DNA of 64,000 bases from Arctopsyche grandis (Eukaryota; Arthropoda; Insecta; Trichoptera; Hydropsychidae), in NCBI RefSeq assembly GCF_051622035.1, contig NC_135358.1, positions 1,304,501 through 1,368,500 on the forward strand, in the 5' to 3' direction. The position numbers and the translations under genes were made by a program. The notes below the pieces were generated by a model, which was given only the letters and a program-made list of their open reading frames with translations, was not told the DNA's origin and made no database searches. Shown piece after piece: positions 1 through 64,000 of the stretch; position 1 is the first letter of the stretch; every line of letters begins with the position of its first letter.

Positions 1-622
1 ACGATTACCATATATTATAATAATATTGTTAATTATTAACACTGTTTAATTTGTAATATTTGGACTTAGTAATATCTAATTATTGAAGTACCCATGCGAT
101 ACTGGGCGTATCAGTCAATATAAAATATGAATGCGATTTTAAATCAATAACTACATACACCAACTGGGATATTGATTAAGACAAGCTGTGAAACAAGTCG
201 CTCGTTCAATTCATTGTGTCGATTCGCTTGGCAAAACGCTCTCTATAGCGAGATGATTATGATGATGATGACGATGTGACATTTATGGGAAATGTAAATG
301 CGGTGAATTAGCGCCAGCCCCATAAGTAATGTGATTGAAAATACAGACGGACCCGGCGTCATCTGGCCTCCTTTATTTAGAATCAAGCCACAGTCACATC
401 CGTTGCTGATAAAATATTCCAACATCCAGCTATGGATGCTGGGTAAATAGAGCATGTTTTAGTATTATCAGGCCAACTTCCGCATTTGTTTACACCGGAA
501 AGCGAAAATTCCTTTGTTCTAAGACCGCGCAAGGATGCAATTCTTTGAAATACTATGCACTTGTGAAAAGGTTTGGATGAAAGTTAAATTTTAATGAAAA
601 AGTAATTAACTGTAAATCTACC
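1..622. other. AT-rich intergenic DNA, nothing recognised
   Basis: No exon-like frame, RNA gene or terminal-repeat element was recognised. The short open frames look like chance. Confidence 0.5.
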
Positions 623-790
623 CAGTGGTGTCATTATATTGGTTTCCATGGGTTTCCGGAAACCTGTTGTTCAAAATCAAAAGTTTCCGGAAACCCGTAG
701 TTGGAAATCAAAAACTCATGTTATTTTTGTTAAAAATTATACAAATGTTAAAAAAAACTTCGAAAACATTGTTTTATTCGCTGTCGAAAA
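623..790 (+). repeat. Fragment of a hAT-type MITE family (copy also at 21138-21360)
   Basis: Begins CAGTGGTGTCA and then reads through a GTTTCCGGAAACC motif and a stretch ending ACAAATGTT. This matches the reverse complement of the complete copy at 21138-21360 for about 150 bases. The GTTTCCGGAAACC segment is present twice here and once in the complete copy, so an internal duplication is visible. The far terminal repeat was not found. Confidence 0.6.
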
Positions 791-2230
791 CATGCGTAGA
801 AGGTATAAGGAAGGACCTTCTTTTCCGTTATGCACTAGCAAAATTAACTGTCAACCATTAAATGTGAACTGCACAGCTGCACTCGATATCATTTTGAGTA
901 AAATGTCATGAACTTAATTGCCTAGAACTACCATTACATTATCTAGAAATTCGTTAGTATGTACTAGTGATACACTTGAAGAAAAATAATTTTTACTTTC
1001 AATGTTTTTCAATATTCAAAAAAACATGAAAATGAGATTTTCGTTTCTACTTCAAAGACATACATATATATGTACATATGTATGTAGTTTTCCAGCTGCT
1101 TAACAGCTGACATATTTTTTGTCTAAATAACTAAAACCATTTGCTTAAGAACTCATCTCGAAAAAAGAGGAGATTAGGCTTTTTTATCATAGTATGATAG
1201 GTGAAATGAGAGGTCCGTATTTTAACACTGATATTAAAGAAAATGGCTTAGATAAGCAATTATGAGCAAATGAAGGAGTTGTAATATGAAGAATTAAAAC
1301 AAATAATTTGAGCCCCGAGAATCAAATCGATTCTGGAGCAAACTTTTAGCACACATTGACGGATAAAAGCTCAAGCGAATGAGTCCTAGACGGTTAAAAA
1401 AATTGATCTAATCTAGAATGACATTATACGGGAAGGATCTGAGGAAACGATCGACCCACAAGTGTTGATAATTTGAAAAACAGCAAACATATCAAAATTT
1501 TCCTGGAATTAAATTGATAACGAATGCAATCAACGCGTGGGTGGTACAATAAATTGTATTCAGAAGTTTCCACAACAAAACCATCACTGCGTTTTAAAGA
1601 TAGAACTGAACATTTCAGAAGTGTGTCAAATATGTGCAGCAATTTGACCTGCCAAGTGCGTCCAATTGACTGTTGACACTCACTGATTTGAGCATTCGAC
1701 ATATTCAGGCCATGCAACCGGAGACTATGCAGTTTGCAGGAACAATAAAGTGTCCACAAATAAAATGGACAGAAGCAGCAGTCCGAAGATGACGGTTCAC
1801 GTGTCCCAATTTCATCTACATCTACACACCGTCAAATCAATTACAAAACGATAAATCAATAATCACATCAGTAGAAGAGCGTTGACATCCCACTCGTATT
1901 GATTTGGACTCGAGTCGTACGTCAAATTCATCATCACTTTCACGCGGACAAAGATGGATTGTTTGCACAACGGCAAGAAGTTGCATGTGTAGTTAAAAAG
2001 TAACGATATGTTATGATCTATAATTGTTTTGTGGGATAAGAACTAGGATATTTAATACCAAAATGTTACATAAATTTCTGTGCACAAGAAGAGTTTATTG
2101 TACATTCATACATATATGTTATGGTGAAGATATGACTGGAGGATAAGATGAAAGATGAGCAGTAGAAGAATGAAATACAAGAGAGTATAAAATGACACAA
2201 AGGCAAAGGAAAATATGAGATTTAATCCTC
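791..2230. other. Intergenic DNA, nothing recognised
   Basis: AT-rich, with a TACATATATATGTACATA-type microsatellite near 1062-1084. A 111-codon minus-strand frame at 1424-1759 has no recognisable domain and is probably chance. Confidence 0.45.
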
Positions 2231-2600
2231 ATATATGGACCGAAGTGATGCTCCAATGGCACCTATGAAACTTATTTCTATACATAAGTTTCATGGGTAC
2301 CGTCGTCTTTCAAAAATATGTTTGTGACGAATTCTCCAGTTTTTTGAACACATGGCGAGAAGATACGATAGCAGCCTGGAAAAGCTTGTTGTGGTTGATG
2401 CCGTAGAGGAGAAGACAGGAAAAAGAAAATCTCCTATACGGTGGACTGATCAAATCAGGTCGGCTCTTGACTGTTCTGTCGTCAGTGCACTTCGAAATGC
2501 CGTTTCCAGAGAAGATTGGAGAAGAGTCGAACCACACCCCAGGTTATGGAGCGTATGGAGGTCACGATCCTCAGTATTGAGGGACAAACTATGAAGAATA
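2231..2600 (+). mobile_element. LINE 3' end (endonuclease/reverse-transcriptase non-LTR retrotransposon, 5'-truncated)
   Basis: The frame from 2352 to 2594 encodes an arginine-rich tail with the segment SPIRWTDQIRSAL followed by a W-R-R motif and a terminal LRDKL. RWTD(D/Q)-x-R...W-R is typical of the extreme C-terminus of insect LINE ORF2 proteins, downstream of the reverse transcriptase. No polymerase motif remains, as expected of a 5'-truncated insertion. The exact family (Jockey, CR1, RTE) cannot be decided from this tail. The 5' limit is approximate. Confidence 0.65.
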
Positions 2601-2630
2601 CATATGTACAGATATATGTAAATTTATATA

Positions 2631-2720
2631 CAGGGGCGGCTCCTGACTTTTAAAATAGGAGGGGCACGAGGAAGCCAAAGCCCCCCCCCCTTACATTTTT
2701 TTTTCAAAAAATCGAACTTA
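2631..2720 (+). mobile_element. hAT-like terminal remnant, interrupted by a MITE
   Basis: Starts CAGGGGCGGCTCCTGA, the typical terminal form of hAT non-autonomous elements, followed by a run of ten C. It is interrupted at 2721 by the TTA-flanked MITE and may resume at 2903. The other end was not located. Confidence 0.45.
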
Positions 2721-2899
2721 AGGTCTGACCGCACTATGCGTCTGCGACACGAACGGCAGCGTGCGGCCAAATATTGTTTGTATGAAATTGTATGAGATAT
2801 AACGCACTACGCGTCACGCGACAGAGTTGACTTCTGTATCAACTTTGCCATGTTGTGTCGTGCTGCAGCAGTCGACGGCCGTATAGTGCGGTCAGACCT
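2721..2899. mobile_element. 179-bp MITE with TTA target duplication (PIF/Harbinger-like)
   Basis: Terminal inverted repeats begin AGGTCTGACCGCACTAT at the left and end ATAGTGCGGTCAGACCT at the right, a perfect match over these bases. The element is flanked by TTA at 2718-2720 and 2900-2902. A 3-bp TTA duplication with a short non-coding body fits the PIF/Harbinger superfamily. The inside is CG-rich (GCGTCACGCGACAG and similar), unlike its surroundings. No coding capacity is visible. Confidence 0.75.
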
Positions 2900-2902
2900 T
2901 TA

Positions 2903-5493
2903 ATATACATATTTTAAGTAACATTTTATGCAAGGAAAATTCCTTTTTTTTTTAGCAATAATCGACTTCGTTCATTATAGGTTCTCAAAAAGGAAAATTC
3001 TAATTAATGAAAGTAAAAATTAAAAAAATTGACATATTGTGATTGATAATTTAAGCATAGCCTGCAAAATATAGTTGAAATGTCGAAAAACACTGACGGT
3101 GTTATGTATTTTTCTAATCATATAGAAAATTTAGACGTCCGGGGCTGGCGTATTTTTCCTCAAATAAACCTTTGCGCAGCTAATTAAAAGCCTCAGTATA
3201 TAGAGATACGATTCAATTTTGAATGATCACCTAGACTGATTTTCTACACTCTACTCACAGTACCACTTGCAAGTGCCAGAGTAGCAGGCAAACCGAAGCT
3301 GGCGACCACAGGACCACGGCAGATAAACAACTGCCCCGAACTAAATTGTGAACCAGTTCAACTCACCGCGTGGAGAGCGGTATAAAGAAACACTTCTTGA
3401 CTCTTGATGAGTCACCAACAATATACAAAATTTATTTTCTTTTTTGGTTAGGAGAAATTTGTATGGGGCAGTGCCTCAGTTGCCCTTAAAGACCTACACT
3501 CAAGTCAAATTTACTTACAAAAAAACAATACAGCTTCACATCATTCACCCTTTTTATACATACTGAATTCCACAAAACTCAATAATCTATGTAATGTCTG
3601 TTTTTTTTCATTTACAACTTTATTGTACTCCAAATTACAAACTTGAACAGTATTAACCAATAGCGAAAGCTTGAAAATCGTTCCATTTTTAAAGACCTAC
3701 CACCTGTTCTCGTAAAAGGTGCGCAAAAGCAAAGGTCAGTACAGGATTCTGTAGTGCGTATATTTTAAGTAAAGTGGGGGTGGGCCTAAATAAATGGAAA
3801 TATTCATAGTAAATGAAATGAAGTCTAGTATAGTCGATCAATTAATATATGTAAGTGTATTATCTGATTTGGTGCACCAAAAATTCCAATATGCAACTGG
3901 TTGCATCGTGTTGCACCGACTAAATTAACAGATGCCATCATCAAACTGCATGTGTGTTGTGAATGCAACCACGCCGAACGTTTCATTTGACCGCAGTTTC
4001 TAAACACATTTTATATTTATAAATAACACAACATTTACTTCCTCTATCAACGCAGTAAGTAGATTCTAGAATATGTTTGTAGTCGGCACGATTTTTTTAA
4101 ATCTATTTCTACGATTGCGGATATTTATCCAGTAAAAGAGTCGGTCTTGAGTCTTGACCCAAGTGTACATAATACTGATATGAAGCAAGTGGACCACGAT
4201 GACACTATACGAAATTATTTACATTGATAAAAATGTAACGGACGTGAAATTAGATAAAAATTAGTTGAAATTCGCCAAGTATTCACGATGAAAGTTTTTT
4301 TATCGATGAATATTACATATAAGCAAACGAAACTTTGAGAAATGCTGTATTCAAATTTGGGATAGGGAATCGTCGTACTATTAATAGGGTTGATATTCAA
4401 TTAATTTTCATCAATTTTGATTTGAATGCTGCGTTCGAAATAAAGACTAAGAGTAATTATTAAGATATTTGATCAGTAACTTAAGATGATTCGGTCAGAA
4501 AGTTACAAATATTATCGGTAACCAACAATTCGACTGTTGTCTATTTTGACAAAAAATAGGAATTTATTTAATATCCAGACAGATTGTAAATATAGCGGAA
4601 AATAAAAAAAAAATAATATCAATTATTTATTTATATAGTACGCTATTATTTCTGATGTCCCAAATAATAGTTACTGACCATATAAATGTTTGAAAATTTA
4701 ATTGAAAAATTCGTAACTATTATACCTATATATATATAAGCCCATTGTATATTACATATAAATTTTAGAATATCTTTCTCATCCAACAATTAAAAGAAAA
4801 AGTAGTTTGATTAAGCAAATTATAAGCTAATTTTTTTTAATATTTTGTGAAAATTACACTAATAATAACTGAAATCCAATTAGAATTTACCTGTTTTCAG
4901 AAAATGTGAAAATTTGTCTTGCTGAAGAAGACTAAATGGACGACCAAACCCCAAGACGATCCTTGCACGACTGAATTGATTATGAGATGAGAGTAGTAAT
5001 TGCACATATGGCTCTGAGCTCTGGAAGTGGTTAAATCAGCGGTTGTCAAATTAATGACGAACCTAAATTTGTAGCTTGGCTCTAAAAGGAAGTGTCTTTC
5101 ATTTTTAAACACATTTCGTATAAAAATGCACTGCGTTTGAGACTTAAGTAGAGAACTTCCTCAAAAGCGGTGATTTTTCAATCGTATATGTAGATATTTG
5201 ATATTTGATTGAAAGAATCGCTAGTGTTGGTTGAGCAACTTGTTCCTGACTATCATTTGTTGAATTAATCGTACCATCTAAATAAAACTTAAATTGGTCT
5301 TTTGGTTTAATTAATAATTATTTGAGTCTCTGAAAGGTCTGTTATCTACTGCAATTGTATTGTACTACGCCTAATCGCCTAGATTTGGTCCGACAAAAAA
5401 AATGGTTTTGTTAGATGCAGCAAAATATTGAGAATTGATAAAATAATTGTCGACAAAAAGGTCTTGTTCTAAAGGAAAGCGCTTGCTCCTTTA
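2903..5493. other. Intergenic DNA, no gene recognised
   Basis: AT-rich. The stretch around 3200-3500 has slightly higher GC and a line GGGGCAGTGCCTCAG that resembles hAT non-autonomous elements, but no ends could be paired. The minus-strand frames of 60-71 codons have no recognisable product. Confidence 0.45.
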
Positions 5494-5497
5494 TTAG

Positions 5498-6808
5498 CCC
5501 TTTGAATGCTGACCAACGCCGATCAGCGTTTTGCCAACAAGTTCATGGGCCTGAAATACGCCGATGGGCGTTGTATTTCGAGCATGTACAAAGTAAACAA
5601 GAATACTACCCGCTAAGCCTTTCCAGGTAGCATTGAAGAAAAATACATTGAATATGGGTCGTGTAATCCGGGTCATTCATTTGTCAACGTTTATAAAACC
5701 ATAGCAGAATTTCCCGATGGAAATCCCTAACTGGTATTAACTGAGTAAATCCCTGTGAAATCCCTAACTGAGTTTTCTATATTGTGGTTTGGCTTTTAGA
5801 TTGTGAGGGAATGAAGAAGGTGGAACTAGTTTTGGAAAAATACATTCATTAATAGACTTCTTTTGTTTATTTTATATTTTTGCAATATATATTAGGTACT
5901 CTAAGCACACCTTTACAAAACTTGGTAGTGATTTAGGGTTTGTTTAGATTAGCTACAATTTTTATACCTGCTTTCTATTGGATTTCTAAATAATTCTAGT
6001 TGGAAATGTTGAGTATTAAATTATAAGTATTCTAGATTTTGGTTTGGCATTTAGATTGTGAGCATTAAATTTTAACAACAATGAAGAAGATGGAACTATT
6101 TTTTGAAAAATTATTGATTAATAGACTTTTTTGTTTATTTTATATTGTTGCAAGATATTGTAATGCCACAGCGGTTATGTCAAACGGCGCGTCGTTTGAC
6201 ATAATTAGTTTCGAGATTATCAGGCGGCTTAAATGGTTTCGAGGGCTACAATGGAGACCCTCAGATTAGGCCGAGTAGCATCTCCGCTATTTCCCAGAAT
6301 CCGGACGAGCGTGAGACGGCGCTCATACTTGGTTTTGAGGATTACCTCCAGGCTTAAGTGCATTCGGCTAACAATGAAAACTGCCGAATGAACTAAGTGG
6401 TCGGCACGGTTTTCCGTTAATAGTGGCGTGGGACTGCATATCCGGGTACGAAGATGTAGTGAGCGACCTGCCCTTTATAAGCAGGTACTTAGGTGATATC
6501 AAGGCATTCTGGACGGAGCACGGGCAGTGCGTGGATCTGCTCAATCACCCAATAAATGCTGTGAAGCGACTTTGGCCTTTTATTTGGATCCTCCACCCAC
6601 CCCTAAGCAACAATATATTAGACTCTAAGCAGACCTTTATAGAACTCAAAATCCTAGGCGGTAGTTATCTAGGGTTTGTTTGGATTAGCTTTCTATTGGA
6701 TTTATATACCTGCTTTCAATTGGATTTCCAAATAATTCTAGTTGGAAATGTTGGCGAAATTTTCAGCATGGCAGGCTTTCAACAGAAAAGACGTCAGCAC
6801 TCAAAGGG
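5498..6808 (+). mobile_element. Non-autonomous piggyBac-like element
   Basis: The left end reads CCCTTTGAATGCTGAC and the right end GTCAGCACTCAAAGGG, a 16-bp inverted repeat with one mismatch. The right flank is TTAA (6809-6812) and the left flank is TTAG (5494-5497), a one-base decay of the TTAA target. Two small hairpins of the form ACGCC...GGCGT lie near the left end. Internally a segment of about 230 bp is duplicated (from about 5777 and from about 6030). The second unit is interrupted by a solo LTR. No transposase is encoded. A truncated copy lies at 16426-16655. Confidence 0.8.
6159..6612 (+). mobile_element. Solo LTR (Ty3/gypsy-like fossil), 454 bp
   Basis: Begins TGTAATGCC and ends AAGCAACA (TG...CA), and is flanked by ATAT at 6155-6158 and 6613-6616. 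An AATAAA lies near its 3' end. The uninterrupted sequence is visible in the sister copy near 16475 (GCAAGATATATTAGA), which shows that this block is an insertion. A 4-bp duplication fits Ty3/gypsy elements. No internal region remains. Confidence 0.75.
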
Positions 6809-6812
6809 TTAA

Positions 6813-7010
6813 ATAGTAGAAATTATTTGCAAAAAGTCATCTCAATACTATCAAAGCCAAAACGCGAGTCTTCAACTTTAGTCTACTGTAAGAATGAAAT
6901 ATAAAATTCAGATGATTTGAATGAATCTGCAAGTGCAAAAATTCGCAGACAAAATTATCAATTTGCTCATTAGATAATGACTAATTCAGTGTAATGTATT
7001 CTCAGTTAAA
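6813..7010 (+). repeat. Duplicated segment, uninterrupted paralogue of 17285-18345
   Basis: The run CATCTCAATACTATCAAAG, the following ACGCGAGTCTTCAAC and the downstream GAATGAATCTGCAAG are shared with 17285-17338 and 18253-18345. The second copy is split there by a hAT element, and this copy is the empty site. In both places a piggyBac-like end lies upstream, so the two loci probably derive from one duplicated segment. Confidence 0.75.
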
Positions 7011-9280
7011 TATGCCATCTTTAAAATACCTGATACTTACTGATTTGGTCGATTTACAAGCTATAAATTGTCCATCCGAGTATGAAAAAGAAAACTGCGA
7101 AAAATCACTTATTCGCAATCAAAGCGAATGGAAAAATCTTATGAATTTTCATAATAAACATTAACAGTTTCCATACAGATCACAAAGTTGGATAAAGAAT
7201 AAATCGAAAGGAATAAATGAAAAAAGTAAGAGATTGTGTTAGCTTTTTATTATAAAATACACCACCTGCTTCAACCTTCTGGCAATCAGGTGTATTTCTA
7301 TATAAAAATAAGATCACAAATAAAAAAAAAAGTAAAAACTCATCCACTGACAAAAAGAAAGTTCATCATTACAAATATAATAACGAGTACTGCACTAAAA
7401 AAAAAAGTAAAAAAGACAAAAGTAGATGGTAAAGATTGAAAATGTCACTGAAAACCCTGATTGCTATCCACATCCACTCGAGCGCAGTAGAAAATATACA
7501 AAAACCTAATAATTAATTGCTAATATATATCAAATACACGTGTAACGTTCATAATAATTATACATATTCATATTCAAATGTATATTATACACTATTATAC
7601 CTGATGACTAATTATTCAAACAGGTGGTGTTCGTTGATAGTGAACAGGACACATATAACAATCCTCGCTTCCGACACATTAGGGGAAACTAAAAACATTA
7701 AAAAATTGACAATACAACGCAGACCAGTACTGAAGAAAACAAACACTGGTGGTATAAAACATTATAAATCATCATTATTATTATTGTCTTGTCAGATTCG
7801 ACTGTATTATGCCAAGAGAGGTCAGTTATTCCTAATCGAATGTTTCAACAGAAAAGTATGCAAGCTCACTCCTAGAGCTGTCAGTTTGCAAATTGGACTC
7901 AAATCAGCTAACTTCCAATCAACAATCCAACATTTTGATTACCTGCACTGATATTTATGCGTTTATAAGCGAAACTTAAGCAATTTACAAACGGCTGCCA
8001 GTTTTGAGGTTATTAATAGTCTAGGATTGGGCCTGTATAGTTTCACTCACTTTGTATAAGTGAGTGAAATTTCTTAAAGGATGTCGAATTAATATAAAAA
8101 AATTTAAAAATACATCTTAAACCTTAAAACGGTACAGCTTTATGTTGATTTTGTAAAGAAAACACTCATTAAGATATAGTTTTAAAAATTTTTATACTTT
8201 ATTCTACATCTCCAAGAGAAGAAAAGGTTTTGGCAAACTGAGAATAGTTTTAGTTTTGAAGTTGAACTGTCACCCGTAACAGTAACGTATAAAATCATAA
8301 AAAAATGTATCGTATAATATATATTTTTATTTAAAATTCGTGGGCTAGAAATCTGTTAAAATCTTAAAAATAATAGCTTGTCATGATAGTGGATTTTATT
8401 TTAAATAAAATATTAAGTAAAAATACCAATACGGTAACTTATTTAACGTGCAAATTAAAACAGGGTTAATAATTCATATTTTTTTAGTTTTAAAGAGTCA
8501 TTAATTGTCTTGAGATCATCATCACAATTGATAAATACCATTGAGCTTGGTTTTGCGATATTTCTAATGTTTGATTTTGTTAATAGTTTCGCGGCCTTCG
8601 ATTTAGTTACCTATAAATATAGAAAAGAAAATTGACTAACTACAAAAATTAAAACGAAACTATCTAAAAATCATTGTATCACATGTATTACTTGAATATG
8701 TTTATTAAAGTGCCTTGAATAGTACTCATTACAAACGGTATTACAGAATCTCAAAGTACTGAGAAACTATTATTATCAGTTCTTTCGTGATCAATTACAA
8801 GTAGAACAACCACACACACATTTTCGAATTGACAAATCTACACTGAGGTAAGATACAATTGTCCATAGGCATATAAAATACAAGTGTTCTAATCGTACGA
8901 TACGAAACCTAGAAAGTTGACAGATATAATATGAGAAACAACCGTTTAAGTTTGGATACCGTACGAAAGATGTCCTGTGTACATATATGCATATAAAAGC
9001 TCTTCCGTTACTATAATATAATAATATATGTATATGTTATTGTAAAAGTACAAAAATCGGTAAATCATAGCAATGCATAAAAAGTCCAGTATATAAGTTG
9101 TAAGTGCTTCCATTCGTAGTTCTTTAATTATTGGGTAAACTAAGAGTTTTGTACATAAGTAATTTACCTTGTGCAAAGAGAATTATCAGATTGGTAGGTT
9201 TTACCAATTTTTAGGCTTTTACAGTAAAATATATACGAAATTAGGTTCACAATGATACACACAAGACACTGGTGAAATGT
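7011..9280. other. Intergenic DNA, no gene recognised
   Basis: AT-rich. A 144-codon frame at 7517-7951 has no recognisable domain or codon signature. A short phrase, ATGCCAAGAGAGGT, recurs at about 7810 and 22206, hinting at an unrecognised repeat. Confidence 0.4.
8041..8069. repeat. Perfect 12-bp stem hairpin
   Basis: TTTCACTCACTT, a 5-base spacer, then AAGTGAGTGAAA. It is isolated in intergenic DNA and no transcript context is evident. Confidence 0.6.
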
Positions 9281-9284
9281 GAAT

Positions 9285-10480
9285 TCTTTTATTCATATAT
9301 AAAAAAATTAAGATGAATTACAACTATGGTTGCTTAAATTTAAAAATACGATTTACAACCACGAAAATTGTTCTTTCAAAAACGATACGAATGACTCAAA
9401 AAAAAAAAAAAATGTTCAAAAAAGATAACAGAATTCATTTTTTTAAAATGTAGCACTATTTGATTTTTTTTTTCAATATAAAATGAGATGTACATAATGG
9501 GGCAAAATTTTCGACGGTGATTCAATTTTCGCTTGAATTATTCAAACAGTCGGGATCACATCCCAAAAATTAAGAGTTGAAAATACAAATTTCGCTTACA
9601 CTAATTATATTTCGCATCACATTCACAGGATGAGTATACTTTTATAAACCTTTATACAAACTATCTATTCTTTCTCTCGCATTAAATCAAAGTTATCAAA
9701 GAAATTTATTTAAAGTAATAATTATAATAATAATAATAATAGAACTAAAGTAATATACATCAGATGACAGTTTAGTTTTTCTCTTTTTTTTTTTTAAGTA
9801 ATGTATAAACAAAGTACACATAAGCACAAACATTCATATCGACACATGAATAATGAAAAAAAAAAAAAAACTAAACGTAAATTGTAAGTAATAAAATAAA
9901 TAGATTTCCTTAAAAAGCTTTTTTCGTTTTTTGCTATTTAATTTTTTTAAATTAATAGGAATATTACCAACATCAATTCACTTTCAACAGTAAAATCGTT
10001 TTATTTAATCTCTTCATTTTCGCTATTTTCCATTTTTTATTATTTATTTACAATACGATTATGTATAATAATAATGCAAGTATTACACATCTGGTTCAAT
10101 AAAAAGAACAACAAAAAAAATCACGATCTAACAGTTTCAATGTCTTTTATTTTACCACTTTCAATTGAATTGATGATTTATTTAAAGGGATAAAAAAAAT
10201 AATCATTACTAGTCAGGGGGAGGAACGTATCAACTAAAAAAAAAAGAGGAAACGTTGAAAACTACAACAAAAAAAAATAATTCAAGCGGAAACGTATTTT
10301 TTTCTTGTATACAGAATACAGAGGGACTTTTGATTAATTAAAAATAAATGCTTGCGAAATCAAACATTGGCCACCAATAATTTCAAATAGTCAATTGGCA
10401 AGCTCTCGACCACTGAACAGTCGCGTGTAGCCAAAAATGATTTTTTTTTAATAGAGTTGAATCAAAATTGTTGTAACGGG
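9285..10480 (-). other. rin: Probable 3' UTR of rin
   Basis: This AT-rich stretch follows the rin stop codon on the minus strand, has many A/T homopolymer runs and no exon-like frame. Candidate AATAAA signals on the minus strand occur near 10177 and near 9288. The latter would give a UTR of about 1.2 kb. The true end cannot be chosen from sequence alone. Confidence 0.45.
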
Positions 10481-13400
10481 TTAGCGTCGCTGAGGTTGAT
10501 ACGGACGACGGGGGAATCCGGTTGAACGAGGCATGCGTGGACCACCGCTGCCTCCGCCACCGCCGCCGCCACCTCCACCTCCGCGTCCTCCTCCACCACC
10601 GCCGCCGCCGCTGTTTCCGACCCTGGATTTTTTCTCCTGAACATTCAATGGCTGCGCTTCGGGACTGTCAGCACTTGGGTAGTACAAGGGCTGAAATGAA
10701 TCGCAGCATTTAAAACCCACGCTTAAAACTGACTATTTCAAAATACAGAGATTATATAGCTTACTGCAGCAGTTAAGCAGTTCTGCGCCGACTGTGGATC
10801 ATCGTAGGTTAAGAAGGCATAATTTGGTAAAACTCGACCCGTGTTAGTGTTCGTTCCAGCTGGACCGTTAGGCGGCTTACTGTAAACTCGCAAGTCGACA
10901 ATAGTTCCAAACCTCTCGAAGATCGCTTTCAATTGTTCTGCAATGTAAAAGTTTAATATAATAATCATCATCAAGGCCCACTTTTAGATTTTCGACTCTA
11001 GCTCCAGATGATATCTACGTATATTGAGAATATCAAAGTATGGTTTAACACCGATTTTCGATTAAAAATAAATCATATTGTATTATATTCATATATAAAT
11101 TGTTAATGCTCACTTTATCAACTTTGATGGTTAAATACGCACCTTTAGTAGCACTGTGTGGTAGGTTGCCTAAGAACAATTGCTGACTGTCTGAGTATCT
11201 CCTTCCGGGACCGGCAGGCGGCGTTCCTCCTGATCCTGGACCACCACCGGCTTCTATAAACGAACAAATGCAAATTATATTAATGTGCTTGTCTGGATTA
11301 AAATCTAAACGTAACTCATTTCAATCCGAACATATTTTATATCATTTGGAATTCTTCATCTTATCTTGGGTTGAGGAATAGCCACGTCTCATATATGTAC
11401 ATACATATACAGCAGTACCCGCAAAAACATTTTCCACAAACCAACTCTGGTAATGAATCACTTATATGCTTTAACACATATGTACATAATTGAACGTTTC
11501 CGCATCCAAGTCAATAATCTCATATAAAAATCCTTAACAGCTGAACACAACCAATGACATCATGTACCCCAGATTCACACCACACATGACATTTACAGCA
11601 AGTATGAATCCAAATAATATAATATATATAACTTAAACATATTTGAACCAAAAAAAATCATAATGCATGTACACATTGCTTTATAACCTTTCCCTTAGTG
11701 CTAAAAAAAATCACACATGTCACATGATATTGTAACAAAGAGATTAGATGATTGGTGCTCGTCAAACACTGGTTTACTATCGCTGATCACCTGATCTCAA
11801 GTTCGCGCCAACCTATGAACAAGTGGTATACAACAGCCAATAAGGTCTCACGACCCATCGACCAATGACCTCTCTGTGTTGAGACCCGAATAATTAATAG
11901 GTGGTTTTTGTTCAGTGGTTCATTCAGAGCTGGCAGGTCAATAAACTACCTCTACCACACCACTGCGTCTTTCACTCCGATTTCGGAAACCCCACTACAC
12001 GCTCACGCTACAATATCAACTTGTTCAGATTGCTTAGTATTTTAAAATCAAAATAGATATGATAGATAGATCGAGTATGATAGAGCAATTATAAATTTAA
12101 TGTTAAATTTTAATCATCATATATATAATTTCGCTATTCCATCTGTGTGTCTGTCTATCCATCTGAGCCGTACTATAATAGTCGTTTCGATTCGACATAC
12201 ATATGTATGTCACAGCTAAACCACTGCCCAAACATATATACGGACACAATAACAAAATAAAAAAACTTCTATATATACTGATCGCTTCTAATGTTTCCGC
12301 TTGGCAGAGAATTTACCGGAATCTATTGAAAATTTATTATTTTATATTGTTTATATGTAGGTAGGTAGGTAGTTTAACATTTTTTTCATACTAAACAATT
12401 AAATATAAATATATTTAAAAGGTATTTGAAAAAATTTCGACCACATGGGGATCAAAAACACATGACCGACGACACATTTCTTTTTTTTAATTTAATAACA
12501 TGCAATGATATGTCATCGAGTACAACACTAGTATTACTATAATTTAATAACAAACACATCCAATGTCAACCAAAACAAATTTAATTATTCATAGATACAT
12601 TTAGTTTATTTGCCCTTAGCAAATTATATATTTGATCTCTGGGAATATTTCATTTGAATAGTTGTTAATGAAATTACCACTGCTTGAATCTGTGCGAGGG
12701 GTGCGCATGGGTCTCGGCCGATGTTGAGTTGAAGCCGCCGCTGAAGCTGGAGCCGTGGAAGTAGTGGTCGACGAACTCGTCTCCGCTCTGGACACAGTCG
12801 AAGTCACACGAACGCCAGCACTCGATGTAACCTAAAGACACAAAAAAATACATAAACAATACCATTCTAACAACAGCCATATATGATAATGAGTAGAAAG
12901 CAAATAATAAAAACCTGATTGTGCACATAATTATAATTAGAGCCTGTCTGTCCAGACTTCACCAAGTTGGCGTATGTTTTCGGCTCTGAACTTACTACGG
13001 GCACTGTGAACGAAAAATTATGTAAATTAAAACGAATTCATTAATTCCAAATGTGAAAATACGATCGCGATTATTATTACCAGGTTCGTGAACGGGGGCG
13101 GGAGCAGGAGGCGTCGTTACGGCAGCTGGGGGAGGTATGGTTTCAATTTCCGGTTCAAATTCCTGGGTTCCGATGTCGACTTCGCCACAGGACGAATCGC
13201 TCACTGCCAGAGGAATCGAAATATTACCTGAATAATTTAATAATTGCAAAAATATATATACACATAATTACACACATACGAATACTCCACGTATGTATTC
13301 ATATGCCTGTGTAAATGAATAGATATAATAAATCAATCTTTTCAGGTTTGGGCCATTTTTGGACATGTGTCATTATTAAGCAATATTTTATGGTTGTGGC

Positions 13401-15110
13401 TATTTGCAGGTACTATATCTGCCACAGGGGCAAAGCCTTCTGCGCATGCGCGTGAAATGTCACTGTCAGCGTGTTAACTGTTAAAATTTTGTTTTAAACC
13501 TCTTAAAATTTAGTTCGAACTCGTAAAGTGACTTAAGAGTTAAAAATATAATCCAAATTATTTAATATTATTAATTGTTAGAAAATTATTACCATATACA
13601 AAGTAATACCTACATACAAGTACAAGCCGCGAACTAGCTAAATGATATAAATCTATTATAATAACGTGCGAAATTTATTTGCCTCGTGTATAATGAACGA
13701 TTGATTAAACAAGTCTAGCATACATTAAATGTAAAAAATTATAATCGGATTATAAGTTCACGCGCATGCGCAGAAGGCTTTGCGCCTGTTGCAGATATAG
13801 TACCTACAAATAGCCAATAATTCGCAGGTATAGTACCTGTAAATAGCCAATAATTCGCAGATATAGTACCTGCAAATAGCCACAACCAAAAAAAATTATC
13901 TGTGACGCTACTTTCTAAATTTCAAAAAATTTAAAAATTGTACACGTCCAGGGTTGTTTGAACAAAGCAACGGTAGAACGCCAACATAGAGTCTGCGGTC
14001 GGTGAAGTCGTAACCATACACATTTTTTAAAAACTATAAAAATGTGATCAGTGATCAATTCTGAGGATTAATCAGTGAAAATTCCAAGTTCGAATTATCT
14101 CATAATTAGAAAAATTTCATCTATAATATTAGGACTTCATATATAAAGTAAAAAATGCGAAGCCATTCTGATGTACCATCTGGCATCTTGACTGAATACA
14201 CGCATCAGATCTAAATTTTACGCAACAGTAGAATTTACTAGTTAAATATGGGATAATACCTTGAATGTCATCCTGATGTCCGTTGTGAGATGCGTGATCT
14301 GGGTGGGCTGGCTGGGGAGGGACTGGAGCGGGATTGGGGGAGGTAACAGGAACAGACGTCGGAGTAACTGCAGGAGGAGGCGGGAAGTAAGGGGCGGGTA
14401 AAGCGGCAGGCGGGGGTTGTTGGGGCGCGGGTTCCTCACCCCTCGAATAACCCCACTCTGATTCCTCCTCGGAGAAGACAAAATCCTACACAAAGAAACA
14501 AAACAATGCATACATGCGAATAATTCAAAGGTGAAAAATATCAAAGCACCACGATAACAACATACCTGATAGCGGAATATGTCATTATGGACGTAGTATT
14601 GCTTGGGACTTTGAGCGGCCAAAACAAACGTCTGGGTGAAACGTCGCATCGGCTGTCCACCGTTGCTCAGCTCACCCGTCACCTGTACGACCACTCCGTT
14701 GCCAAGAGTCGCTTGAGAGTCCACCTGCAAACATGATCCAACTATAATAACTCGAAACAAAACTATCGACTAGTAGTGCATACATCAGATATACGTACTT
14801 GACTGATTTTAGCGTGACAATCCCGAAAGTTCAACTGTTGGATTCTGTTGTGAATTTCCTTTTGTCCGATGACGGGTTCGGCGTCCCTGTCGGAAGCGTC
14901 GAGTCCGCCGTGGATGAAGGACGACATGTTATTGTAGAACCTTGAACAAATGACGGTCGATCAATTATGGGAACAGTTCCACGAAACGTGGTGTGGAATA
15001 TTCTAGACTCACCTGTGCAAATGTATCGGCGCTTTGTTCAGGAGGGTGTAATATTGCCGGACAAACTCCCGGCCGACGCTCTCCGGTGACGGTGGTTCCT
15101 CCATGACCAT
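10481..15110 (-). CDS. rin: Rasputin / Ras-GAP SH3-binding protein (G3BP), stress-granule RNA-binding protein
   Basis: Ten coding exons join in frame to 502 aa: 15110-15013, 14940-14799, 14724-14566, 14485-14260, 13227-13081, 13003-12915, 12831-12678, 11253-11143, 10937-10765, 10690-10481, all with GT-AG introns. Residues about 10-133 form the NTF2-like dimerisation domain ([14 protein letters not shown], then VHNDIFRYQ). Residues 134-340 are acidic, proline- and serine-rich and include a conserved [10 protein letters not shown] segment. Residues about 362-433 are an RRM with RNP2 LFLGNL and RNP1 NYAFLTYD. The C-terminus is a glycine-rich RGG-like tail ending in [10 protein letters not shown]. 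In this family the NTF2-like domain recruits Caprin/USP10-type partners and the RRM/RGG tail binds mRNA; the protein is cytoplasmic. The start is the first ATG after an in-frame upstream stop. The disordered middle is shorter than I recall for the fly orthologue, and a skipped exon cannot be excluded. Confidence 0.93.
11731..12012. mobile_element. Solo LTR (Ty3/gypsy-like fossil) in a rin intron, 282 bp
   Basis: Begins TGTAACAAAG and ends ACGCTACA, flanked by ATAT on both sides (11727-11730 and 12013-12016). It has an internal AATAAA. It lies in the rin intron between the exons at 12678-12831 and 11143-11253. The superfamily is inferred from the 4-bp duplication and TG...CA ends only. Confidence 0.6.
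13391..13888. mobile_element. MITE with unequal terminal arms in a rin intron
   Basis: The left arm reads TGGTTGTGGCTATTTGCAGG, then TACTATATCTGC, then GCCTTCTGCGCATGCGCGTGA. The right arm is its inverse, but it carries three tandem 33-bp units where the left arm has one. The core GCGCATGCGC palindrome lies at the inner edge of each arm. No clear target duplication was found, so the superfamily is open. Confidence 0.65.
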
Positions 15111-15165
15111 TTCCTTCACGTTGATAACCGTCGTGAGTTTTTTTAGTTCCGAACTGGTTCAAGTC
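15111..15165 (-). other. rin: rin 5' UTR part and splice acceptor
   Basis: On the minus strand, TTATTTGTGATAG precedes GACTTGAACC, a good 3' splice site whose exon would start at 15165. The interval contains an in-frame stop and no upstream ATG. A non-coding first exon must lie further upstream, most likely in the GC-rich island at 18780-19330. Confidence 0.55.
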
Positions 15166-15399
15166 CTATCACAAATAAAAGCATTATTATTATTCCATAC
15201 AAAACATAGCATTATGACGTGTACAGAACAATACAAGATACCGATTATTCTATAAATAAAAAAGATTCTGATTATTCTTTACAATAAAGAGAGGCAATAT
15301 TTAGCATAGTTGGAAGTATTTGAATACAGCAACTCGAATTGAAATTGCTCATGGTGGCGTAGAAACAGTCAGCGATTAGTATCTTGAAAATGAACCCAC

Positions 15400-15990
15400 A
15401 AGTAAATATTTGCCGAATCGGCAGTTCCCAACCTATTCGACTTGGGGACCCCTTGGCGGTCTATTTTCAAAAATTGTATCCTTAACCGTTTGCCCGCGGC
15501 CGTCTTCTATGGAAGCTTTGGGCGACAAGTCTGTAGCGCGGCTCTCTTCCATAGAATTTCTGAACTTTGCACGGGATTTTGAGCCTTATATGCGCCTATT
15601 TCAACTGTTTTAAGGTTCAAAATTGGTTGAATATATTACTGAGAGTTGAATGCCATCTATTCAATTTGCTTAAAATGAATATATACCAGTCAAAATTAGT
15701 TTTTTGTAGAACTATACTGAAACCTCGTTTATGTGAAGAATGATTATTTGACAATTAAGCCAAAACTACGAGATGTATTATGTATTTTATTGTTTAAAAT
15801 AATACTTTATGTGTTAATTAACATATCTGGTTACTTGAGTAAATATTAAAATCTGTATTTAAGGTCTAAAACTCGAAAAAAAAAGGTGCCGCCTACAAGG
15901 CTTGTTCGCTATATTTATTGCCACGGGTAAAGGGTTAATACAAGTTTTTTGTCAAACCCCCCCCCAAGCTGTGTATATGGAAATATTCTA
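15400..15990 (+). mobile_element. hAT-like remnant split by a piggyBac MITE
   Basis: The segment CGGCAGTTCCCAACC, then CTTGGGGACCCC, and, beyond the insert, GTCAAACCCCCCCCC, resembles common CAGTGGTTCCCAACC hAT MITEs. The two halves become continuous if the TTAA-flanked insert 15486-15934 and one TTAA are removed. Confidence 0.5.
15486..15934. mobile_element. piggyBac-like MITE, 449 bp
   Basis: Flanked by TTAA (15482-15485 and 15935-15938). The left end is CCGTTTGCCCGCGGC and the right end, reverse-complemented, is CCCTTTACCCGTGGC, 12 of 15 matching. No transposase frame is present. It lies in the first intron of rin. Confidence 0.75.
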
Positions 15991-16371
15991 TATGTTAAAT
16001 TCTGTTGAGTTGAATTATAAATATTAATCCAAGATTTTATCTATTTTTATTTTGATTAACTCATTTTTTTTCATTTAATATTATATTCAGCATAAAAAAA
16101 TAAAATAATAAAGGAAGCTGTTTCATGCAACGTTTGGTAAAAGAGATTGGTGTGCATAGAGGTGAGAATAGATAATAAGACCCAATTGGGAATCACTTCA
16201 CGAGATGAATAAAATCAAGATACTTTTTTTAGTGTTTCTTGAACAAAGTATAGCATTATGCCATAAAATCCTGTTTTGAAGATAATCTTACTCAAATAGT
16301 TGAAAATCGTTAATTTGATAATTTGGGGTCAATGAACTTAACTTGTTCTGACTGTGTGGAATGATTAGGGT

Positions 16372-16425
16372 TGCCAGATGGTATCCAAAAGGAGGACATG
16401 TCCTCCTTTTGGAAAACTACATAGT
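16372..16425 (+). mobile_element. hAT terminal fragment with a palindromic subterminal block
   Basis: Starts TAGGGTTGCCAGATGGTATC, identical to the inverted right end of the hAT element at 22362-22992, and includes the same 24-bp perfect palindrome (16387-16410) centred on GGACATGTCC. It then joins piggyBac-like sequence, so only the end survives. Confidence 0.7.
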
Positions 16426-16655
16426 TTTGGAAAAATACATTCATTAATAGACTTGTTTTGTTTATTTTATATTGTTGCAAGATATATTAGAGAGTCTAAA
16501 CACACCTTTACAAAACTCGAAATCCTCAGCAGTAGTTATCCAGGGTTTGTTTAGCTACAATTTTCATACCTGCTTTCTATTGGATTTCTAAATAATTCTA
16601 GTTGGAAATATTGGCGAAAATTTCAGCATGTCAGACGTCAGCACTCAAAGAGTCA
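16426..16655 (+). mobile_element. Truncated piggyBac-like element (right end)
   Basis: Sister of 5498-6808. It shares the segment from TTTTGGAAAAATACATTCAT to the terminal GTCAGCACTCAAAG. It lacks the left end and lacks the solo LTR, so it shows the uninterrupted sequence at that LTR's target. Confidence 0.7.
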
Positions 16656-17338
16656 AATGATGCAAGGGTGTGAAGAATCTACCAGCTCAAAATAGCAGAC
16701 TTTTATGAAAATTGCTCAAGATAGCGACGACTTGTTATTAATGGTGTCTGCTTATGATAGTCGATTAAATCCGAACATGGCTGATACAAGAATTGTTTCC
16801 ATTTAATATGAATCGTGAATATTTGAGATTTGGATTTCCGAATGATGCTGGTGATCATTATATTCCGACTCCAATGATGTAATGATGTATAATTCAATGT
16901 TACATGTGAATTTTCAGAACCGGTACATATTGAAGTTGAAGGAAGATGAACCCAAGACTGATTTGCAGTGTGGAAGAGGAATAGATATACTAGTAGGTAT
17001 CTATAAAACGGTTCGGTGATTACTGGTCACAAATTACTCGTCACAAAGTTACTAAAATCTCTATAACGGAACATCTGGCAGCCGAAAAGTCCATCATACT
17101 AACGATAACTATCATAGTAACGAGAACTTGAGTGCCAAATATTGTGTATTCGCGATTTTCATGGCGAAAATTGTCTTTGTGACCACCCCAATGTGACGAA
17201 TAGTCCAATTACCCTATAAAACATGAAAGAAAGTGGACTCCATTGACGGATAGAACATACGGTATTAAATAGTGAGTAGCAAAAAATCATCTCAATACTA
17301 TCAAAGCCAAAACGCGAGTCTTCAACTTCGGTTTACAA

Positions 17339-18252
17339 TAGGGTTGCCATACGTCCCAGTTTACGGGGACGTGTCCCCGTTTTGAGGCTTGCGTCCCAGT
17401 GTCACCTTCAGAAGGATATTTGTCCCAGTTTTCCATAGATATTATTTAAAAATATATCTTTCTGATAATATATAATTAAGTGAGTTTGCACAAGAAGCAG
17501 ATGGTTATCACTCCTTCCAGAAATTACAAGGATACTAAGTATGTGGGAGGCGTTGGAAGACTTTTTCTTAAAAGAAGAAAATGCTCCAAAAGCGATAATT
17601 GATTTCTTTAAAAATCCTTTGTCAGAACTTTACACCATGTTTGTATACAGTATATTTTTCATGGATTCAATTCACGAGGAAGTAATGTACATGAAATCAT
17701 TTATTGAAAATGAAACACGTGAAGAATGGGATACCAAAGATGTACATACATGATAAATGGTTATGCTTTTTTAAAAATACTAAAGAAACAGAAAGAAAAA
17801 CTAACCTACTGAAATTTTGCCAATACCTGTACGCTATCCCAGCATATAATGCACACGTTGAGCGTGTATTTTCATTAATTAATACTCAGTGGACAGATGA
17901 ACGAAATAAGATTTCAATTGACACGGTAGAAAACATAATTCAGTGCGTTTTCGATTATAAAAAGTCATGCATCGAATTTTATAATTATGTAAAAAAAAGC
18001 AAAAATTTCAGAAAAGTATGATTGGGCAACGAAGAGCAATGAAGATCAAGTTCAAGAAGTTGGGGAAGAGTGAAGACAAGAGAGAATGATTAAAATAAAA
18101 TAAAATTAAACATCATTCAATTACAATATGTTAATATTATAATTAAACATGATTCAATTTCTTATAATAACACTATCAAAAAATATAATAAATTATTTTT
18201 ATTGGGGGAAGGGGGTGTCCTTGTCTATGGTCCAACAATTATGGCAACCCTA
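17339..18252 (+). mobile_element. hAT transposon, degraded, 914 bp
   Basis: The terminal inverted repeats TAGGGTTGCCAT and ATGGCAACCCTA match perfectly over 12 bp. The 8-bp target duplication GTTTACAA is at 17331-17338 and 18253-18260. Two plus-strand frames (17541-17753 and 17704-18021) retain the hAT C-terminal dimerisation region, with HVERVFSLINTQW as the signature. The frames overlap out of phase, so the transposase is broken. It lies in rin intron 1. Confidence 0.88.
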
Positions 18253-18779
18253 GTTTACAATAAGAATGAAATAAAAAATTCAGTCGTATTGAATGAATCT
18301 GCAAGCGCAAAAAAATTATAAATTTGTAGTTAGATAATGACTAATTTAGTGTATTTGGCTATAATTTCGTTTCGTTTTGTTAAGAAGTCAACTTTGCGTC
18401 TGACTAATTGATCATACGTTCAATTAGTATTGGATCTGAAATTCCATACATTTCAAACAAACCTAAATTGTATCGATTTAAATTGACTTTTATAGACCAC
18501 ATATATATATTTGAAGATGTTTCATATTCGGAACAGTGTTTATGTCGTAGATTCGCGGTCCATGAGAAAGACAATGGAACCGATCGAAAACGGGTAAAAA
18601 TTTGATAGTAATAATAGGGCGAAGAAATCAATGAATAAATTCGACAATTACACAATTGGTACCCGTGTCGAATTTGCGCGTAAAAGTCCACGTGCGATTG
18701 CCATAGCCATAGCCATAGCTCACGTCGGGAACAAAAGATCGGATATGTTTATAACCTAGTGTCGAGGAGAAGACGAGCT

Positions 18780-19330
18780 GATGGTTGGAGACGGTCGAGG
18801 GGTGGGGTGGGGTGGGGTGGGGTAGGAATCTGGCGTGGGGTCGACGACCGCGGATCGGCGAGCGGGGGCGCAGCCCTACCGCCGTAGAGCGTGGGCGAAT
18901 CCTCGACGGGGCGGGGGCGGGAGGGGAGGGTGGGGAAGATGCGAGGGGGAGGAGTAAGAGGGGGTGCAGCTGATTTAGTTGATGAGCTCACCTGCGCGCT
19001 CACCGCAGCGTGCCGGTGTGCGGTGTGCGGTGTGCGATGTGCGATGCGATGCGGTGCGGTTCGGTGCGGTTCGGCGCGGTGGTAGCGGTGCGGTGCGTCT
19101 AGGTATGGAGTGGTGAGGCGAGTCAGGGCGGAGCGCCTCGGGTGAGCTGCGGGGCGGGCGGGGGGGGCGAAGTGCGAGGGGCGAGGGGCGTCGGCGTCTC
19201 AACTCGTCTGATGGCAGATCGCACGTGCGCCAAACGACTACCACAACCCCAGCCTACACTCGTCTACTACAGTACTACACTAGCGCCACCGCACACAAAC
19301 ACATTTCTCGTCTCGGTCCTAATCCCAAAC
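18780..19330 (-). promoter_or_regulatory. rin: GC-rich island: likely promoter and non-coding first exon of rin
   Basis: This is a sharp GC- and CpG-rich block in an AT-rich region, with GGGGTGGGGTGGGG-type and GGTGCGGTTCGGTGCGG-type repeats. On the minus strand a strong donor GCGCAG/GTGAGC lies at 18992/18991 and could splice to the 15165 acceptor upstream of the rin start. No other gene nearby needs this island. The long GC-rich open frames here are compositional artefacts. Confidence 0.55.
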
Positions 19331-19536
19331 TCGAAACGACCAGTGCGCCTGCAGCTTGCTTTGCGCTTTTTTTTTGCAATTATTTCTACGGACGCGTTTG
19401 GGTATAATTCCCTTGAACTTCGGAGAAACTTTTCGTTAATTCGTTTCGTTCTCTAGGTATTGCGTGGTAATACGTCATGCCCGTTGTTGCTGGAACAGTT
19501 GGGACTTTATGTTCCTAATAATTATGTACGTGGTAG

Positions 19537-19824
19537 CGGTCTCCGTGATTTGACAGAATGTTAAATTACAGAAAACGCAAAGATCAAAAAAAAATGATGC
19601 ATGGTAAGCGGTACATACTCACTTAATTTGCGCGAGCAGGATACAACAGGAACAAGAGGAATATGCTTTTCCTCCCGTGTTAATGTGCGCGCGCAGAATA
19701 CGGGAGGAAAATCATGCACCATTTTTTTTTTTATCTTTCGACTTAAGATCTTTCGATTTTCGATCTTTGCATTCTGATATTTGCATTTTCTATAATTTAA
19801 CATTCTGTCAAGTCACGTAGACCC
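19537..19824. mobile_element. Mutator-like MITE with long terminal inverted repeats and 9-bp target duplication
   Basis: The left end CGGTCTCCGTGATTTGACAG is mirrored at the right (CTGTCAAGTCACGTAGACCC), and the match continues through AGAATGTTAAATTA to about 45 bp per arm with few mismatches. The 9-bp duplication ACGTGGTAG lies at 19528-19536 and 19825-19833. A 9-bp duplication with long inverted repeats fits Mutator-like elements. There is no coding capacity. Confidence 0.75.
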
Positions 19825-19837
19825 ACGTGGTAGACGT

Positions 19838-19999
19838 TGTGGCGGCTCGCTTATACGACATGGTCGAGTTTGGTTGCCTTCCTGCGAGTGGGGACCAACC
19901 CGGCTGGGTTCGGAGAGCCGCTACTCACTCTGTCTTCAGCTGTCATATAATAAACACGTGCATTAACATTCCAGTCGTCTCATTCGTTCATCCTCCATA
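19838..19999. mobile_element. Possible short solo LTR fossil
   Basis: Starts TGTGGCGGCTCGC, contains AATAAACACGTG near its end, and is bracketed by ACGT (19834-19837 and 20000-20003). It is short for an LTR and does not end in a clean CA, so the call is tentative. It directly abuts the Mutator-like MITE. Confidence 0.35.
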
Positions 20000-20012
20000 A
20001 CGTCATCATTTG

Positions 20013-20480
20013 ATGGTTATACCTGCTGCTCGCACAGTTCTTTTTCGAATGGCTCCTATTCCAAGAGCTATTCGACTTCTCAATGAAATCGTTGCTGCCG
20101 TCCCTGAATGTGAGATTTTCCACCTTGGGGAGCGTAGATTATCGGATGTTATTTTAACATATTTATCTGGTAACCTGCGCTCATCATTACTTTCTTAATT
20201 TGAATGTGATGAATGAGTGAAATCTTAATCTACTCTCTTCCATTTGGGCCTCGCTGTGATTTTATTTTTTATTCAAAATTTGTTGATTTATTTTACTTTT
20301 TCTTTCTCCTTTGTACATTTTATGTACTATTTTATTTGTATTATTATTTTCCTTTTGTTACTTTTTATTATCTTTTTATTCTGCTTTCTAATTTTTCTGT
20401 TTTTTTACTTGTTAAATGTAGGCCATTGTGGCGCATTAGGTTCTTCCTGTAATGCCACAATGGTCCAATAAAAATAAAAA
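20013..20480 (+). mobile_element. LINE 3' end with conserved terminal hairpin
   Basis: The frame 20010-20198 encodes a tail of the type ARTVLFRMAPIPRAIRLLNE, the C-terminal motif found after the reverse transcriptase in Jockey/CR1-like LINEs. The 3' UTR ends with a 10-bp perfect stem, CCATTGTGGC at 20423-20432 and GCCACAATGG at 20454-20463, then an A-rich (AATAAA)-like tail. A second tail of the same family is at 61250-61375. Confidence 0.7.
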
Positions 20481-20968
20481 AAATTACCACATATGAAGTC
20501 GATTTTTTTTAATAATCATAAAAGTAGAATGCATAGAATGGTCATTGTTAACCAATTAATGTGTTATTATGAATACTAAACCAACAAAAATAGAATATTT
20601 AAATTCTTTAGAACACGTCAATTTTTCTCAGAAAAAAAATGTTAACTCAAATATATTTTGTTTTATTGTTTATCTTGCTTTGAAAGATATTTGCAAAACT
20701 CGATTATCCTTCGAAACAAATTTTTGAATAGCTTTTTGAATAATGTCTTTCTATTACTGTTCTCGTTTTTCTTAGAAAAAGATTTCTTACTGGTCAAAAA
20801 TTTTGCCCCCCCCCCTCCTGTGAAAAGCTAAAATGACGCTCCTAATTGAATCCATGGGAACATTTTAAAACATTCAAATTTCAATTTATTCATATGATGA
20901 TACCCAGGGTCGACCAATTTATAAAAGACAGTGAATGCAAGCGCACGAACCTCGATGCGTCCCATGCC

Positions 20969-21127
20969 TAGGACTGCCAGACGTCCCGGTTTTCCGAGAT
21001 TGTCCTAGTTTCACGCCTCTGAACCCAGCGTCCAGATTTAACAAATTTCCCGGTTTTAGATAACTGCTTAGTGACCTTTCATTGTTCAGAAATACCGACC
21101 CCACGCAGTTACGAAACTGCAAAAAAA
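20969..21127 (+). mobile_element. hAT terminal fragment
   Basis: TAGGACTGCCAGACGTCCCG and the following CGGTTTTCCGAG resemble the left end of the hAT element at 17339 (TAGGGTTGCCATACGTCCCA). No right end was found. Confidence 0.5.
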
Positions 21128-21137
21128 TACATGAATT

Positions 21138-21360
21138 CAGTGGTGGCACCCCAATTTTGGTACAACCGGTTCCCAATTTTTTATATATATTTTGATACAA
21201 TTTCTTTTCTCTGCTATATAATCGACTGCGACCTTTTCGAAGTTGTATCCATCGACAACAATTTTCAACATTTGTATAATTTTTAACAAAAATTATATGA
21301 ATTTTTAGATTTCTAGCGGGTTTCCGGAAACCCATGGAAAACAATAGGGTGACACCACTG
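21138..21360. mobile_element. hAT-type MITE, 223 bp, complete
   Basis: Ends CAGTGGTGGCACCC and GGGTGACACCACTG (13 of 14 matching). Flanks are CATGAATT (21130-21137) and CATGAATC (21361-21368), an 8-bp duplication with one change. It contains GGGTTTCCGGAAACCC and is non-coding. A fragment of the same family is at 623-790. Confidence 0.8.
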
Positions 21361-21368
21361 CATGAATC

Positions 21369-22361
21369 TCAATCTCACAAAGGATTCACATCCACGGTTA
21401 AAAAAATGAGAAAAGCGAGCTTGAGAAAATGTAAGTTTTTTACAAGGCTTTTTTATTTCTTAATCTTCTTTGGCAATATATTATTAATTTCATCTAATAA
21501 CTAAATAAGCTGGAAAAAATAAAGGAAATACAAGTGTATATAAGAAAGAATATGTAATGTGCGTAAGTGTACGCTTGTTACAATATTTTTTTTTTCATTT
21601 GATTGTAATATCTGTACTTGTGTACCTTCTTTACTTCTTGTTTTATATATTTTTAATATTTATTACCTATATAAAGCCACAGCCCCCTAATTTTTTGTAA
21701 AATGTAAAAAATATTCCTACAAGCAAATGAAAAAATACGATTTTGGTATATGCTTGCATGACCATTACATTAGTAATTACAATCCGAATTAGAATTTTCA
21801 GAGCTCCAAATTTATTTCTCACCGGATCCCCCATTTAGTTCGATGAGAATGCAAGGCATGTTCTCATCGAACAACCCAAAAAGAACATTTGTGCAGAAAT
21901 TCATACGCTAAGGCAGCGATTCCCAATCTGGCTACGCAAAAATAAAATAAAAAACAATGGCGGATAACCGATTGGTTTTTTTTTCTTTTTGATTTTGGCG
22001 AATTTCATTGTTGGCTTTTGAATTTCATCACTATCAACAGTCAAACTCAAAATGTCTATTTTATAAGTTTCAAATCCTTTTGATAAAGAACACTCTTGGA
22101 CAACTACATCATTATCAATCGAGGAAAAAGAGACCTTGATACAAATTTCAAGTGATAACACTATAAAGACCGATTAAAAAAAAACTAATTAGTTTTTGGC
22201 TATATGCCAAGAGAGGTTAGTGATAAAATATCGGGCAAACCTCCATTTAGCGGAACTTCTTGGGCCTGCAAATACTATTAATTTATATTATAATTACAAG
22301 AAATTTGAAAGACTCAAATTTTTACATGAAATACAAATATTTTTGTAATGTGGGGTGGGGG
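21369..22361. other. Intergenic DNA, nothing recognised
   Basis: AT-rich, no exon-like frame. The 86-codon minus frame at 21901-22161 has no recognisable product. Confidence 0.4.
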
Positions 22362-22992
22362 TAGGGTTGCCAGATGATAATTTGATAAAGGAGGGCAGAT
22401 GGGTCTAAAAAGGAGGACATTCAGAAATTAAACAAATTTTTTTATATTATTTTACTTTATTTTAATCATATTTAGTTCTTGGTTTTTTAACAAATAATTA
22501 TAAAAATCTTCACATATCATATTTTTGAAGTTGTATTGAGTAAGAATTAAAGATTTAACTGAATGTCTATTCCTCCCTTTGCTCCACTGAGTATTAATCA
22601 GTGAAAAAACTCTTTCCACATTTGCGTTATGTGCGCTTATACAAAAATAAAACTCGCAGATCTTGAGCAGTTCTGAGAAACATTCAATGTTTTTAACAAT
22701 TTTGAAGTAGATTGTCCAGTGCTCGTGCAACTTCAAATCATAATATGCTTCATCTTCATCTGATTTTGATTTAAGAAATGAAATCAAGTTACAAAATTGA
22801 TCGTGTAGCGTAACATCGTCAATCTCTACACCTCTGATGCTCAAGAACTCAATGCATGAAACTAAAACATCATAAATAGTCCCGCCCGATGTTTAGCAAA
22901 AAGGAGGACTTACAGTAGGTAAGGGAGGACGGGAGGACAAAACATGGAAAAGGAGGACATGTCCTCCTTTTGGATACCATCTGGCAACCCTA
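22362..22992 (-). mobile_element. hAT transposon, degraded, 631 bp
   Basis: The perfect 14-bp inverted repeats TAGGGTTGCCAGAT and ATCTGGCAACCCTA are flanked by GGTGGGGG on both sides (22354-22361 and 22993-23000). The minus-strand frame 22844-22452 carries the hAT dimerisation signature NVERVFSLINTQW, related to but not the same as that at 17339-18252. Repeats of AAGGAGGAC occur near both ends, and a 24-bp perfect palindrome lies at 22948-22971. Only the C-terminal part of a transposase remains. Confidence 0.88.
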
Positions 22993-23442
22993 GGTGGGGG
23001 GGGGACAGTATAGCGAAATGAGCTGCTAAGGGGTAGGCGAGGCAAAGAAGGTGAATATGCTGAGTTTCATAATAATAATATTTAACAAACATGCAACGTC
23101 TTATCAAATTTGAATTTGATAAACACATCGTCTTATCAAATTTGAATTTAAAATTTTTGAGCACCTAAATCTTAAAAGGTTTACCACAGCTATTTTTCTT
23201 GTATGAAACTTATGATGACATACATCTATTACATGTATATGTACAATTTACACACATACAAATAAAAATAGGTATTCATAATGGAGGGGTGCATAATAAA
23301 TTCATAATTATTATACAATGGTTAAAAAGACGAATTACTAATAAAATAATTATTAAATCGTTCATATATTTTTAAATATTTAATCTAATTTTTCATCGAC
23401 TATGTCAAACATAATATATAGTTTTATAAAATATACTGTGTA

Positions 23443-24075
23443 TCTAATATATAATTTCCAAAGAGACTTTGTAAGGTTGTAAGGTTTGATTGGGAGCTTC
23501 AAAACCAAATCAAAGTTTCTATGGCGATGGTTGAATATATATATTTTTTTCGATTCAAATAAATTTAATAAAAAAATAAATGAATGTTTACTATTAGATT
23601 AACCATGTTTAAGCAGTTTATATTACAAATTATATTACAAATACCGAACGAAGCCGGGTAAAACCACTAGTCTAATATATAATTTCGAAAGAGACTTTGT
23701 ATGTAAGTATGTAAGTATCTTTGGTTAGGAACTCCGAAAACAAAACAAAGTTTCTATGGCGACAATTCAATTGGTTGAATATTATATTTTTTTCGATTCA
23801 AATAAATTTAATAAAAAAACAAATGAATTTTTACTATTAGATTAACCATGTTTAAGCAGTTTATATTACAAATACCGAACGAAGCCGGGTAAAACTACTA
23901 GTCTAATATTTCGAAAGAGACTTTGTATGTAAGTATGTAAGTATCTTTGGTTGGGAACTTCGAAAACAAAACAAAGTTTCTATAACGACAAAAAAAATGA
24001 ATATTTACTATTAGATTCGCCATGTTTACGATGTTTATATTACAAATACTGAGCGAAGCCGGGTAAAACAACTAG
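23443..24075 (+). mobile_element. Three head-to-tail non-autonomous Helitron copies
   Basis: The copies are 23443-23670, 23671-23901 and 23902-24075. Each starts TCTAATAT, continues TTTCGAAAGAGACTTTGTA, and ends with GAAGCCGGGTAAAAC...CTAG followed by T. A short TACC...GGTA hairpin precedes each end. Helitrons start with TC, end with CTRR and insert between A and T. Here each new copy begins directly at the T after the previous CTAG. There is no helicase. The last copy is shortened. Confidence 0.8.
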
Positions 24076-24079
24076 TATT

Positions 24080-25793
24080 TTATAAAACATACTGTGTATA
24101 TTTTATAATACATATGTATATCTATAATATATGTATGTACTTATTATATTAGATAAATCCTTGTCAACATTTTTAATACCGCGATAAACTGTTTATATCA
24201 ATTTCTAAAATTATATTTACGTTAAAGGTGTGTCAAAATGATAAACACGTTTGGTAAGCGCTTTACGGTAAGGTTAAGTCGCACTGTCGTAAAGCAAATA
24301 TGTATTGGAATTTCACGTACATATAAGAACATTGTGAAAATATTTAACTTACTAGTAAATTCTCTCATCCGTAATTTTTTTATTACTAACTAAAAAGATC
24401 GTTTACGAGATAAGATTAATACATATAATATTAATCACACACTCGCACATACTTAGCAATTAAATACCTACAGTCCATTTGTGTACACAAACACGTGGTT
24501 ATTTTACCATGTGCATAAGGCTTCACATAGAACACTGAACAAACATTATAAAAAAATATTGCTTCCAATGTCATAACCACCATAAATACTAATACGCAAT
24601 TAAATGGTAAAATTATATAACGAATAGATATCACCAAGACAATAGTAATATGAAAAAAAATACATAAACAAATTCGAAAAATCTCACAAATTTGAATGTA
24701 TGTAATGTGAATTTTTAACATTTACTTTTAAATGCTAAATATTACCTAACATTAGCATATATGCATATGTTATAAGTATGTATGTAAGACTCACTAATCA
24801 AATATTCAAATCTATAACGGTTAAAATGACTCGTACATATCTACATTTTCAATAGTTTCTACATAAAAGATAACAGGTTAAATTTTGCAATCATTGCCAA
24901 TTTTACCTGTCTGAACCTTTTCCGAGGGTGATTTATCAATGATTTAGAAAGCTTCTGCGAACATTCGATGGATAGGCTTAGTTTCTAATTTATGACTAAA
25001 TGTCTACCTGGGTTTTATCTTAAGCCGGCAAATCCTCGTTTAAATAGATTTCACCACGTGGGTGTTGCTTTAACTTTAGAAATTAATAATATTCTTGCTA
25101 ATTTGATTTTGGATATATGCATTATTTGTAATCTTTTGGATAAGATGCTACATAATGTATGAGATTTTATTTAAAATATTAAGTTATATATCTACATAAT
25201 ATGAACGTTGAACCCCATATTAACATATATACATCATACATATGTATATACATATGTACACGGTATTACGTATTCATATCTCATAGCGATCAGAGGGGAG
25301 ACGGTTAGCCCCGTGTCTGTATTGTATAAGTATACATCCCATGGTCATACACATGTATTCAAATTGAACCTTTAGGATTTATAGACAGGTACATAGCTCA
25401 CCTGGAATAGATTGTTCCACGAAATAATATCAGTAAAGGGATTTATGTACTCGTATACTCGTATACACACTATTTATAATAACGTCTGCAGTTTGACTAA
25501 CTAATTTCGTCATTATATGATACCCACCTATCTCTCTGTCTACAAAATTTTGTCAATTAAATGTATAATATATTCAGAATTAATATCAAATACATAATAT
25601 TACAAGTTTTCTAAACAAAAAGCGTGTATAAATGAAAGACTCAAAATTATTTTATTTTTTTATGAAATTCAGATCAGTTCTTCGAAAGGCATTCATACAT
25701 TTCAATTAAATATTGTTATTTTTTTAAATTTTCATATTGCTTTATGGAAAGAATGATTTAAGGATTAAGTATGATACATATGCAAAGTATGTA
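24080..25793. other. Intergenic DNA, no gene recognised
   Basis: AT-rich with ACATATGTATGTACATA-type microsatellites near 24110-24145 and 25225-25260. A 96-codon minus frame at 24431-24721 is hydrophobic but shows no family signature. Confidence 0.4.
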
Positions 25794-26153
25794 CAGGGAC
25801 GCCCCGTGGTCATAGACGAGTAAGGCGACTCCTAAGGGCGACACACTTTGAGAGGCGGCAAATTATATCTATATGATTTTTATTATTGTTTTAAATTAAA
25901 TATAATTAAGCCCGTACAGGACTCATGGCATTAAAAAAAGAAATAGTTTGTCATTCAAGAATGGACTGCCAATAATAATCAACCGATCTATGTATGAGAT
26001 AATTACTTCCATTAAAATAATTATGCATTTCAAACATGTTTTAAGACATTCTGAATAAATTTACGACATAAAAATATAATTTCAAATATTATAACTAATT
26101 TGAATAATAATTCTAGAGGGCGGCATTTTGAACTTTGTCTCGGGACGTCACTG
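25794..26153. mobile_element. hAT-like MITE, about 360 bp
   Basis: The left end is CAGGGACGCCCCG and the right end, reverse-complemented, is CAGTGACGTCCCG (11 of 13). Inside each end is a GGCGGCA-like motif (GAGAGGCGGCA on the left, GAGGGCGGCA on the right). TATGTA borders both sides, shorter than the 8 bp expected. Confidence 0.6.
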
Positions 26154-26849
26154 TATGTATACATATGCAGGTTATTATAAATATTTAAATTTTTAGTATA
26201 TTGTAATTGATTGGTAAAGATTTCTAGGGTGGTGGATATAAAAATTGCTTTTAATAACATATTAAATAGCACATAAAGAGATAATCTTTTGAAAAATCGA
26301 TGAATATTTACCATCAATTAGATTATAAAATATACATTTAAAGAACAAAAAATAGTTTTTGCATTACTGAAATCGTAGATTTTGGAAAAACTTTATATTT
26401 TTTTTGATTTTTTTGATCGAGGGTTTATAATTTTTCCCTTGAATGTATTTCCATTATATCTGCTTATCTATTGGAATTTTTTTCTATAGATTGAGTTTGA
26501 TTTTTATTCATTTTTATAAACGTTACTAAAAAAAAATCATAAATTTTTATAAATATCACTATTGAGGAGTTTTCACATTGGAGATTGTTTGCGTAATTAA
26601 GGGTTTTGCATGATTTTGGAATGGTTAATAAGTTGTAGTCAATATAAAAAGAGGTTTTTAATTAGTCTAATGTTATCAATTTTATAAATATATATGTGTA
26701 GTACGGAAACGTGTGATAAAACTTTGTCACAAGGTTCGCGAGGTTCGGAAGTTTATTTTTAGAAACGTTTAATGACACTGTAAATTTATGAATGTATGCA
26801 TAAATATACACTTTAAGTATAATTAATTAAGTATAAAGTTATCTTGGCT

Positions 26850-26985
26850 TCGAAACATGCGCATGTGGACCGATATGAGCGCCGAAGAGCTGTTCCGAGC
26901 CTCTGAAGACCGATGCGGATATATTCAAATAATCGACGAGGTGGTCGCCAACGGGATGCGGACAAGGCATTAACAAGAAGAAGAA
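26850..26985 (+). mobile_element. LINE 3' end, very short fragment
   Basis: The frame reads MWTDMSAEELFRASEDRCGY and ends before an AAGAAGAAGAAG tail. RASEDR near a C-terminus rich in W-T-D is typical of the end of insect LINE ORF2 proteins. A severely 5'-truncated insertion is likely. Confidence 0.5.
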
Positions 26986-26989
26986 GTAT

Positions 26990-27920
26990 AATTTGATCTA
27001 CACATAATTGTCACAGATTAGAATAAATTGGTATATTTAAAACGCAAACATCTTCGTAGAAACGTAAATTTGTTAAAAATGAAGTGTTCATTTTTGAAAA
27101 AGAATGATTTCACAATAGCGGTTTGATAAAAAGTGATAAAATAAAGACTACTAGGGAGATTTTGGGTTGAAAAGGTCTTTGGATATATACAGTTTTTGTA
27201 TCATATAATATAATTTAAAAACATTTTTTTTATTTTCATTTTTTATTATTATATTAAATATATTAAAATGGACAAAAAATAATGATAACAAATGAATGAC
27301 CGGTGTGACCTGATGGATTACTCCAATGTGTCACATCAGTTTTACAAAAAAAAAAGAAACTGAACAACAAATAAATAAATTATCAATCATTGATCACATT
27401 CACACAAATTCATGTTCAATCTTATGAAATTGATCAGTTCATCAACACAAAAATCAAACAAATGTTCACCTATTACATTTTAGGAACTAGACAGCCTCAA
27501 AAAGAGACGAGTTACCGAAATCAGACGTATTCGCAACAATAGGTTGGAAAAGTCGACGGTGATGTAAAGTGCTACTACATTCAGGAGCCCAAAATTTAAG
27601 CTCTGATAAAATCTATATTTATATTAGATTCACTTTTTCGCATACGTTCAACGTCTGCAGAAAATAATTAATATTTTAGGTTAATTATTTTATTCAAATC
27701 GAATTAGATGGGTCTACATTTATAGCGAGAGCCGGCAAATTATTAGTTATCGATTTACACAACACGAAAGAGAAGTATATTCTTTTTTTTTAAAAGATGT
27801 GGATATTATATATCGTGATATAATACTTCTTCATGGAAAACATACATTTTTAATATTCGAAATTTCCGATTTAGAAGTGGTAATTAATACTCTTCAGTAC
27901 GTTGTTTATAGACGCGTTCA
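26990..27920. other. Intergenic DNA upstream of sqd, nothing recognised
   Basis: AT-rich with homopolymer runs. No element ends or exons were identified. Confidence 0.4.
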
Positions 27921-27929
27921 CACTTGACG

Positions 27930-28276
27930 CTAGTGGATGTCGGCTCGTCACATGCGAAATAATCAGTATTCGATGAATAAAAATTTTCCAATGGTGTCTA
28001 TCGGGCCCTGTTTAACGTCTATGAGGGCGAATAGTCGCAGAAGCGACGATTCAAAGTGCATAAAATGTGCAGAGATGGACGTATTCGGCGGCGTTGAGAC
28101 CGGTCGGCTAGAAGGGCCGTGATTGGCGCGCGGGCACCGGCGCGTCCTTCCGCCGACCGACTTCCTGCGGCTCTCGCCGGCTCAACGCGTCACTCGGCTC
28201 GCGGCAGCCAACCGAACGCCCGTGTCGTGTCGTGTCGCGCCTCTCTCCTCCCCCCTCTACAAAACTGGCAGCCGCG
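27930..28276 (+). promoter_or_regulatory. sqd: GC-rich promoter and 5' UTR of sqd
   Basis: GC content rises sharply at about 27990 and stays high through exon 1 and the start of intron 1 (to about 29250), with many CpG dinucleotides. No TATA box is evident. This fits a broad, constitutive promoter. The transcription start cannot be placed. Confidence 0.55.
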
Positions 28277-31200
28277 ATGGGCAACGGAGACAACTTCGCG
28301 CAGGACGTGACGGAAGACCAGCCGATGAACGGCACGTCGGAAAACGGGCCGGCCGAGGGCGCGCAGGACAACGGCAGCGCGGAGGCGCCCGGCCGCGACG
28401 ACGACAGGTATTGCCTCTTCCCCTTTTCACGCACCCCTCACCCGCCGCACCCACACCTTTCCCGCACACTCTTCACCACACCTCACCACACCACACCGCA
28501 TCCACATTCACCATTCGGTTCGATTGTTTCGATATTTGCGCGATTGATTTTTGGCGGTAATGGCGGCCGGCATCGCACGGCACGCCCGCCCGCATCCGGC
28601 CGAATCGCCTCCATCCGGTCGGCCGACGCGCTTCCCCGCAGCCGCCCGCTTGCAATCGGCGTCGATGGCCGGCGCGGCTTTTTCCCGCGCGTCTCCACCC
28701 TTGCGATCTCGGGATCTCGGGCAGCCGGCGAACGGGAACGCGAACGCGAGTCACGCTTTACGTAATGGCGGCGGCGTCGCTTCGGTACGCCCGCTTCGCC
28801 ACCCACTCGCCCACCCCATTGTCAATGTCGCCGCTTTGTCGGCCTGCTTTGCCGAGAGCGTCACGATCGGGATTCATGACTCGTGACGAGACGAAGAGTG
28901 GAAGTACAAAGACGCCAGGGGTGAGTCTGCGAACCGCGAATTGTTTGGCGTGGTCGCGCGGTGGCGCCACCAGTCAGGGGTGAATCACCGGGCGGACGCC
29001 CCGAGGTCGCGGCGCGTTCTTTTCGCGGCCATTGTCGTTTTCGCGCCAAAATTTACCAAAGCCGCGTCGCTTCTCTTTTTTTTTTATCGTCATTTCGACG
29101 ATAATAATGCCGGTTTGTTTGTTTACTTCGGCTCAAAAGTGGCATCACGCGCGGAGGGCGTTGTCTTTTTTTTTTCTTTTTTTTTTTTAAAGAAGAATTT
29201 CCGTTACGACGCCATTCACCGGTTGACCGGCTATGTCGGCTTCGTTAGGAATAGAACGTGCATTCCCCGACCGTTTCTATACCTTTCGGATGACTCAGAA
29301 TGTATTCCGAAGCTTTCATACGCGTGCGATGTGAAAAATCGATAGTTACAAAATGAAGCGCATTTCTCGCCCGTGACGCGACGCGACGCGTTCATGACCC
29401 GAATCTCGGCGTTGATACATTTTGATTAAAGAATCGTTTATAAAATCACATCTGATGGCGTTGGATTTTAAGCGAGACACAATTTCGGAAAATGTATCTT
29501 TTTTTTTTATATTAAATTAAATCTCAACGATGTTTTTCCAAAGCTATATTTCCCGAATCTATTGTTTTTAGATTTTTTTTACAAGCCGCTTAGTTCCAAT
29601 GATATTAAAATATCGTTCGATTATTGTTATTAAATCTTTTTAAATAAACCGAAACTTTCTAATTGGTCACAGACGCTTGTGTTTGGCCAAAGTAGCTTGT
29701 AATTGTGGCGAGTCGTTAAATAATATTATATTTTTTTCATCAATTCAAATTTTTTCATGGCTTTCATTTCATTTTTGGGAAGCTGGGTAGTACTTAGTTC
29801 TATTATAATATATATTCAAATATTTAATTTATTAAAAAAACAAATGAAGGTTTTTTCATGGCTTTCATTTCATTTTTGGGAAGCTGGGTAGTACTCCTAG
29901 TTCTAGTATAATATATATTCAAATAATTAATTTATTAAAAAAAACAAATGAAGGTTTTTTTCATGGTTTTCATTTCATTTTTGGGAAGCTGGGTAGTACT
30001 TCGAGTATAATATAATATTCAAATAATTAATTTATTAAAATAAACAAAGATTTTTTCATGGCTTTTATTTTTGGGAAGCTGGGTAGTACTCCTAGTTCTA
30101 GTATAATATATATATTCAAATAATTAATTTATTAAAAAAAACAAATGAAGGTTTTTTCATGGCTTTCATTTCATTTTTGGGAAGCTGGGTAGTACTCCTA
30201 GTTCTAGTATAATATATATTCAAATAATTAATTTATTAAAAAAAACAAATGCAGGTTTTTTTCATGGTTTTCATTTCATTTTTGGGAAGCTGGGTAGTAC
30301 TTCGAGTATAATATAATATTCAAATAATTAATTTATTAAAATAAACAAAGATTTTTTCATGGCTTTTATTTTTGGGAAGCTGGGTAGTACTCCTAGTTCT
30401 AGTATAATATATATATTCAAATAATTAATTTATTAAAAAAAACAAATGAAGGTTTTTTCATGGCTTTCATTTCATTTTTGGGAAGCTGGGTAGTACTCCT
30501 AGTTCTAGTATAATATATATTCAAATAATTAATTTATTAAAAAAAAACAAATGAAGGTTTTTTTTCATGGTTTTCATTTCATTTTTGGGAAGCTGGGTAG
30601 TACTTCTAGTATAATATAATATTCAAATAATTAATTTATTAAAAAAAACAAATGAAGGTTTTTTTCATGGCTTTCATTTCATTTTTGGGAAACTGGGTAG
30701 TACTTCTAGTATAATATAATATTCAAATAATTAATTTATTAAAATAAACAAAGATTTTTTCATGGCTTTTATTTTTGGGAAGCTGGGTAGTACTCCTAGT
30801 TCTAGTATAATATATATATTCAAATAATTAATTTATTAAAAAAAACAAATGCAGGTTTTTTCACTGTTTTATTTCATTTCCTTTTACCAAGCAAACCCAA
30901 GTAGCATCACTAGTATAATATGAGTTCAAATAATAAATTTAATAAAAAACAAATGAAGATTATTTTACGGTTTTCATTTAATTACCTTTTACCGAGCGAA
31001 GCCAGGTAGCGCACCACTAATTTAATATGAATTCAAATAATCTATCTATATATATAAAAATTAATGTGTGTCTCGAATAGGCTGCTAAACCACTGAACCG
31101 ATTACGATGAAACTTTCAGGATTTGTTGTGTGCATGTCCGGGAAAATTACTGTGAAAAAAAACGGGAATGAGCGTCATTGCAACGCAATAATTTCAAATG

Positions 31201-34200
31201 TGTTCGCCACCTGCGTTTTTCCGACAAATGGGAACGGGTACGGGAATTGCATGCGTTATTATGGCATTGCAACGCATGCCGGGGTTCAGCTAGTAAATTT
31301 AATAAGAAAAACAAATGAAATTTTTTTTTCATTTGTTTCCTTTTACCGAGCGAAGCCAGGAAGCGTCACTAGTATACAATATGAATAATCGACCGTACGT
31401 ATGACTTTGATTCACGACTGGTTGTTTGCAAATATGTCTACATGGGTTGTTTCCATTAGTCATCAGCGATTCGTTCGTTCGTTCGTTTTGATGCACCCAT
31501 TCGACTTTGCATATTTGCATTTGTTCTCGATTATTAAATTGAGCACAATTGAATAGGTTGTCTTGAATAAATTAATATTTTACCCGTTTTTTTTTCACTC
31601 TACATGAACTCTGTATACGAACACACCACACCCTCCCCCTAAATGTATTTATGTACAATGCTATATATATATATATATGAACCCTTTTGAGCATTATAAT
31701 GTGCATGCAGATTGTTATCCAAATTGAATTTTTTTTACTTTGTAAATAAATTTAAAATATGTTAAATCATGTGTATTTTTTTCTTACTTTTGGAAATTAT
31801 ATAGATATTATCAACGATGAAGTCAATTTTCTGATTGGAAATTACATTCAATTTTTCTTCAAATATTGGCGTATGCATTTACTAGAACTAAACTATCAAA
31901 AGAGCAAATTGAAAATCTTTCATCGTAATTAAGCTATTTTTATTCTTCTTTATTCTTTTTTTTTAACAAAATGATGTTTTGGTTTCAAATGACATTGGCT
32001 GTAGATTTTTTTCTTGCAATGGTTGAATTAAATGTTGGGATCTACATAAATTGAATTAATTTTAAGGTGCAAAGAATGTGTAAACGTAGAATTTCAAAAA
32101 AAAATTTTTAACAGCATTTAATTTGATCCAATGCAATATATAGTGTTACTAAATGATAAGTCTTTGCTTATTTTGCTAATGCATATAAAATTTTCCTTTT
32201 CAGATACTCCACCGTAAAAAAAGACTTAGTAATTTTTTTTCACTGATATATTTACCGTCGTCGTAGTTTATAGCATGTAATTCGGTGCCTTCGTCGTTTA
32301 AATTTTATTTAAAATAATTAAAAAGTTCTCTCCATTTGTTATTATTATAATTAATACTAACTTGTAGGAAGTTTGTTTTGTATATTTTTGTAAAATTTTT
32401 TAGCGACACACACTTTCTGCTAATTCTCTATATCTAGGTCATTGGAGGTTTATACAGTAATTCAAGTTGCTCTACCCGGTGTTAAACACGCAGAGTTTTT
32501 GAGGCCAAAGATGGGTTTGACGAAGACGGATATTTAAAATAATTTTTGATTCGGAGATCCTCATTAAGAGACACTTATGTTTGACCTAGTTTTGCTGTGT
32601 TGTAAGCTAGCGCTATTCATTTATATATTGGTTTACATATATTTTTAATATATACATATATATATATATATATATAATATTTCCTTAAATTAGTTATGTT
32701 TTCTCTACATATAATAAGACGTTGCTGTATATTTTATGTTTTTCTTCATTCAAACATTCAAACGAAGGCCAAAGTTGTATACAAACGATTCAAACGATTG
32801 AGCGGCATTTGAGTAATTTGAGTAACTTGATCGAGAGCAGGAATACTTTTGTTGTGGGCTTGTGCCGCGTCCGCGGTCAGTTTGGATTATTGTTAGGATG
32901 TGATGTGATGTTATGATGATGATGATGATGATGATCTAGGATGGAGTTGTCTAACATGGGTGTCTGTCTGCAGGTGTGACCAAGCGGTGGCCGTGTGCGC
33001 AGCCTTGCTCACGCCGGATCTTCATGGTATTTATCTTCTCGAAAGGTCACACTTAACGTAACAAACCAAACTGACTTGACTCGGCCACTATTTTATTACA
33101 TTTGGGCCACTCATTCATTTGTTTTTCTCCCATTCTTTGATTTCTTTCATTGTATATTTATTATATATACACACACCTTTATAATATTTTATTATAATCA
33201 ATTATATATCTCTTGCAAATTTTGCTCTATAATAAATGTCCGATTGATTATTATTGTCCGTATAACTTTTAAATTTTGCAGATTATTTTTTTTTTCGATT
33301 TGCTGTCTTGCAGGATCCATTTGAGATGAGGCTTTGTTATTTGTCGCAGTGCTTTGGAGAATTCTCACAATTTATTAATAATTTTTTTTTCTATTATACC
33401 GATTAACTGTAATTAAAGTACTGCGTAACGTTAACGTAACTGAGCGTACTTTTTTTGGCAAACGTATAGCTTCGGCCACCATTTAATATTTGATCACATT
33501 TTCTGACTCTCTGTTTTCGTTTTCAGAAAGCTGTTTGTCGGAGGATTGAGCTGGGAGACTACAGATAGTGAGTATACATTTTTATTTTTCCTCTTTTCGC
33601 CCCCCCCCATACTTTTCACTCTCAATGATGATCATTCCAGTTCTGCTACTGAAGCTAATGAAGATAGCCATATACCAAAATTCTGAGTTATTATTTAAAA
33701 ATTTGATGAATCCTTCAGTCGTCGCGCTCGGTCATACACGGGGACTAATTTTTGTTTTTTTTTATTTCTTTGCAGAGGAGCTACGTGACCACTTTAGCAC
33801 ATATGGTGAAATAGATAGTATAAATGTCAAGACAGATCCAAACACTGGCAGGTCCAGAGGGTTTGCCTTTATTGTGTTCAAATCCTCAGACTCAATAGAT
33901 AAGGTTATGGCCTCAGGGGACCATGTTATTAATAATAAGAAAGTTGACCCAAAGAAAGCTAAAGCGAGATTTGGCAAAATTTTCGTCGGCGGCTTAAGTA
34001 ATGAAATCAGCGATGAAGATATCAAATCATACTTTGCTCAGTATGGAAATGTAAGTGTCGCGCTTTTCGATTTCGACTGTTTAATGCCAACACGCCCCCC
34101 CCCTTCCCGAGGTTGAAACTCACTTTTGTTTTGTTTTTAGATTGTTGAGGTTGAGATGCCATTTGACAAAACGAAAAACCAGAGGAAAGGTTTCTGCTTT

Positions 34201-37200
34201 ATAACCTTCGAATCCGAACAAGTCGTAAATGATCTCCTTAAAACGCCCAAGCAGACGATCTCTGGCAAAGAGGTGAGGATGTTTTGAAATGTCGATTCTG
34301 TTGTTTATTCGATCCGACTACGTAACAATTTCGTGATGATAATTCGCATCCTGTCGGATATGCCCGAAGACGCCTCAGCGCTAGCAATAGCGGAACCCAC
34401 TGAGGCTACGGTGTTTTAAAAGTCGAGATTCTTGCGATGTCTGAAAAAATAAAACGAATCGAGTACACACTGTGAATGCATGGATATTTTGTAGCGTTAC
34501 TAAGCGATTGTTTGTGTTAGGTTGATGTGAAGAAAGCGACGCCAAAACCAGACGGACCCGGGGGCATGGGTGGCCGTGGCGGAAGAGGAGGACGAGGTGG
34601 CCGCGGAGGGCGGGGAGGACGAGGAGGATATGGCAGCCAGGGCGGGTGGGGTGGCAACCAGGGATACGGAGGATACGGCGGATACGGCCAGGGTGGATAT
34701 GGAGGAGGCTATGATGGTTACGGCGGCGGATATGATTATTACGGAGCTGGATATGGTGGTTACGGAGGCTACGATTACACCGGCTACCCCAACTATGGTA
34801 ATAAGTATAATAAGCAGCAGCATCAGCAGCACTAAAATGGCAACAATATCACCCATTGCCATAAAATGCGGTTCTACCGCTTTCCGCTAACGTCCTTGGG
34901 ACCACACTCTCGGACTTATATTGTTCACTAAATCTAAAAAAAAAAGAGCCTATAATTAACATCTGTTTAGGTTTTATTGTGCAGATTATTTATTTTTTGG
35001 AAGATTTTTGTGGATAAAAAAAAAACAACAGATTTAAAAGAACAATATTGATGCATGTGATACCTTTCATATATATATATATATAATAATGTATATAATT
35101 AGTATTGTTTGTAATACCACATTTGGCATCTGTAGCACTGTCATTGTTTATTTTAGTAATTTTTGAGGCTCTTTTAGCTCGTGTGTGTGTCATAAACCTC
35201 ATGATGCTATTTGCGAAATAATTAAAGTAAAATTAAATGACTACAAAGTTAACAAAAAAAAAATACACATTTAGACAGTGCTACATTTGGGAAATTGGGT
35301 AAATAGTATATGGAAGATACATTGTGAAATATTGGGCTTTTAAATAAAGCATTTCATTAAGTGGTATTCTCAATGTGTTTGCCATATATTCATGCCCCAT
35401 TTCCAATGCCTATATATTTATCCCGCCTTATTCCCCCACGTCTCACACAGCTTCTATTGTCAAAAAAACCTTCATTCAAAGGTAAGTTTTAGACAAATCA
35501 ACTGGCTTCACCAAAATCACACCCACATTTATAGACGAGACAGCGAAACCGTATTATTATATGATTGACAATGGAAGCGTTGGACTGATTTAATTTTATT
35601 AAACATTAGTTAAAATACAGATTTTTTTTTTAAATTTTCACTTTTTTTTTTTTCATACTCTAGTTATGGTTACTATAAATATTTGCATAATGTTGAGTTT
35701 AATCTTTGCTGTTAATAATAATAAATATATATATATTTAGTTTATATTGAATTACATATAAAAAATGTGAGTGACTCTTGTGTACATTTAGATACTTGTG
35801 GAAGTGCATATATGTACATATGTGTACACGTAGTTAGGGGCTTCGTTATCATATTATATTATGATATATTATTACGCAGTTTGTATTTTCTTGGGTCTTA
35901 GCTTCTGGACGTCACTTGCATTTTTTTTTTTATTAATGATATAAATAATACTAACTTCTCGAACAGCTTTGTGCTTCATAATGATTTCATCTGTATAAAA
36001 GAATAGTACACACGAATTTAAAATTTTTAAATAATATACATATATATACGACATTGAAGTCATTGTTTGCACATGCGCTGGATTTTATATGTATATATAA
36101 ATTGTGTATATATATATATATATTATATGAATTAAGCAAACAAAATATATATATATAATTATATATACATATATATATAATCTCCACACCGGCTATTATG
36201 CTAACTGGGCATTTGTGTTGTGTGCGCTCTCGCCAGATTACGGAGGCTACGGGGGGTATGAGGGTGGCTATGGAGCGCGCAGTGGAGCCCCACGAGGCAA
36301 AGGTACCCTTTCCCATCCGACCTCATTGTAGAAAATATATACATAATATATATATATATATCTATATATATTTGTTATTTCAAATATTCTATTTCAAGTG
36401 CACTATGTAATATTTATACATATACATATATATATATTTTTACATTTTTTTTATACGTGTGTACAATGTGTACATATTTGGCGACGACTGTTATTTATAT
36501 ATATGTATATTATAAAAAGACATTGGGTTTTATTAGAATTTTTTCTGCTGTAATTAACCACTCCATTCACACGTGTTATAACATCTTTTATTTTTTTTTA
36601 AAATCAATACAATAATTCATTGACACGTTTGCAATTTTTTGCAAAATGTTTTAACGTGGGGAAGAGGGCAAACTCAATTGTTTATTTTTTTTTGTATTTG
36701 TTTTTATTGGGTAAGATGGGGGAGTTAATTAATAATCAATTATTATTATATTCTTTGGAGCAGTGGTTCTCAAGTCGTTAGTCTGTTCGGGTTTTTTTTG
36801 TTTTGGGTGAAGCCTCCCTCGTATCCCTGTAGTTGATCGACATGGTAGACTATTATTATGTTTATAATAATTAATTTAATGGTGGAGTGTATTTTGTCTT
36901 GTGTGAGGCGCTCGGCTTTCTGAAGCTTTTCGTGTTGAAAATAGGGAATTTTAGAGTGGGAGGGCTTTCATTTTAGACTTACAGTGGTGGCTTCCGTTGG
37001 CTGCCGAACAAAATAAATGACAGCTCTTTGGGAACCACTGATTCGAAGTTTCGTTTAGGATCATCTTAGTTGAATTATGATTGAAAACTCTTTGGTTTCT
37101 TTCGATTTTTTTTAATTGAAGGGCTTGATTGTTTTGCATGGTTTTTTCTATGGCAATGAAATGAATTATGATTGGTCTTTTATGACATTACGTGTTTCAG

Positions 37201-38152
37201 CTAATTAATGTAATGAATTTAATTTTATCATGTGAAAGTTATTTAATTTTCCTTTTTTTTTTTTGAAGCTTCGATCTTAAAACTTTCTAAAAAAAATTGT
37301 GGAAGTAATTTTCACACTTGGGAACATATTTTTATTCCCAAAAAGCATGTTTATCGAATGATAACCATCTCTTAGGAAGCGATGTAAAGTTTCCGCTGCT
37401 CGAACGATTCCTTTCGTACAGATCTCATACTTGCGTCTCGAAGTCTCGAATATTTTACGATTAATTCTGTTGTTTTTTTTTTTTTTTTGCTTATCTTGCA
37501 CTTAGTGTTTGCTTTCTTTTTTCTATTCTTCGAATACAACTTTGGATGTAATTTCTCATATTTTTTTTGGCAGTAATTGTGTTGATTAGTTTTTCGAGTG
37601 AATGCCATTTGGGTATTTCCAAGACATTTTTTATGTATGAAAATATTGAAAGCCTTCGTTTTTATATATTTTCAATTGAAGATGTTTGAAATAACAGTGT
37701 GGTATTTATTATATTTAAGTGAATCATTGCTTTTTTTTGTATATATATATTATTATTATTAGTAAAAAAAAAACATTGAATAAAATGTGAATATTTTTAG
37801 ATTGAGTATTTTAATATATAATATATATATTTTCATAATTAGTGTAACTTCCAATGAGATCATCCAATGTTCATTCGCGTGCTTTTGTTGTGGCATATTT
37901 TTTCATATTGTTTCGGGTGGTGACGTGTAATAGAATAAAATTGAGCTAAGCGGAGTAAAGCTAAGCTGTGCGTGATGTGCCGAAAGAGAAAAGATATGCC
38001 ACGATGAAGGTGAATGAAATGGGATAATTTGGGGAGTGTAATTGTATGGAAATTATTGTGGGGCAGGAGGTTCAGGCGGTGGCTACACCGGGGGCAAGCA
38101 GCGAGGCGGGGGCGGCGGAGGCCGTGCAAACCAGAGGCACCAACCGTATTGA
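28277..38152 (+). CDS. sqd: Squid, hnRNP A/B-type RNA-binding protein, long isoform (335 aa)
   Basis: Exons 28277-28407, 33527-33567, 33776-34050, 34141-34272, 34521-34797, 36237-36302 and 38067-38152 join in frame with GT-AG introns (1008 nt). Residues 1-44 are an acidic, N/G-rich head. RRM1 starts at K45 with RNP2 LFVGGL (46-51) and RNP1 RGFAFIVF (85-92). RRM2 starts at K125 with IFVGGL (126-131) and RNP1 KGFCFITF (165-172). Then come RGG repeats, a G/Y-rich low-complexity tail and a final QRHQPY, as I recall for fly Squid. In flies Squid is a nuclear-cytoplasmic hnRNP that acts in gurken mRNA localisation and splicing control. The start context is GCCGCGATGG. Intron 1 (5.1 kb) carries Helitron-like repeats. 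The gene runs divergently from rin. Confidence 0.95.
29740..30880 (+). repeat. Higher-order tandem repeat in sqd intron 1
   Basis: Eleven monomers of 90-107 bp are marked by GAAGCTGGGTAGTACT or a close variant, at 29779, 29880, 29985, 30075, 30181, 30286, 30376, 30482, 30589, 30689 and 30779. Three monomer types of 105, 90 and 106 bp recur as a 301-bp unit (29880 to 30181, 29985 to 30286, 30075 to 30376). The ATTCAAATAATTAATTTATT core resembles the interior of the Helitrons at 23443, suggesting an origin from one. Confidence 0.85.
30890..31375 (+). mobile_element. Degenerate Helitron-derived units continuing the array
   Basis: Units with ACCGAGCGAAGCCAGG and CACTAG or CACTAA ends (near 30905, 31015 and 31372) alternate with a TTCAAATAATAAATTTAATA core. 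They are longer and more diverged than the array at 29740-30880 and are interrupted by a different Helitron at 31041. Confidence 0.6.
31041..31293 (+). mobile_element. Non-autonomous Helitron, 253 bp, precise insertion
   Basis: Starts TCTATCTATATATATAAAAA and ends GGGGTTCAGCTAG, with A before and T after. Removing it restores TTCAAATAATAAATTTAATA, the sequence seen uninterrupted at 30920-30940. It belongs to a different family from the TCTAATAT Helitrons. It carries no helicase. Confidence 0.85.
31380..33526 (+). other. sqd: Remainder of sqd intron 1
   Basis: Mostly AT-rich. It holds a TA microsatellite at 32653-32680 and an ATG-type trinucleotide run at 32908-32935. A patch of higher GC at 32860-33020 (GTGCCGCGTCCGCGGTCAG and GTCTGCAG/GTGTGACC) could hide an alternative exon, but no open frame supports one. 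Confidence 0.4.
34521..34835 (+). CDS. sqd: sqd alternative terminal exon (short isoform, 297 aa)
   Basis: If the donor at 34797/34798 (CTATG/GTAATAAG) is not used, the reading frame continues through NKYNKQQHQQH to a TAA at 34833-34835. The full short coding sequence is then 894 nt. The exon begins VDVKKATPKPDG and encodes GGRGGRGG repeats followed by YGGYGGYGQGG-type repeats. The AATAAA at 35343-35348 would serve this form. The fly gene also makes isoforms differing in this C-terminal region. Confidence 0.85.
   Translation, partial: VDVKKATPKPDGPGGMGGRGGRGGRGGRGGRGGRGGYGSQGGWGGNQGYGGYGGYGQGGYGGGYDGYGGGYDYYGAGYGGYGGYDYTGYPNYGNKYNKQQHQQH
35343..35348 (+). terminator. sqd: Poly(A) signal for the short sqd isoform
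   Basis: AATAAA about 510 bases after the short-isoform stop, in AT-rich UTR-like DNA. Confidence 0.5.
36100..36372 (+). repeat. TA repeats flanking the sqd 66-nt exon
   Basis: Runs of TATATATATATA occur at about 36105-36180 upstream and 36337-36372 downstream of the exon at 36237-36302. Such tracts are self-complementary and could pair across the exon in the pre-mRNA. Confidence 0.6.
36237..36302 (+). other. sqd: sqd 66-nt exon, potentially a cassette
   Basis: It lies between CTCGCCAG and GGTACCC and encodes YGGYGGYEGGYGARSGAPRG after the split codon. Its length is a multiple of three and the phases on both sides are equal, so skipping it would give a 313-aa product in frame. Dense TA repeats lie on both sides (36100-36180 and 36337-36372). 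Confidence 0.7.
36761..37040. mobile_element. hAT-type MITE in the last sqd intron, 280 bp
   Basis: Ends CAGTGGTTCTCAA and TTTGGGAACCACTG pair with one mismatch over 13 bp. Flanks CTTTGGAG and ATTCGAAG agree at 5 of 8 positions, so the duplication is decayed. Confidence 0.6.
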
Positions 38153-41079
38153 GATAGCTGCTGTTAAATTATAACCATCCATTTCACATCGTCTTCTCTT
38201 AGGTAAATATTCGAGAATTGTGTAAATACTACATCTATCTATATATATATACATATACATATACATATCCAATACATATATATATATATAATAAATACAT
38301 ACAAATACAATACCATATACGATTCGATTTGAGAGCTTTGAGGGAATTTTGTCTCTGTGGAAGTTGACGTGCACTTGTTTAGGGACACTAATATACATAT
38401 ATTTATATATGTATGTAATATATATATATATATTATATATATATATATATATATATGTGTATAACAACAATATATAACACTTATTGAAAATGAATACACA
38501 GGAAACAAAAAAAGTCAAAAGTCGAGTCGAGACAATTTCAATGGAAATTAAGAATGTTTGGAAGTGGTGTTATGCTAAATGTGTGTGGATTTATTATTTC
38601 TTTTTCGAATCACATTTTTAAAATTATTAATAGTTATATGAAATTAATTCGATTTGTAATTTTTGATAATAATGATAATAATATGGCCTTACTTTTCTTT
38701 TCTGGTAAGATTAGACGAAGCATCACTTCCAGTTACTCTTTTTTTGTTTCAGGTTTAAGAATCATTTCGTCATCGTGTATTATCTGATGTATTGGTAATC
38801 TCTCATTGCGTCTTCGTGAGAAATCAGATCATTCCATTTCACTGAGGATAAATAGGCAAGATTAGGTTAAACTGACAGATGCCGGTCCTGGTATTGAAAT
38901 AAGAGAATTTAAGTCAAGCAACCTCATTCTCACTTCATATTTTTTTAATAAAAATTATACTATTGCATATTGATGTACAAAAATAATATTGTAGATTAAT
39001 TTAATTAATTGTGACAAAAGTTAAATTATAAATTTGGCGTCGGTCCGAGAAGAATGTGTCGCGCTTATTTTTTTAAGCGATTCTTCTCGGGCCTTCGTTT
39101 TGGATTTTTATATTTTAAAATTACACAATTGTTTTTCGGAGACTGTGTATTTTATTGAACAAATCTAATTAAAAATAAAAATGAAATCGCCATTATGAGT
39201 ATTTTAAAAGAGTTAAAAATAGAAAATGTGTTAGAGAGGAGGGGGCAAAATAGTCTTAGATTAATTAAGTTTTGCTGAGATCTGGGTTCGCATTTCTCCT
39301 CGCACATTTGCGCGCTGCTTGGTGGCGAACACTGTTTTTTGTGTGAGCCAAGTAGTTTTACATTCTTTTTGTCTTAGCAATTATATATTTAGTAAAATAG
39401 TGAATAAGTTTTTAATCTGAAATTGTCAGATGAAATTGAAATTGGTGTACACGTCTTGGAATTATTAAAATTTGTGTAAATAAAACTACCTTTTTTACTT
39501 GATTCATTCACCCATGACTTTTTTCAATGGATTATAATTATATTACTCTTACTATACATCTACATTTTTAATATGGATTGAGTGTTGCTTCTTTAATTGG
39601 TTAGCCCCCGTTGTATACTTTTTACTAATCAATTTCTAGTTTTACATTAGAATTACATATATTCGTATTTTTAATATTGGCTTACATGTGTAAATGTAAT
39701 GTATATATTCATTGTTCACTTTTTTTTTCCTTCTTTTTATTCACTATTATATACAAAATTATCATATAAGGTGCTAACCATTTAATGTACTTACATGAAT
39801 TCTCGTCCAAATTTTATTTTCTTTTTACAAGTGTGTGATACGGAAATGCATTTTTATGGAAGCTAAAAACCAGTCTTGGAATGATTTTTTTTCTCATAGA
39901 TGACTGGCCTTGGGTTACCTGCAAAACCGAAATTTTCGATCCCTAATTAAATACTTTCATACCTAACAATTTTTATAAGGTCATGTTTTTGTGATGGTTT
40001 TTAAGTTGCCTGTCCGCTGACGCTCTCGTGAGTTAGATACGGAGTTTTGCAGTGGCTGGATCTTTACATTTTCCACTGTTTAATAAGATAACAGTGGTTT
40101 TATTGGGTGGGAAGATTACCCATTACAGTGTTGTGCAGATACAACTTGGACTTGGGAGGATATATGTCATAAACATGTTCTTGAGAAAGACTGAAAAGTT
40201 ACTGGTATTGAAAGGGTCCTTGAGTCTTAATTCAGAAGTTTCTCTTGTCTCCATGCTGAAATTTTAAGTTTTTTTGTTAGGTAAGTGAAGGTAAATTTTG
40301 TATTGGAAACTGTCTCAAGATTTGGATTTGGTTTTCTGATCTAAGCCATATTGGATGGAGGTATTTATTAGTTCACAAGGTGTATTTTAGGAATGAATGG
40401 TAAGTAGATATTTGTGCTAGATTGTCCAGTTATAAAGAATACATGTTCGACTTGCTGCCAAATAAAGAGGTTTGTTTTGATTTAGTCATTCATGGCATAA
40501 TTTATGCTGGTCATTGTCAAAATATTGATAGCCTTAGTGCTGGCTGGTGTATAGATTTGCCGACTGTATAAACATTGCCATCGATGTTTTAAAATATTGC
40601 CAGAATAAAAGACTGACCAAATAAATAATTCTTATCTCCGCGTATCTACATATATAAATACGCATGTTTAATCGGTGTGTAGAATTGTGGTCGGCAACCT
40701 TTGCAATATTTTAGATTTGAAAGTTTTACATAATGGGCGGTAGAAGTTTTGGAAAAGGTTATGTAGATACCAAATAAAATATCCTTTGAATTATGGTTTA
40801 CTTTCCTTTGACTAGTTTGAATATATTCCGTCTAACCCACGTAAGTTGATTCATTTTGCGAATTGCGTTCTAACTGGTCAAAATATATTATAACTGAAAA
40901 TCCATTTCAACCGTAAGTTGGTACCTGGTAAGATGTAGAGGTTAGGTTTTCGTGAAAACGTCACTTGACTAGTAAATTGGGTTAATACAGTACTAGCAAA
41001 TATTTACGCCTTGTTGAATCCTAAAACATTCGTAATAACATCAGAGCAGTCAAAATTCAACTTAAATATTACTACTGGC
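38153..41079 (+). other. 3' UTR of long sqd isoform, then intergenic
   Basis: Several AATAAA candidates follow the long-isoform stop (for example near 38290). TA microsatellites lie at 38240-38460. A 71-codon frame at 40052-40267 has no recognisable family. No further gene was seen. Confidence 0.4.
39042..39093 (+). ncRNA. Strong stem-loop downstream of sqd, function unknown
   Basis: GG(T)CCGAGAAGAAT pairs with ATTCTTCTCGG(G)CC, and an inner CGCTTA pairs with TAAGCG around a T-rich loop. GTGTCG forms a one-sided bulge. The fold is about 52 nt, short for a microRNA precursor. It may be a structured element in a long sqd 3' UTR or an unrecognised small RNA. No family match was made. Confidence 0.35.
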
Positions 41080-41881
41080 CAGGGTTGCCAATATTCTGGC
41101 GATGCTGACCCGGAGATTTTTTTATGTGGATAGGGGGGGGGGGGGGTTAATTTAAAAAAAATCTTAGAAATACAGAAGAATTAAAAATAATGAAGTAAAT
41201 GCTTTATAAAATTATATAATGTCTTACAAAAACTTAATTTTTTCAAGTTATATTTTATTTCTCTGCGCATATTGAATTAGGGACTTCTGTTCTGGGGCTT
41301 TTAAAAATGTGTAAAAAATTTCGTAATCCATATAAAAATTAAGCCGAATTGCCAGTTCGGACGTAACTAAATTTAAGCGCATTATATTTGTCATTCCTCC
41401 AAATGGATTCCATTATAGAAAAAATGCGTTCAACAAATGCATTGCTGATTTGGATAGACAAAGCTTTCCATAATATTTTTTTTAATTTCAGTTGTTTTCG
41501 ACTTAAAAATTGTCACCCAAATCTTTACATTTTTTTTATATACATTTAGTAACTAGTGGTTTTATCCGGCTTCGCTCCGTATTTGTAATAGTAAACATTA
41601 ATTTATTTTTTTATTAAATTTATTTAAATAAAAAAAAAATATTCAACGATATCGATATCGTCGTCATAGAAACTTTGATTTGTTTTCGATGTGCCCAACA
41701 AACTTTATATACATAGTTACAAAGTCTCTTTCGAAACTATACTTATATATTTGATTAAGTTTTCCCACCACGAATGATAAAATTTGACCACTGACCCGGA
41801 GATTTTGTTTGTAAACCCTGAGCCCAGAGATCGACCGTCAAACGCAGTCTCCGGGTCAAAATGACGGTGTTGGCAACCCTA
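41080..41881. mobile_element. hAT-like non-autonomous element, 802 bp, with a nested Helitron
   Basis: Ends CAGGGTTGCCAA and TTGGCAACCCTA, flanked by CTACTGGC (41072-41079) and CAACTGGC (41882-41889), 7 of 8 matching. Copies of TGACCCGGAGA lie near both ends. No transposase frame was seen. A reverse-oriented Helitron occupies about 41553-41753. Confidence 0.75.
41553..41753 (-). mobile_element. Helitron copy nested in a hAT element
   Basis: The 3' end reads CTAGTGGTTTTATCCGGCTT on the plus strand. The 5' part contains ACAAAGTCTCTTTCGAAA, the reverse of the family start. The terminal TC is diverged, so that limit is approximate. Confidence 0.65.
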
Positions 41882-41939
41882 CAACTGGCGCACATTGTTG
41901 TAAGTGAATTTGCGCTTGTCTTGTTATATAAAAGGCTAA

Positions 41940-42125
41940 CGCGTGAGAGTGTATGAAGTTAAGTCCGTAAACCCTGCTCCGTCTCTTTTTATCCCCTTGA
42001 AATCGTATATCGTGGAAAGAGACGCGGCATAGTTGGGGCTTTGCACATGTCACTGTACGAAGTACTCTCTCACTATGCTCCGTATCTCTTTCTCCACTTG
42101 GAATCGTGGAAAGAGACGCGGCATA
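41940..42125. repeat. Two related hairpin units
   Basis: CGTCTCTTT...AAAGAGACG (about 41980-42025) and ATCTCTTTC...GGAAAGAGACG (about 42085-42119) are near-copies sharing GGAAAGAGACGCGGCAT. Each folds on itself. No function is evident. Confidence 0.5.
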
Positions 42126-42677
42126 TTATAATAATATTTAATTCATTTTCTTTTAAAAAAAAATTGTATGTTAAATTTATTATTTGTTTATGTCGGCCGA
42201 TTAAATGGAGTGCACAAGTACATATGTACACGCAAAATCCCTAGTAAGATATAATTTACTAGTTGAATTGTATTCGAATATGAATGAACTAAAATGCCAG
42301 TTGGAATATAAGTACCCATAACAATGTGAAGATTATCCAGTTGAATTTGAAATAGTTAGAAATTAAATCATTATTTTATTTTTCTAAAATAATACATTAA
42401 ATACAAAATTGTGTTTATTTAGAACGTGCATCCAGCATCAGCACAGTTATCGGTGGGTTACTCACTTGTTTACAGGAAATACAATATTTTGCGGGTCCAA
42501 GGTTGCCTTCCTCTACGAGCTGATTGCATCAATTTTAGAATGGATTGTTCCATTTACGGAATAGATTAGGGAGTTGAGTCAGTTTCAAGCCAACTTTTGT
42601 TGACATCGGTTGCGACCCAAGATAATTATATATTTTTGTGCATAAAAAAATATATTTATATAGTGCCGCCTATCAAA

Positions 42678-45600
42678 ATGACGATAACATTGGTAGACAT
42701 CGGTATATTCGTCACAGTTTTTTTTATTGGTCTTTATTACTATGGAACGAGATTCTATGATCATTTTAAAAATACTGACGTTAAGCATACTAAGCCACCT
42801 TTACCTTTTTTGGGTTCGATAACTAACATCCTTCTTAAAAAAGAGGACTTGTTTCAGTTTTTTAAAAGAACTTACGACGAGTTTCCGGACGAAAGGTGAG
42901 TACTTAAAATTTGCACACCTGCACACATGCATATTGCCTTTTTATTTTAATGTTGTTTTCCATATAAGATACGTAGGTCTTTACGATACTTGGATCCCTA
43001 CGATCATGATAAGGGACTTGGAACTGATTAAGCAATTGGCTGTCAAAGATTTTGAAACGTTTCATGATCATCGCACTTTCGACCTCGGAAATCAAGATGA
43101 CCTGTTTGCATCTAATCTGTTTGTCTTGAAAGGTATATAAAATTAAATTTTGTTAACAGTTAAATAAAGATATGAAAACACTCAATTTTTTTTTCACAAA
43201 GGTGACAGATGGAAGGAAATGCGTGCTGCTCTAAGTCCAGCATTCACGAGTTCAAAAATGAGGAATATGTTTGATTTCATTGAAGAGTGCGCTAAAAATA
43301 TGACTGAATACTATACGAATGACAAAGAAGTCAATGGTAGATACTGTTTCTAAGTATATGTACATTTGACATTGATCTGATTTTAAATAAGGTATTTTCA
43401 GAAAGGGGATTTGTGGAGATAGAGGTGAAGGATTCTATGGCAAGATACACTAACGATGTGATCGCATCTTCAGCTTTTGGTATTCGAGTGAATTCAATCA
43501 GGGATAGAGATAATGAATTTTTCAATTTAGGTAGACTGGGTAGTGATTTCGGTGGAATACAAACGATAAAGTTCATGGGATTCGCCCTATTTCCAAAGCT
43601 CATGAAAGTAAGTTAGTTTAATTTAGACCGAGCGAATATTTAAAATACATAGTACTCATTTATTCCTTTCTTTAGTTGTTGAATGTTCCATTTATGAGAC
43701 CAGTCGTCTCTAATTTCTTTAAACCTCTGATAAGCGATGCCATTAAAAACCGAGAAGAGACTGGATTGATTCGGCACGATTTAATCAATTTGTTGATGGA
43801 AGCTAAGAAAGGCACTCTGGTACATGATGCAACCAGTGAATCATCTGAAACTGGCTTTGCTACAGTTCAAGAATCTACCATTGGACAACGGAAAGTTGTC
43901 AGAAGTAGGAACAATACTGATACTACTATTTTGTTTATGACATACATAATATATTAAGAGAAATACATATATGTATGTAGTATATTAAACTCTTCATGGC
44001 ATCTATTCAGAATGGACTGACACCGAATTGGCTGCTCAAGCTTTTCTATTTTTCATTGCTGGATTTGACACGTCTTCCACGTTGATTACATTCTTCTTCT
44101 ACGAAATGTTGCGTAATCCAGATATACAAAAGAGACTCCAGGAAGAGATAGACGAATTCATGTTGAAATCAGAGGGAAAACTCACATACAACGACCTTCA
44201 AAATATGAAATATTTAGACATGACAATATCGGGTAAGGATCTCAGTAAATGTTCAATGTGTAAATTGCTGTTTAATACCTATCGATTGATGTTTTAGAAA
44301 CACTTAGAATGTGGCCACCAGTAGGTGCTGTTGACAGACTTTGCAAAAAGTCTGTCACATTGCCTCCACCAAATGAAAAAAGCAACATTCCTTACAAAGT
44401 TGGCGAATATTTTTTTTTTGCAATTTATGGGTCTACTTTGTTTTCTTGAAACTCAACTCCCTGAAAATCACTGTATCAGGTTATTAAAAAACTTCCTGGA
44501 TGTGTAGTCAAATATTGTCTACATACATACATGTATATACATATGTCAGTAGCGGCTCGTGAGAATTCATAGTGGGTGAGCTGCAGAGTTCAATCAGGCT
44601 GGAGTACCTCATTGATAGAGACACGTATTTTGGGCATTTTGCTATTAATGCTAAATTCGTAAAATAGATGCTAATAAATGCTAAAATTACAAACAAAAAT
44701 GAAATTTGCATAAAATTAATAAAATTAATAGACAATTTAGAAGGGTCTTCCTACCCCTTTGCCTATTTATTATGTGAAGAAATTGAGGGGATAAAACAGA
44801 GCTTGCAGTTGACCATAGACGGTGTTTTTCCTGTCGAAACCAAGCAACTGCTTTTGTCTACTACTGTAAACAGTTGGAGCTGTGTATCCAAAAGGCTGCT
44901 CAAAAAAGCGTCTTAAAACTAGACTTGCACTCAAGACTAAATGAGACAAATCTATTCCTCCAAACATTGAGTAAACTATTCAATTTATCTGTGGCAGGTA
45001 CAAAATCTAATATTAATGTTAAAGAAACAGTTTTGTTTTTAAGAAACCTGCCATTGTTTAATGTATTAACAGATGCTCAATGTTTGGAAGGATATTAGCA
45101 CGTTTTTAGACAATCAATAGAGAATATAAAAAGTGAATCCACGCCGGATATATTGCTATTATTGATGGCAACAAAAATTAAATATGAAGAGTTTGGTTGT
45201 GCAGCTCTAAAATCCATTTGGTGTCCCGTCAATAGTATGGATGCTGAAAGGTATTTTAGTAAATACAATATAATAGTTACCGATCGTCGCACGAATCTCA
45301 AAAAAGAATCTGTAGAAATATGCTCCATGTTCAATTTTAATAAATTTTAATTGGTATTATATTTTTATATTCATATTTTTGTGTTAGTATTTTTATATTC
45401 ATGTTTTTTTCATTGTAATTTTAATTCCAAAATATTTTTAAATTTTTCTATTTTTTTTTAATTGTTGTGCTGTCTTTAAATTGTATATATGTACATATGT
45501 ATATACATTTTATTAAAATTCATCGAAATTTTTTATTATTTAAAATTAAACTCTTCATAAAAATAGATGCTAAAATTGAACATTTTTAATGCCCTAAAAC

Positions 45601-46389
45601 GCTGAAATACAAAATGAAAATGCTAAATTTGACAAAAATTGATGCCCAAAATACGTGTTTCTACTCATTGACCATACCGGTGATCAAAAGAAAACAAAAA
45701 TAGCATGCATATGTATTATACTGAGGTCTGCAGCCCCACAGCCCATGTAAAGTGAAATATTGATATTGGCATCAGCGGTTCTATGGAAATGTGCCGTGGC
45801 CGCACCAAATTTTTATTTATGTATTTATGGTGACCCTGATATACTATGGTGTTCAAGTTCGGGGAGTTGGGTTTCAATGAATGCATTGCCACCCGCTATT
45901 TCTTTTATACATATGGTAAATTTTAAATATTGATGAAATTAAAAAAAAAAACCATTCTTTTTGAAGATCAAAACTAATGAATTGATATCGATCCCGATAT
46001 ATGGTTTGCTACACGATCCAAAATACTTCCCTGACCCTGAAAAGTTTGATCCTGAGAGATTTTCCGATGAGAATAAAGGTTCAATAGACCCAATAACTTA
46101 TTTGCCATTTGGTGTTGGTCCTAGAAATTGTATAGGTAAATATGTATCTGTATGAATAAGACAAAATAAATTTCGTGATAATTGGTAATTTTTATAATTT
46201 TTTATAGGATCTCGATTTGCTCTGTTGGAGATAAAATTGATTGCTTTTCATATGTTGTCCAAATTCGATATTATACAAACAAAAAATACGCAAATTCCGA
46301 TCGAATTTGAGAGAGGAACTTTGCAGTTAAGATTTAGTAAAAATGGATTGCGTCTTGGACTTAAACCGAGATCATTGAATTTAACTTAA
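42678..46389 (+). CDS. Cytochrome P450, CYP3 clan, CYP9-like (541 aa)
   Basis: Nine exons join in frame: 42678-42895, 42969-43132, 43202-43336, 43402-43607, 43676-43904, 44011-44232, 44298-44398, 45967-46135 and 46208-46389. The protein opens with an N-terminal membrane anchor (about residues 3-22) and a proline-rich KPPLPFLG hinge. It then has the C-helix WKEMR, the I-helix AGFDTSS oxygen-binding motif, the K-helix ETLR, the DPERF segment and the haem loop [11 protein letters not shown] with its cysteine ligand. All the hallmarks are intact and the length is normal. Microsomal monooxygenases of this clan usually handle lipophilic xenobiotics or endogenous substrates; the substrate here cannot be told. 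Intron 7 (1568 bp) holds a hAT element and its donor GTTGGC is non-consensus, yet the [16 protein letters not shown] junction fits the family with no missing residues. Confidence 0.92.
44545..45905. mobile_element. Probable outer transposon fragment in P450 intron 7
   Basis: CAGTAGCGGCTCGTGAG on the left and a segment with GCAGCCCCACAGCCC and GGCCGCACC on the right of the inner hAT look like parts of one older hAT-type element. The outer ends do not pair convincingly, so limits are approximate. Confidence 0.4.
44616..45663 (+). mobile_element. hAT transposon in P450 intron 7, degraded, 1048 bp
   Basis: TAGAGACACGTATTTTGGGC at the left and its inverse at the right (GCCCAAAATACGTGTTTCTA) pair over 22 bp with one mismatch. 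CTCATTGA is duplicated exactly at 44608-44615 and 45664-45671. The plus-strand frames 44668-44916, 44874-45098 and 45153-45350 are pieces of a transposase. The last holds the dimerisation motif [20 protein letters not shown]. It is a different hAT lineage from the TAGGGTTGCC elements. Confidence 0.88.
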
Positions 46390-47169
46390 GTCAACATTGT
46401 CTTTTTTTATTTTGTACACAATGTGATCTAATATCGTATTACAAAAACAATATTTATTTTAATACATCCCACATAAATATATAGGTATGTATAAATATTT
46501 TGAAAATAAAAATGTATCAAAACATTAAGATTTGACTTTCAATTAAATTCAAAGCGGCAAGTTTTGTCATGTACGTACATATGTATTACAATAATATTTA
46601 TAATACATATATGTATGCTATAATATACATATGTATGTATGTTATAAAATAGAATAAAAAAGAACCGTTAATGTTGATCATAGAATTTGTATTATATTTA
46701 GAGGTAGGACCGGAAGCGTGCTTTTTTCAAGAAACAGGGCGTTTTGGGTCTATTTTCCAGGAAATAGGGCAAACTACAAAGCTAGAGAACATAAAAAAAG
46801 GTTCATCATAAAAATGAACATTGCACGGCGAACAATGAAATTAATTTTTTTTCTGAATTTTATTTACAAGCTTAAAAATTACAATAGAGTTTCTTATAAA
46901 TAAAGTAATAATCAATGAAAATACACATCAGTTATTTATCAATAAGTTTTTTGCTTTTGTACATTCGATGACAAATTCTTAATATCTGGTTGATATTTCG
47001 TCACTTTTAGTAATACACAACTTAGTAATTTAGTAAGACCAACTGAATTCATCAGTCATTCTATTTCGTAAACTACATTTTATAAAATTCATTTCTGAAA
47101 TTTATGACTCACAAGCATACGTAGAAGAGAAAATTGATAATATTGCCTTCGCTAGTTTTTTTAAATCGC
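46390..47169. other. Intergenic DNA, nothing recognised
   Basis: AT-rich with ACATATGTATGTAT-type microsatellites at 46575-46640. Confidence 0.4.
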
Positions 47170-47478
47170 TTAAGATTTCTGGAACGTCATTCTTATTATT
47201 TCTTCTTCTGCATTTTTGTTAATTATGTTCGTTAATCGATCACTTTCAATTATTTCCAAATCATTTCTCATATCAACAAAGTTTTGTTTCCATATCGAAC
47301 TCGATTGGAATTCGATAAATTGCAATTCAATGTCTTCCAGATTTAGCCACTCAAAAATCTCCAAATTGAGTTCATCTGCTGATAGAATGTCTGGATATAA
47401 AATAAATTTTGATGTATTTTCAAATCTCCTGAATTGTTTGAATCTTGAAAAAAACTCGTTGATTACACTGAGCAACAA
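47170..47478 (-). pseudogene. Fragment of a hAT/ZBED5-like transposase
   Basis: The 102-codon minus-strand frame reads FFSRFKQFRRFENTSKFILY, then LEDIELQFIEFQSSSIWKQNF. The pattern RF..F..., then (E)LQ.E.I.LQ....LK..F, matches the C-terminal region of ZBED5/GTF2IRD2-type domesticated or mobile hAT transposases. The BED finger and catalytic core are absent. It looks like a relic, not a gene. Confidence 0.5.
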
Positions 47479-47735
47479 AAAATCACGTTTTTGAGTTACC
47501 AGAGCAGAGACTAACCAATCTTTACTAGGTTTGACCCACTGAATTCGAATATGATGCTGATTTTTGTTGTTTGGGTCTCCTTTGCGAGATATGAGCGTTT
47601 AAAAAAATGCGCACTTTTTACAGATTTTTGGCTTTTAAAATGCTTTGATTAAATCAAACATAAAAATAATTGTTTTGTTAAAACCTTGCAGTTTAATATT
47701 TAATTCATTTAAATGTAAACACAAATCAGTAGTTG

Positions 47736-47795
47736 AACACACGACAGATTTCGTTAGGATGTCTTTGGGGTCAATCATTTGCTTTCTGTTTCTGC
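47736..47795 (-). pseudogene. Orphan scrap of peritrophin linker plus domain start
   Basis: On the minus strand the frame reads RKQMIDPKDILTKSVVCSTT, nearly the linker RKQMIEPRDILTKSVVCSTT that joins the repeated first domains of the gene at 53403-54935. It abuts, at about 47796, DNA shared with the 3' flanks of the genes at 48101 and 53403. No full domain remains. It marks a recombination junction. Confidence 0.75.
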
Positions 47796-48000
47796 CTGAC
47801 CAAATGTAAATTTTGGAGACAATAAAATATTTGGTCAATTATTATTTAAAGTTCGTCATTGACTACATATCTATATATGTACATATATAAGAATTTAATT
47901 TTTAATGTGTTTAATAAGTTAATTTGATTAGTGAATAATTTTGTTGGATTAATAAAAAAAGGAAATAATGAAAGTGTTGTTTAATTTTGAACACATTATG

Positions 48001-48006
48001 TTTATT
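48001..48006 (-). terminator. Poly(A) signal of the 48101-49147 gene
   Basis: AATAAA on the minus strand about 95 bases after the stop. It is conserved in position at 53303-53308 in the paralogue. Confidence 0.6.
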
Positions 48007-48100
48007 ACTATTTTTACATAATACATAAATAAATTATCACAAATAAGTAAATGCTACTTATTCTAATTATTGAGATCGATATAAGGAAAGTAAAAGTGGT

Positions 48101-49147
48101 TTAAGGGAAAAATTCCGGGACTTCTACAGAACATTGAGCTTGATTGGGATAATCGCATACAGATAATGCGGCATTGAATTCCAGATTGGATGGACATTTG
48201 TGTCGAAGTGGAATTCCATGGGAACAAATGTAAAAGTGTTGGCAACTAGTTGGATCTGCTTGAATTTCTACAAAGCCGACATCTGAAGAAGTTGCACACA
48301 TTACAGATTTTATTGAGGCTTTGTGTGTGTTTCTGAAATGATCTGTCTTTGACGCGACTTTGCATCCTGCAACCGATGGGTGATCGCATACTTTCTTAGC
48401 TGGATTGAAATGCAAACCAGCTGGGCAGTCTCTGCATATCGGAGGCAAAGTTTCGATCACGCAGTAGTAGAAAAGTTCACAATCATCTGGGTGAGGCAAC
48501 AGCCTGTCATCGGGAAGAGTTTGAGCACACGAAACTGGTGTGACGCTGTTCTGTATACATCTTTGGGAGATATTGTTCTCGTGAGGAGTGACTACTTGTT
48601 CAAGCTCGGTTTTGCCAATGGTTCTGATTATCTTGTTTTTAATGTCTACCTTGTATTTGGTTTGGTTGTCAGTTATGCATCCGCCGTATTGTGGGAAGTC
48701 GCATCGTTTGGATGCAGCTCTAAAAATCGTTCCGGGTGGGCAAGACATATGGATGAGTCGTCCCCAGTCGCAAACGTAGTACTTGGTACAGTCCTTTGGA
48801 TCAGGTTTCAGATCCACATATACTCCATTGTGGTCATTACACTGTTCGATTTCTTTCTGCATTCTGGATTCAACAACGGTCTCTGTTCGGCATCCGGCTA
48901 CCTCTGGGAAGTCGCAGACTTTCTTGTTGGGGTTGAAATGTAGATTCGCTGAACACTCCTGTCTATATGGAACTCCATGCGAGCAGATGTAGAAGTGTTG
49001 GCAACTGGCTGGGTCTGCTAGAATTTCTGCCATGCCGACGTCTGAAGTAGTTGAGCACACGACAGATTTCGTTGCTGCTTTGTCAGCTACAGCTACACTC
49101 AGCCCGACAGATACCAGAAAAACTATCAATTTATGGTTAAGCGCCAT
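48101..49147 (-). CDS. Peritrophin-like secreted protein with four chitin-binding type-2 domains (gene A, 348 aa)
   Basis: Single exon. A signal peptide, MALNHKLIVFLVSVGLSVAV, likely cleaved near residue 21, precedes four CBM14 (peritrophin-A) domains: D1 31-86, D2 103-157, D3 197-262 and D4 284-339. D1, D2 and D4 have the six-cysteine pattern with aromatic residues before Cys3 (HFYIC, KYYVC). D3 has eight cysteines (extra ones at 207 and 238). Linkers carry possible N-glycosylation sites NQT and NIS. The family binds chitin in the peritrophic matrix or cuticle, and a gut-lining or cuticle role is inferred. Gene A shares promoter, UTRs and most of its coding sequence with genes B and C. Confidence 0.92.
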   Translation of the reverse strand: MALNHKLIVFLVSVGLSVAVADKAATKSVVCSTTSDVGMAEILADPASCQHFYICSHGVPYRQECSANLHFNPNKKVCDFPEVAGCRTETVVESRMQKEIEQCNDHNGVYVDLKPDPKDCTKYYVCDWGRLIHMSCPPGTIFRAASKRCDFPQYGGCITDNQTKYKVDIKNKIIRTIGKTELEQVVTPHENNISQRCIQNSVTPVSCAQTLPDDRLLPHPDDCELFYYCVIETLPPICRDCPAGLHFNPAKKVCDHPSVAGCKVASKTDHFRNTHKASIKSVMCATSSDVGFVEIQADPTSCQHFYICSHGIPLRHKCPSNLEFNAALSVCDYPNQAQCSVEVPEFFP

Positions 49148-49217
49148 TTCGTATCTTTGGTAGTGTGAGACTGGTGTTTGGCGTATGTCGATTGATACTT
49201 TTTTGAGAGGAAGGCTT

Positions 49218-49227
49218 GGTTTATATA
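49218..49227 (-). promoter_or_regulatory. TATA box of gene A
   Basis: TATATAAACC about 75 bases upstream of the ATG. ATCAATCGACAT, about 25-30 bases further on, is conserved in the paralogues and is a likely start site. Confidence 0.65.
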
Positions 49228-50289
49228 TTATTTTAAAATTTTGAGATAAGACGCACGCTCAATTGTTTTATTACATTTTGTTCCTAATTCCACTTAAATT
49301 ATTATAACAATTGCTTTGAGATATTTAACACGATTCTTCAGAATTCTTCAAATGAAATTGAAGATAATGTTTTGGTCAATATCTGATATGAGATATTGTT
49401 GGGATAGCAGATATTCTATTATATCGTCATTCAAAATCTAATCGATTTAAATACTACATAAACTTGAGATTATAAACTAGATAGTATAAACTAGATAGTA
49501 TAAACTAGACAGTATATAAATCGATGAATAATTAGCTATATGTGTATATATAATATCCATATTTAATTAGTGTGCATATTTTATAGAATTGAATATTGTA
49601 AAATAGCTTATATATTTCAAGTCTTGCAATGTTTTTTAAATTAAAATAAATATTTGGATTTCAATGTTTTGTTTATAAATATAAAGCTTTGTGGAATATC
49701 ATGAAAAATATTGGCGTCCATAATAAATAGACTTTTTTTTTAAATATAATAATAATTTATGCGTATATCAATTTTTTTACATTTCCAATGTCACCGAAAA
49801 TAATTTGAAATTATTATATTATTTTATGATATTGATCTAATTAAAGGTTCGACTTAAACAATATTACCAACTTCTGTATTTTCGAAAAATGTCAACGGTT
49901 AACAGGTTCGACTTAAAAGGAAATATTATACATACGTATGCATATTTCTTTTAGAAGCAGTCTTTCTTGTAAATGAGATCCGATTAAATTGAGAAATACA
50001 AAACATTAAATAGAATGTCACTATATGACTAGTCTTCGGGGTTGGATAAATATTTTTCGCAGAAAATACAGATCACTATTGTTATTTTTTTTTTTAGATA
50101 AACTATCCTTTTTTGCTCTCTTGCTTTGAAAACTAATGAAGCGGTTTATTTTTATTTGCATTCGCGTCTCTCCGCCTCTTAATTACATATGCTTACATGG
50201 CTATTGTTGTTATTAATTTTTAATAAAGAATTTGGAATGAATGATATTGTATGTATTTAAAGGTAAAAGGGGTATCATCATTCAGTAAC

Positions 50290-50590
50290 GGACCAGAAAA
50301 GCAGGAATATCATAGAATGCTTGTTAATTGATAATTTTTTTCGATCGATAAATGATAATCAAACAAAGAATACATAATATATAAACAGGAAACTGTTTTT
50401 ATATTATCTATATTTTTTTATGAAATTCCAAATTATACACAATAAACAATAAAGTAAAAATCTATCATGTTATTGTCGGAGATAAGGAAAAATTGAATAT
50501 AGTTAATGATGTGTATATAGATATACATATATCTGTAATTACTAAGAAAATTATTTGAATCATTAATACCAATTTCCGGTCAATATATAT
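50290..50590 (-). promoter_or_regulatory. Upstream block shared with genes B and C (gene A copy)
   Basis: GATCGATAAATGATAATCAA and, farther out, ATTTCCGGTCAAT recur at similar distances upstream of gene B (56010-56290) and, more diverged, gene C (60680-60940). The block is either retained duplication sequence or a conserved control region. Confidence 0.5.
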
Positions 50591-50591
50591 C

Positions 50592-51075
50592 TAGGGATAA
50601 CAATTTACCGTCAAATTTCATAAACAAGTAAACGGTAAATGATTTTTCCTACTGCCGGTATATCGGTATTTACCAGTAAATGAAAAAAAAAATCGTGGAT
50701 TACATATGTAACTGTATGTGGTTACTTTTCCTAAAAATGTTAACCAAGATTGAACAATTAAAATAAATCTCGGGTGAATAATGACATAAATGAATTAAAG
50801 TAAATCCGTAATAATGAATAATTTTTATTTTTTATTCTTAACCAATCATATTTGTTTATTTAAAGTTTGAACCATTTGAAATTTTCAATCATAATTGAGA
50901 CAACCTTATCCACTATAATTAATATTATGGAATAATATATCTGTATATGTAGATAGTTAATTCGCGATAAAACAGCTTACGGTAAATATTGAAATATACC
51001 GGTATTTACCAATGTTTATATTTTGTTGATTTACCGATAAACCAGTATACCGGTATACCGGTGTTGCAATCCCTA
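50592..51075. mobile_element. hAT-like MITE upstream of gene A, about 484 bp
   Basis: Ends TAGGGATAACAAT and GTTGCAATCCCTA pair with mismatches. Subterminal TTTACCGGTA-type repeats, such as ACCGGTATACCGGT, mark both ends. The target duplication is weak (TATATATC versus GTAATATC). Gene B has the corresponding flank without it. Confidence 0.55.
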
Positions 51076-51079
51076 GTAA

Positions 51080-51790
51080 TATCTATCTATACATGTTCAT
51101 GGGAACATGGAATTTATATGCTCTTTGTTCCACAGGATATCACTTTCTATCTACAGGATAACGTGATACTTTTTTATTTAAATATTTGATGTATTTGCAT
51201 AGTATATTTTATTGAAATTTTAATGCTTAAACTGCTGAAAATGAACTAAATTGTTATTTAAAAAGAATACTACAAAAAAGATTTAGAGTAAATTTTTATC
51301 TTGTCTTTTATATTTGGGCCTCACGGGGATATTTTGTATTCACGGCTGGTTCCTGTACATACTACATATATACATACAAACGTACATAAACACGTACGTA
51401 CGTATGTACATATATACATATGTATGTACATATACTGATACTGAATTTTGATGCAAAACATTTAAAAATTTTCTCCTTATATTATATTTATCTGCCAAAC
51501 CAATGAAGAGGTTGAAGAGAAGGGACTTCTTGGAGCAAGTGAATTGGCAATGGGAATTTCACCCACATGCTAGGAAATTGGCTTGAAAATGTGCTGAATA
51601 TCCCAGACGACAGATAAATGAAAAAAACCGATAATGAAACATACATACACGTTTACACATACGGGCTATGAGAGTATTTTGCAAAGCAAGCAAAGAGACC
51701 AAACTTACACAAGACAAAGTCCTACTTCAGGTTGTTGTATTTTGTACAATTTTTTTTTATTACTTAACATCACTACAATATACATCTACA
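51080..51790. other. Intergenic DNA, no gene recognised
   Basis: AT-rich with ACGTACGTACGTATGTACAT-type microsatellites at 51380-51440. A short phrase at 51500-51560 could encode EEKGLLGASELAMG, but no family is recognised. Confidence 0.35.
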
Positions 51791-52217
51791 TCTAATATAT
51801 AATTTGGAAAGAGACTTTGTATATATTATATGTATGTAACCTTCGTTCGTTGGGTCGTAAATCTGTGACGCCATCGAACAAATAATTCATTTTTTTTCGA
51901 TTCAAAGGATTCGAAGTCCCCGGGGGCAAAAGCGCCGAGGGCGAAGCCGTCTTCGCGCTGGGGCGAAGCCCTAGGGGGCACAGCCGCGGGGCGCAAGGCG
52001 GCGGATTCTGGTATACATATAATTTTTTATAAGAGACTTACTATATATATTCGTTTGTTCGTGACAGGCAATTTAATAAAAAAAACAAATGAGTATTCAA
52101 ATAAATTTATATAAAATAAAACTATTCAAATAAATTCAATAAAATGTATACTATTAGATTAGTCATGTTTAAGTAGTTTATATAAGACATACTGAGCGAA
52201 GCCGGTTAATACAGCTA
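51791..52217 (+). mobile_element. Helitron with a GC-rich passenger, 427 bp
   Basis: Starts TCTAATATATAATTTGGAAA and ends GCGAAGCCGGTTAATACAGCTAG, shown here in parts: GCGAAGCCGG, then CAGCTAG before a T. Unlike its sisters it holds a GC-rich block at 51913-52010 (GTCCCCGGGGGC, GCGCCGAGGGCGAAGCC). Confidence 0.75.
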
Positions 52218-52770
52218 GTATATTGTAAACGTAAAATATCAAGAAGATGTGATCCGTTGAGCGGCTTGGGAGATAATTTAATCCAAAAACTTAAAAAAAG
52301 AGGACAATATATACATATATGTACATAAATACATACATAAATATAAAGGGAGGTACCACTTTTGGTTAACTTAAAAAATTGAAAAAAAATTACGCAGTAT
52401 CGATTAGCGTTTTAGTAACTGATACTTAGTTTCAATTTGATAAGTGTTCAAAAAATCTCCAAAATACAGACACATATTTTTTTTCTAGATCATTAAAACG
52501 TAATCAATGATCGATTCTGAGTTCGAATTAGTTAAAATCTCGAGTTCAAATTTTCGCATTATCACAAAACTTTTGTTGTTACTACGCAATAGATAAAGTC
52601 AAAAATTATTATCGTCATATTAATAGATAATAAAACGTAAATAAATAAAAATATTATCTATAATATATACGTAAGTATATATAATAGATAATAAAACTAT
52701 TGTTATATATTTTGTGACTATTATTATTTATTGAACTTTTGCTGTTATTTGTTTTTTTTTTTATATATTA

Positions 52771-53003
52771 CTAGTTGTTTTACCCGGCTTCGCTCAGTAT
52801 TTGTATTATAAACAGAGTAAACATGGCGAATATAATAGTAAATATTCATTTGTTTTTTTATTAAATTTATTTGAATCGAAAAAAAAAATATTCAACAAAT
52901 TGAATTCTCGTAATAGAAACATTGTTTTGTTTACAAACTTCCCAACCAAAGATACTTACATATTTAAATACATACAAAGTCTCTTTCAAAATTATGTATT
53001 AGA
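52771..53003 (-). mobile_element. Helitron copy, reverse orientation
   Basis: The plus strand reads CTAGTTGTTTTACCCGGCTT at one end and ATTATGTATTAGA at the other, the inverse of the TCTAATAT family. It lies about 100 bp beyond the duplicated 3' flank of gene B. Confidence 0.75.
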
Positions 53004-53302
53004 TGTACCTATAATATCTGTTATATATTTGACCATAAGATTTAAATAAATATTATACATATATGTATATGTATATGCATACATATTTCAATAACCTGAC
53101 CAAATGTAAATTTTAGAGACAATAAAATTTTTGGTCAATTATTATTTAAAGTTCGTCATTAACTACATATGTATGTAGGTACATATGTTTATAAGAATTT
53201 AATTTTTAATTTGTTTAATAAGTTAATTTGATTAGTGAATACTTTTGTTAGATTAAAAAAAAGGAAATAAAGAAACTGTTGTTTAATTTTGAACACTTTA
53301 TG

Positions 53303-53308
53303 TTTATT
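53303..53308 (-). terminator. Poly(A) signal of gene B
   Basis: AATAAA on the minus strand at the same relative position as in gene A. Confidence 0.6.
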
Positions 53309-53402
53309 ACTATTTTTACATAATACGTAAATAAATTATCACAAATAAATAAATGCTACTTATTCTAATTATTGAGATCGATATAAGGAAAGTAAAAGTG
53401 GT

Positions 53403-54935
53403 TTAAGGGAAAAATTCCGGGACTTCTACAGAACATTGAGCTTGATTGGGATAATCGCATACAGATAATGCGGCATTGAATTCCAGATTGGATGGACATT
53501 TGTGTCGAAGTGGAATTCCATGGGAACAAATGTAAAAGTGTTGGCAACTAGTTGGATCTGCTTGAATTTCTGCAAAGCCGACATCTGAAGAAGTTGCACA
53601 CATTACAGATTTTATTGAGGCTTTGTGTGTGTTTCTGAAATGATCTGTCTTTGACGCGACTTTGCATCCTGCAACCGATGGGTGATCGCATACTTTCTTA
53701 GTTGGATTGAAATGCAAACCAGCTGGGCAGTCTCTGCATATCGGAGGCAAAGTTTCGATCACGCAGTAGTAGAAAAGTTCGCAATCATCTGGGTGAGGCA
53801 GCAGCCTGTCATCGGGAAGAGTTTGAGCACACGAAACTGGTGTGACGCTGTTCTGTATACATCTTTGGGAAATATTGTTCTCGTGAGGAGTGACTACTTG
53901 TTCAAGCTCGGTTTTGGCAATGGTATTGATTATCTGGTTTTTAATGTCTACCTTGGATTTGGTTTGGTTGTCAGTTATGCATCCGCCGTATTGTGGGAAG
54001 TCGCATCGTTTGACTGCAGCTCTAAAAATCGTTCCAGGTGGGCAAGACATATGGATGAGTCGTCCCCAGTCGCAAACGTAGTACTTGGTACAATCTTTTG
54101 GATCAGGCTTCAGATCGACATATACTCCATTATGCTCATTACACTGTTCGATTTCTTTCTGAATTCTGGACTCGAAAACGGTCTCTGTTCGGCATCCTGC
54201 TACTTCTGGGAAGTCGCAGACTTTCTTGTTGGGGTTAAAATGTAAATTCGCAGAACACTCCTGTCTATATGGAACTCCATGCGAGCAGATGTAGAAGTGT
54301 TGGCAACTGGCTGGGTCTGCTAGAATTTCTGCCATGCCGACGTCTGAAGTAGTTGAGCACACGACAGATTTCGTTAGGATGTCTCTGGGTTCAATCATTT
54401 GCTTTCTGGATTCAACTGGTTTCAAGAGCGCCGTGCATCCGGCTACTTCTGGGAAGTCGCAGACTTTCTTGTTGGGGTTGAAATGTAGATTCGCTGAACA
54501 CTCCTGTCTATATGGAACTCCATGCGAGCAGATGTAGAAGTGTTGGCAACTGGCTGGGTCTGCTAGAATTTCTGCCATGCCGACGTCTGAAGTAGTTGAG
54601 CACACGACAGATTTCGTTAGGATGTCTCTGGGTTCAATCATTTGCTTTCTGGATTCAACTGGTTTCAAGACCGCCGTGCATCCGGCTACTTCTGGGAAGT
54701 CGCAGACTTTCTTGCTGGGGTTGAAATGTAGATTCGCTGAACACTCCTGTCTATATGGAACTCCATGCGAGCAGATGTAGAAGTGTTGGCAACTGGCTGG
54801 GTCTGCTAGAATTTCTGCAATGCCGACGTCTGATGTAGTTGAGCACACGACAGATTTCGTTGCAGCTTTGTCAGCTACAGCTACACTCAGCCCGACAGAT
54901 ACCAGAAAAACTATCAATTTATGGTTAAGCGCCAT
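53403..54935 (-). CDS. Peritrophin-like secreted protein with six chitin-binding domains (gene B, 510 aa)
   Basis: Single exon. Same signal peptide and layout as gene A, but the first domain occurs three times: D1a 31-86, D1b 112-167, D1c 193-248, then D2 265-319, D3 359-424 and D4 446-501. Each extra unit is 81 codons (243 bp), including the linker VESRKQMIEPRDILTKS, and the copies are nearly identical in DNA, which points to recent expansion. The final three domains and the tail SVEVPEFFP match gene A almost residue for residue. More binding modules should raise avidity for chitin (inference). An assembly error could also inflate a repeat like this, but the scattered base differences between units argue against simple collapse. 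Confidence 0.92.
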   Translation of the reverse strand: MALNHKLIVFLVSVGLSVAVADKAATKSVVCSTTSDVGIAEILADPASCQHFYICSHGVPYRQECSANLHFNPSKKVCDFPEVAGCTAVLKPVESRKQMIEPRDILTKSVVCSTTSDVGMAEILADPASCQHFYICSHGVPYRQECSANLHFNPNKKVCDFPEVAGCTALLKPVESRKQMIEPRDILTKSVVCSTTSDVGMAEILADPASCQHFYICSHGVPYRQECSANLHFNPNKKVCDFPEVAGCRTETVFESRIQKEIEQCNEHNGVYVDLKPDPKDCTKYYVCDWGRLIHMSCPPGTIFRAAVKRCDFPQYGGCITDNQTKSKVDIKNQIINTIAKTELEQVVTPHENNISQRCIQNSVTPVSCAQTLPDDRLLPHPDDCELFYYCVIETLPPICRDCPAGLHFNPTKKVCDHPSVAGCKVASKTDHFRNTHKASIKSVMCATSSDVGFAEIQADPTSCQHFYICSHGIPLRHKCPSNLEFNAALSVCDYPNQAQCSVEVPEFFP

Positions 54936-55005
54936 TTCGTATCTTTGGTAGTGTGAGACTGGTGTTTGGCGAATGTCGATTGATAATTTTTTGAGAGGAA
55001 GGTTT

Positions 55006-55015
55006 GGTTTATATA
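55006..55015 (-). promoter_or_regulatory. TATA box of gene B
   Basis: TATATAAACC at the same distance from the ATG as in gene A. The sequence between TATA box and ATG is nearly the same in A and B. Confidence 0.65.
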
Positions 55016-55024
55016 GTATTTTTT

Positions 55025-57131
55025 TTAGTTTGAGATTAGATTACACACTCAATTGTTTTAATTTTGTTTCGGTGCCACTTCCAGATAAATTTTCATCACA
55101 ATTGCTTGGAGATACAGAGAGCGATTCCTCAGAATCCTTTGAATGAAATTGGAGATTATGTATTAGTCAATGTCCGATATGTCGCATTGACAAAATGACG
55201 ATATTTGATCACTACCTATGTATGTATATACATACATATGAAATATTTTTATTTGACTTAAGAAAAGGTTTTAATAATAATGATAATAAATTATAATAAT
55301 AATAAGAAAGTCTAAAAAATAAGATTTAATGGTTTAAAAATAAGATATTTTATTATTTATGATTAAAAAATAAGATAATATTTCAATACAAGTTTGAGCG
55401 TTAATAATGTTGGGAATCTCATACAAGACAAATTTCTACTTCCAGTTATTGGATTTTGTACAATTTTTTTTGCTTAATATCACTATACATATTATAAGCG
55501 TAATTGAAAATAATTGAAAAGATCAAAATAAAAGTATATAAAATGCAAATATAAATTTTCAGCTCGATACGCTTAGGGCCGGGCCGCACCGTAAAACTTT
55601 GTCGGCCGACTAGTTACGCGACACGAGAAAATGTATGGAAATGAGTGCGACAAACAAGTTGATGGATATATTTAAACGGATATACGAAAACTTTATATAT
55701 TGTTACTACTTATGTACATACCTACATATATGTATAATAGATAAAGTAAAAATCTAACCAACTGCTATTAGGTCAATTGGTTACAGGTTTAAAAGAAAAA
55801 GGTAAGAACAAAGTTTTTTTTTTTAAAGAGGTAGCAGTCTTTTCTGCAAATGATTAGATTAAAACATACAGAACATGAAATAATATGTCATCAGTGGCAA
55901 TGCTTAGATATGATGATTGTTGTTAATTAATTTAGATATTAGAACAGATAAGATTAAATTAAACGAAATAAGAAGTATTATGGCAAATAGGAAGCTCAAA
56001 GATCGATTGCCAATCAATAAACTTTGTCGTACGATAAAAGATAGTCAAACAATGGGATTCACGTTTGCTCTTCTAGTAAATACGATGCTGGTGATAACAC
56101 GGCAGGAAACGGTTTTTTTTTTATATATTTAATGCCAAATTATATAGATAACAAATTATATTATATACAAATTATACAATAAACAATAAAAAATTGTTTT
56201 TGTAACAATACAAAATTAATCATATACCTAGTAGTTAACGACAAATATAATTTCCGAGAAAATTATTTGAATTATTTCAATTTCCGGTCAATGCGTATCA
56301 TCTGTGAATTTTGTAATACACATAATCATAGTATCAATTTTTTTGCTGCTGAATTTTACTTACATATGTATGTATTTCACCATCATATATGTATGTACAT
56401 AAATATGTAGTATAATTTGTATTTATTTAATAACCACGCAAGCTCATATTATCATGATATAATTGCACTGAAGTACTTATTTACTGTGTACATTGTGTAA
56501 TGTATAACATGCGTACATATGTATATGTATGTACGTAATGAATTTGATCGATATTTCAATGTTAAAATTACTCATTATTAAACTAAATCTTTGAATTTAT
56601 TTTGATTATATATAAATTTGGAGATTTTCTGTTAGTAATCGTTACACAATAAAACAATTGATATTATTTTAATATTGAAGTATTTATTTAACATATTTGG
56701 GTGCCCATTTTTAAAAAGGTCTTACTACATATGTACATACATATGTATGTACATATTTTGTCTTTCAATTTTCTAATTTAAAAAAAAATAGTTACTCAAG
56801 TATAATTTTTAAAATATTGTTGTTTCTGTAGCATTCTGGTTACAATGTTCGTAAGCTATGTACATATGTAGTTCATTGTATCTATCTAAAAGTTGGAATT
56901 TTCTTTTGTGTTTTTATTAAAACAACACCTGCATCCATAAGCTATGGAGCCTCCTCTAAGTATTCTAAACAAATAAATAATTCTATTTAAAATTTATCGA
57001 TGAAATTTTCTAGATTTCCATTTTTAAACCGAGTGCAATAGGTTTATTTCCACTGAATAGTTTTTAACAAATTCAATATGTTGATTTTATACATTAATAA
57101 TTTGCTCTCCATTACGTAAATAAGATATGCA
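55025..57131. other. Intergenic DNA upstream of gene B
   Basis: The first 200 bases resemble the gene A upstream region (CTCAATTGTTTTA and CACAATTGCTTGGAGATA). Near 55575 a GC-rich phrase GGGCCGGGCCGCACCGTAAAA may be one end of a MITE. Block 56010-56290 matches the upstream blocks of genes A and C. The rest is AT-rich with microsatellites. Confidence 0.45.
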
Positions 57132-58120
57132 CTAGGGCTTCCAAACCGGTTTAAACCGAAACCGAAAAGCCGGCTTTTTGACCATTTTTCAAAAAAACGA
57201 AAACCGGCTTTTTGGCTCGATCAACCGGCTTTTTAAGGTTTTCTTTAATTAATGTTTTTTTCCTCAAAATTAAGAATTTTTATGAAAGAAAATAAATGTG
57301 TATAAACGCTCTTAGGTAATAGGCGTATATTTCTTTGAACAAAAAAAAAGCTACATTACTTTCTTTCTTGATCGGTTTCTTTGAGATTTAGTAATGGACC
57401 AGGTCATAAACCAATAAAATATTATTGAAAGTATGTAGTTTCAATGACCTACCCAACTTCAGGTATAGAAAGCATAGTTATCTATCGCAAATCCTTGTAC
57501 TTGAAAACGTCAAAAAAAGTAGTCAAATGATTTATGGCAAAATGTATAGGAATTTCCGAAATATAATTGATTTTTCTTCGAAGGAATTGCCCTTTAAATA
57601 TTGAGGCCACATACCTACTTTTATTATGGATTTAAAATGTTCGTGATCAAATGAATTTGCCGTTTCAAATGAATTTGTTTCCGAAATTTGCAACGGTTGC
57701 TTTTGGATTTTTTAAGCTAAAACAGATGCGTAAAAACAGCTTTGAAATCTCTTTATCTATAATCTATCTAGCTTATTTAAATCATTTAATTATATGTGCG
57801 TATTTAGGATCTGCCATTTTACGACTGTGATATATGTACACATAATACAAATTGTATTATTTGTAATATTTGTAATAATAATATAAAGTAATGATCTTAT
57901 GAAAGTTCATAATGTTTATAACTTAATTTAATTTATAAAAAACTATTTTTTTGCATAATATAGATATATATTATGCAAATATATATGTACATATTTACAT
58001 TTTTTTTTCGATATAAAAATTTTATTTTTCTAAAACCGGTGAAAGCCGGCCAACCGGCTTTTTATTTGTAAAAAAACCGAAAAACGGCTTTTTATTTCGG
58101 GTGGTTCTTTGGAACCCCTA
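57132..58120. mobile_element. hAT-like non-autonomous element, 989 bp
   Basis: Flanked by GATATGCA at 57124-57131 and 58121-58128. Ends CTAGGGCTTCC and GGAACCCCTA pair with one mismatch over ten bases. Many copies of AACCGGCTTTTT cluster in the outer 120 bases of both ends, as expected of transposase-binding repeats. No transposase frame exists. Confidence 0.8.
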
Positions 58121-58348
58121 GATATGCACACATGTAATATGTATTTATAGTAATATGTAATATGAAATATGATATGAAAATGAAATATGTATGTTAATTT
58201 GAACTTGATTGGTTAGTTCTGGTTAGAAATATACCGAGCAATTCTTTTGATTTGTTAAAATAAAATATATAGATATCATTACGAATATGGAACTGTAAAC
58301 TAAACGTGAATAATTCTCACGTGTTCATGTAAGTATGTATATCGAGTA

Positions 58349-58589
58349 TCTAATATATAATTTCGAAAGAGACTTTGTAACTATGTATGCATGTAAGGTT
58401 TGGGTAGGAGCATCGAAAACAAATCAAAGTTTTTATGACGATGATATCGATATCTGTTGAATATATTTTTTTTCGATTCAAATAAATTGAATAAGAAAAC
58501 AAATGCTTACTATTACATTAGCCATGTTTAAGTGGTTTATATTACAAATTATATTACAAATACCGAGTGAAGCCGGGTAAAACCACTAG
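58349..58589 (+). mobile_element. Helitron copy between genes B and C
   Basis: Starts TCTAATATATAATTTCGAAA, ends CCGGGTAAAACCACTAG, flanked by A and T. About the same length as the first two copies at 23443. Confidence 0.8.
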
Positions 58590-58832
58590 TAATATATGAT
58601 AATATAATAATATTATGAAGTGTAATTTTGAATAAATCTTTCAAGGTTTTAATAGCATGTATGTACATATGTATGTAGGTATGAATATTAAGAATTGTTC
58701 AAATTATGAAACTGTTGTTAAATTTGGAATATATTCAATTTATTAATTTTTTTATACAATATATAAATAATTAAAATTAATTATGAATGCTATTCGATTG
58801 AGATTAATATTAAGAAGATTAAATGACATAAA

Positions 58833-59879
58833 TCAAGGGAACAAATTCGGGACTTCCACAGAACATTGTGCTTGGTCGGGATAATCGCATATAGATAATT
58901 CGGTATTGAATTCTAGGTCGACTGGACATTCGTGTCTATAAGGAACTCCATGCGAGCAAATGTAAAAGTGTCGGCAACTTGTTGGGTCTGCTTGAATTTC
59001 CACCAAGTCTACGTCCGAAGTAGTTGCACACACCACAGATTTCGTTAATTTTTTGTGGGTATTTCTGGAAAGTGCTGGGTTTGGCGTAACTTTGCATCCT
59101 GCAACCGGTGGGTGATCGCATACTTTTTTGACAGGGTTGAAGTGCAAACCAGCCGGACAGTCTCTGCAGATCGGAGCCAAAGTTTCAGTCACACAGTAGT
59201 AGAAAAGTTCGCAATCATCTGGGTGAGGCAGCAGCCTGTCTTCGGGAAGAGTTTGAGCACATGAAACTGGTGTGACGCTGTTCTGTGTGCATCTTTGCGA
59301 GATGTTGTTCTCGTGAGGAGTGACTACTTGTTCAAGCTCGGTTTTGGCAATGGTATTGATTATCTGGTTTTTAATGTCTACCTTGGATTTGGTTTGGTTG
59401 TCAGTTATGCATCCGCCGTATTGTGGGAAGTCGCATCGTTTGAATGCAGCTCTAAAAATCGTTCCAGGTGGGCAAGACATATGGATGAGTCGTCCCCAGT
59501 CGCAAACGTAGTACTTAGAACAGTCTTTTGGATCAGGTTTCAGATCCACATATATTCCATTGTGGTCATTACACTGTTCGATTTCTTTCTGCATTCTGGA
59601 TTCAACAACGGTTTCTGTTCGGCATCCTGCTACCTCTGGGAAGTCGCAGACTTTCTTGTTGGGGTTGAAATGTAGATTTCCTAGACACTCTTGCCTATAT
59701 GGAACTCCATGCGAGCATATGTAGAAGTGTTGGCAGCTGGTTGGATCTGCTTGGATTTCTGCGTAGCCATCGTCTGAGGTAGTTGAGCACACGATGGATT
59801 TCGTTGAAGTTCCGTCAGCTTTAGTTACACTTAGGCCGATGCAGACCAGAGCAAATACTAATTTATGGTTAAACGCCAT
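58833..59879 (-). CDS. Peritrophin-like secreted protein with four chitin-binding domains (gene C, 348 aa)
   Basis: Single exon, same length and domain order as gene A (D1-D2-D3-D4). The signal peptide is MAFNHKLVFALVCIGLSVTK. D2 and D3 are very close to genes A and B (for example GGCITDNQTKSKVDIKNQII, as in B), whereas the signal region, D1 and D4 are more diverged. That patchiness suggests gene conversion limited to the middle of the gene. AATAAA lies at 58739-58744 and a TATA box at 59951-59960, both on the minus strand. Confidence 0.92.
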   Translation of the reverse strand: MAFNHKLVFALVCIGLSVTKADGTSTKSIVCSTTSDDGYAEIQADPTSCQHFYICSHGVPYRQECLGNLHFNPNKKVCDFPEVAGCRTETVVESRMQKEIEQCNDHNGIYVDLKPDPKDCSKYYVCDWGRLIHMSCPPGTIFRAAFKRCDFPQYGGCITDNQTKSKVDIKNQIINTIAKTELEQVVTPHENNISQRCTQNSVTPVSCAQTLPEDRLLPHPDDCELFYYCVTETLAPICRDCPAGLHFNPVKKVCDHPPVAGCKVTPNPALSRNTHKKLTKSVVCATTSDVDLVEIQADPTSCRHFYICSHGVPYRHECPVDLEFNTELSICDYPDQAQCSVEVPNLFP

Positions 59880-59950
59880 TTTATATTATTTCTAGTCTCA
59901 AACGGATCTTTGGTGTAATGGCGATTGATACATTTTCTACAGGAGGGCTC

Positions 59951-59960
59951 GCTTTATATA
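59951..59960 (-). promoter_or_regulatory. TATA box of gene C
   Basis: TATATAAAGC upstream of the ATG. The conserved start-site phrase TATCAATCGCCAT follows. Confidence 0.65.
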
Positions 59961-61249
59961 CTTACTGTTAATTACAATAGGATGTATCGTATCAGAGATA
60001 AGATTAGGTATTTTGTTTTTTTGATTCCGTTCTGATGCTACTTCCAGTGAAATACTCTTCACGATTGCTTACAGATATTCATTGCAATTTTAAGAATTCT
60101 GATTTAGAATTCTTTCTAATTTGGAGGTAATATTTTTTGCAGTGTACGACGTAGTTTTTGATACTTGGTAAATTGTTATTTATTATTGTAATTATGACAT
60201 TTAATATTCTTTGTATTGTAGTCGTTTTTCTGTGATTTGGTTATCGGTTTTGTGTATTATAAATGCTTATATGTATATGCATATACATACATATGTATAA
60301 TATATCATTCAGCAAACTTATAAATAGACTTCGGGTAGAAATAATTGCAAATAGAAATAGAATGTCCATTAGTATTCAAAGCACGAACCCAAAAAAGCAT
60401 TGTTTTTATAATAATTAATTTTACCATTGTACCGATGACTGGCTGTCTTGTATCGGTGTAGTATATTTTAGTACCAGTATTTTCCCATATATAATATATT
60501 TTTTATTATCAGTTATGGTTGTAATAGTTTATCATATGTGGAGGTGAATTTGTGATGTTTACATGCTAGCGATATACGAACCATATCATCTCAATTACAG
60601 TAATTATAGTTTTGGTAGCAAATTAAGACTAGCTTATAAAAAAAAGGATGAATAATGAGTCGCTATTTTACTGGAAGACCGATTGTCAATTGATAAACTT
60701 TGTTGATCGATATATGGTAATCAAATATTGAAATTCACTTTTGCTTTACTAGTAAATATGATGTTATAAATAAAAGGACAGTTTAATGTCAGTTTAAGCG
60801 AGTTGACCATATAAACTTAGTATGAAACCATTATATGAATATATATACATACATATGTTTGTTGCATATACATACATATGTATTAAATGTTTCTAAGAAA
60901 ATTCTTCGATTGATTGATTGCCCATTTCCGGCTATTATGTTTCATTTAGATATAAACGTGAAGTTTGTATGCATGTGCACTTTACTTCATTCATAGGGTT
61001 GCCACCTCAGACTTAGAAGACCACCCAAAGATAATGACACAAAAAAAATATTATTTCTTTTAATTTTATTCATATAAATTATTATTTATGAAAAAAAAAA
61101 TCACAATTCTACATATATATTATATAAAGTAATAGCAGGTAAATAAAGAAGAAAAATATGAAATCTACATTTATTATTATATATATATGTTATGTGACGA
61201 ATTGTTTTATTGCTTGCATTGCTTGAACTTTTCATTTTTATGAATTGTT

Positions 61250-61375
61250 TATTCATTTATGAATAGTTAATTTATTTTGTTTCTTTTCTGTTATTTTTTT
61301 GACCATTGTGGCGCATTAGGAATTCTTATAATGGCACAATGGTCCAAATGATATAAATAAATAAAATATTAACTA
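61250..61375 (+). mobile_element. LINE tail with terminal hairpin (same family as 20013-20480)
   Basis: GACCATTGTG at 61301-61310 pairs with CACAATGGTC at 61335-61344, with GCGCATTAGG in the loop as at 20431. An AATAAATAAAATA tail follows. Confidence 0.7.
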
Positions 61376-61704
61376 TCAATTAACATATTATAATAAATAA
61401 TATGTTTATTTATGTAGACTTTTCCATATATATGTTTAACATCGCAGACTTTAATTAATTTTTATCTTTGGATCGCAAACCTTGCTTTGTTTAGTTTAAA
61501 ATGCTGCAATAAAAATTCCTCCATAGATATATCTCTGTGGGTGATTAAAATATTAGTACTATATAAAAATGCTTATTGATCGTATTATATAATTAAAAAA
61601 AAATGTTTGTAATCGTATTTGCAATGTTTGACCATAGATGTCGTCTGCAAAAATTTAAAAGTATATAATGGTTATGTATATAATATATGTAATTTGATAT
61701 GTTT

Positions 61705-61800
61705 CTTGATCTGTAAAAAGTACACCCGTCACTTTGGATGCAATCCGTTAGACGAGTGTACATGATTAATTGAATAAATAAATTAAAATGAAAAAAAATC
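61705..61800 (+). mobile_element. Second retroposon tail with a different hairpin
   Basis: GTACACCCGTC at 61720-61730 pairs with GACGAGTGTAC at 61751-61761 with one mismatch. An ATTGAATAAATAAATTAAAA tail follows. The family is not identified. Confidence 0.45.
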
Positions 61801-62202
61801 TTCTGGTTTTTTTATAATAGAAATGCATGGTTTTCGAGACCTCTTGAAATTTTGTGCATAGCTCTGATTGCAAATCATCCCGTACCCTATTGTGATTGTT
61901 CGTCAATGCACATACGTATGTATGTATTTCTCACAATGTAACAATGCTTTCTTAAACCTTCGTACACCTTCTTCGCTTCAGTAACAAAGTTTTGTACACA
62001 AGGCTATTGCCAGATATTTCATACACTAGATATGTGCCACAGACCTCTTTAATCCTTTATTTATACGCTTAGCATACAAATTATGAATTTCTAATATTAT
62101 TTTTATTAATTTATTATGCACCCAAAGAAAAAAAACTCAAACCCAGAGACCGGATACGACTAGCTGAATCCGGATCGTAAGGGTGACAACCCTATTCATT
62201 TA

Positions 62203-63160
62203 CCAAAGTACGTCTGGATTTCCTGAATTGTTATCTCCCTTGTGACACATCGGAAAATACGAATTCGAATATTTTACAGAAATATCCATGCCAAGTTCAA
62301 TAATAAAAAAAAATCATCGATACCTATAAAAAATTGAGTCACCCCGCATATGAATCGTTCATGTCGTGTTGTAAAACGCTGCATGATTAAGTTATTCTTC
62401 AGAAAAATATGTCGAGTACGTTTGCTATTGTGAATTAGACTTTAACAATGGCATTGATAAGGTATACAAATAAATAGGCACCTGGATTATACATATATGA
62501 TTGTGATCATCATGTGACTCGTACATCTTTTATTTTTTTATAATTTATCGTATATATGTATATGTATCATATATATCAAACAAGTGATATGTGTTTGAAA
62601 TAAGTTGTGTTGTATCTGATTTTAAAAAATAACAACTTTTTGCAGCCGACACACACACACCTGGGTTCAAATTCTATTACAACTGAAATTCAAATTCTAT
62701 TACAACAGTATCCGAAAATTAAATGACACAAACCTCACTTAGGTATGGCTCACTTGCGCGAGTTGAATACAAGGGTAGTTCCCTTTGAGGTTATACCTTT
62801 TGTATCCTGTTCATGGCCTGTGCTTAAAATACTGGAATGTTTCCACGGCACACAAAAAGTACCATTGTCGTTTTGTGTTTCGTAGATCATATTTTGCAAA
62901 TGCTATGATTTTTTAAAATTTCTAATTAAATTAACAGAATTTGTTCTAAATAAATTATTCACATATAGATACATATACGTATACAATATTTTGATACAAA
63001 TTTTCGTAGTATAATAACGTAGTATAGTATAATATTTTTTATTTTGGAAATCCTTAATGTTATTACATTTAATAAACCATAATTAATTAAATACTCATCT
63101 ATTGAGCTTAAGTTTAGTATATTTTGTTGTAATGTGATTACTGGATACTTTTGGGTTCGA
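62203..63160. other. Intergenic DNA downstream of gene D, nothing recognised
   Basis: AT-rich, no exon-like frame. A poly(A) signal for gene D is likely near 63037 on the minus strand. Confidence 0.4.
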
Positions 63161-64000
63161 TTAGGCTAGGCATCCCGCAACAGATGGGCGATCGCAAACT
63201 TTTTTGACGGGATTGAAATGAAGGCCAGCAGGACAGTCTCGGCAGATTGGGGGCAACTTTTCAGTCACGCAGTAGTAGAAAAGTCCACAGTCGTCTGGAT
63301 GAGATAGTAAACTGTCTTCAGGAATGGTTTCAGCACATGAAACTATTGTAATGCTGTTCCATATACATCTCAGAGAAATTTCGTCGTTGTGAGGGGTCAC
63401 CACTTGCTCGCGACTCGACTCTACCGTTTTAACCCCAGCATTTGTCTTGGTGGCAATGTGATGAGCATATACTACTGAGTTCGAGTAGGCAAGGCATTTC
63501 GCAGCTGATGGGTTATCACACACTTTTTTAACGGGGTTGAAATGAAGTCCAGCAGGACAGTCTCGGCAGATTGGGAGCAACGTTTCAGTCACGCAGTAGT
63601 AGAAGAGTCCGCAATCATCTGGATGAGATAGCAAATTGTCTTCCGGAATGGTTTCGGCACATGAAACCGTTGTAATGCTGTTCCTTATACATCTCTGAGA
63701 GATTTCACTCTCGTGGGGAGTGACTAGTTGTTGAAGAATCGACTCCAACATTGTAATCCCAGCATTTAACTTGGTGGCAATGTGATTGGCATACCTTTTT
63801 GGGTTCGAGTAGGCTAGGCATCCCGCTACCGATGGGCTATCGCACACTTTCCTGACGGGGTTGAAATGAAGCCCGCCAGGACAGTCTCTGCAAATTGGGG
63901 CCAGCGTTTCACTCACGCAGTAGTAGAAGAGTCCACAGTCGTCTGGATGGGCCAAAATCCTGTCGGCAGGAATGGTTTCGGCACACGAAACTGTTGTAAT
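63161..64000 (-). CDS. Peritrophin-like protein built of repeated eight-cysteine domains (gene D, 5' part beyond window)
   Basis: The frame is open from the window edge to a stop after AGCLA (280 codons visible). It contains three domains, all of the D3 type of genes A-C, in 324-bp (108-codon) repeats: linker LAYSN...HHIATK, then VVTPH(E/N)...RCI, then SHPDDCGLFYYC and CRDCPAGLHFNPVKKVC. The first visible domain lacks its leading cysteine only because the window ends. No D1, D2 or D4 type domain is visible. The signal peptide and promoter lie outside. The role should be chitin binding; the extra disulphide pair is inferred from the two added cysteines. Confidence 0.88.
   Translation of the reverse strand: MTTVSCAETIPADRILAHPDDCGLFYYCVSETLAPICRDCPGGLHFNPVRKVCDSPSVAGCLAYSNPKRYANHIATKLNAGITMLESILQQLVTPHESEISQRCIRNSITTVSCAETIPEDNLLSHPDDCGLFYYCVTETLLPICRDCPAGLHFNPVKKVCDNPSAAKCLAYSNSVVYAHHIATKTNAGVKTVESSREQVVTPHNDEISLRCIWNSITIVSCAETIPEDSLLSHPDDCGLFYYCVTEKLPPICRDCPAGLHFNPVKKVCDRPSVAGCLA

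What the first reader, a model, noticed from the sequence alone, without database searches (positions are those of the whole stretch)
47736..64000. Peritrophin gene array evolving by domain reshuffling
Four same-strand genes are assembled from the same four domain modules: A and C are D1-D2-D3-D4, B is D1-D1-D1-D2-D3-D4 and D is D3 repeated. Whole-gene and single-domain duplication are both visible. That is a natural series for studying how chitin-binding valency changes.
Basis: partly seen in the sequence, partly recalled or inferred. Interest (0 to 1): 0.7.

Follow-up and report, generated by a model that had tools for sequence, protein, structure and literature searches.

The report
Chitin-binding gene cluster, 4 to 24 domains
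In an insect genome, a row of related genes for secreted chitin-binding proteins has grown by copying whole genes, single domains and blocks of domains, so that neighbouring proteins carry 4, 6, 4, 24 and 5 chitin-binding domains; the kind is known, but one gene is unusually long and seems to have welded two half-domains together at a new splice site.

Summary
A (4 domains), B (6) and C (4) are as described. D runs 8.5 kb past the window: a 3040-codon open frame with 23 D3 domains plus a hybrid first domain (24, 3087 aa predicted). A fifth gene, E (D0-D2-D3-D3-D3), follows. A one-domain D3 gene sits on another contig. All match Pfam CBM_14; their starts look like signal peptides (by eye).

In A-C, domains group by module; grouping by gene is rejected (AU p=5e-54). 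E's D3 copies group by gene (99%), as do 20 of D's 23, weakly (55%). Module order never changes, so "reshuffling" is mostly tandem duplication and loss, with gene conversion. D is a nested array: a duplicated 78-bp linker piece, 402-bp units, 4/5-unit blocks, and a 9-unit block duplicated with 11 differences in 3618 bp. Its domains are constrained, its linkers nearly free.

The one new junction: D's first domain joins an E-type exon 1 to the second half of a D3, apparently using former D3 coding sequence as 3' splice site. Predicted; no RNA data.

Most likely these are peritrophic-matrix chitin cross-linkers of graded valency. Tissue, polymorphism and D's exact copy number are untested.

The parts
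48101..49147 (-). Gene A: intronless CDS, 348 aa, signal-peptide-like start (by eye) + D1-D2-D3-D4; TATA-like box 80 bp upstream of the ATG, first AATAAA/ATTAAA 97 nt after the start of the stop codon
53403..54935 (-). Gene B: intronless CDS, 510 aa, signal-peptide-like start (by eye) + D1-D1-D1-D2-D3-D4
54192..54861 (-). Triplicated D1 of gene B, 243-bp period, 2.8 copies, 98% matches
58833..59879 (-). Gene C: intronless CDS, 348 aa, signal-peptide-like start (by eye) + D1-D2-D3-D4
63161..64000 (-). Gene D, 3' end only: last three D3 domains (D21, D22, D23). The gene continues beyond the window to window-equivalent 72493: 23 complete D3 domains plus a hybrid first domain, one predicted 69-bp intron at 72255-72323; 3087 aa predicted
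47728..47788 (-). Relic of the B-type inter-D1 linker and the start of a D1, directly beyond the end of A/B homology (47795 ~ 53095): probable scar of an unequal exchange
47795..49390 (-). A/B homologous block (partner 53095-55181): 96.3% over 47795-49073, falling to 85% just upstream of the ATG and 57% further upstream, 44% past the downstream edge
59262..59621 (-). D1-D2 linker, D2 and D2-D3 linker of gene C: 96.7% identical to A in linker+D2 and 95.9% to B in the D2-D3 linker, against 70-91% in the other coding pieces: probable inter-gene conversion tract

Best explanation
This is one tandem cluster of five genes for secreted multi-domain chitin-binding (peritrophin-A/CBM_14) proteins plus a dispersed one-domain relative. 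Shown from sequence: the genes share modules and module order; whole genes, D1 (in B) and D3 (in D and E) occur in tandem copies; gene D's 23 D3 domains are arranged in nested repeats, the latest of them nearly identical. Inferred: unequal crossing-over between repeats is the engine and gene conversion has patched A, B and C. A deletion from the first intron of an E-like gene into the middle of a D3 made D's hybrid first domain, with a stretch of D3 codons becoming the 3' splice site. Also inferred: the proteins are secreted by the midgut and cross-link chitin fibrils of the peritrophic matrix, each domain binding chitin, so that valency (1, 4, 5, 6, 24) sets cross-linking strength and reach.
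For: CBM_14 in A-E and the solo gene. AlphaFold model of the D3 domain (pLDDT 82.8) matches chitin-bound Avr4 (6bn0, E 1.9e-4) and tachycitin (1dqc, E 1.5e-3). Module tree and AU test. A/B dS 0.10 with dN/dS 0.10; A/C dS 0.34 with dN/dS 0.18. Conversion: the longest identical A/C and B/C runs lie in D2 and its linkers; permutation P for B/C is <1e-4 (all codon differences) and 1e-4 (silent only), for A/C 0.09 and 0.011. D: units 2-10 and 11-19 differ at 11 of 3618 nt; unit types a, c, d and e have exact copies at 4 to 14 units' distance. Between unit types pN/pS is 0.19 in domains and 0.78 in linkers; variable codons that change an amino acid number 24 of 28 in the linker and 5 of 11 in the domain (Fisher p=0.017). 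Hybrid: exon 1 of D and E are 84% alike, both with phase-2 donors; the last 20 nt of D's intron match E's D3 coding at 15 of 20 (1 of 2000 shuffles as good) and E's intron end at 5 of 20; the joined domain scores 47.5 bits to CBM_14, E's own D0 39.7.
Against: There are no RNA, protein or population data; tissue of expression is unknown and no signal-peptide predictor was run. Over 13 D3 copies the 20-nt match upstream of D's acceptor ranges from 11 to 15, and downstream the best copy is D's own D23 (55 of 60; E's copies 52-54), so which D3 was the partner is unclear. The homology of the first 51 nt of D's intron to E's intron is weak (shuffle P=0.027). Six run tests were made without correction, and for all codon differences A/B (0.24) and A/C (0.09) are not significant. 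The D3 clade is weak (62%) and C's D1 groups with D4 (72%). The exact copy number in D rests on one assembly. No other insect genome could be searched, so the order of events comes from paralogs alone.
Confidence: 0.72

Rival explanations
1. The proteins belong to cuticle, trachea or another chitinous layer (CPAP-like) or to an extracorporeal secretion, not to the gut peritrophic matrix; duplication history as above.
For: Sequence alone does not tell tissue. CPAPs are built from the same domain (PMC3504105, passages seen), and the PDB relatives include chitinases, tachycitin and dust-mite allergens.
Against: CPAP1 and CPAP3 have exactly one or three domains; here 4, 4, 5, 6 and 24, and only the solo gene has one. 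A wide range of domain number fits peritrophins (1-16 domains in Bombyx) better than three-domain CPAP3.
Confidence: 0.2
2. Part of the pattern is assembly error: gene D's copy number is expanded or collapsed, or A and B are alleles placed in tandem.
For: D contains exact repeats up to 1617 nt at a 9-unit shift, which can mislead assemblers. A and B are 96% alike over about 1.3 kb.
Against: A and B lose similarity outside the block and differ by two D1 units. D is an uninterrupted 3040-codon frame with diverged edge units and an irregular e-a-b-c-d/e-a-b-c order. A protein search of the assembly (71 matches) found D3-like sequence of 68% identity or more only in this cluster and in the solo gene, so no second haplotype copy of the locus is seen.
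Confidence: 0.12
3. D's first exon and intron are not used: D is transcribed from elsewhere or is a decayed gene, and the apparent hybrid domain is chance.
For: No transcript evidence. The intron is predicted from GT-AG, frame and homology only.
Against: D's region from 340 bp before to 52 bp after the ATG aligns with the solo gene's (296 of 379 aligned bases), and exon 1 with E's (84%). The frame is kept through the junction. The joined domain passes the CBM_14 cut-off at 47.5 bits. Domain codons in the array are under constraint.
Confidence: 0.12

Closest known systems
Multi-domain peritrophic-matrix proteins (peritrophins / PMPs)
   Same: Several CBM_14/ChtBD2 domains after a signal-peptide-like start; domain number varies between genes (1-14 ChtBD2 domains among Tribolium proteins; 1-16 in Bombyx peritrophins)
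   Different: 24 predicted domains in gene D; D3 carries two further cysteines; 134-aa units in nested higher-order blocks; A, B and C have no intron in the coding part
Fungal Avr4 and horseshoe-crab tachycitin (CBM14 proteins)
   Same: Among the best fold matches of the D3 model (6bn0 E 1.9e-4, 1dqc E 1.5e-3); that both have disulfides beyond the usual three is recalled
   Different: Single-domain proteins; no kinship beyond the domain is claimed
Spider major ampullate spidroin genes (PMC9779670)
   Same: Hierarchical nested repeats, strong homogenisation within a gene, conversion between neighbouring paralogs (passages)
   Different: Unrelated protein. The iterated introns proposed there to aid homogenisation are absent from D's array but seem present in two other CBM_14 arrays of this genome
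Introns from exonic sequence in Drosophila (PMC2891723)
   Same: Coding sequence recruited as splice site or intron after duplication (passages)
   Different: Here only the 3' end of an older intron would be replaced, through a deletion that fuses two half-domains
CPAP3 / obstructor cuticular proteins
   Same: Same domain type in tandem with linkers
   Different: Three domains; none of the six genes here has three

Membership tests
Peritrophin-A / CBM_14 domain proteins | Matches Pfam PF01607 above the curated cut-off (22.1 bits) | tested here: met
   A, B, C, the window part of D and E score 100-238 bits, most of D 614; the solo gene's domain is over the cut-off (C6:30057951-30058100)
Peritrophin-A / CBM_14 domain proteins | Six-cysteine core; B. 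mori spacing CX11-15CX5CX9-14CX11-12CX6-7C (PMC7663561 abstract) | tested here: met
   The six core cysteines are present in the D1-D4 domains listed; the first spacing is 17 in D1 and 16 in D2, outside the B. mori range
Peritrophic-matrix proteins (PMPs) | Expressed in midgut and present in the peritrophic matrix | not testable with these tools
   No expression or proteome data
Peritrophic-matrix proteins (PMPs) | Secreted (signal peptide) | tested here: inconclusive
   Hydrophobic starts of similar sequence in all six genes, by eye; no signal-peptide predictor was available
Peritrophic-matrix proteins (PMPs) | Binds chitin | not testable with these tools
   Only fold similarity to chitin-bound Avr4
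CPAP3 cuticular proteins | Exactly three CBM_14 domains with conserved linkers | tested here: not met
   4, 6, 4, 24, 5 and 1 domains
CPAP1 cuticular proteins | A single CBM_14 domain | tested here: inconclusive
   Only the solo gene qualifies; its flanks align best with gene D; known CPAP1 genes could not be compared
Invertebrate intestinal mucins | Long Ser/Thr-rich mucin stretches between the domains (feature recalled) | tested here: not met
   Overall Ser+Thr 11.4-15.3% in A-E
Genes evolving by domain (exon) shuffling | Modules occur in different orders or new combinations | tested here: not met
   Order D0/D1 < D2 < D3 < D4 is kept in all six genes; the single exception is the predicted half-D0/half-D3 fusion in D
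Repeat genes under concerted evolution | Copies within a gene more alike than to copies in sister genes | tested here: met
   E's three D3 group together (99%); 20 of D's 23 D3 group together (55%), units 1, 22 and 23 do not. Domain dS is 0.086 on average among D units 2-20 (171 pairs), against 0.56-0.91 from the solo gene to six D units

The most novel reading that the evidence does not exclude
Gene D is a running length dial. A deletion turned D3 coding sequence into a 3' splice site, welding half of a D0 and half of a D3 into one working chitin-binding domain, and unequal exchange then built a 24-domain chitin tether of mostly 8-cysteine modules in nested steps recent enough that domain number differs between individuals of the species.
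Probability: 0.3. Interest if true: 0.65.

Novelty: new variant of a known kind. Interest (0 to 1): 0.45.

Why it matters
Peritrophins are thought to set the mesh and strength of the gut lining by cross-linking chitin (recalled), but how domain number changes over evolution is rarely seen step by step. Here one genome holds versions with 1, 4, 4, 5, 6 and 24 domains from the same modules, with traces of the steps still legible. That makes it possible to ask directly whether valency alters chitin binding and gut permeability, and whether repeat number varies between individuals. The D hybrid, if RNA confirms it, is an example of coding sequence turned into a splice site while making a complete new domain. 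Two other CBM_14 arrays in this genome seem to carry an intron in their units and are as uniform as intronless D, which bears on the spidroin idea that repeated introns help homogenise repeats.

Tried and rejected
Regex for the domains found nothing because its spacing was wrong; corrected. Folding whole protein A with three sequences gave a useless model (pLDDT 42); one D3 domain with 17 rows worked. NCBIfam gave no match for A-C. Other Pfam names for D and E were set aside: six unrelated families pass their whole-protein cut-off in D, but with no matched stretch that passes on its own, which I read as small scores summed over repeats; in E one CBM_19 stretch is below that family's cut-off.

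Conversion between D1 and D4 inside gene C was considered: 4 of 4 consecutive diagnostic sites (domain positions 24-48) are D4-like, but these may simply be the ancestral state, so it is left open. Telomere repeat TTAGG is abundant (31317 forward and 20972 reverse matches of a 25-base pattern), which speaks against a fly (recalled: Diptera lack it); the order of insect was not determined.

Papers: listings only; passages from PMC7663561, PMC12211885, PMC11871716, PMC3504105, PMC2891723, PMC9779670. PMC9346963 (Manduca chitin-binding domain evolution) is not held, so its results are unknown to me. That I saw no nested-array peritrophin and no domain count above 16 in print rests on the searches and on the passages named, not on whole papers.
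Full report
What was checked. The window is C4:1304501-1368500 of a 475.7-Mb assembly in 189 contigs. Pfam finds 4, 6 and 4 CBM_14 stretches in them, in the order D1-D2-D3-D4, D1-D1-D1-D2-D3-D4 and D1-D2-D3-D4. Positions beyond base 64000 are given below as window-equivalent, that is, C4 position minus 1304500.

What lies beyond the edge. Gene D is cut by the window. Its main open frame is 3040 codons (63164-72283) with 23 complete D3 domains, of which three are in the window. Its predicted start is a first exon at 72324-72493 and a 69-bp GT-AG intron; the protein would be 3087 aa, 337 kDa, with 192 cysteines. A fifth gene, E (74877-76476), has the same kind of first exon, a predicted 76-bp intron, then the rest of D0, D2 and three D3 (507 aa). 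A six-frame scan of 131.5 kb found no other domain above 3.3 bits outside A-E; since it gave the first-half exons of D and E only 4.7 and 4.1 bits, lone half-domains could be missed. One more D3 gene was found in the assembly, on contig C6: 119 aa, one domain. Around its start it aligns with gene D from -340 to +52 (296 of 379 aligned bases; alignment score 290, against 121 for C, 80 for A and 78 for E), and 61 bp of 3' flank are 78.7% alike. It is therefore probably a DNA-level copy of a D-like gene and not a retrocopy. Valency runs 1, 4, 4, 5, 6, 24.

Do domains group by module or by gene? For the 14 domains of A-C, trees constrained by module fit as well as the free tree (AU p 0.44 and 0.52) and the tree constrained by gene is rejected (delta lnL 775, AU p=4.8e-54). 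In the tree of 41 domains (D0 and the hybrid left out) D2 (100%) and D4 (99%) are clades, D1 and D4 go together (87%, with C's D1 nearer D4 at 72%), and D3 is a weak clade (62%). E's three D3 group together (99%). Of D's 23 D3, units 2-21 (20 of 23) group together at only 55%, and units 1, 22 and 23 fall with the D3 of other genes (40% and 67%). Module order never changes, so most of the history is duplication and loss, not shuffling.

How A, B and C came about. A and B share a block (47795-49390 and 53095-55181) whose identity is 94-100% in the coding pieces and 96% in the 3' UTR. It falls to 85% just upstream of the ATG, 57% further upstream and 44% past the downstream edge. Directly at that downstream edge A carries 61 bp of B's inter-D1 linker and D1 start (95%), probably the scar of an exchange in which two units were joined out of register. 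That linker is seen only between D1 copies, so a multi-D1 version was probably involved. C is older (dS 0.34 to A, 0.37 to B; A to B 0.10). Yet its D1-D2 linker and D2 are 96.7% identical to A and its D2-D3 linker 95.9% to B, against 70-91% in the other coding pieces. The longest identical B/C run is improbable under permutation (P<1e-4; silent changes 1e-4). For A/C it is P=0.09 for all codon differences and 0.011 for silent ones; for A/B 0.24 and 0.011, the silent run there covering the D3-D4 end. These are six uncorrected tests. Gene conversion is the simplest reading; protein constraint on D2 would not by itself remove silent differences.

Gene D as a nested array. Units 1-20 are 402 bp, units 21 and 22 are 324 bp; the difference is a 26-aa linker piece that is present twice in the long units (72 of 78 bases alike in unit type e). 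Five unit types recur in the order e a b c d / e a b c / e a b c d / e a b c (units 2-19), each unit within 0-7 bases of its type. Units 2-10 and 11-19 differ at 11 of 3618 bases, seven of them in the first unit, and exact matches reach 1617 bases at a shift of nine units. The edge units 1, 20, 22 and 23 are more diverged. Between six unit types, pN/pS is 0.19 in domains and 0.78 in linkers; variable codons that change an amino acid are 5 of 11 and 24 of 28 (Fisher p=0.017). The domains are therefore kept, and the linkers drift.

The hybrid first domain. Exon 1 of D is 84% identical to that of E (128 of 153 aligned bases) and both end in phase 2. In E exon 2 completes the D0 domain. In D the acceptor lies inside a D3. 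Against 13 D3 copies, the 60 bases downstream match at 48-55 (best D's own D23, 55; E's three copies 52-54) and the last 20 intron bases at 11-15 (best E's three copies and C's, 15); the next 20 bases upstream match at 8 or 9. The 15 of 20 was reached by 1 of 2000 shuffles; E's intron end gives 5 of 20. The rest of D's intron resembles E's intron weakly (P=0.027). The join restores an arginine codon and gives a domain with all six core cysteines that scores 47.5 bits to CBM_14, more than E's own D0 (39.7). The simplest history is a deletion from the intron of an E-like gene into a D3; which D3 is unclear. This rests on sequence only.

What the proteins do. The D3 module, folded with 17 sequences (pLDDT 82.8), matches Avr4 bound to a chitin hexamer (E 1.9e-4, TM 0.66) and tachycitin (E 1.5e-3). 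The ten D3 rows aligned have two further cysteines, one before the domain and one inside; the inner one is absent from the 7 other rows, whose upstream part was not included. Whether the two pair is inference. Peritrophins with 1-16 domains are known in Bombyx, and ChtBD2 proteins with 1-14 in Tribolium. With 4-24 domains, Ser+Thr of only 11-15% and no three-domain CPAP3 plan, a role as peritrophic-matrix cross-linkers is most likely, but tissue is unknown.

Context. Other CBM_14 arrays occur in the genome (150 matches scored of 239 candidates). Two of them, on C5 (342-bp units) and C6 (357-bp units), seem by eye to have an intron in the units translated (two per array) and are highly uniform: 11 of 15 units examined on C5 differ among themselves by 3 bases or fewer, 10 of 10 on C6 by 7 or fewer. 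Rapid array growth is thus a habit of this family here, which lowers the surprise of gene D.

Verdict. The interpretation needs 'tandem duplication, loss and probable conversion' in place of 'reshuffling'. The kind of system is known; the size and nesting of D and its hybrid domain make it a variant worth an RNA and long-read check. Artefact in D's copy number is not excluded.

Noticed in passing
L016 (C5:24246001-24256000), 2657-8068: Tandem array of 342-bp CBM_14 units (15.9 copies, 96% matches); the units seem to hold one intron each, with Thr-rich linkers (by eye); 11 of 15 units examined differ among themselves by 3 bases or fewer.
   Followed up: partly
L017 (C6:6652001-6662000), 3891-7741: Second CBM_14 array with what looks like an intron in the units, 357-bp units, 10.8 copies, 99% matches; similar in sequence to the C5 array; unit differences recur with a period of three.
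   Followed up: partly
L018 (C7:22696001-22706000), 2021-7903 +: 1961-codon open frame with many CBM_14 matches and Thr-rich stretches, mucin-like by eye.
   Followed up: no
L029 (C6:30053001-30063000), ATG at 5301, minus strand: One-domain D3 gene on another contig whose 5' region and 3' flank align best with gene D.
   Followed up: yes
43989-46389 +: Open frames that look like a cytochrome P450 (by eye: [11 protein letters not shown]), about 1.7 kb beyond gene A's 3' end.
   Followed up: no
C4:1384229-1387096 - and 1390159-1390983 + (beyond the window): Reverse-transcriptase-like (LINE-like, by eye) open frame and an inverted similar piece, a few kb beyond gene E.
   Followed up: no
29750-30879: Tandem repeat with periods 100, 301 and 403, AT-rich.
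   Followed up: no
41584-41755, 52763-53004, 58341-58597: Dispersed repeat, aligned pieces of about 165-257 columns, 77-82% alike, in both orientations, near and between the genes.
   Followed up: no
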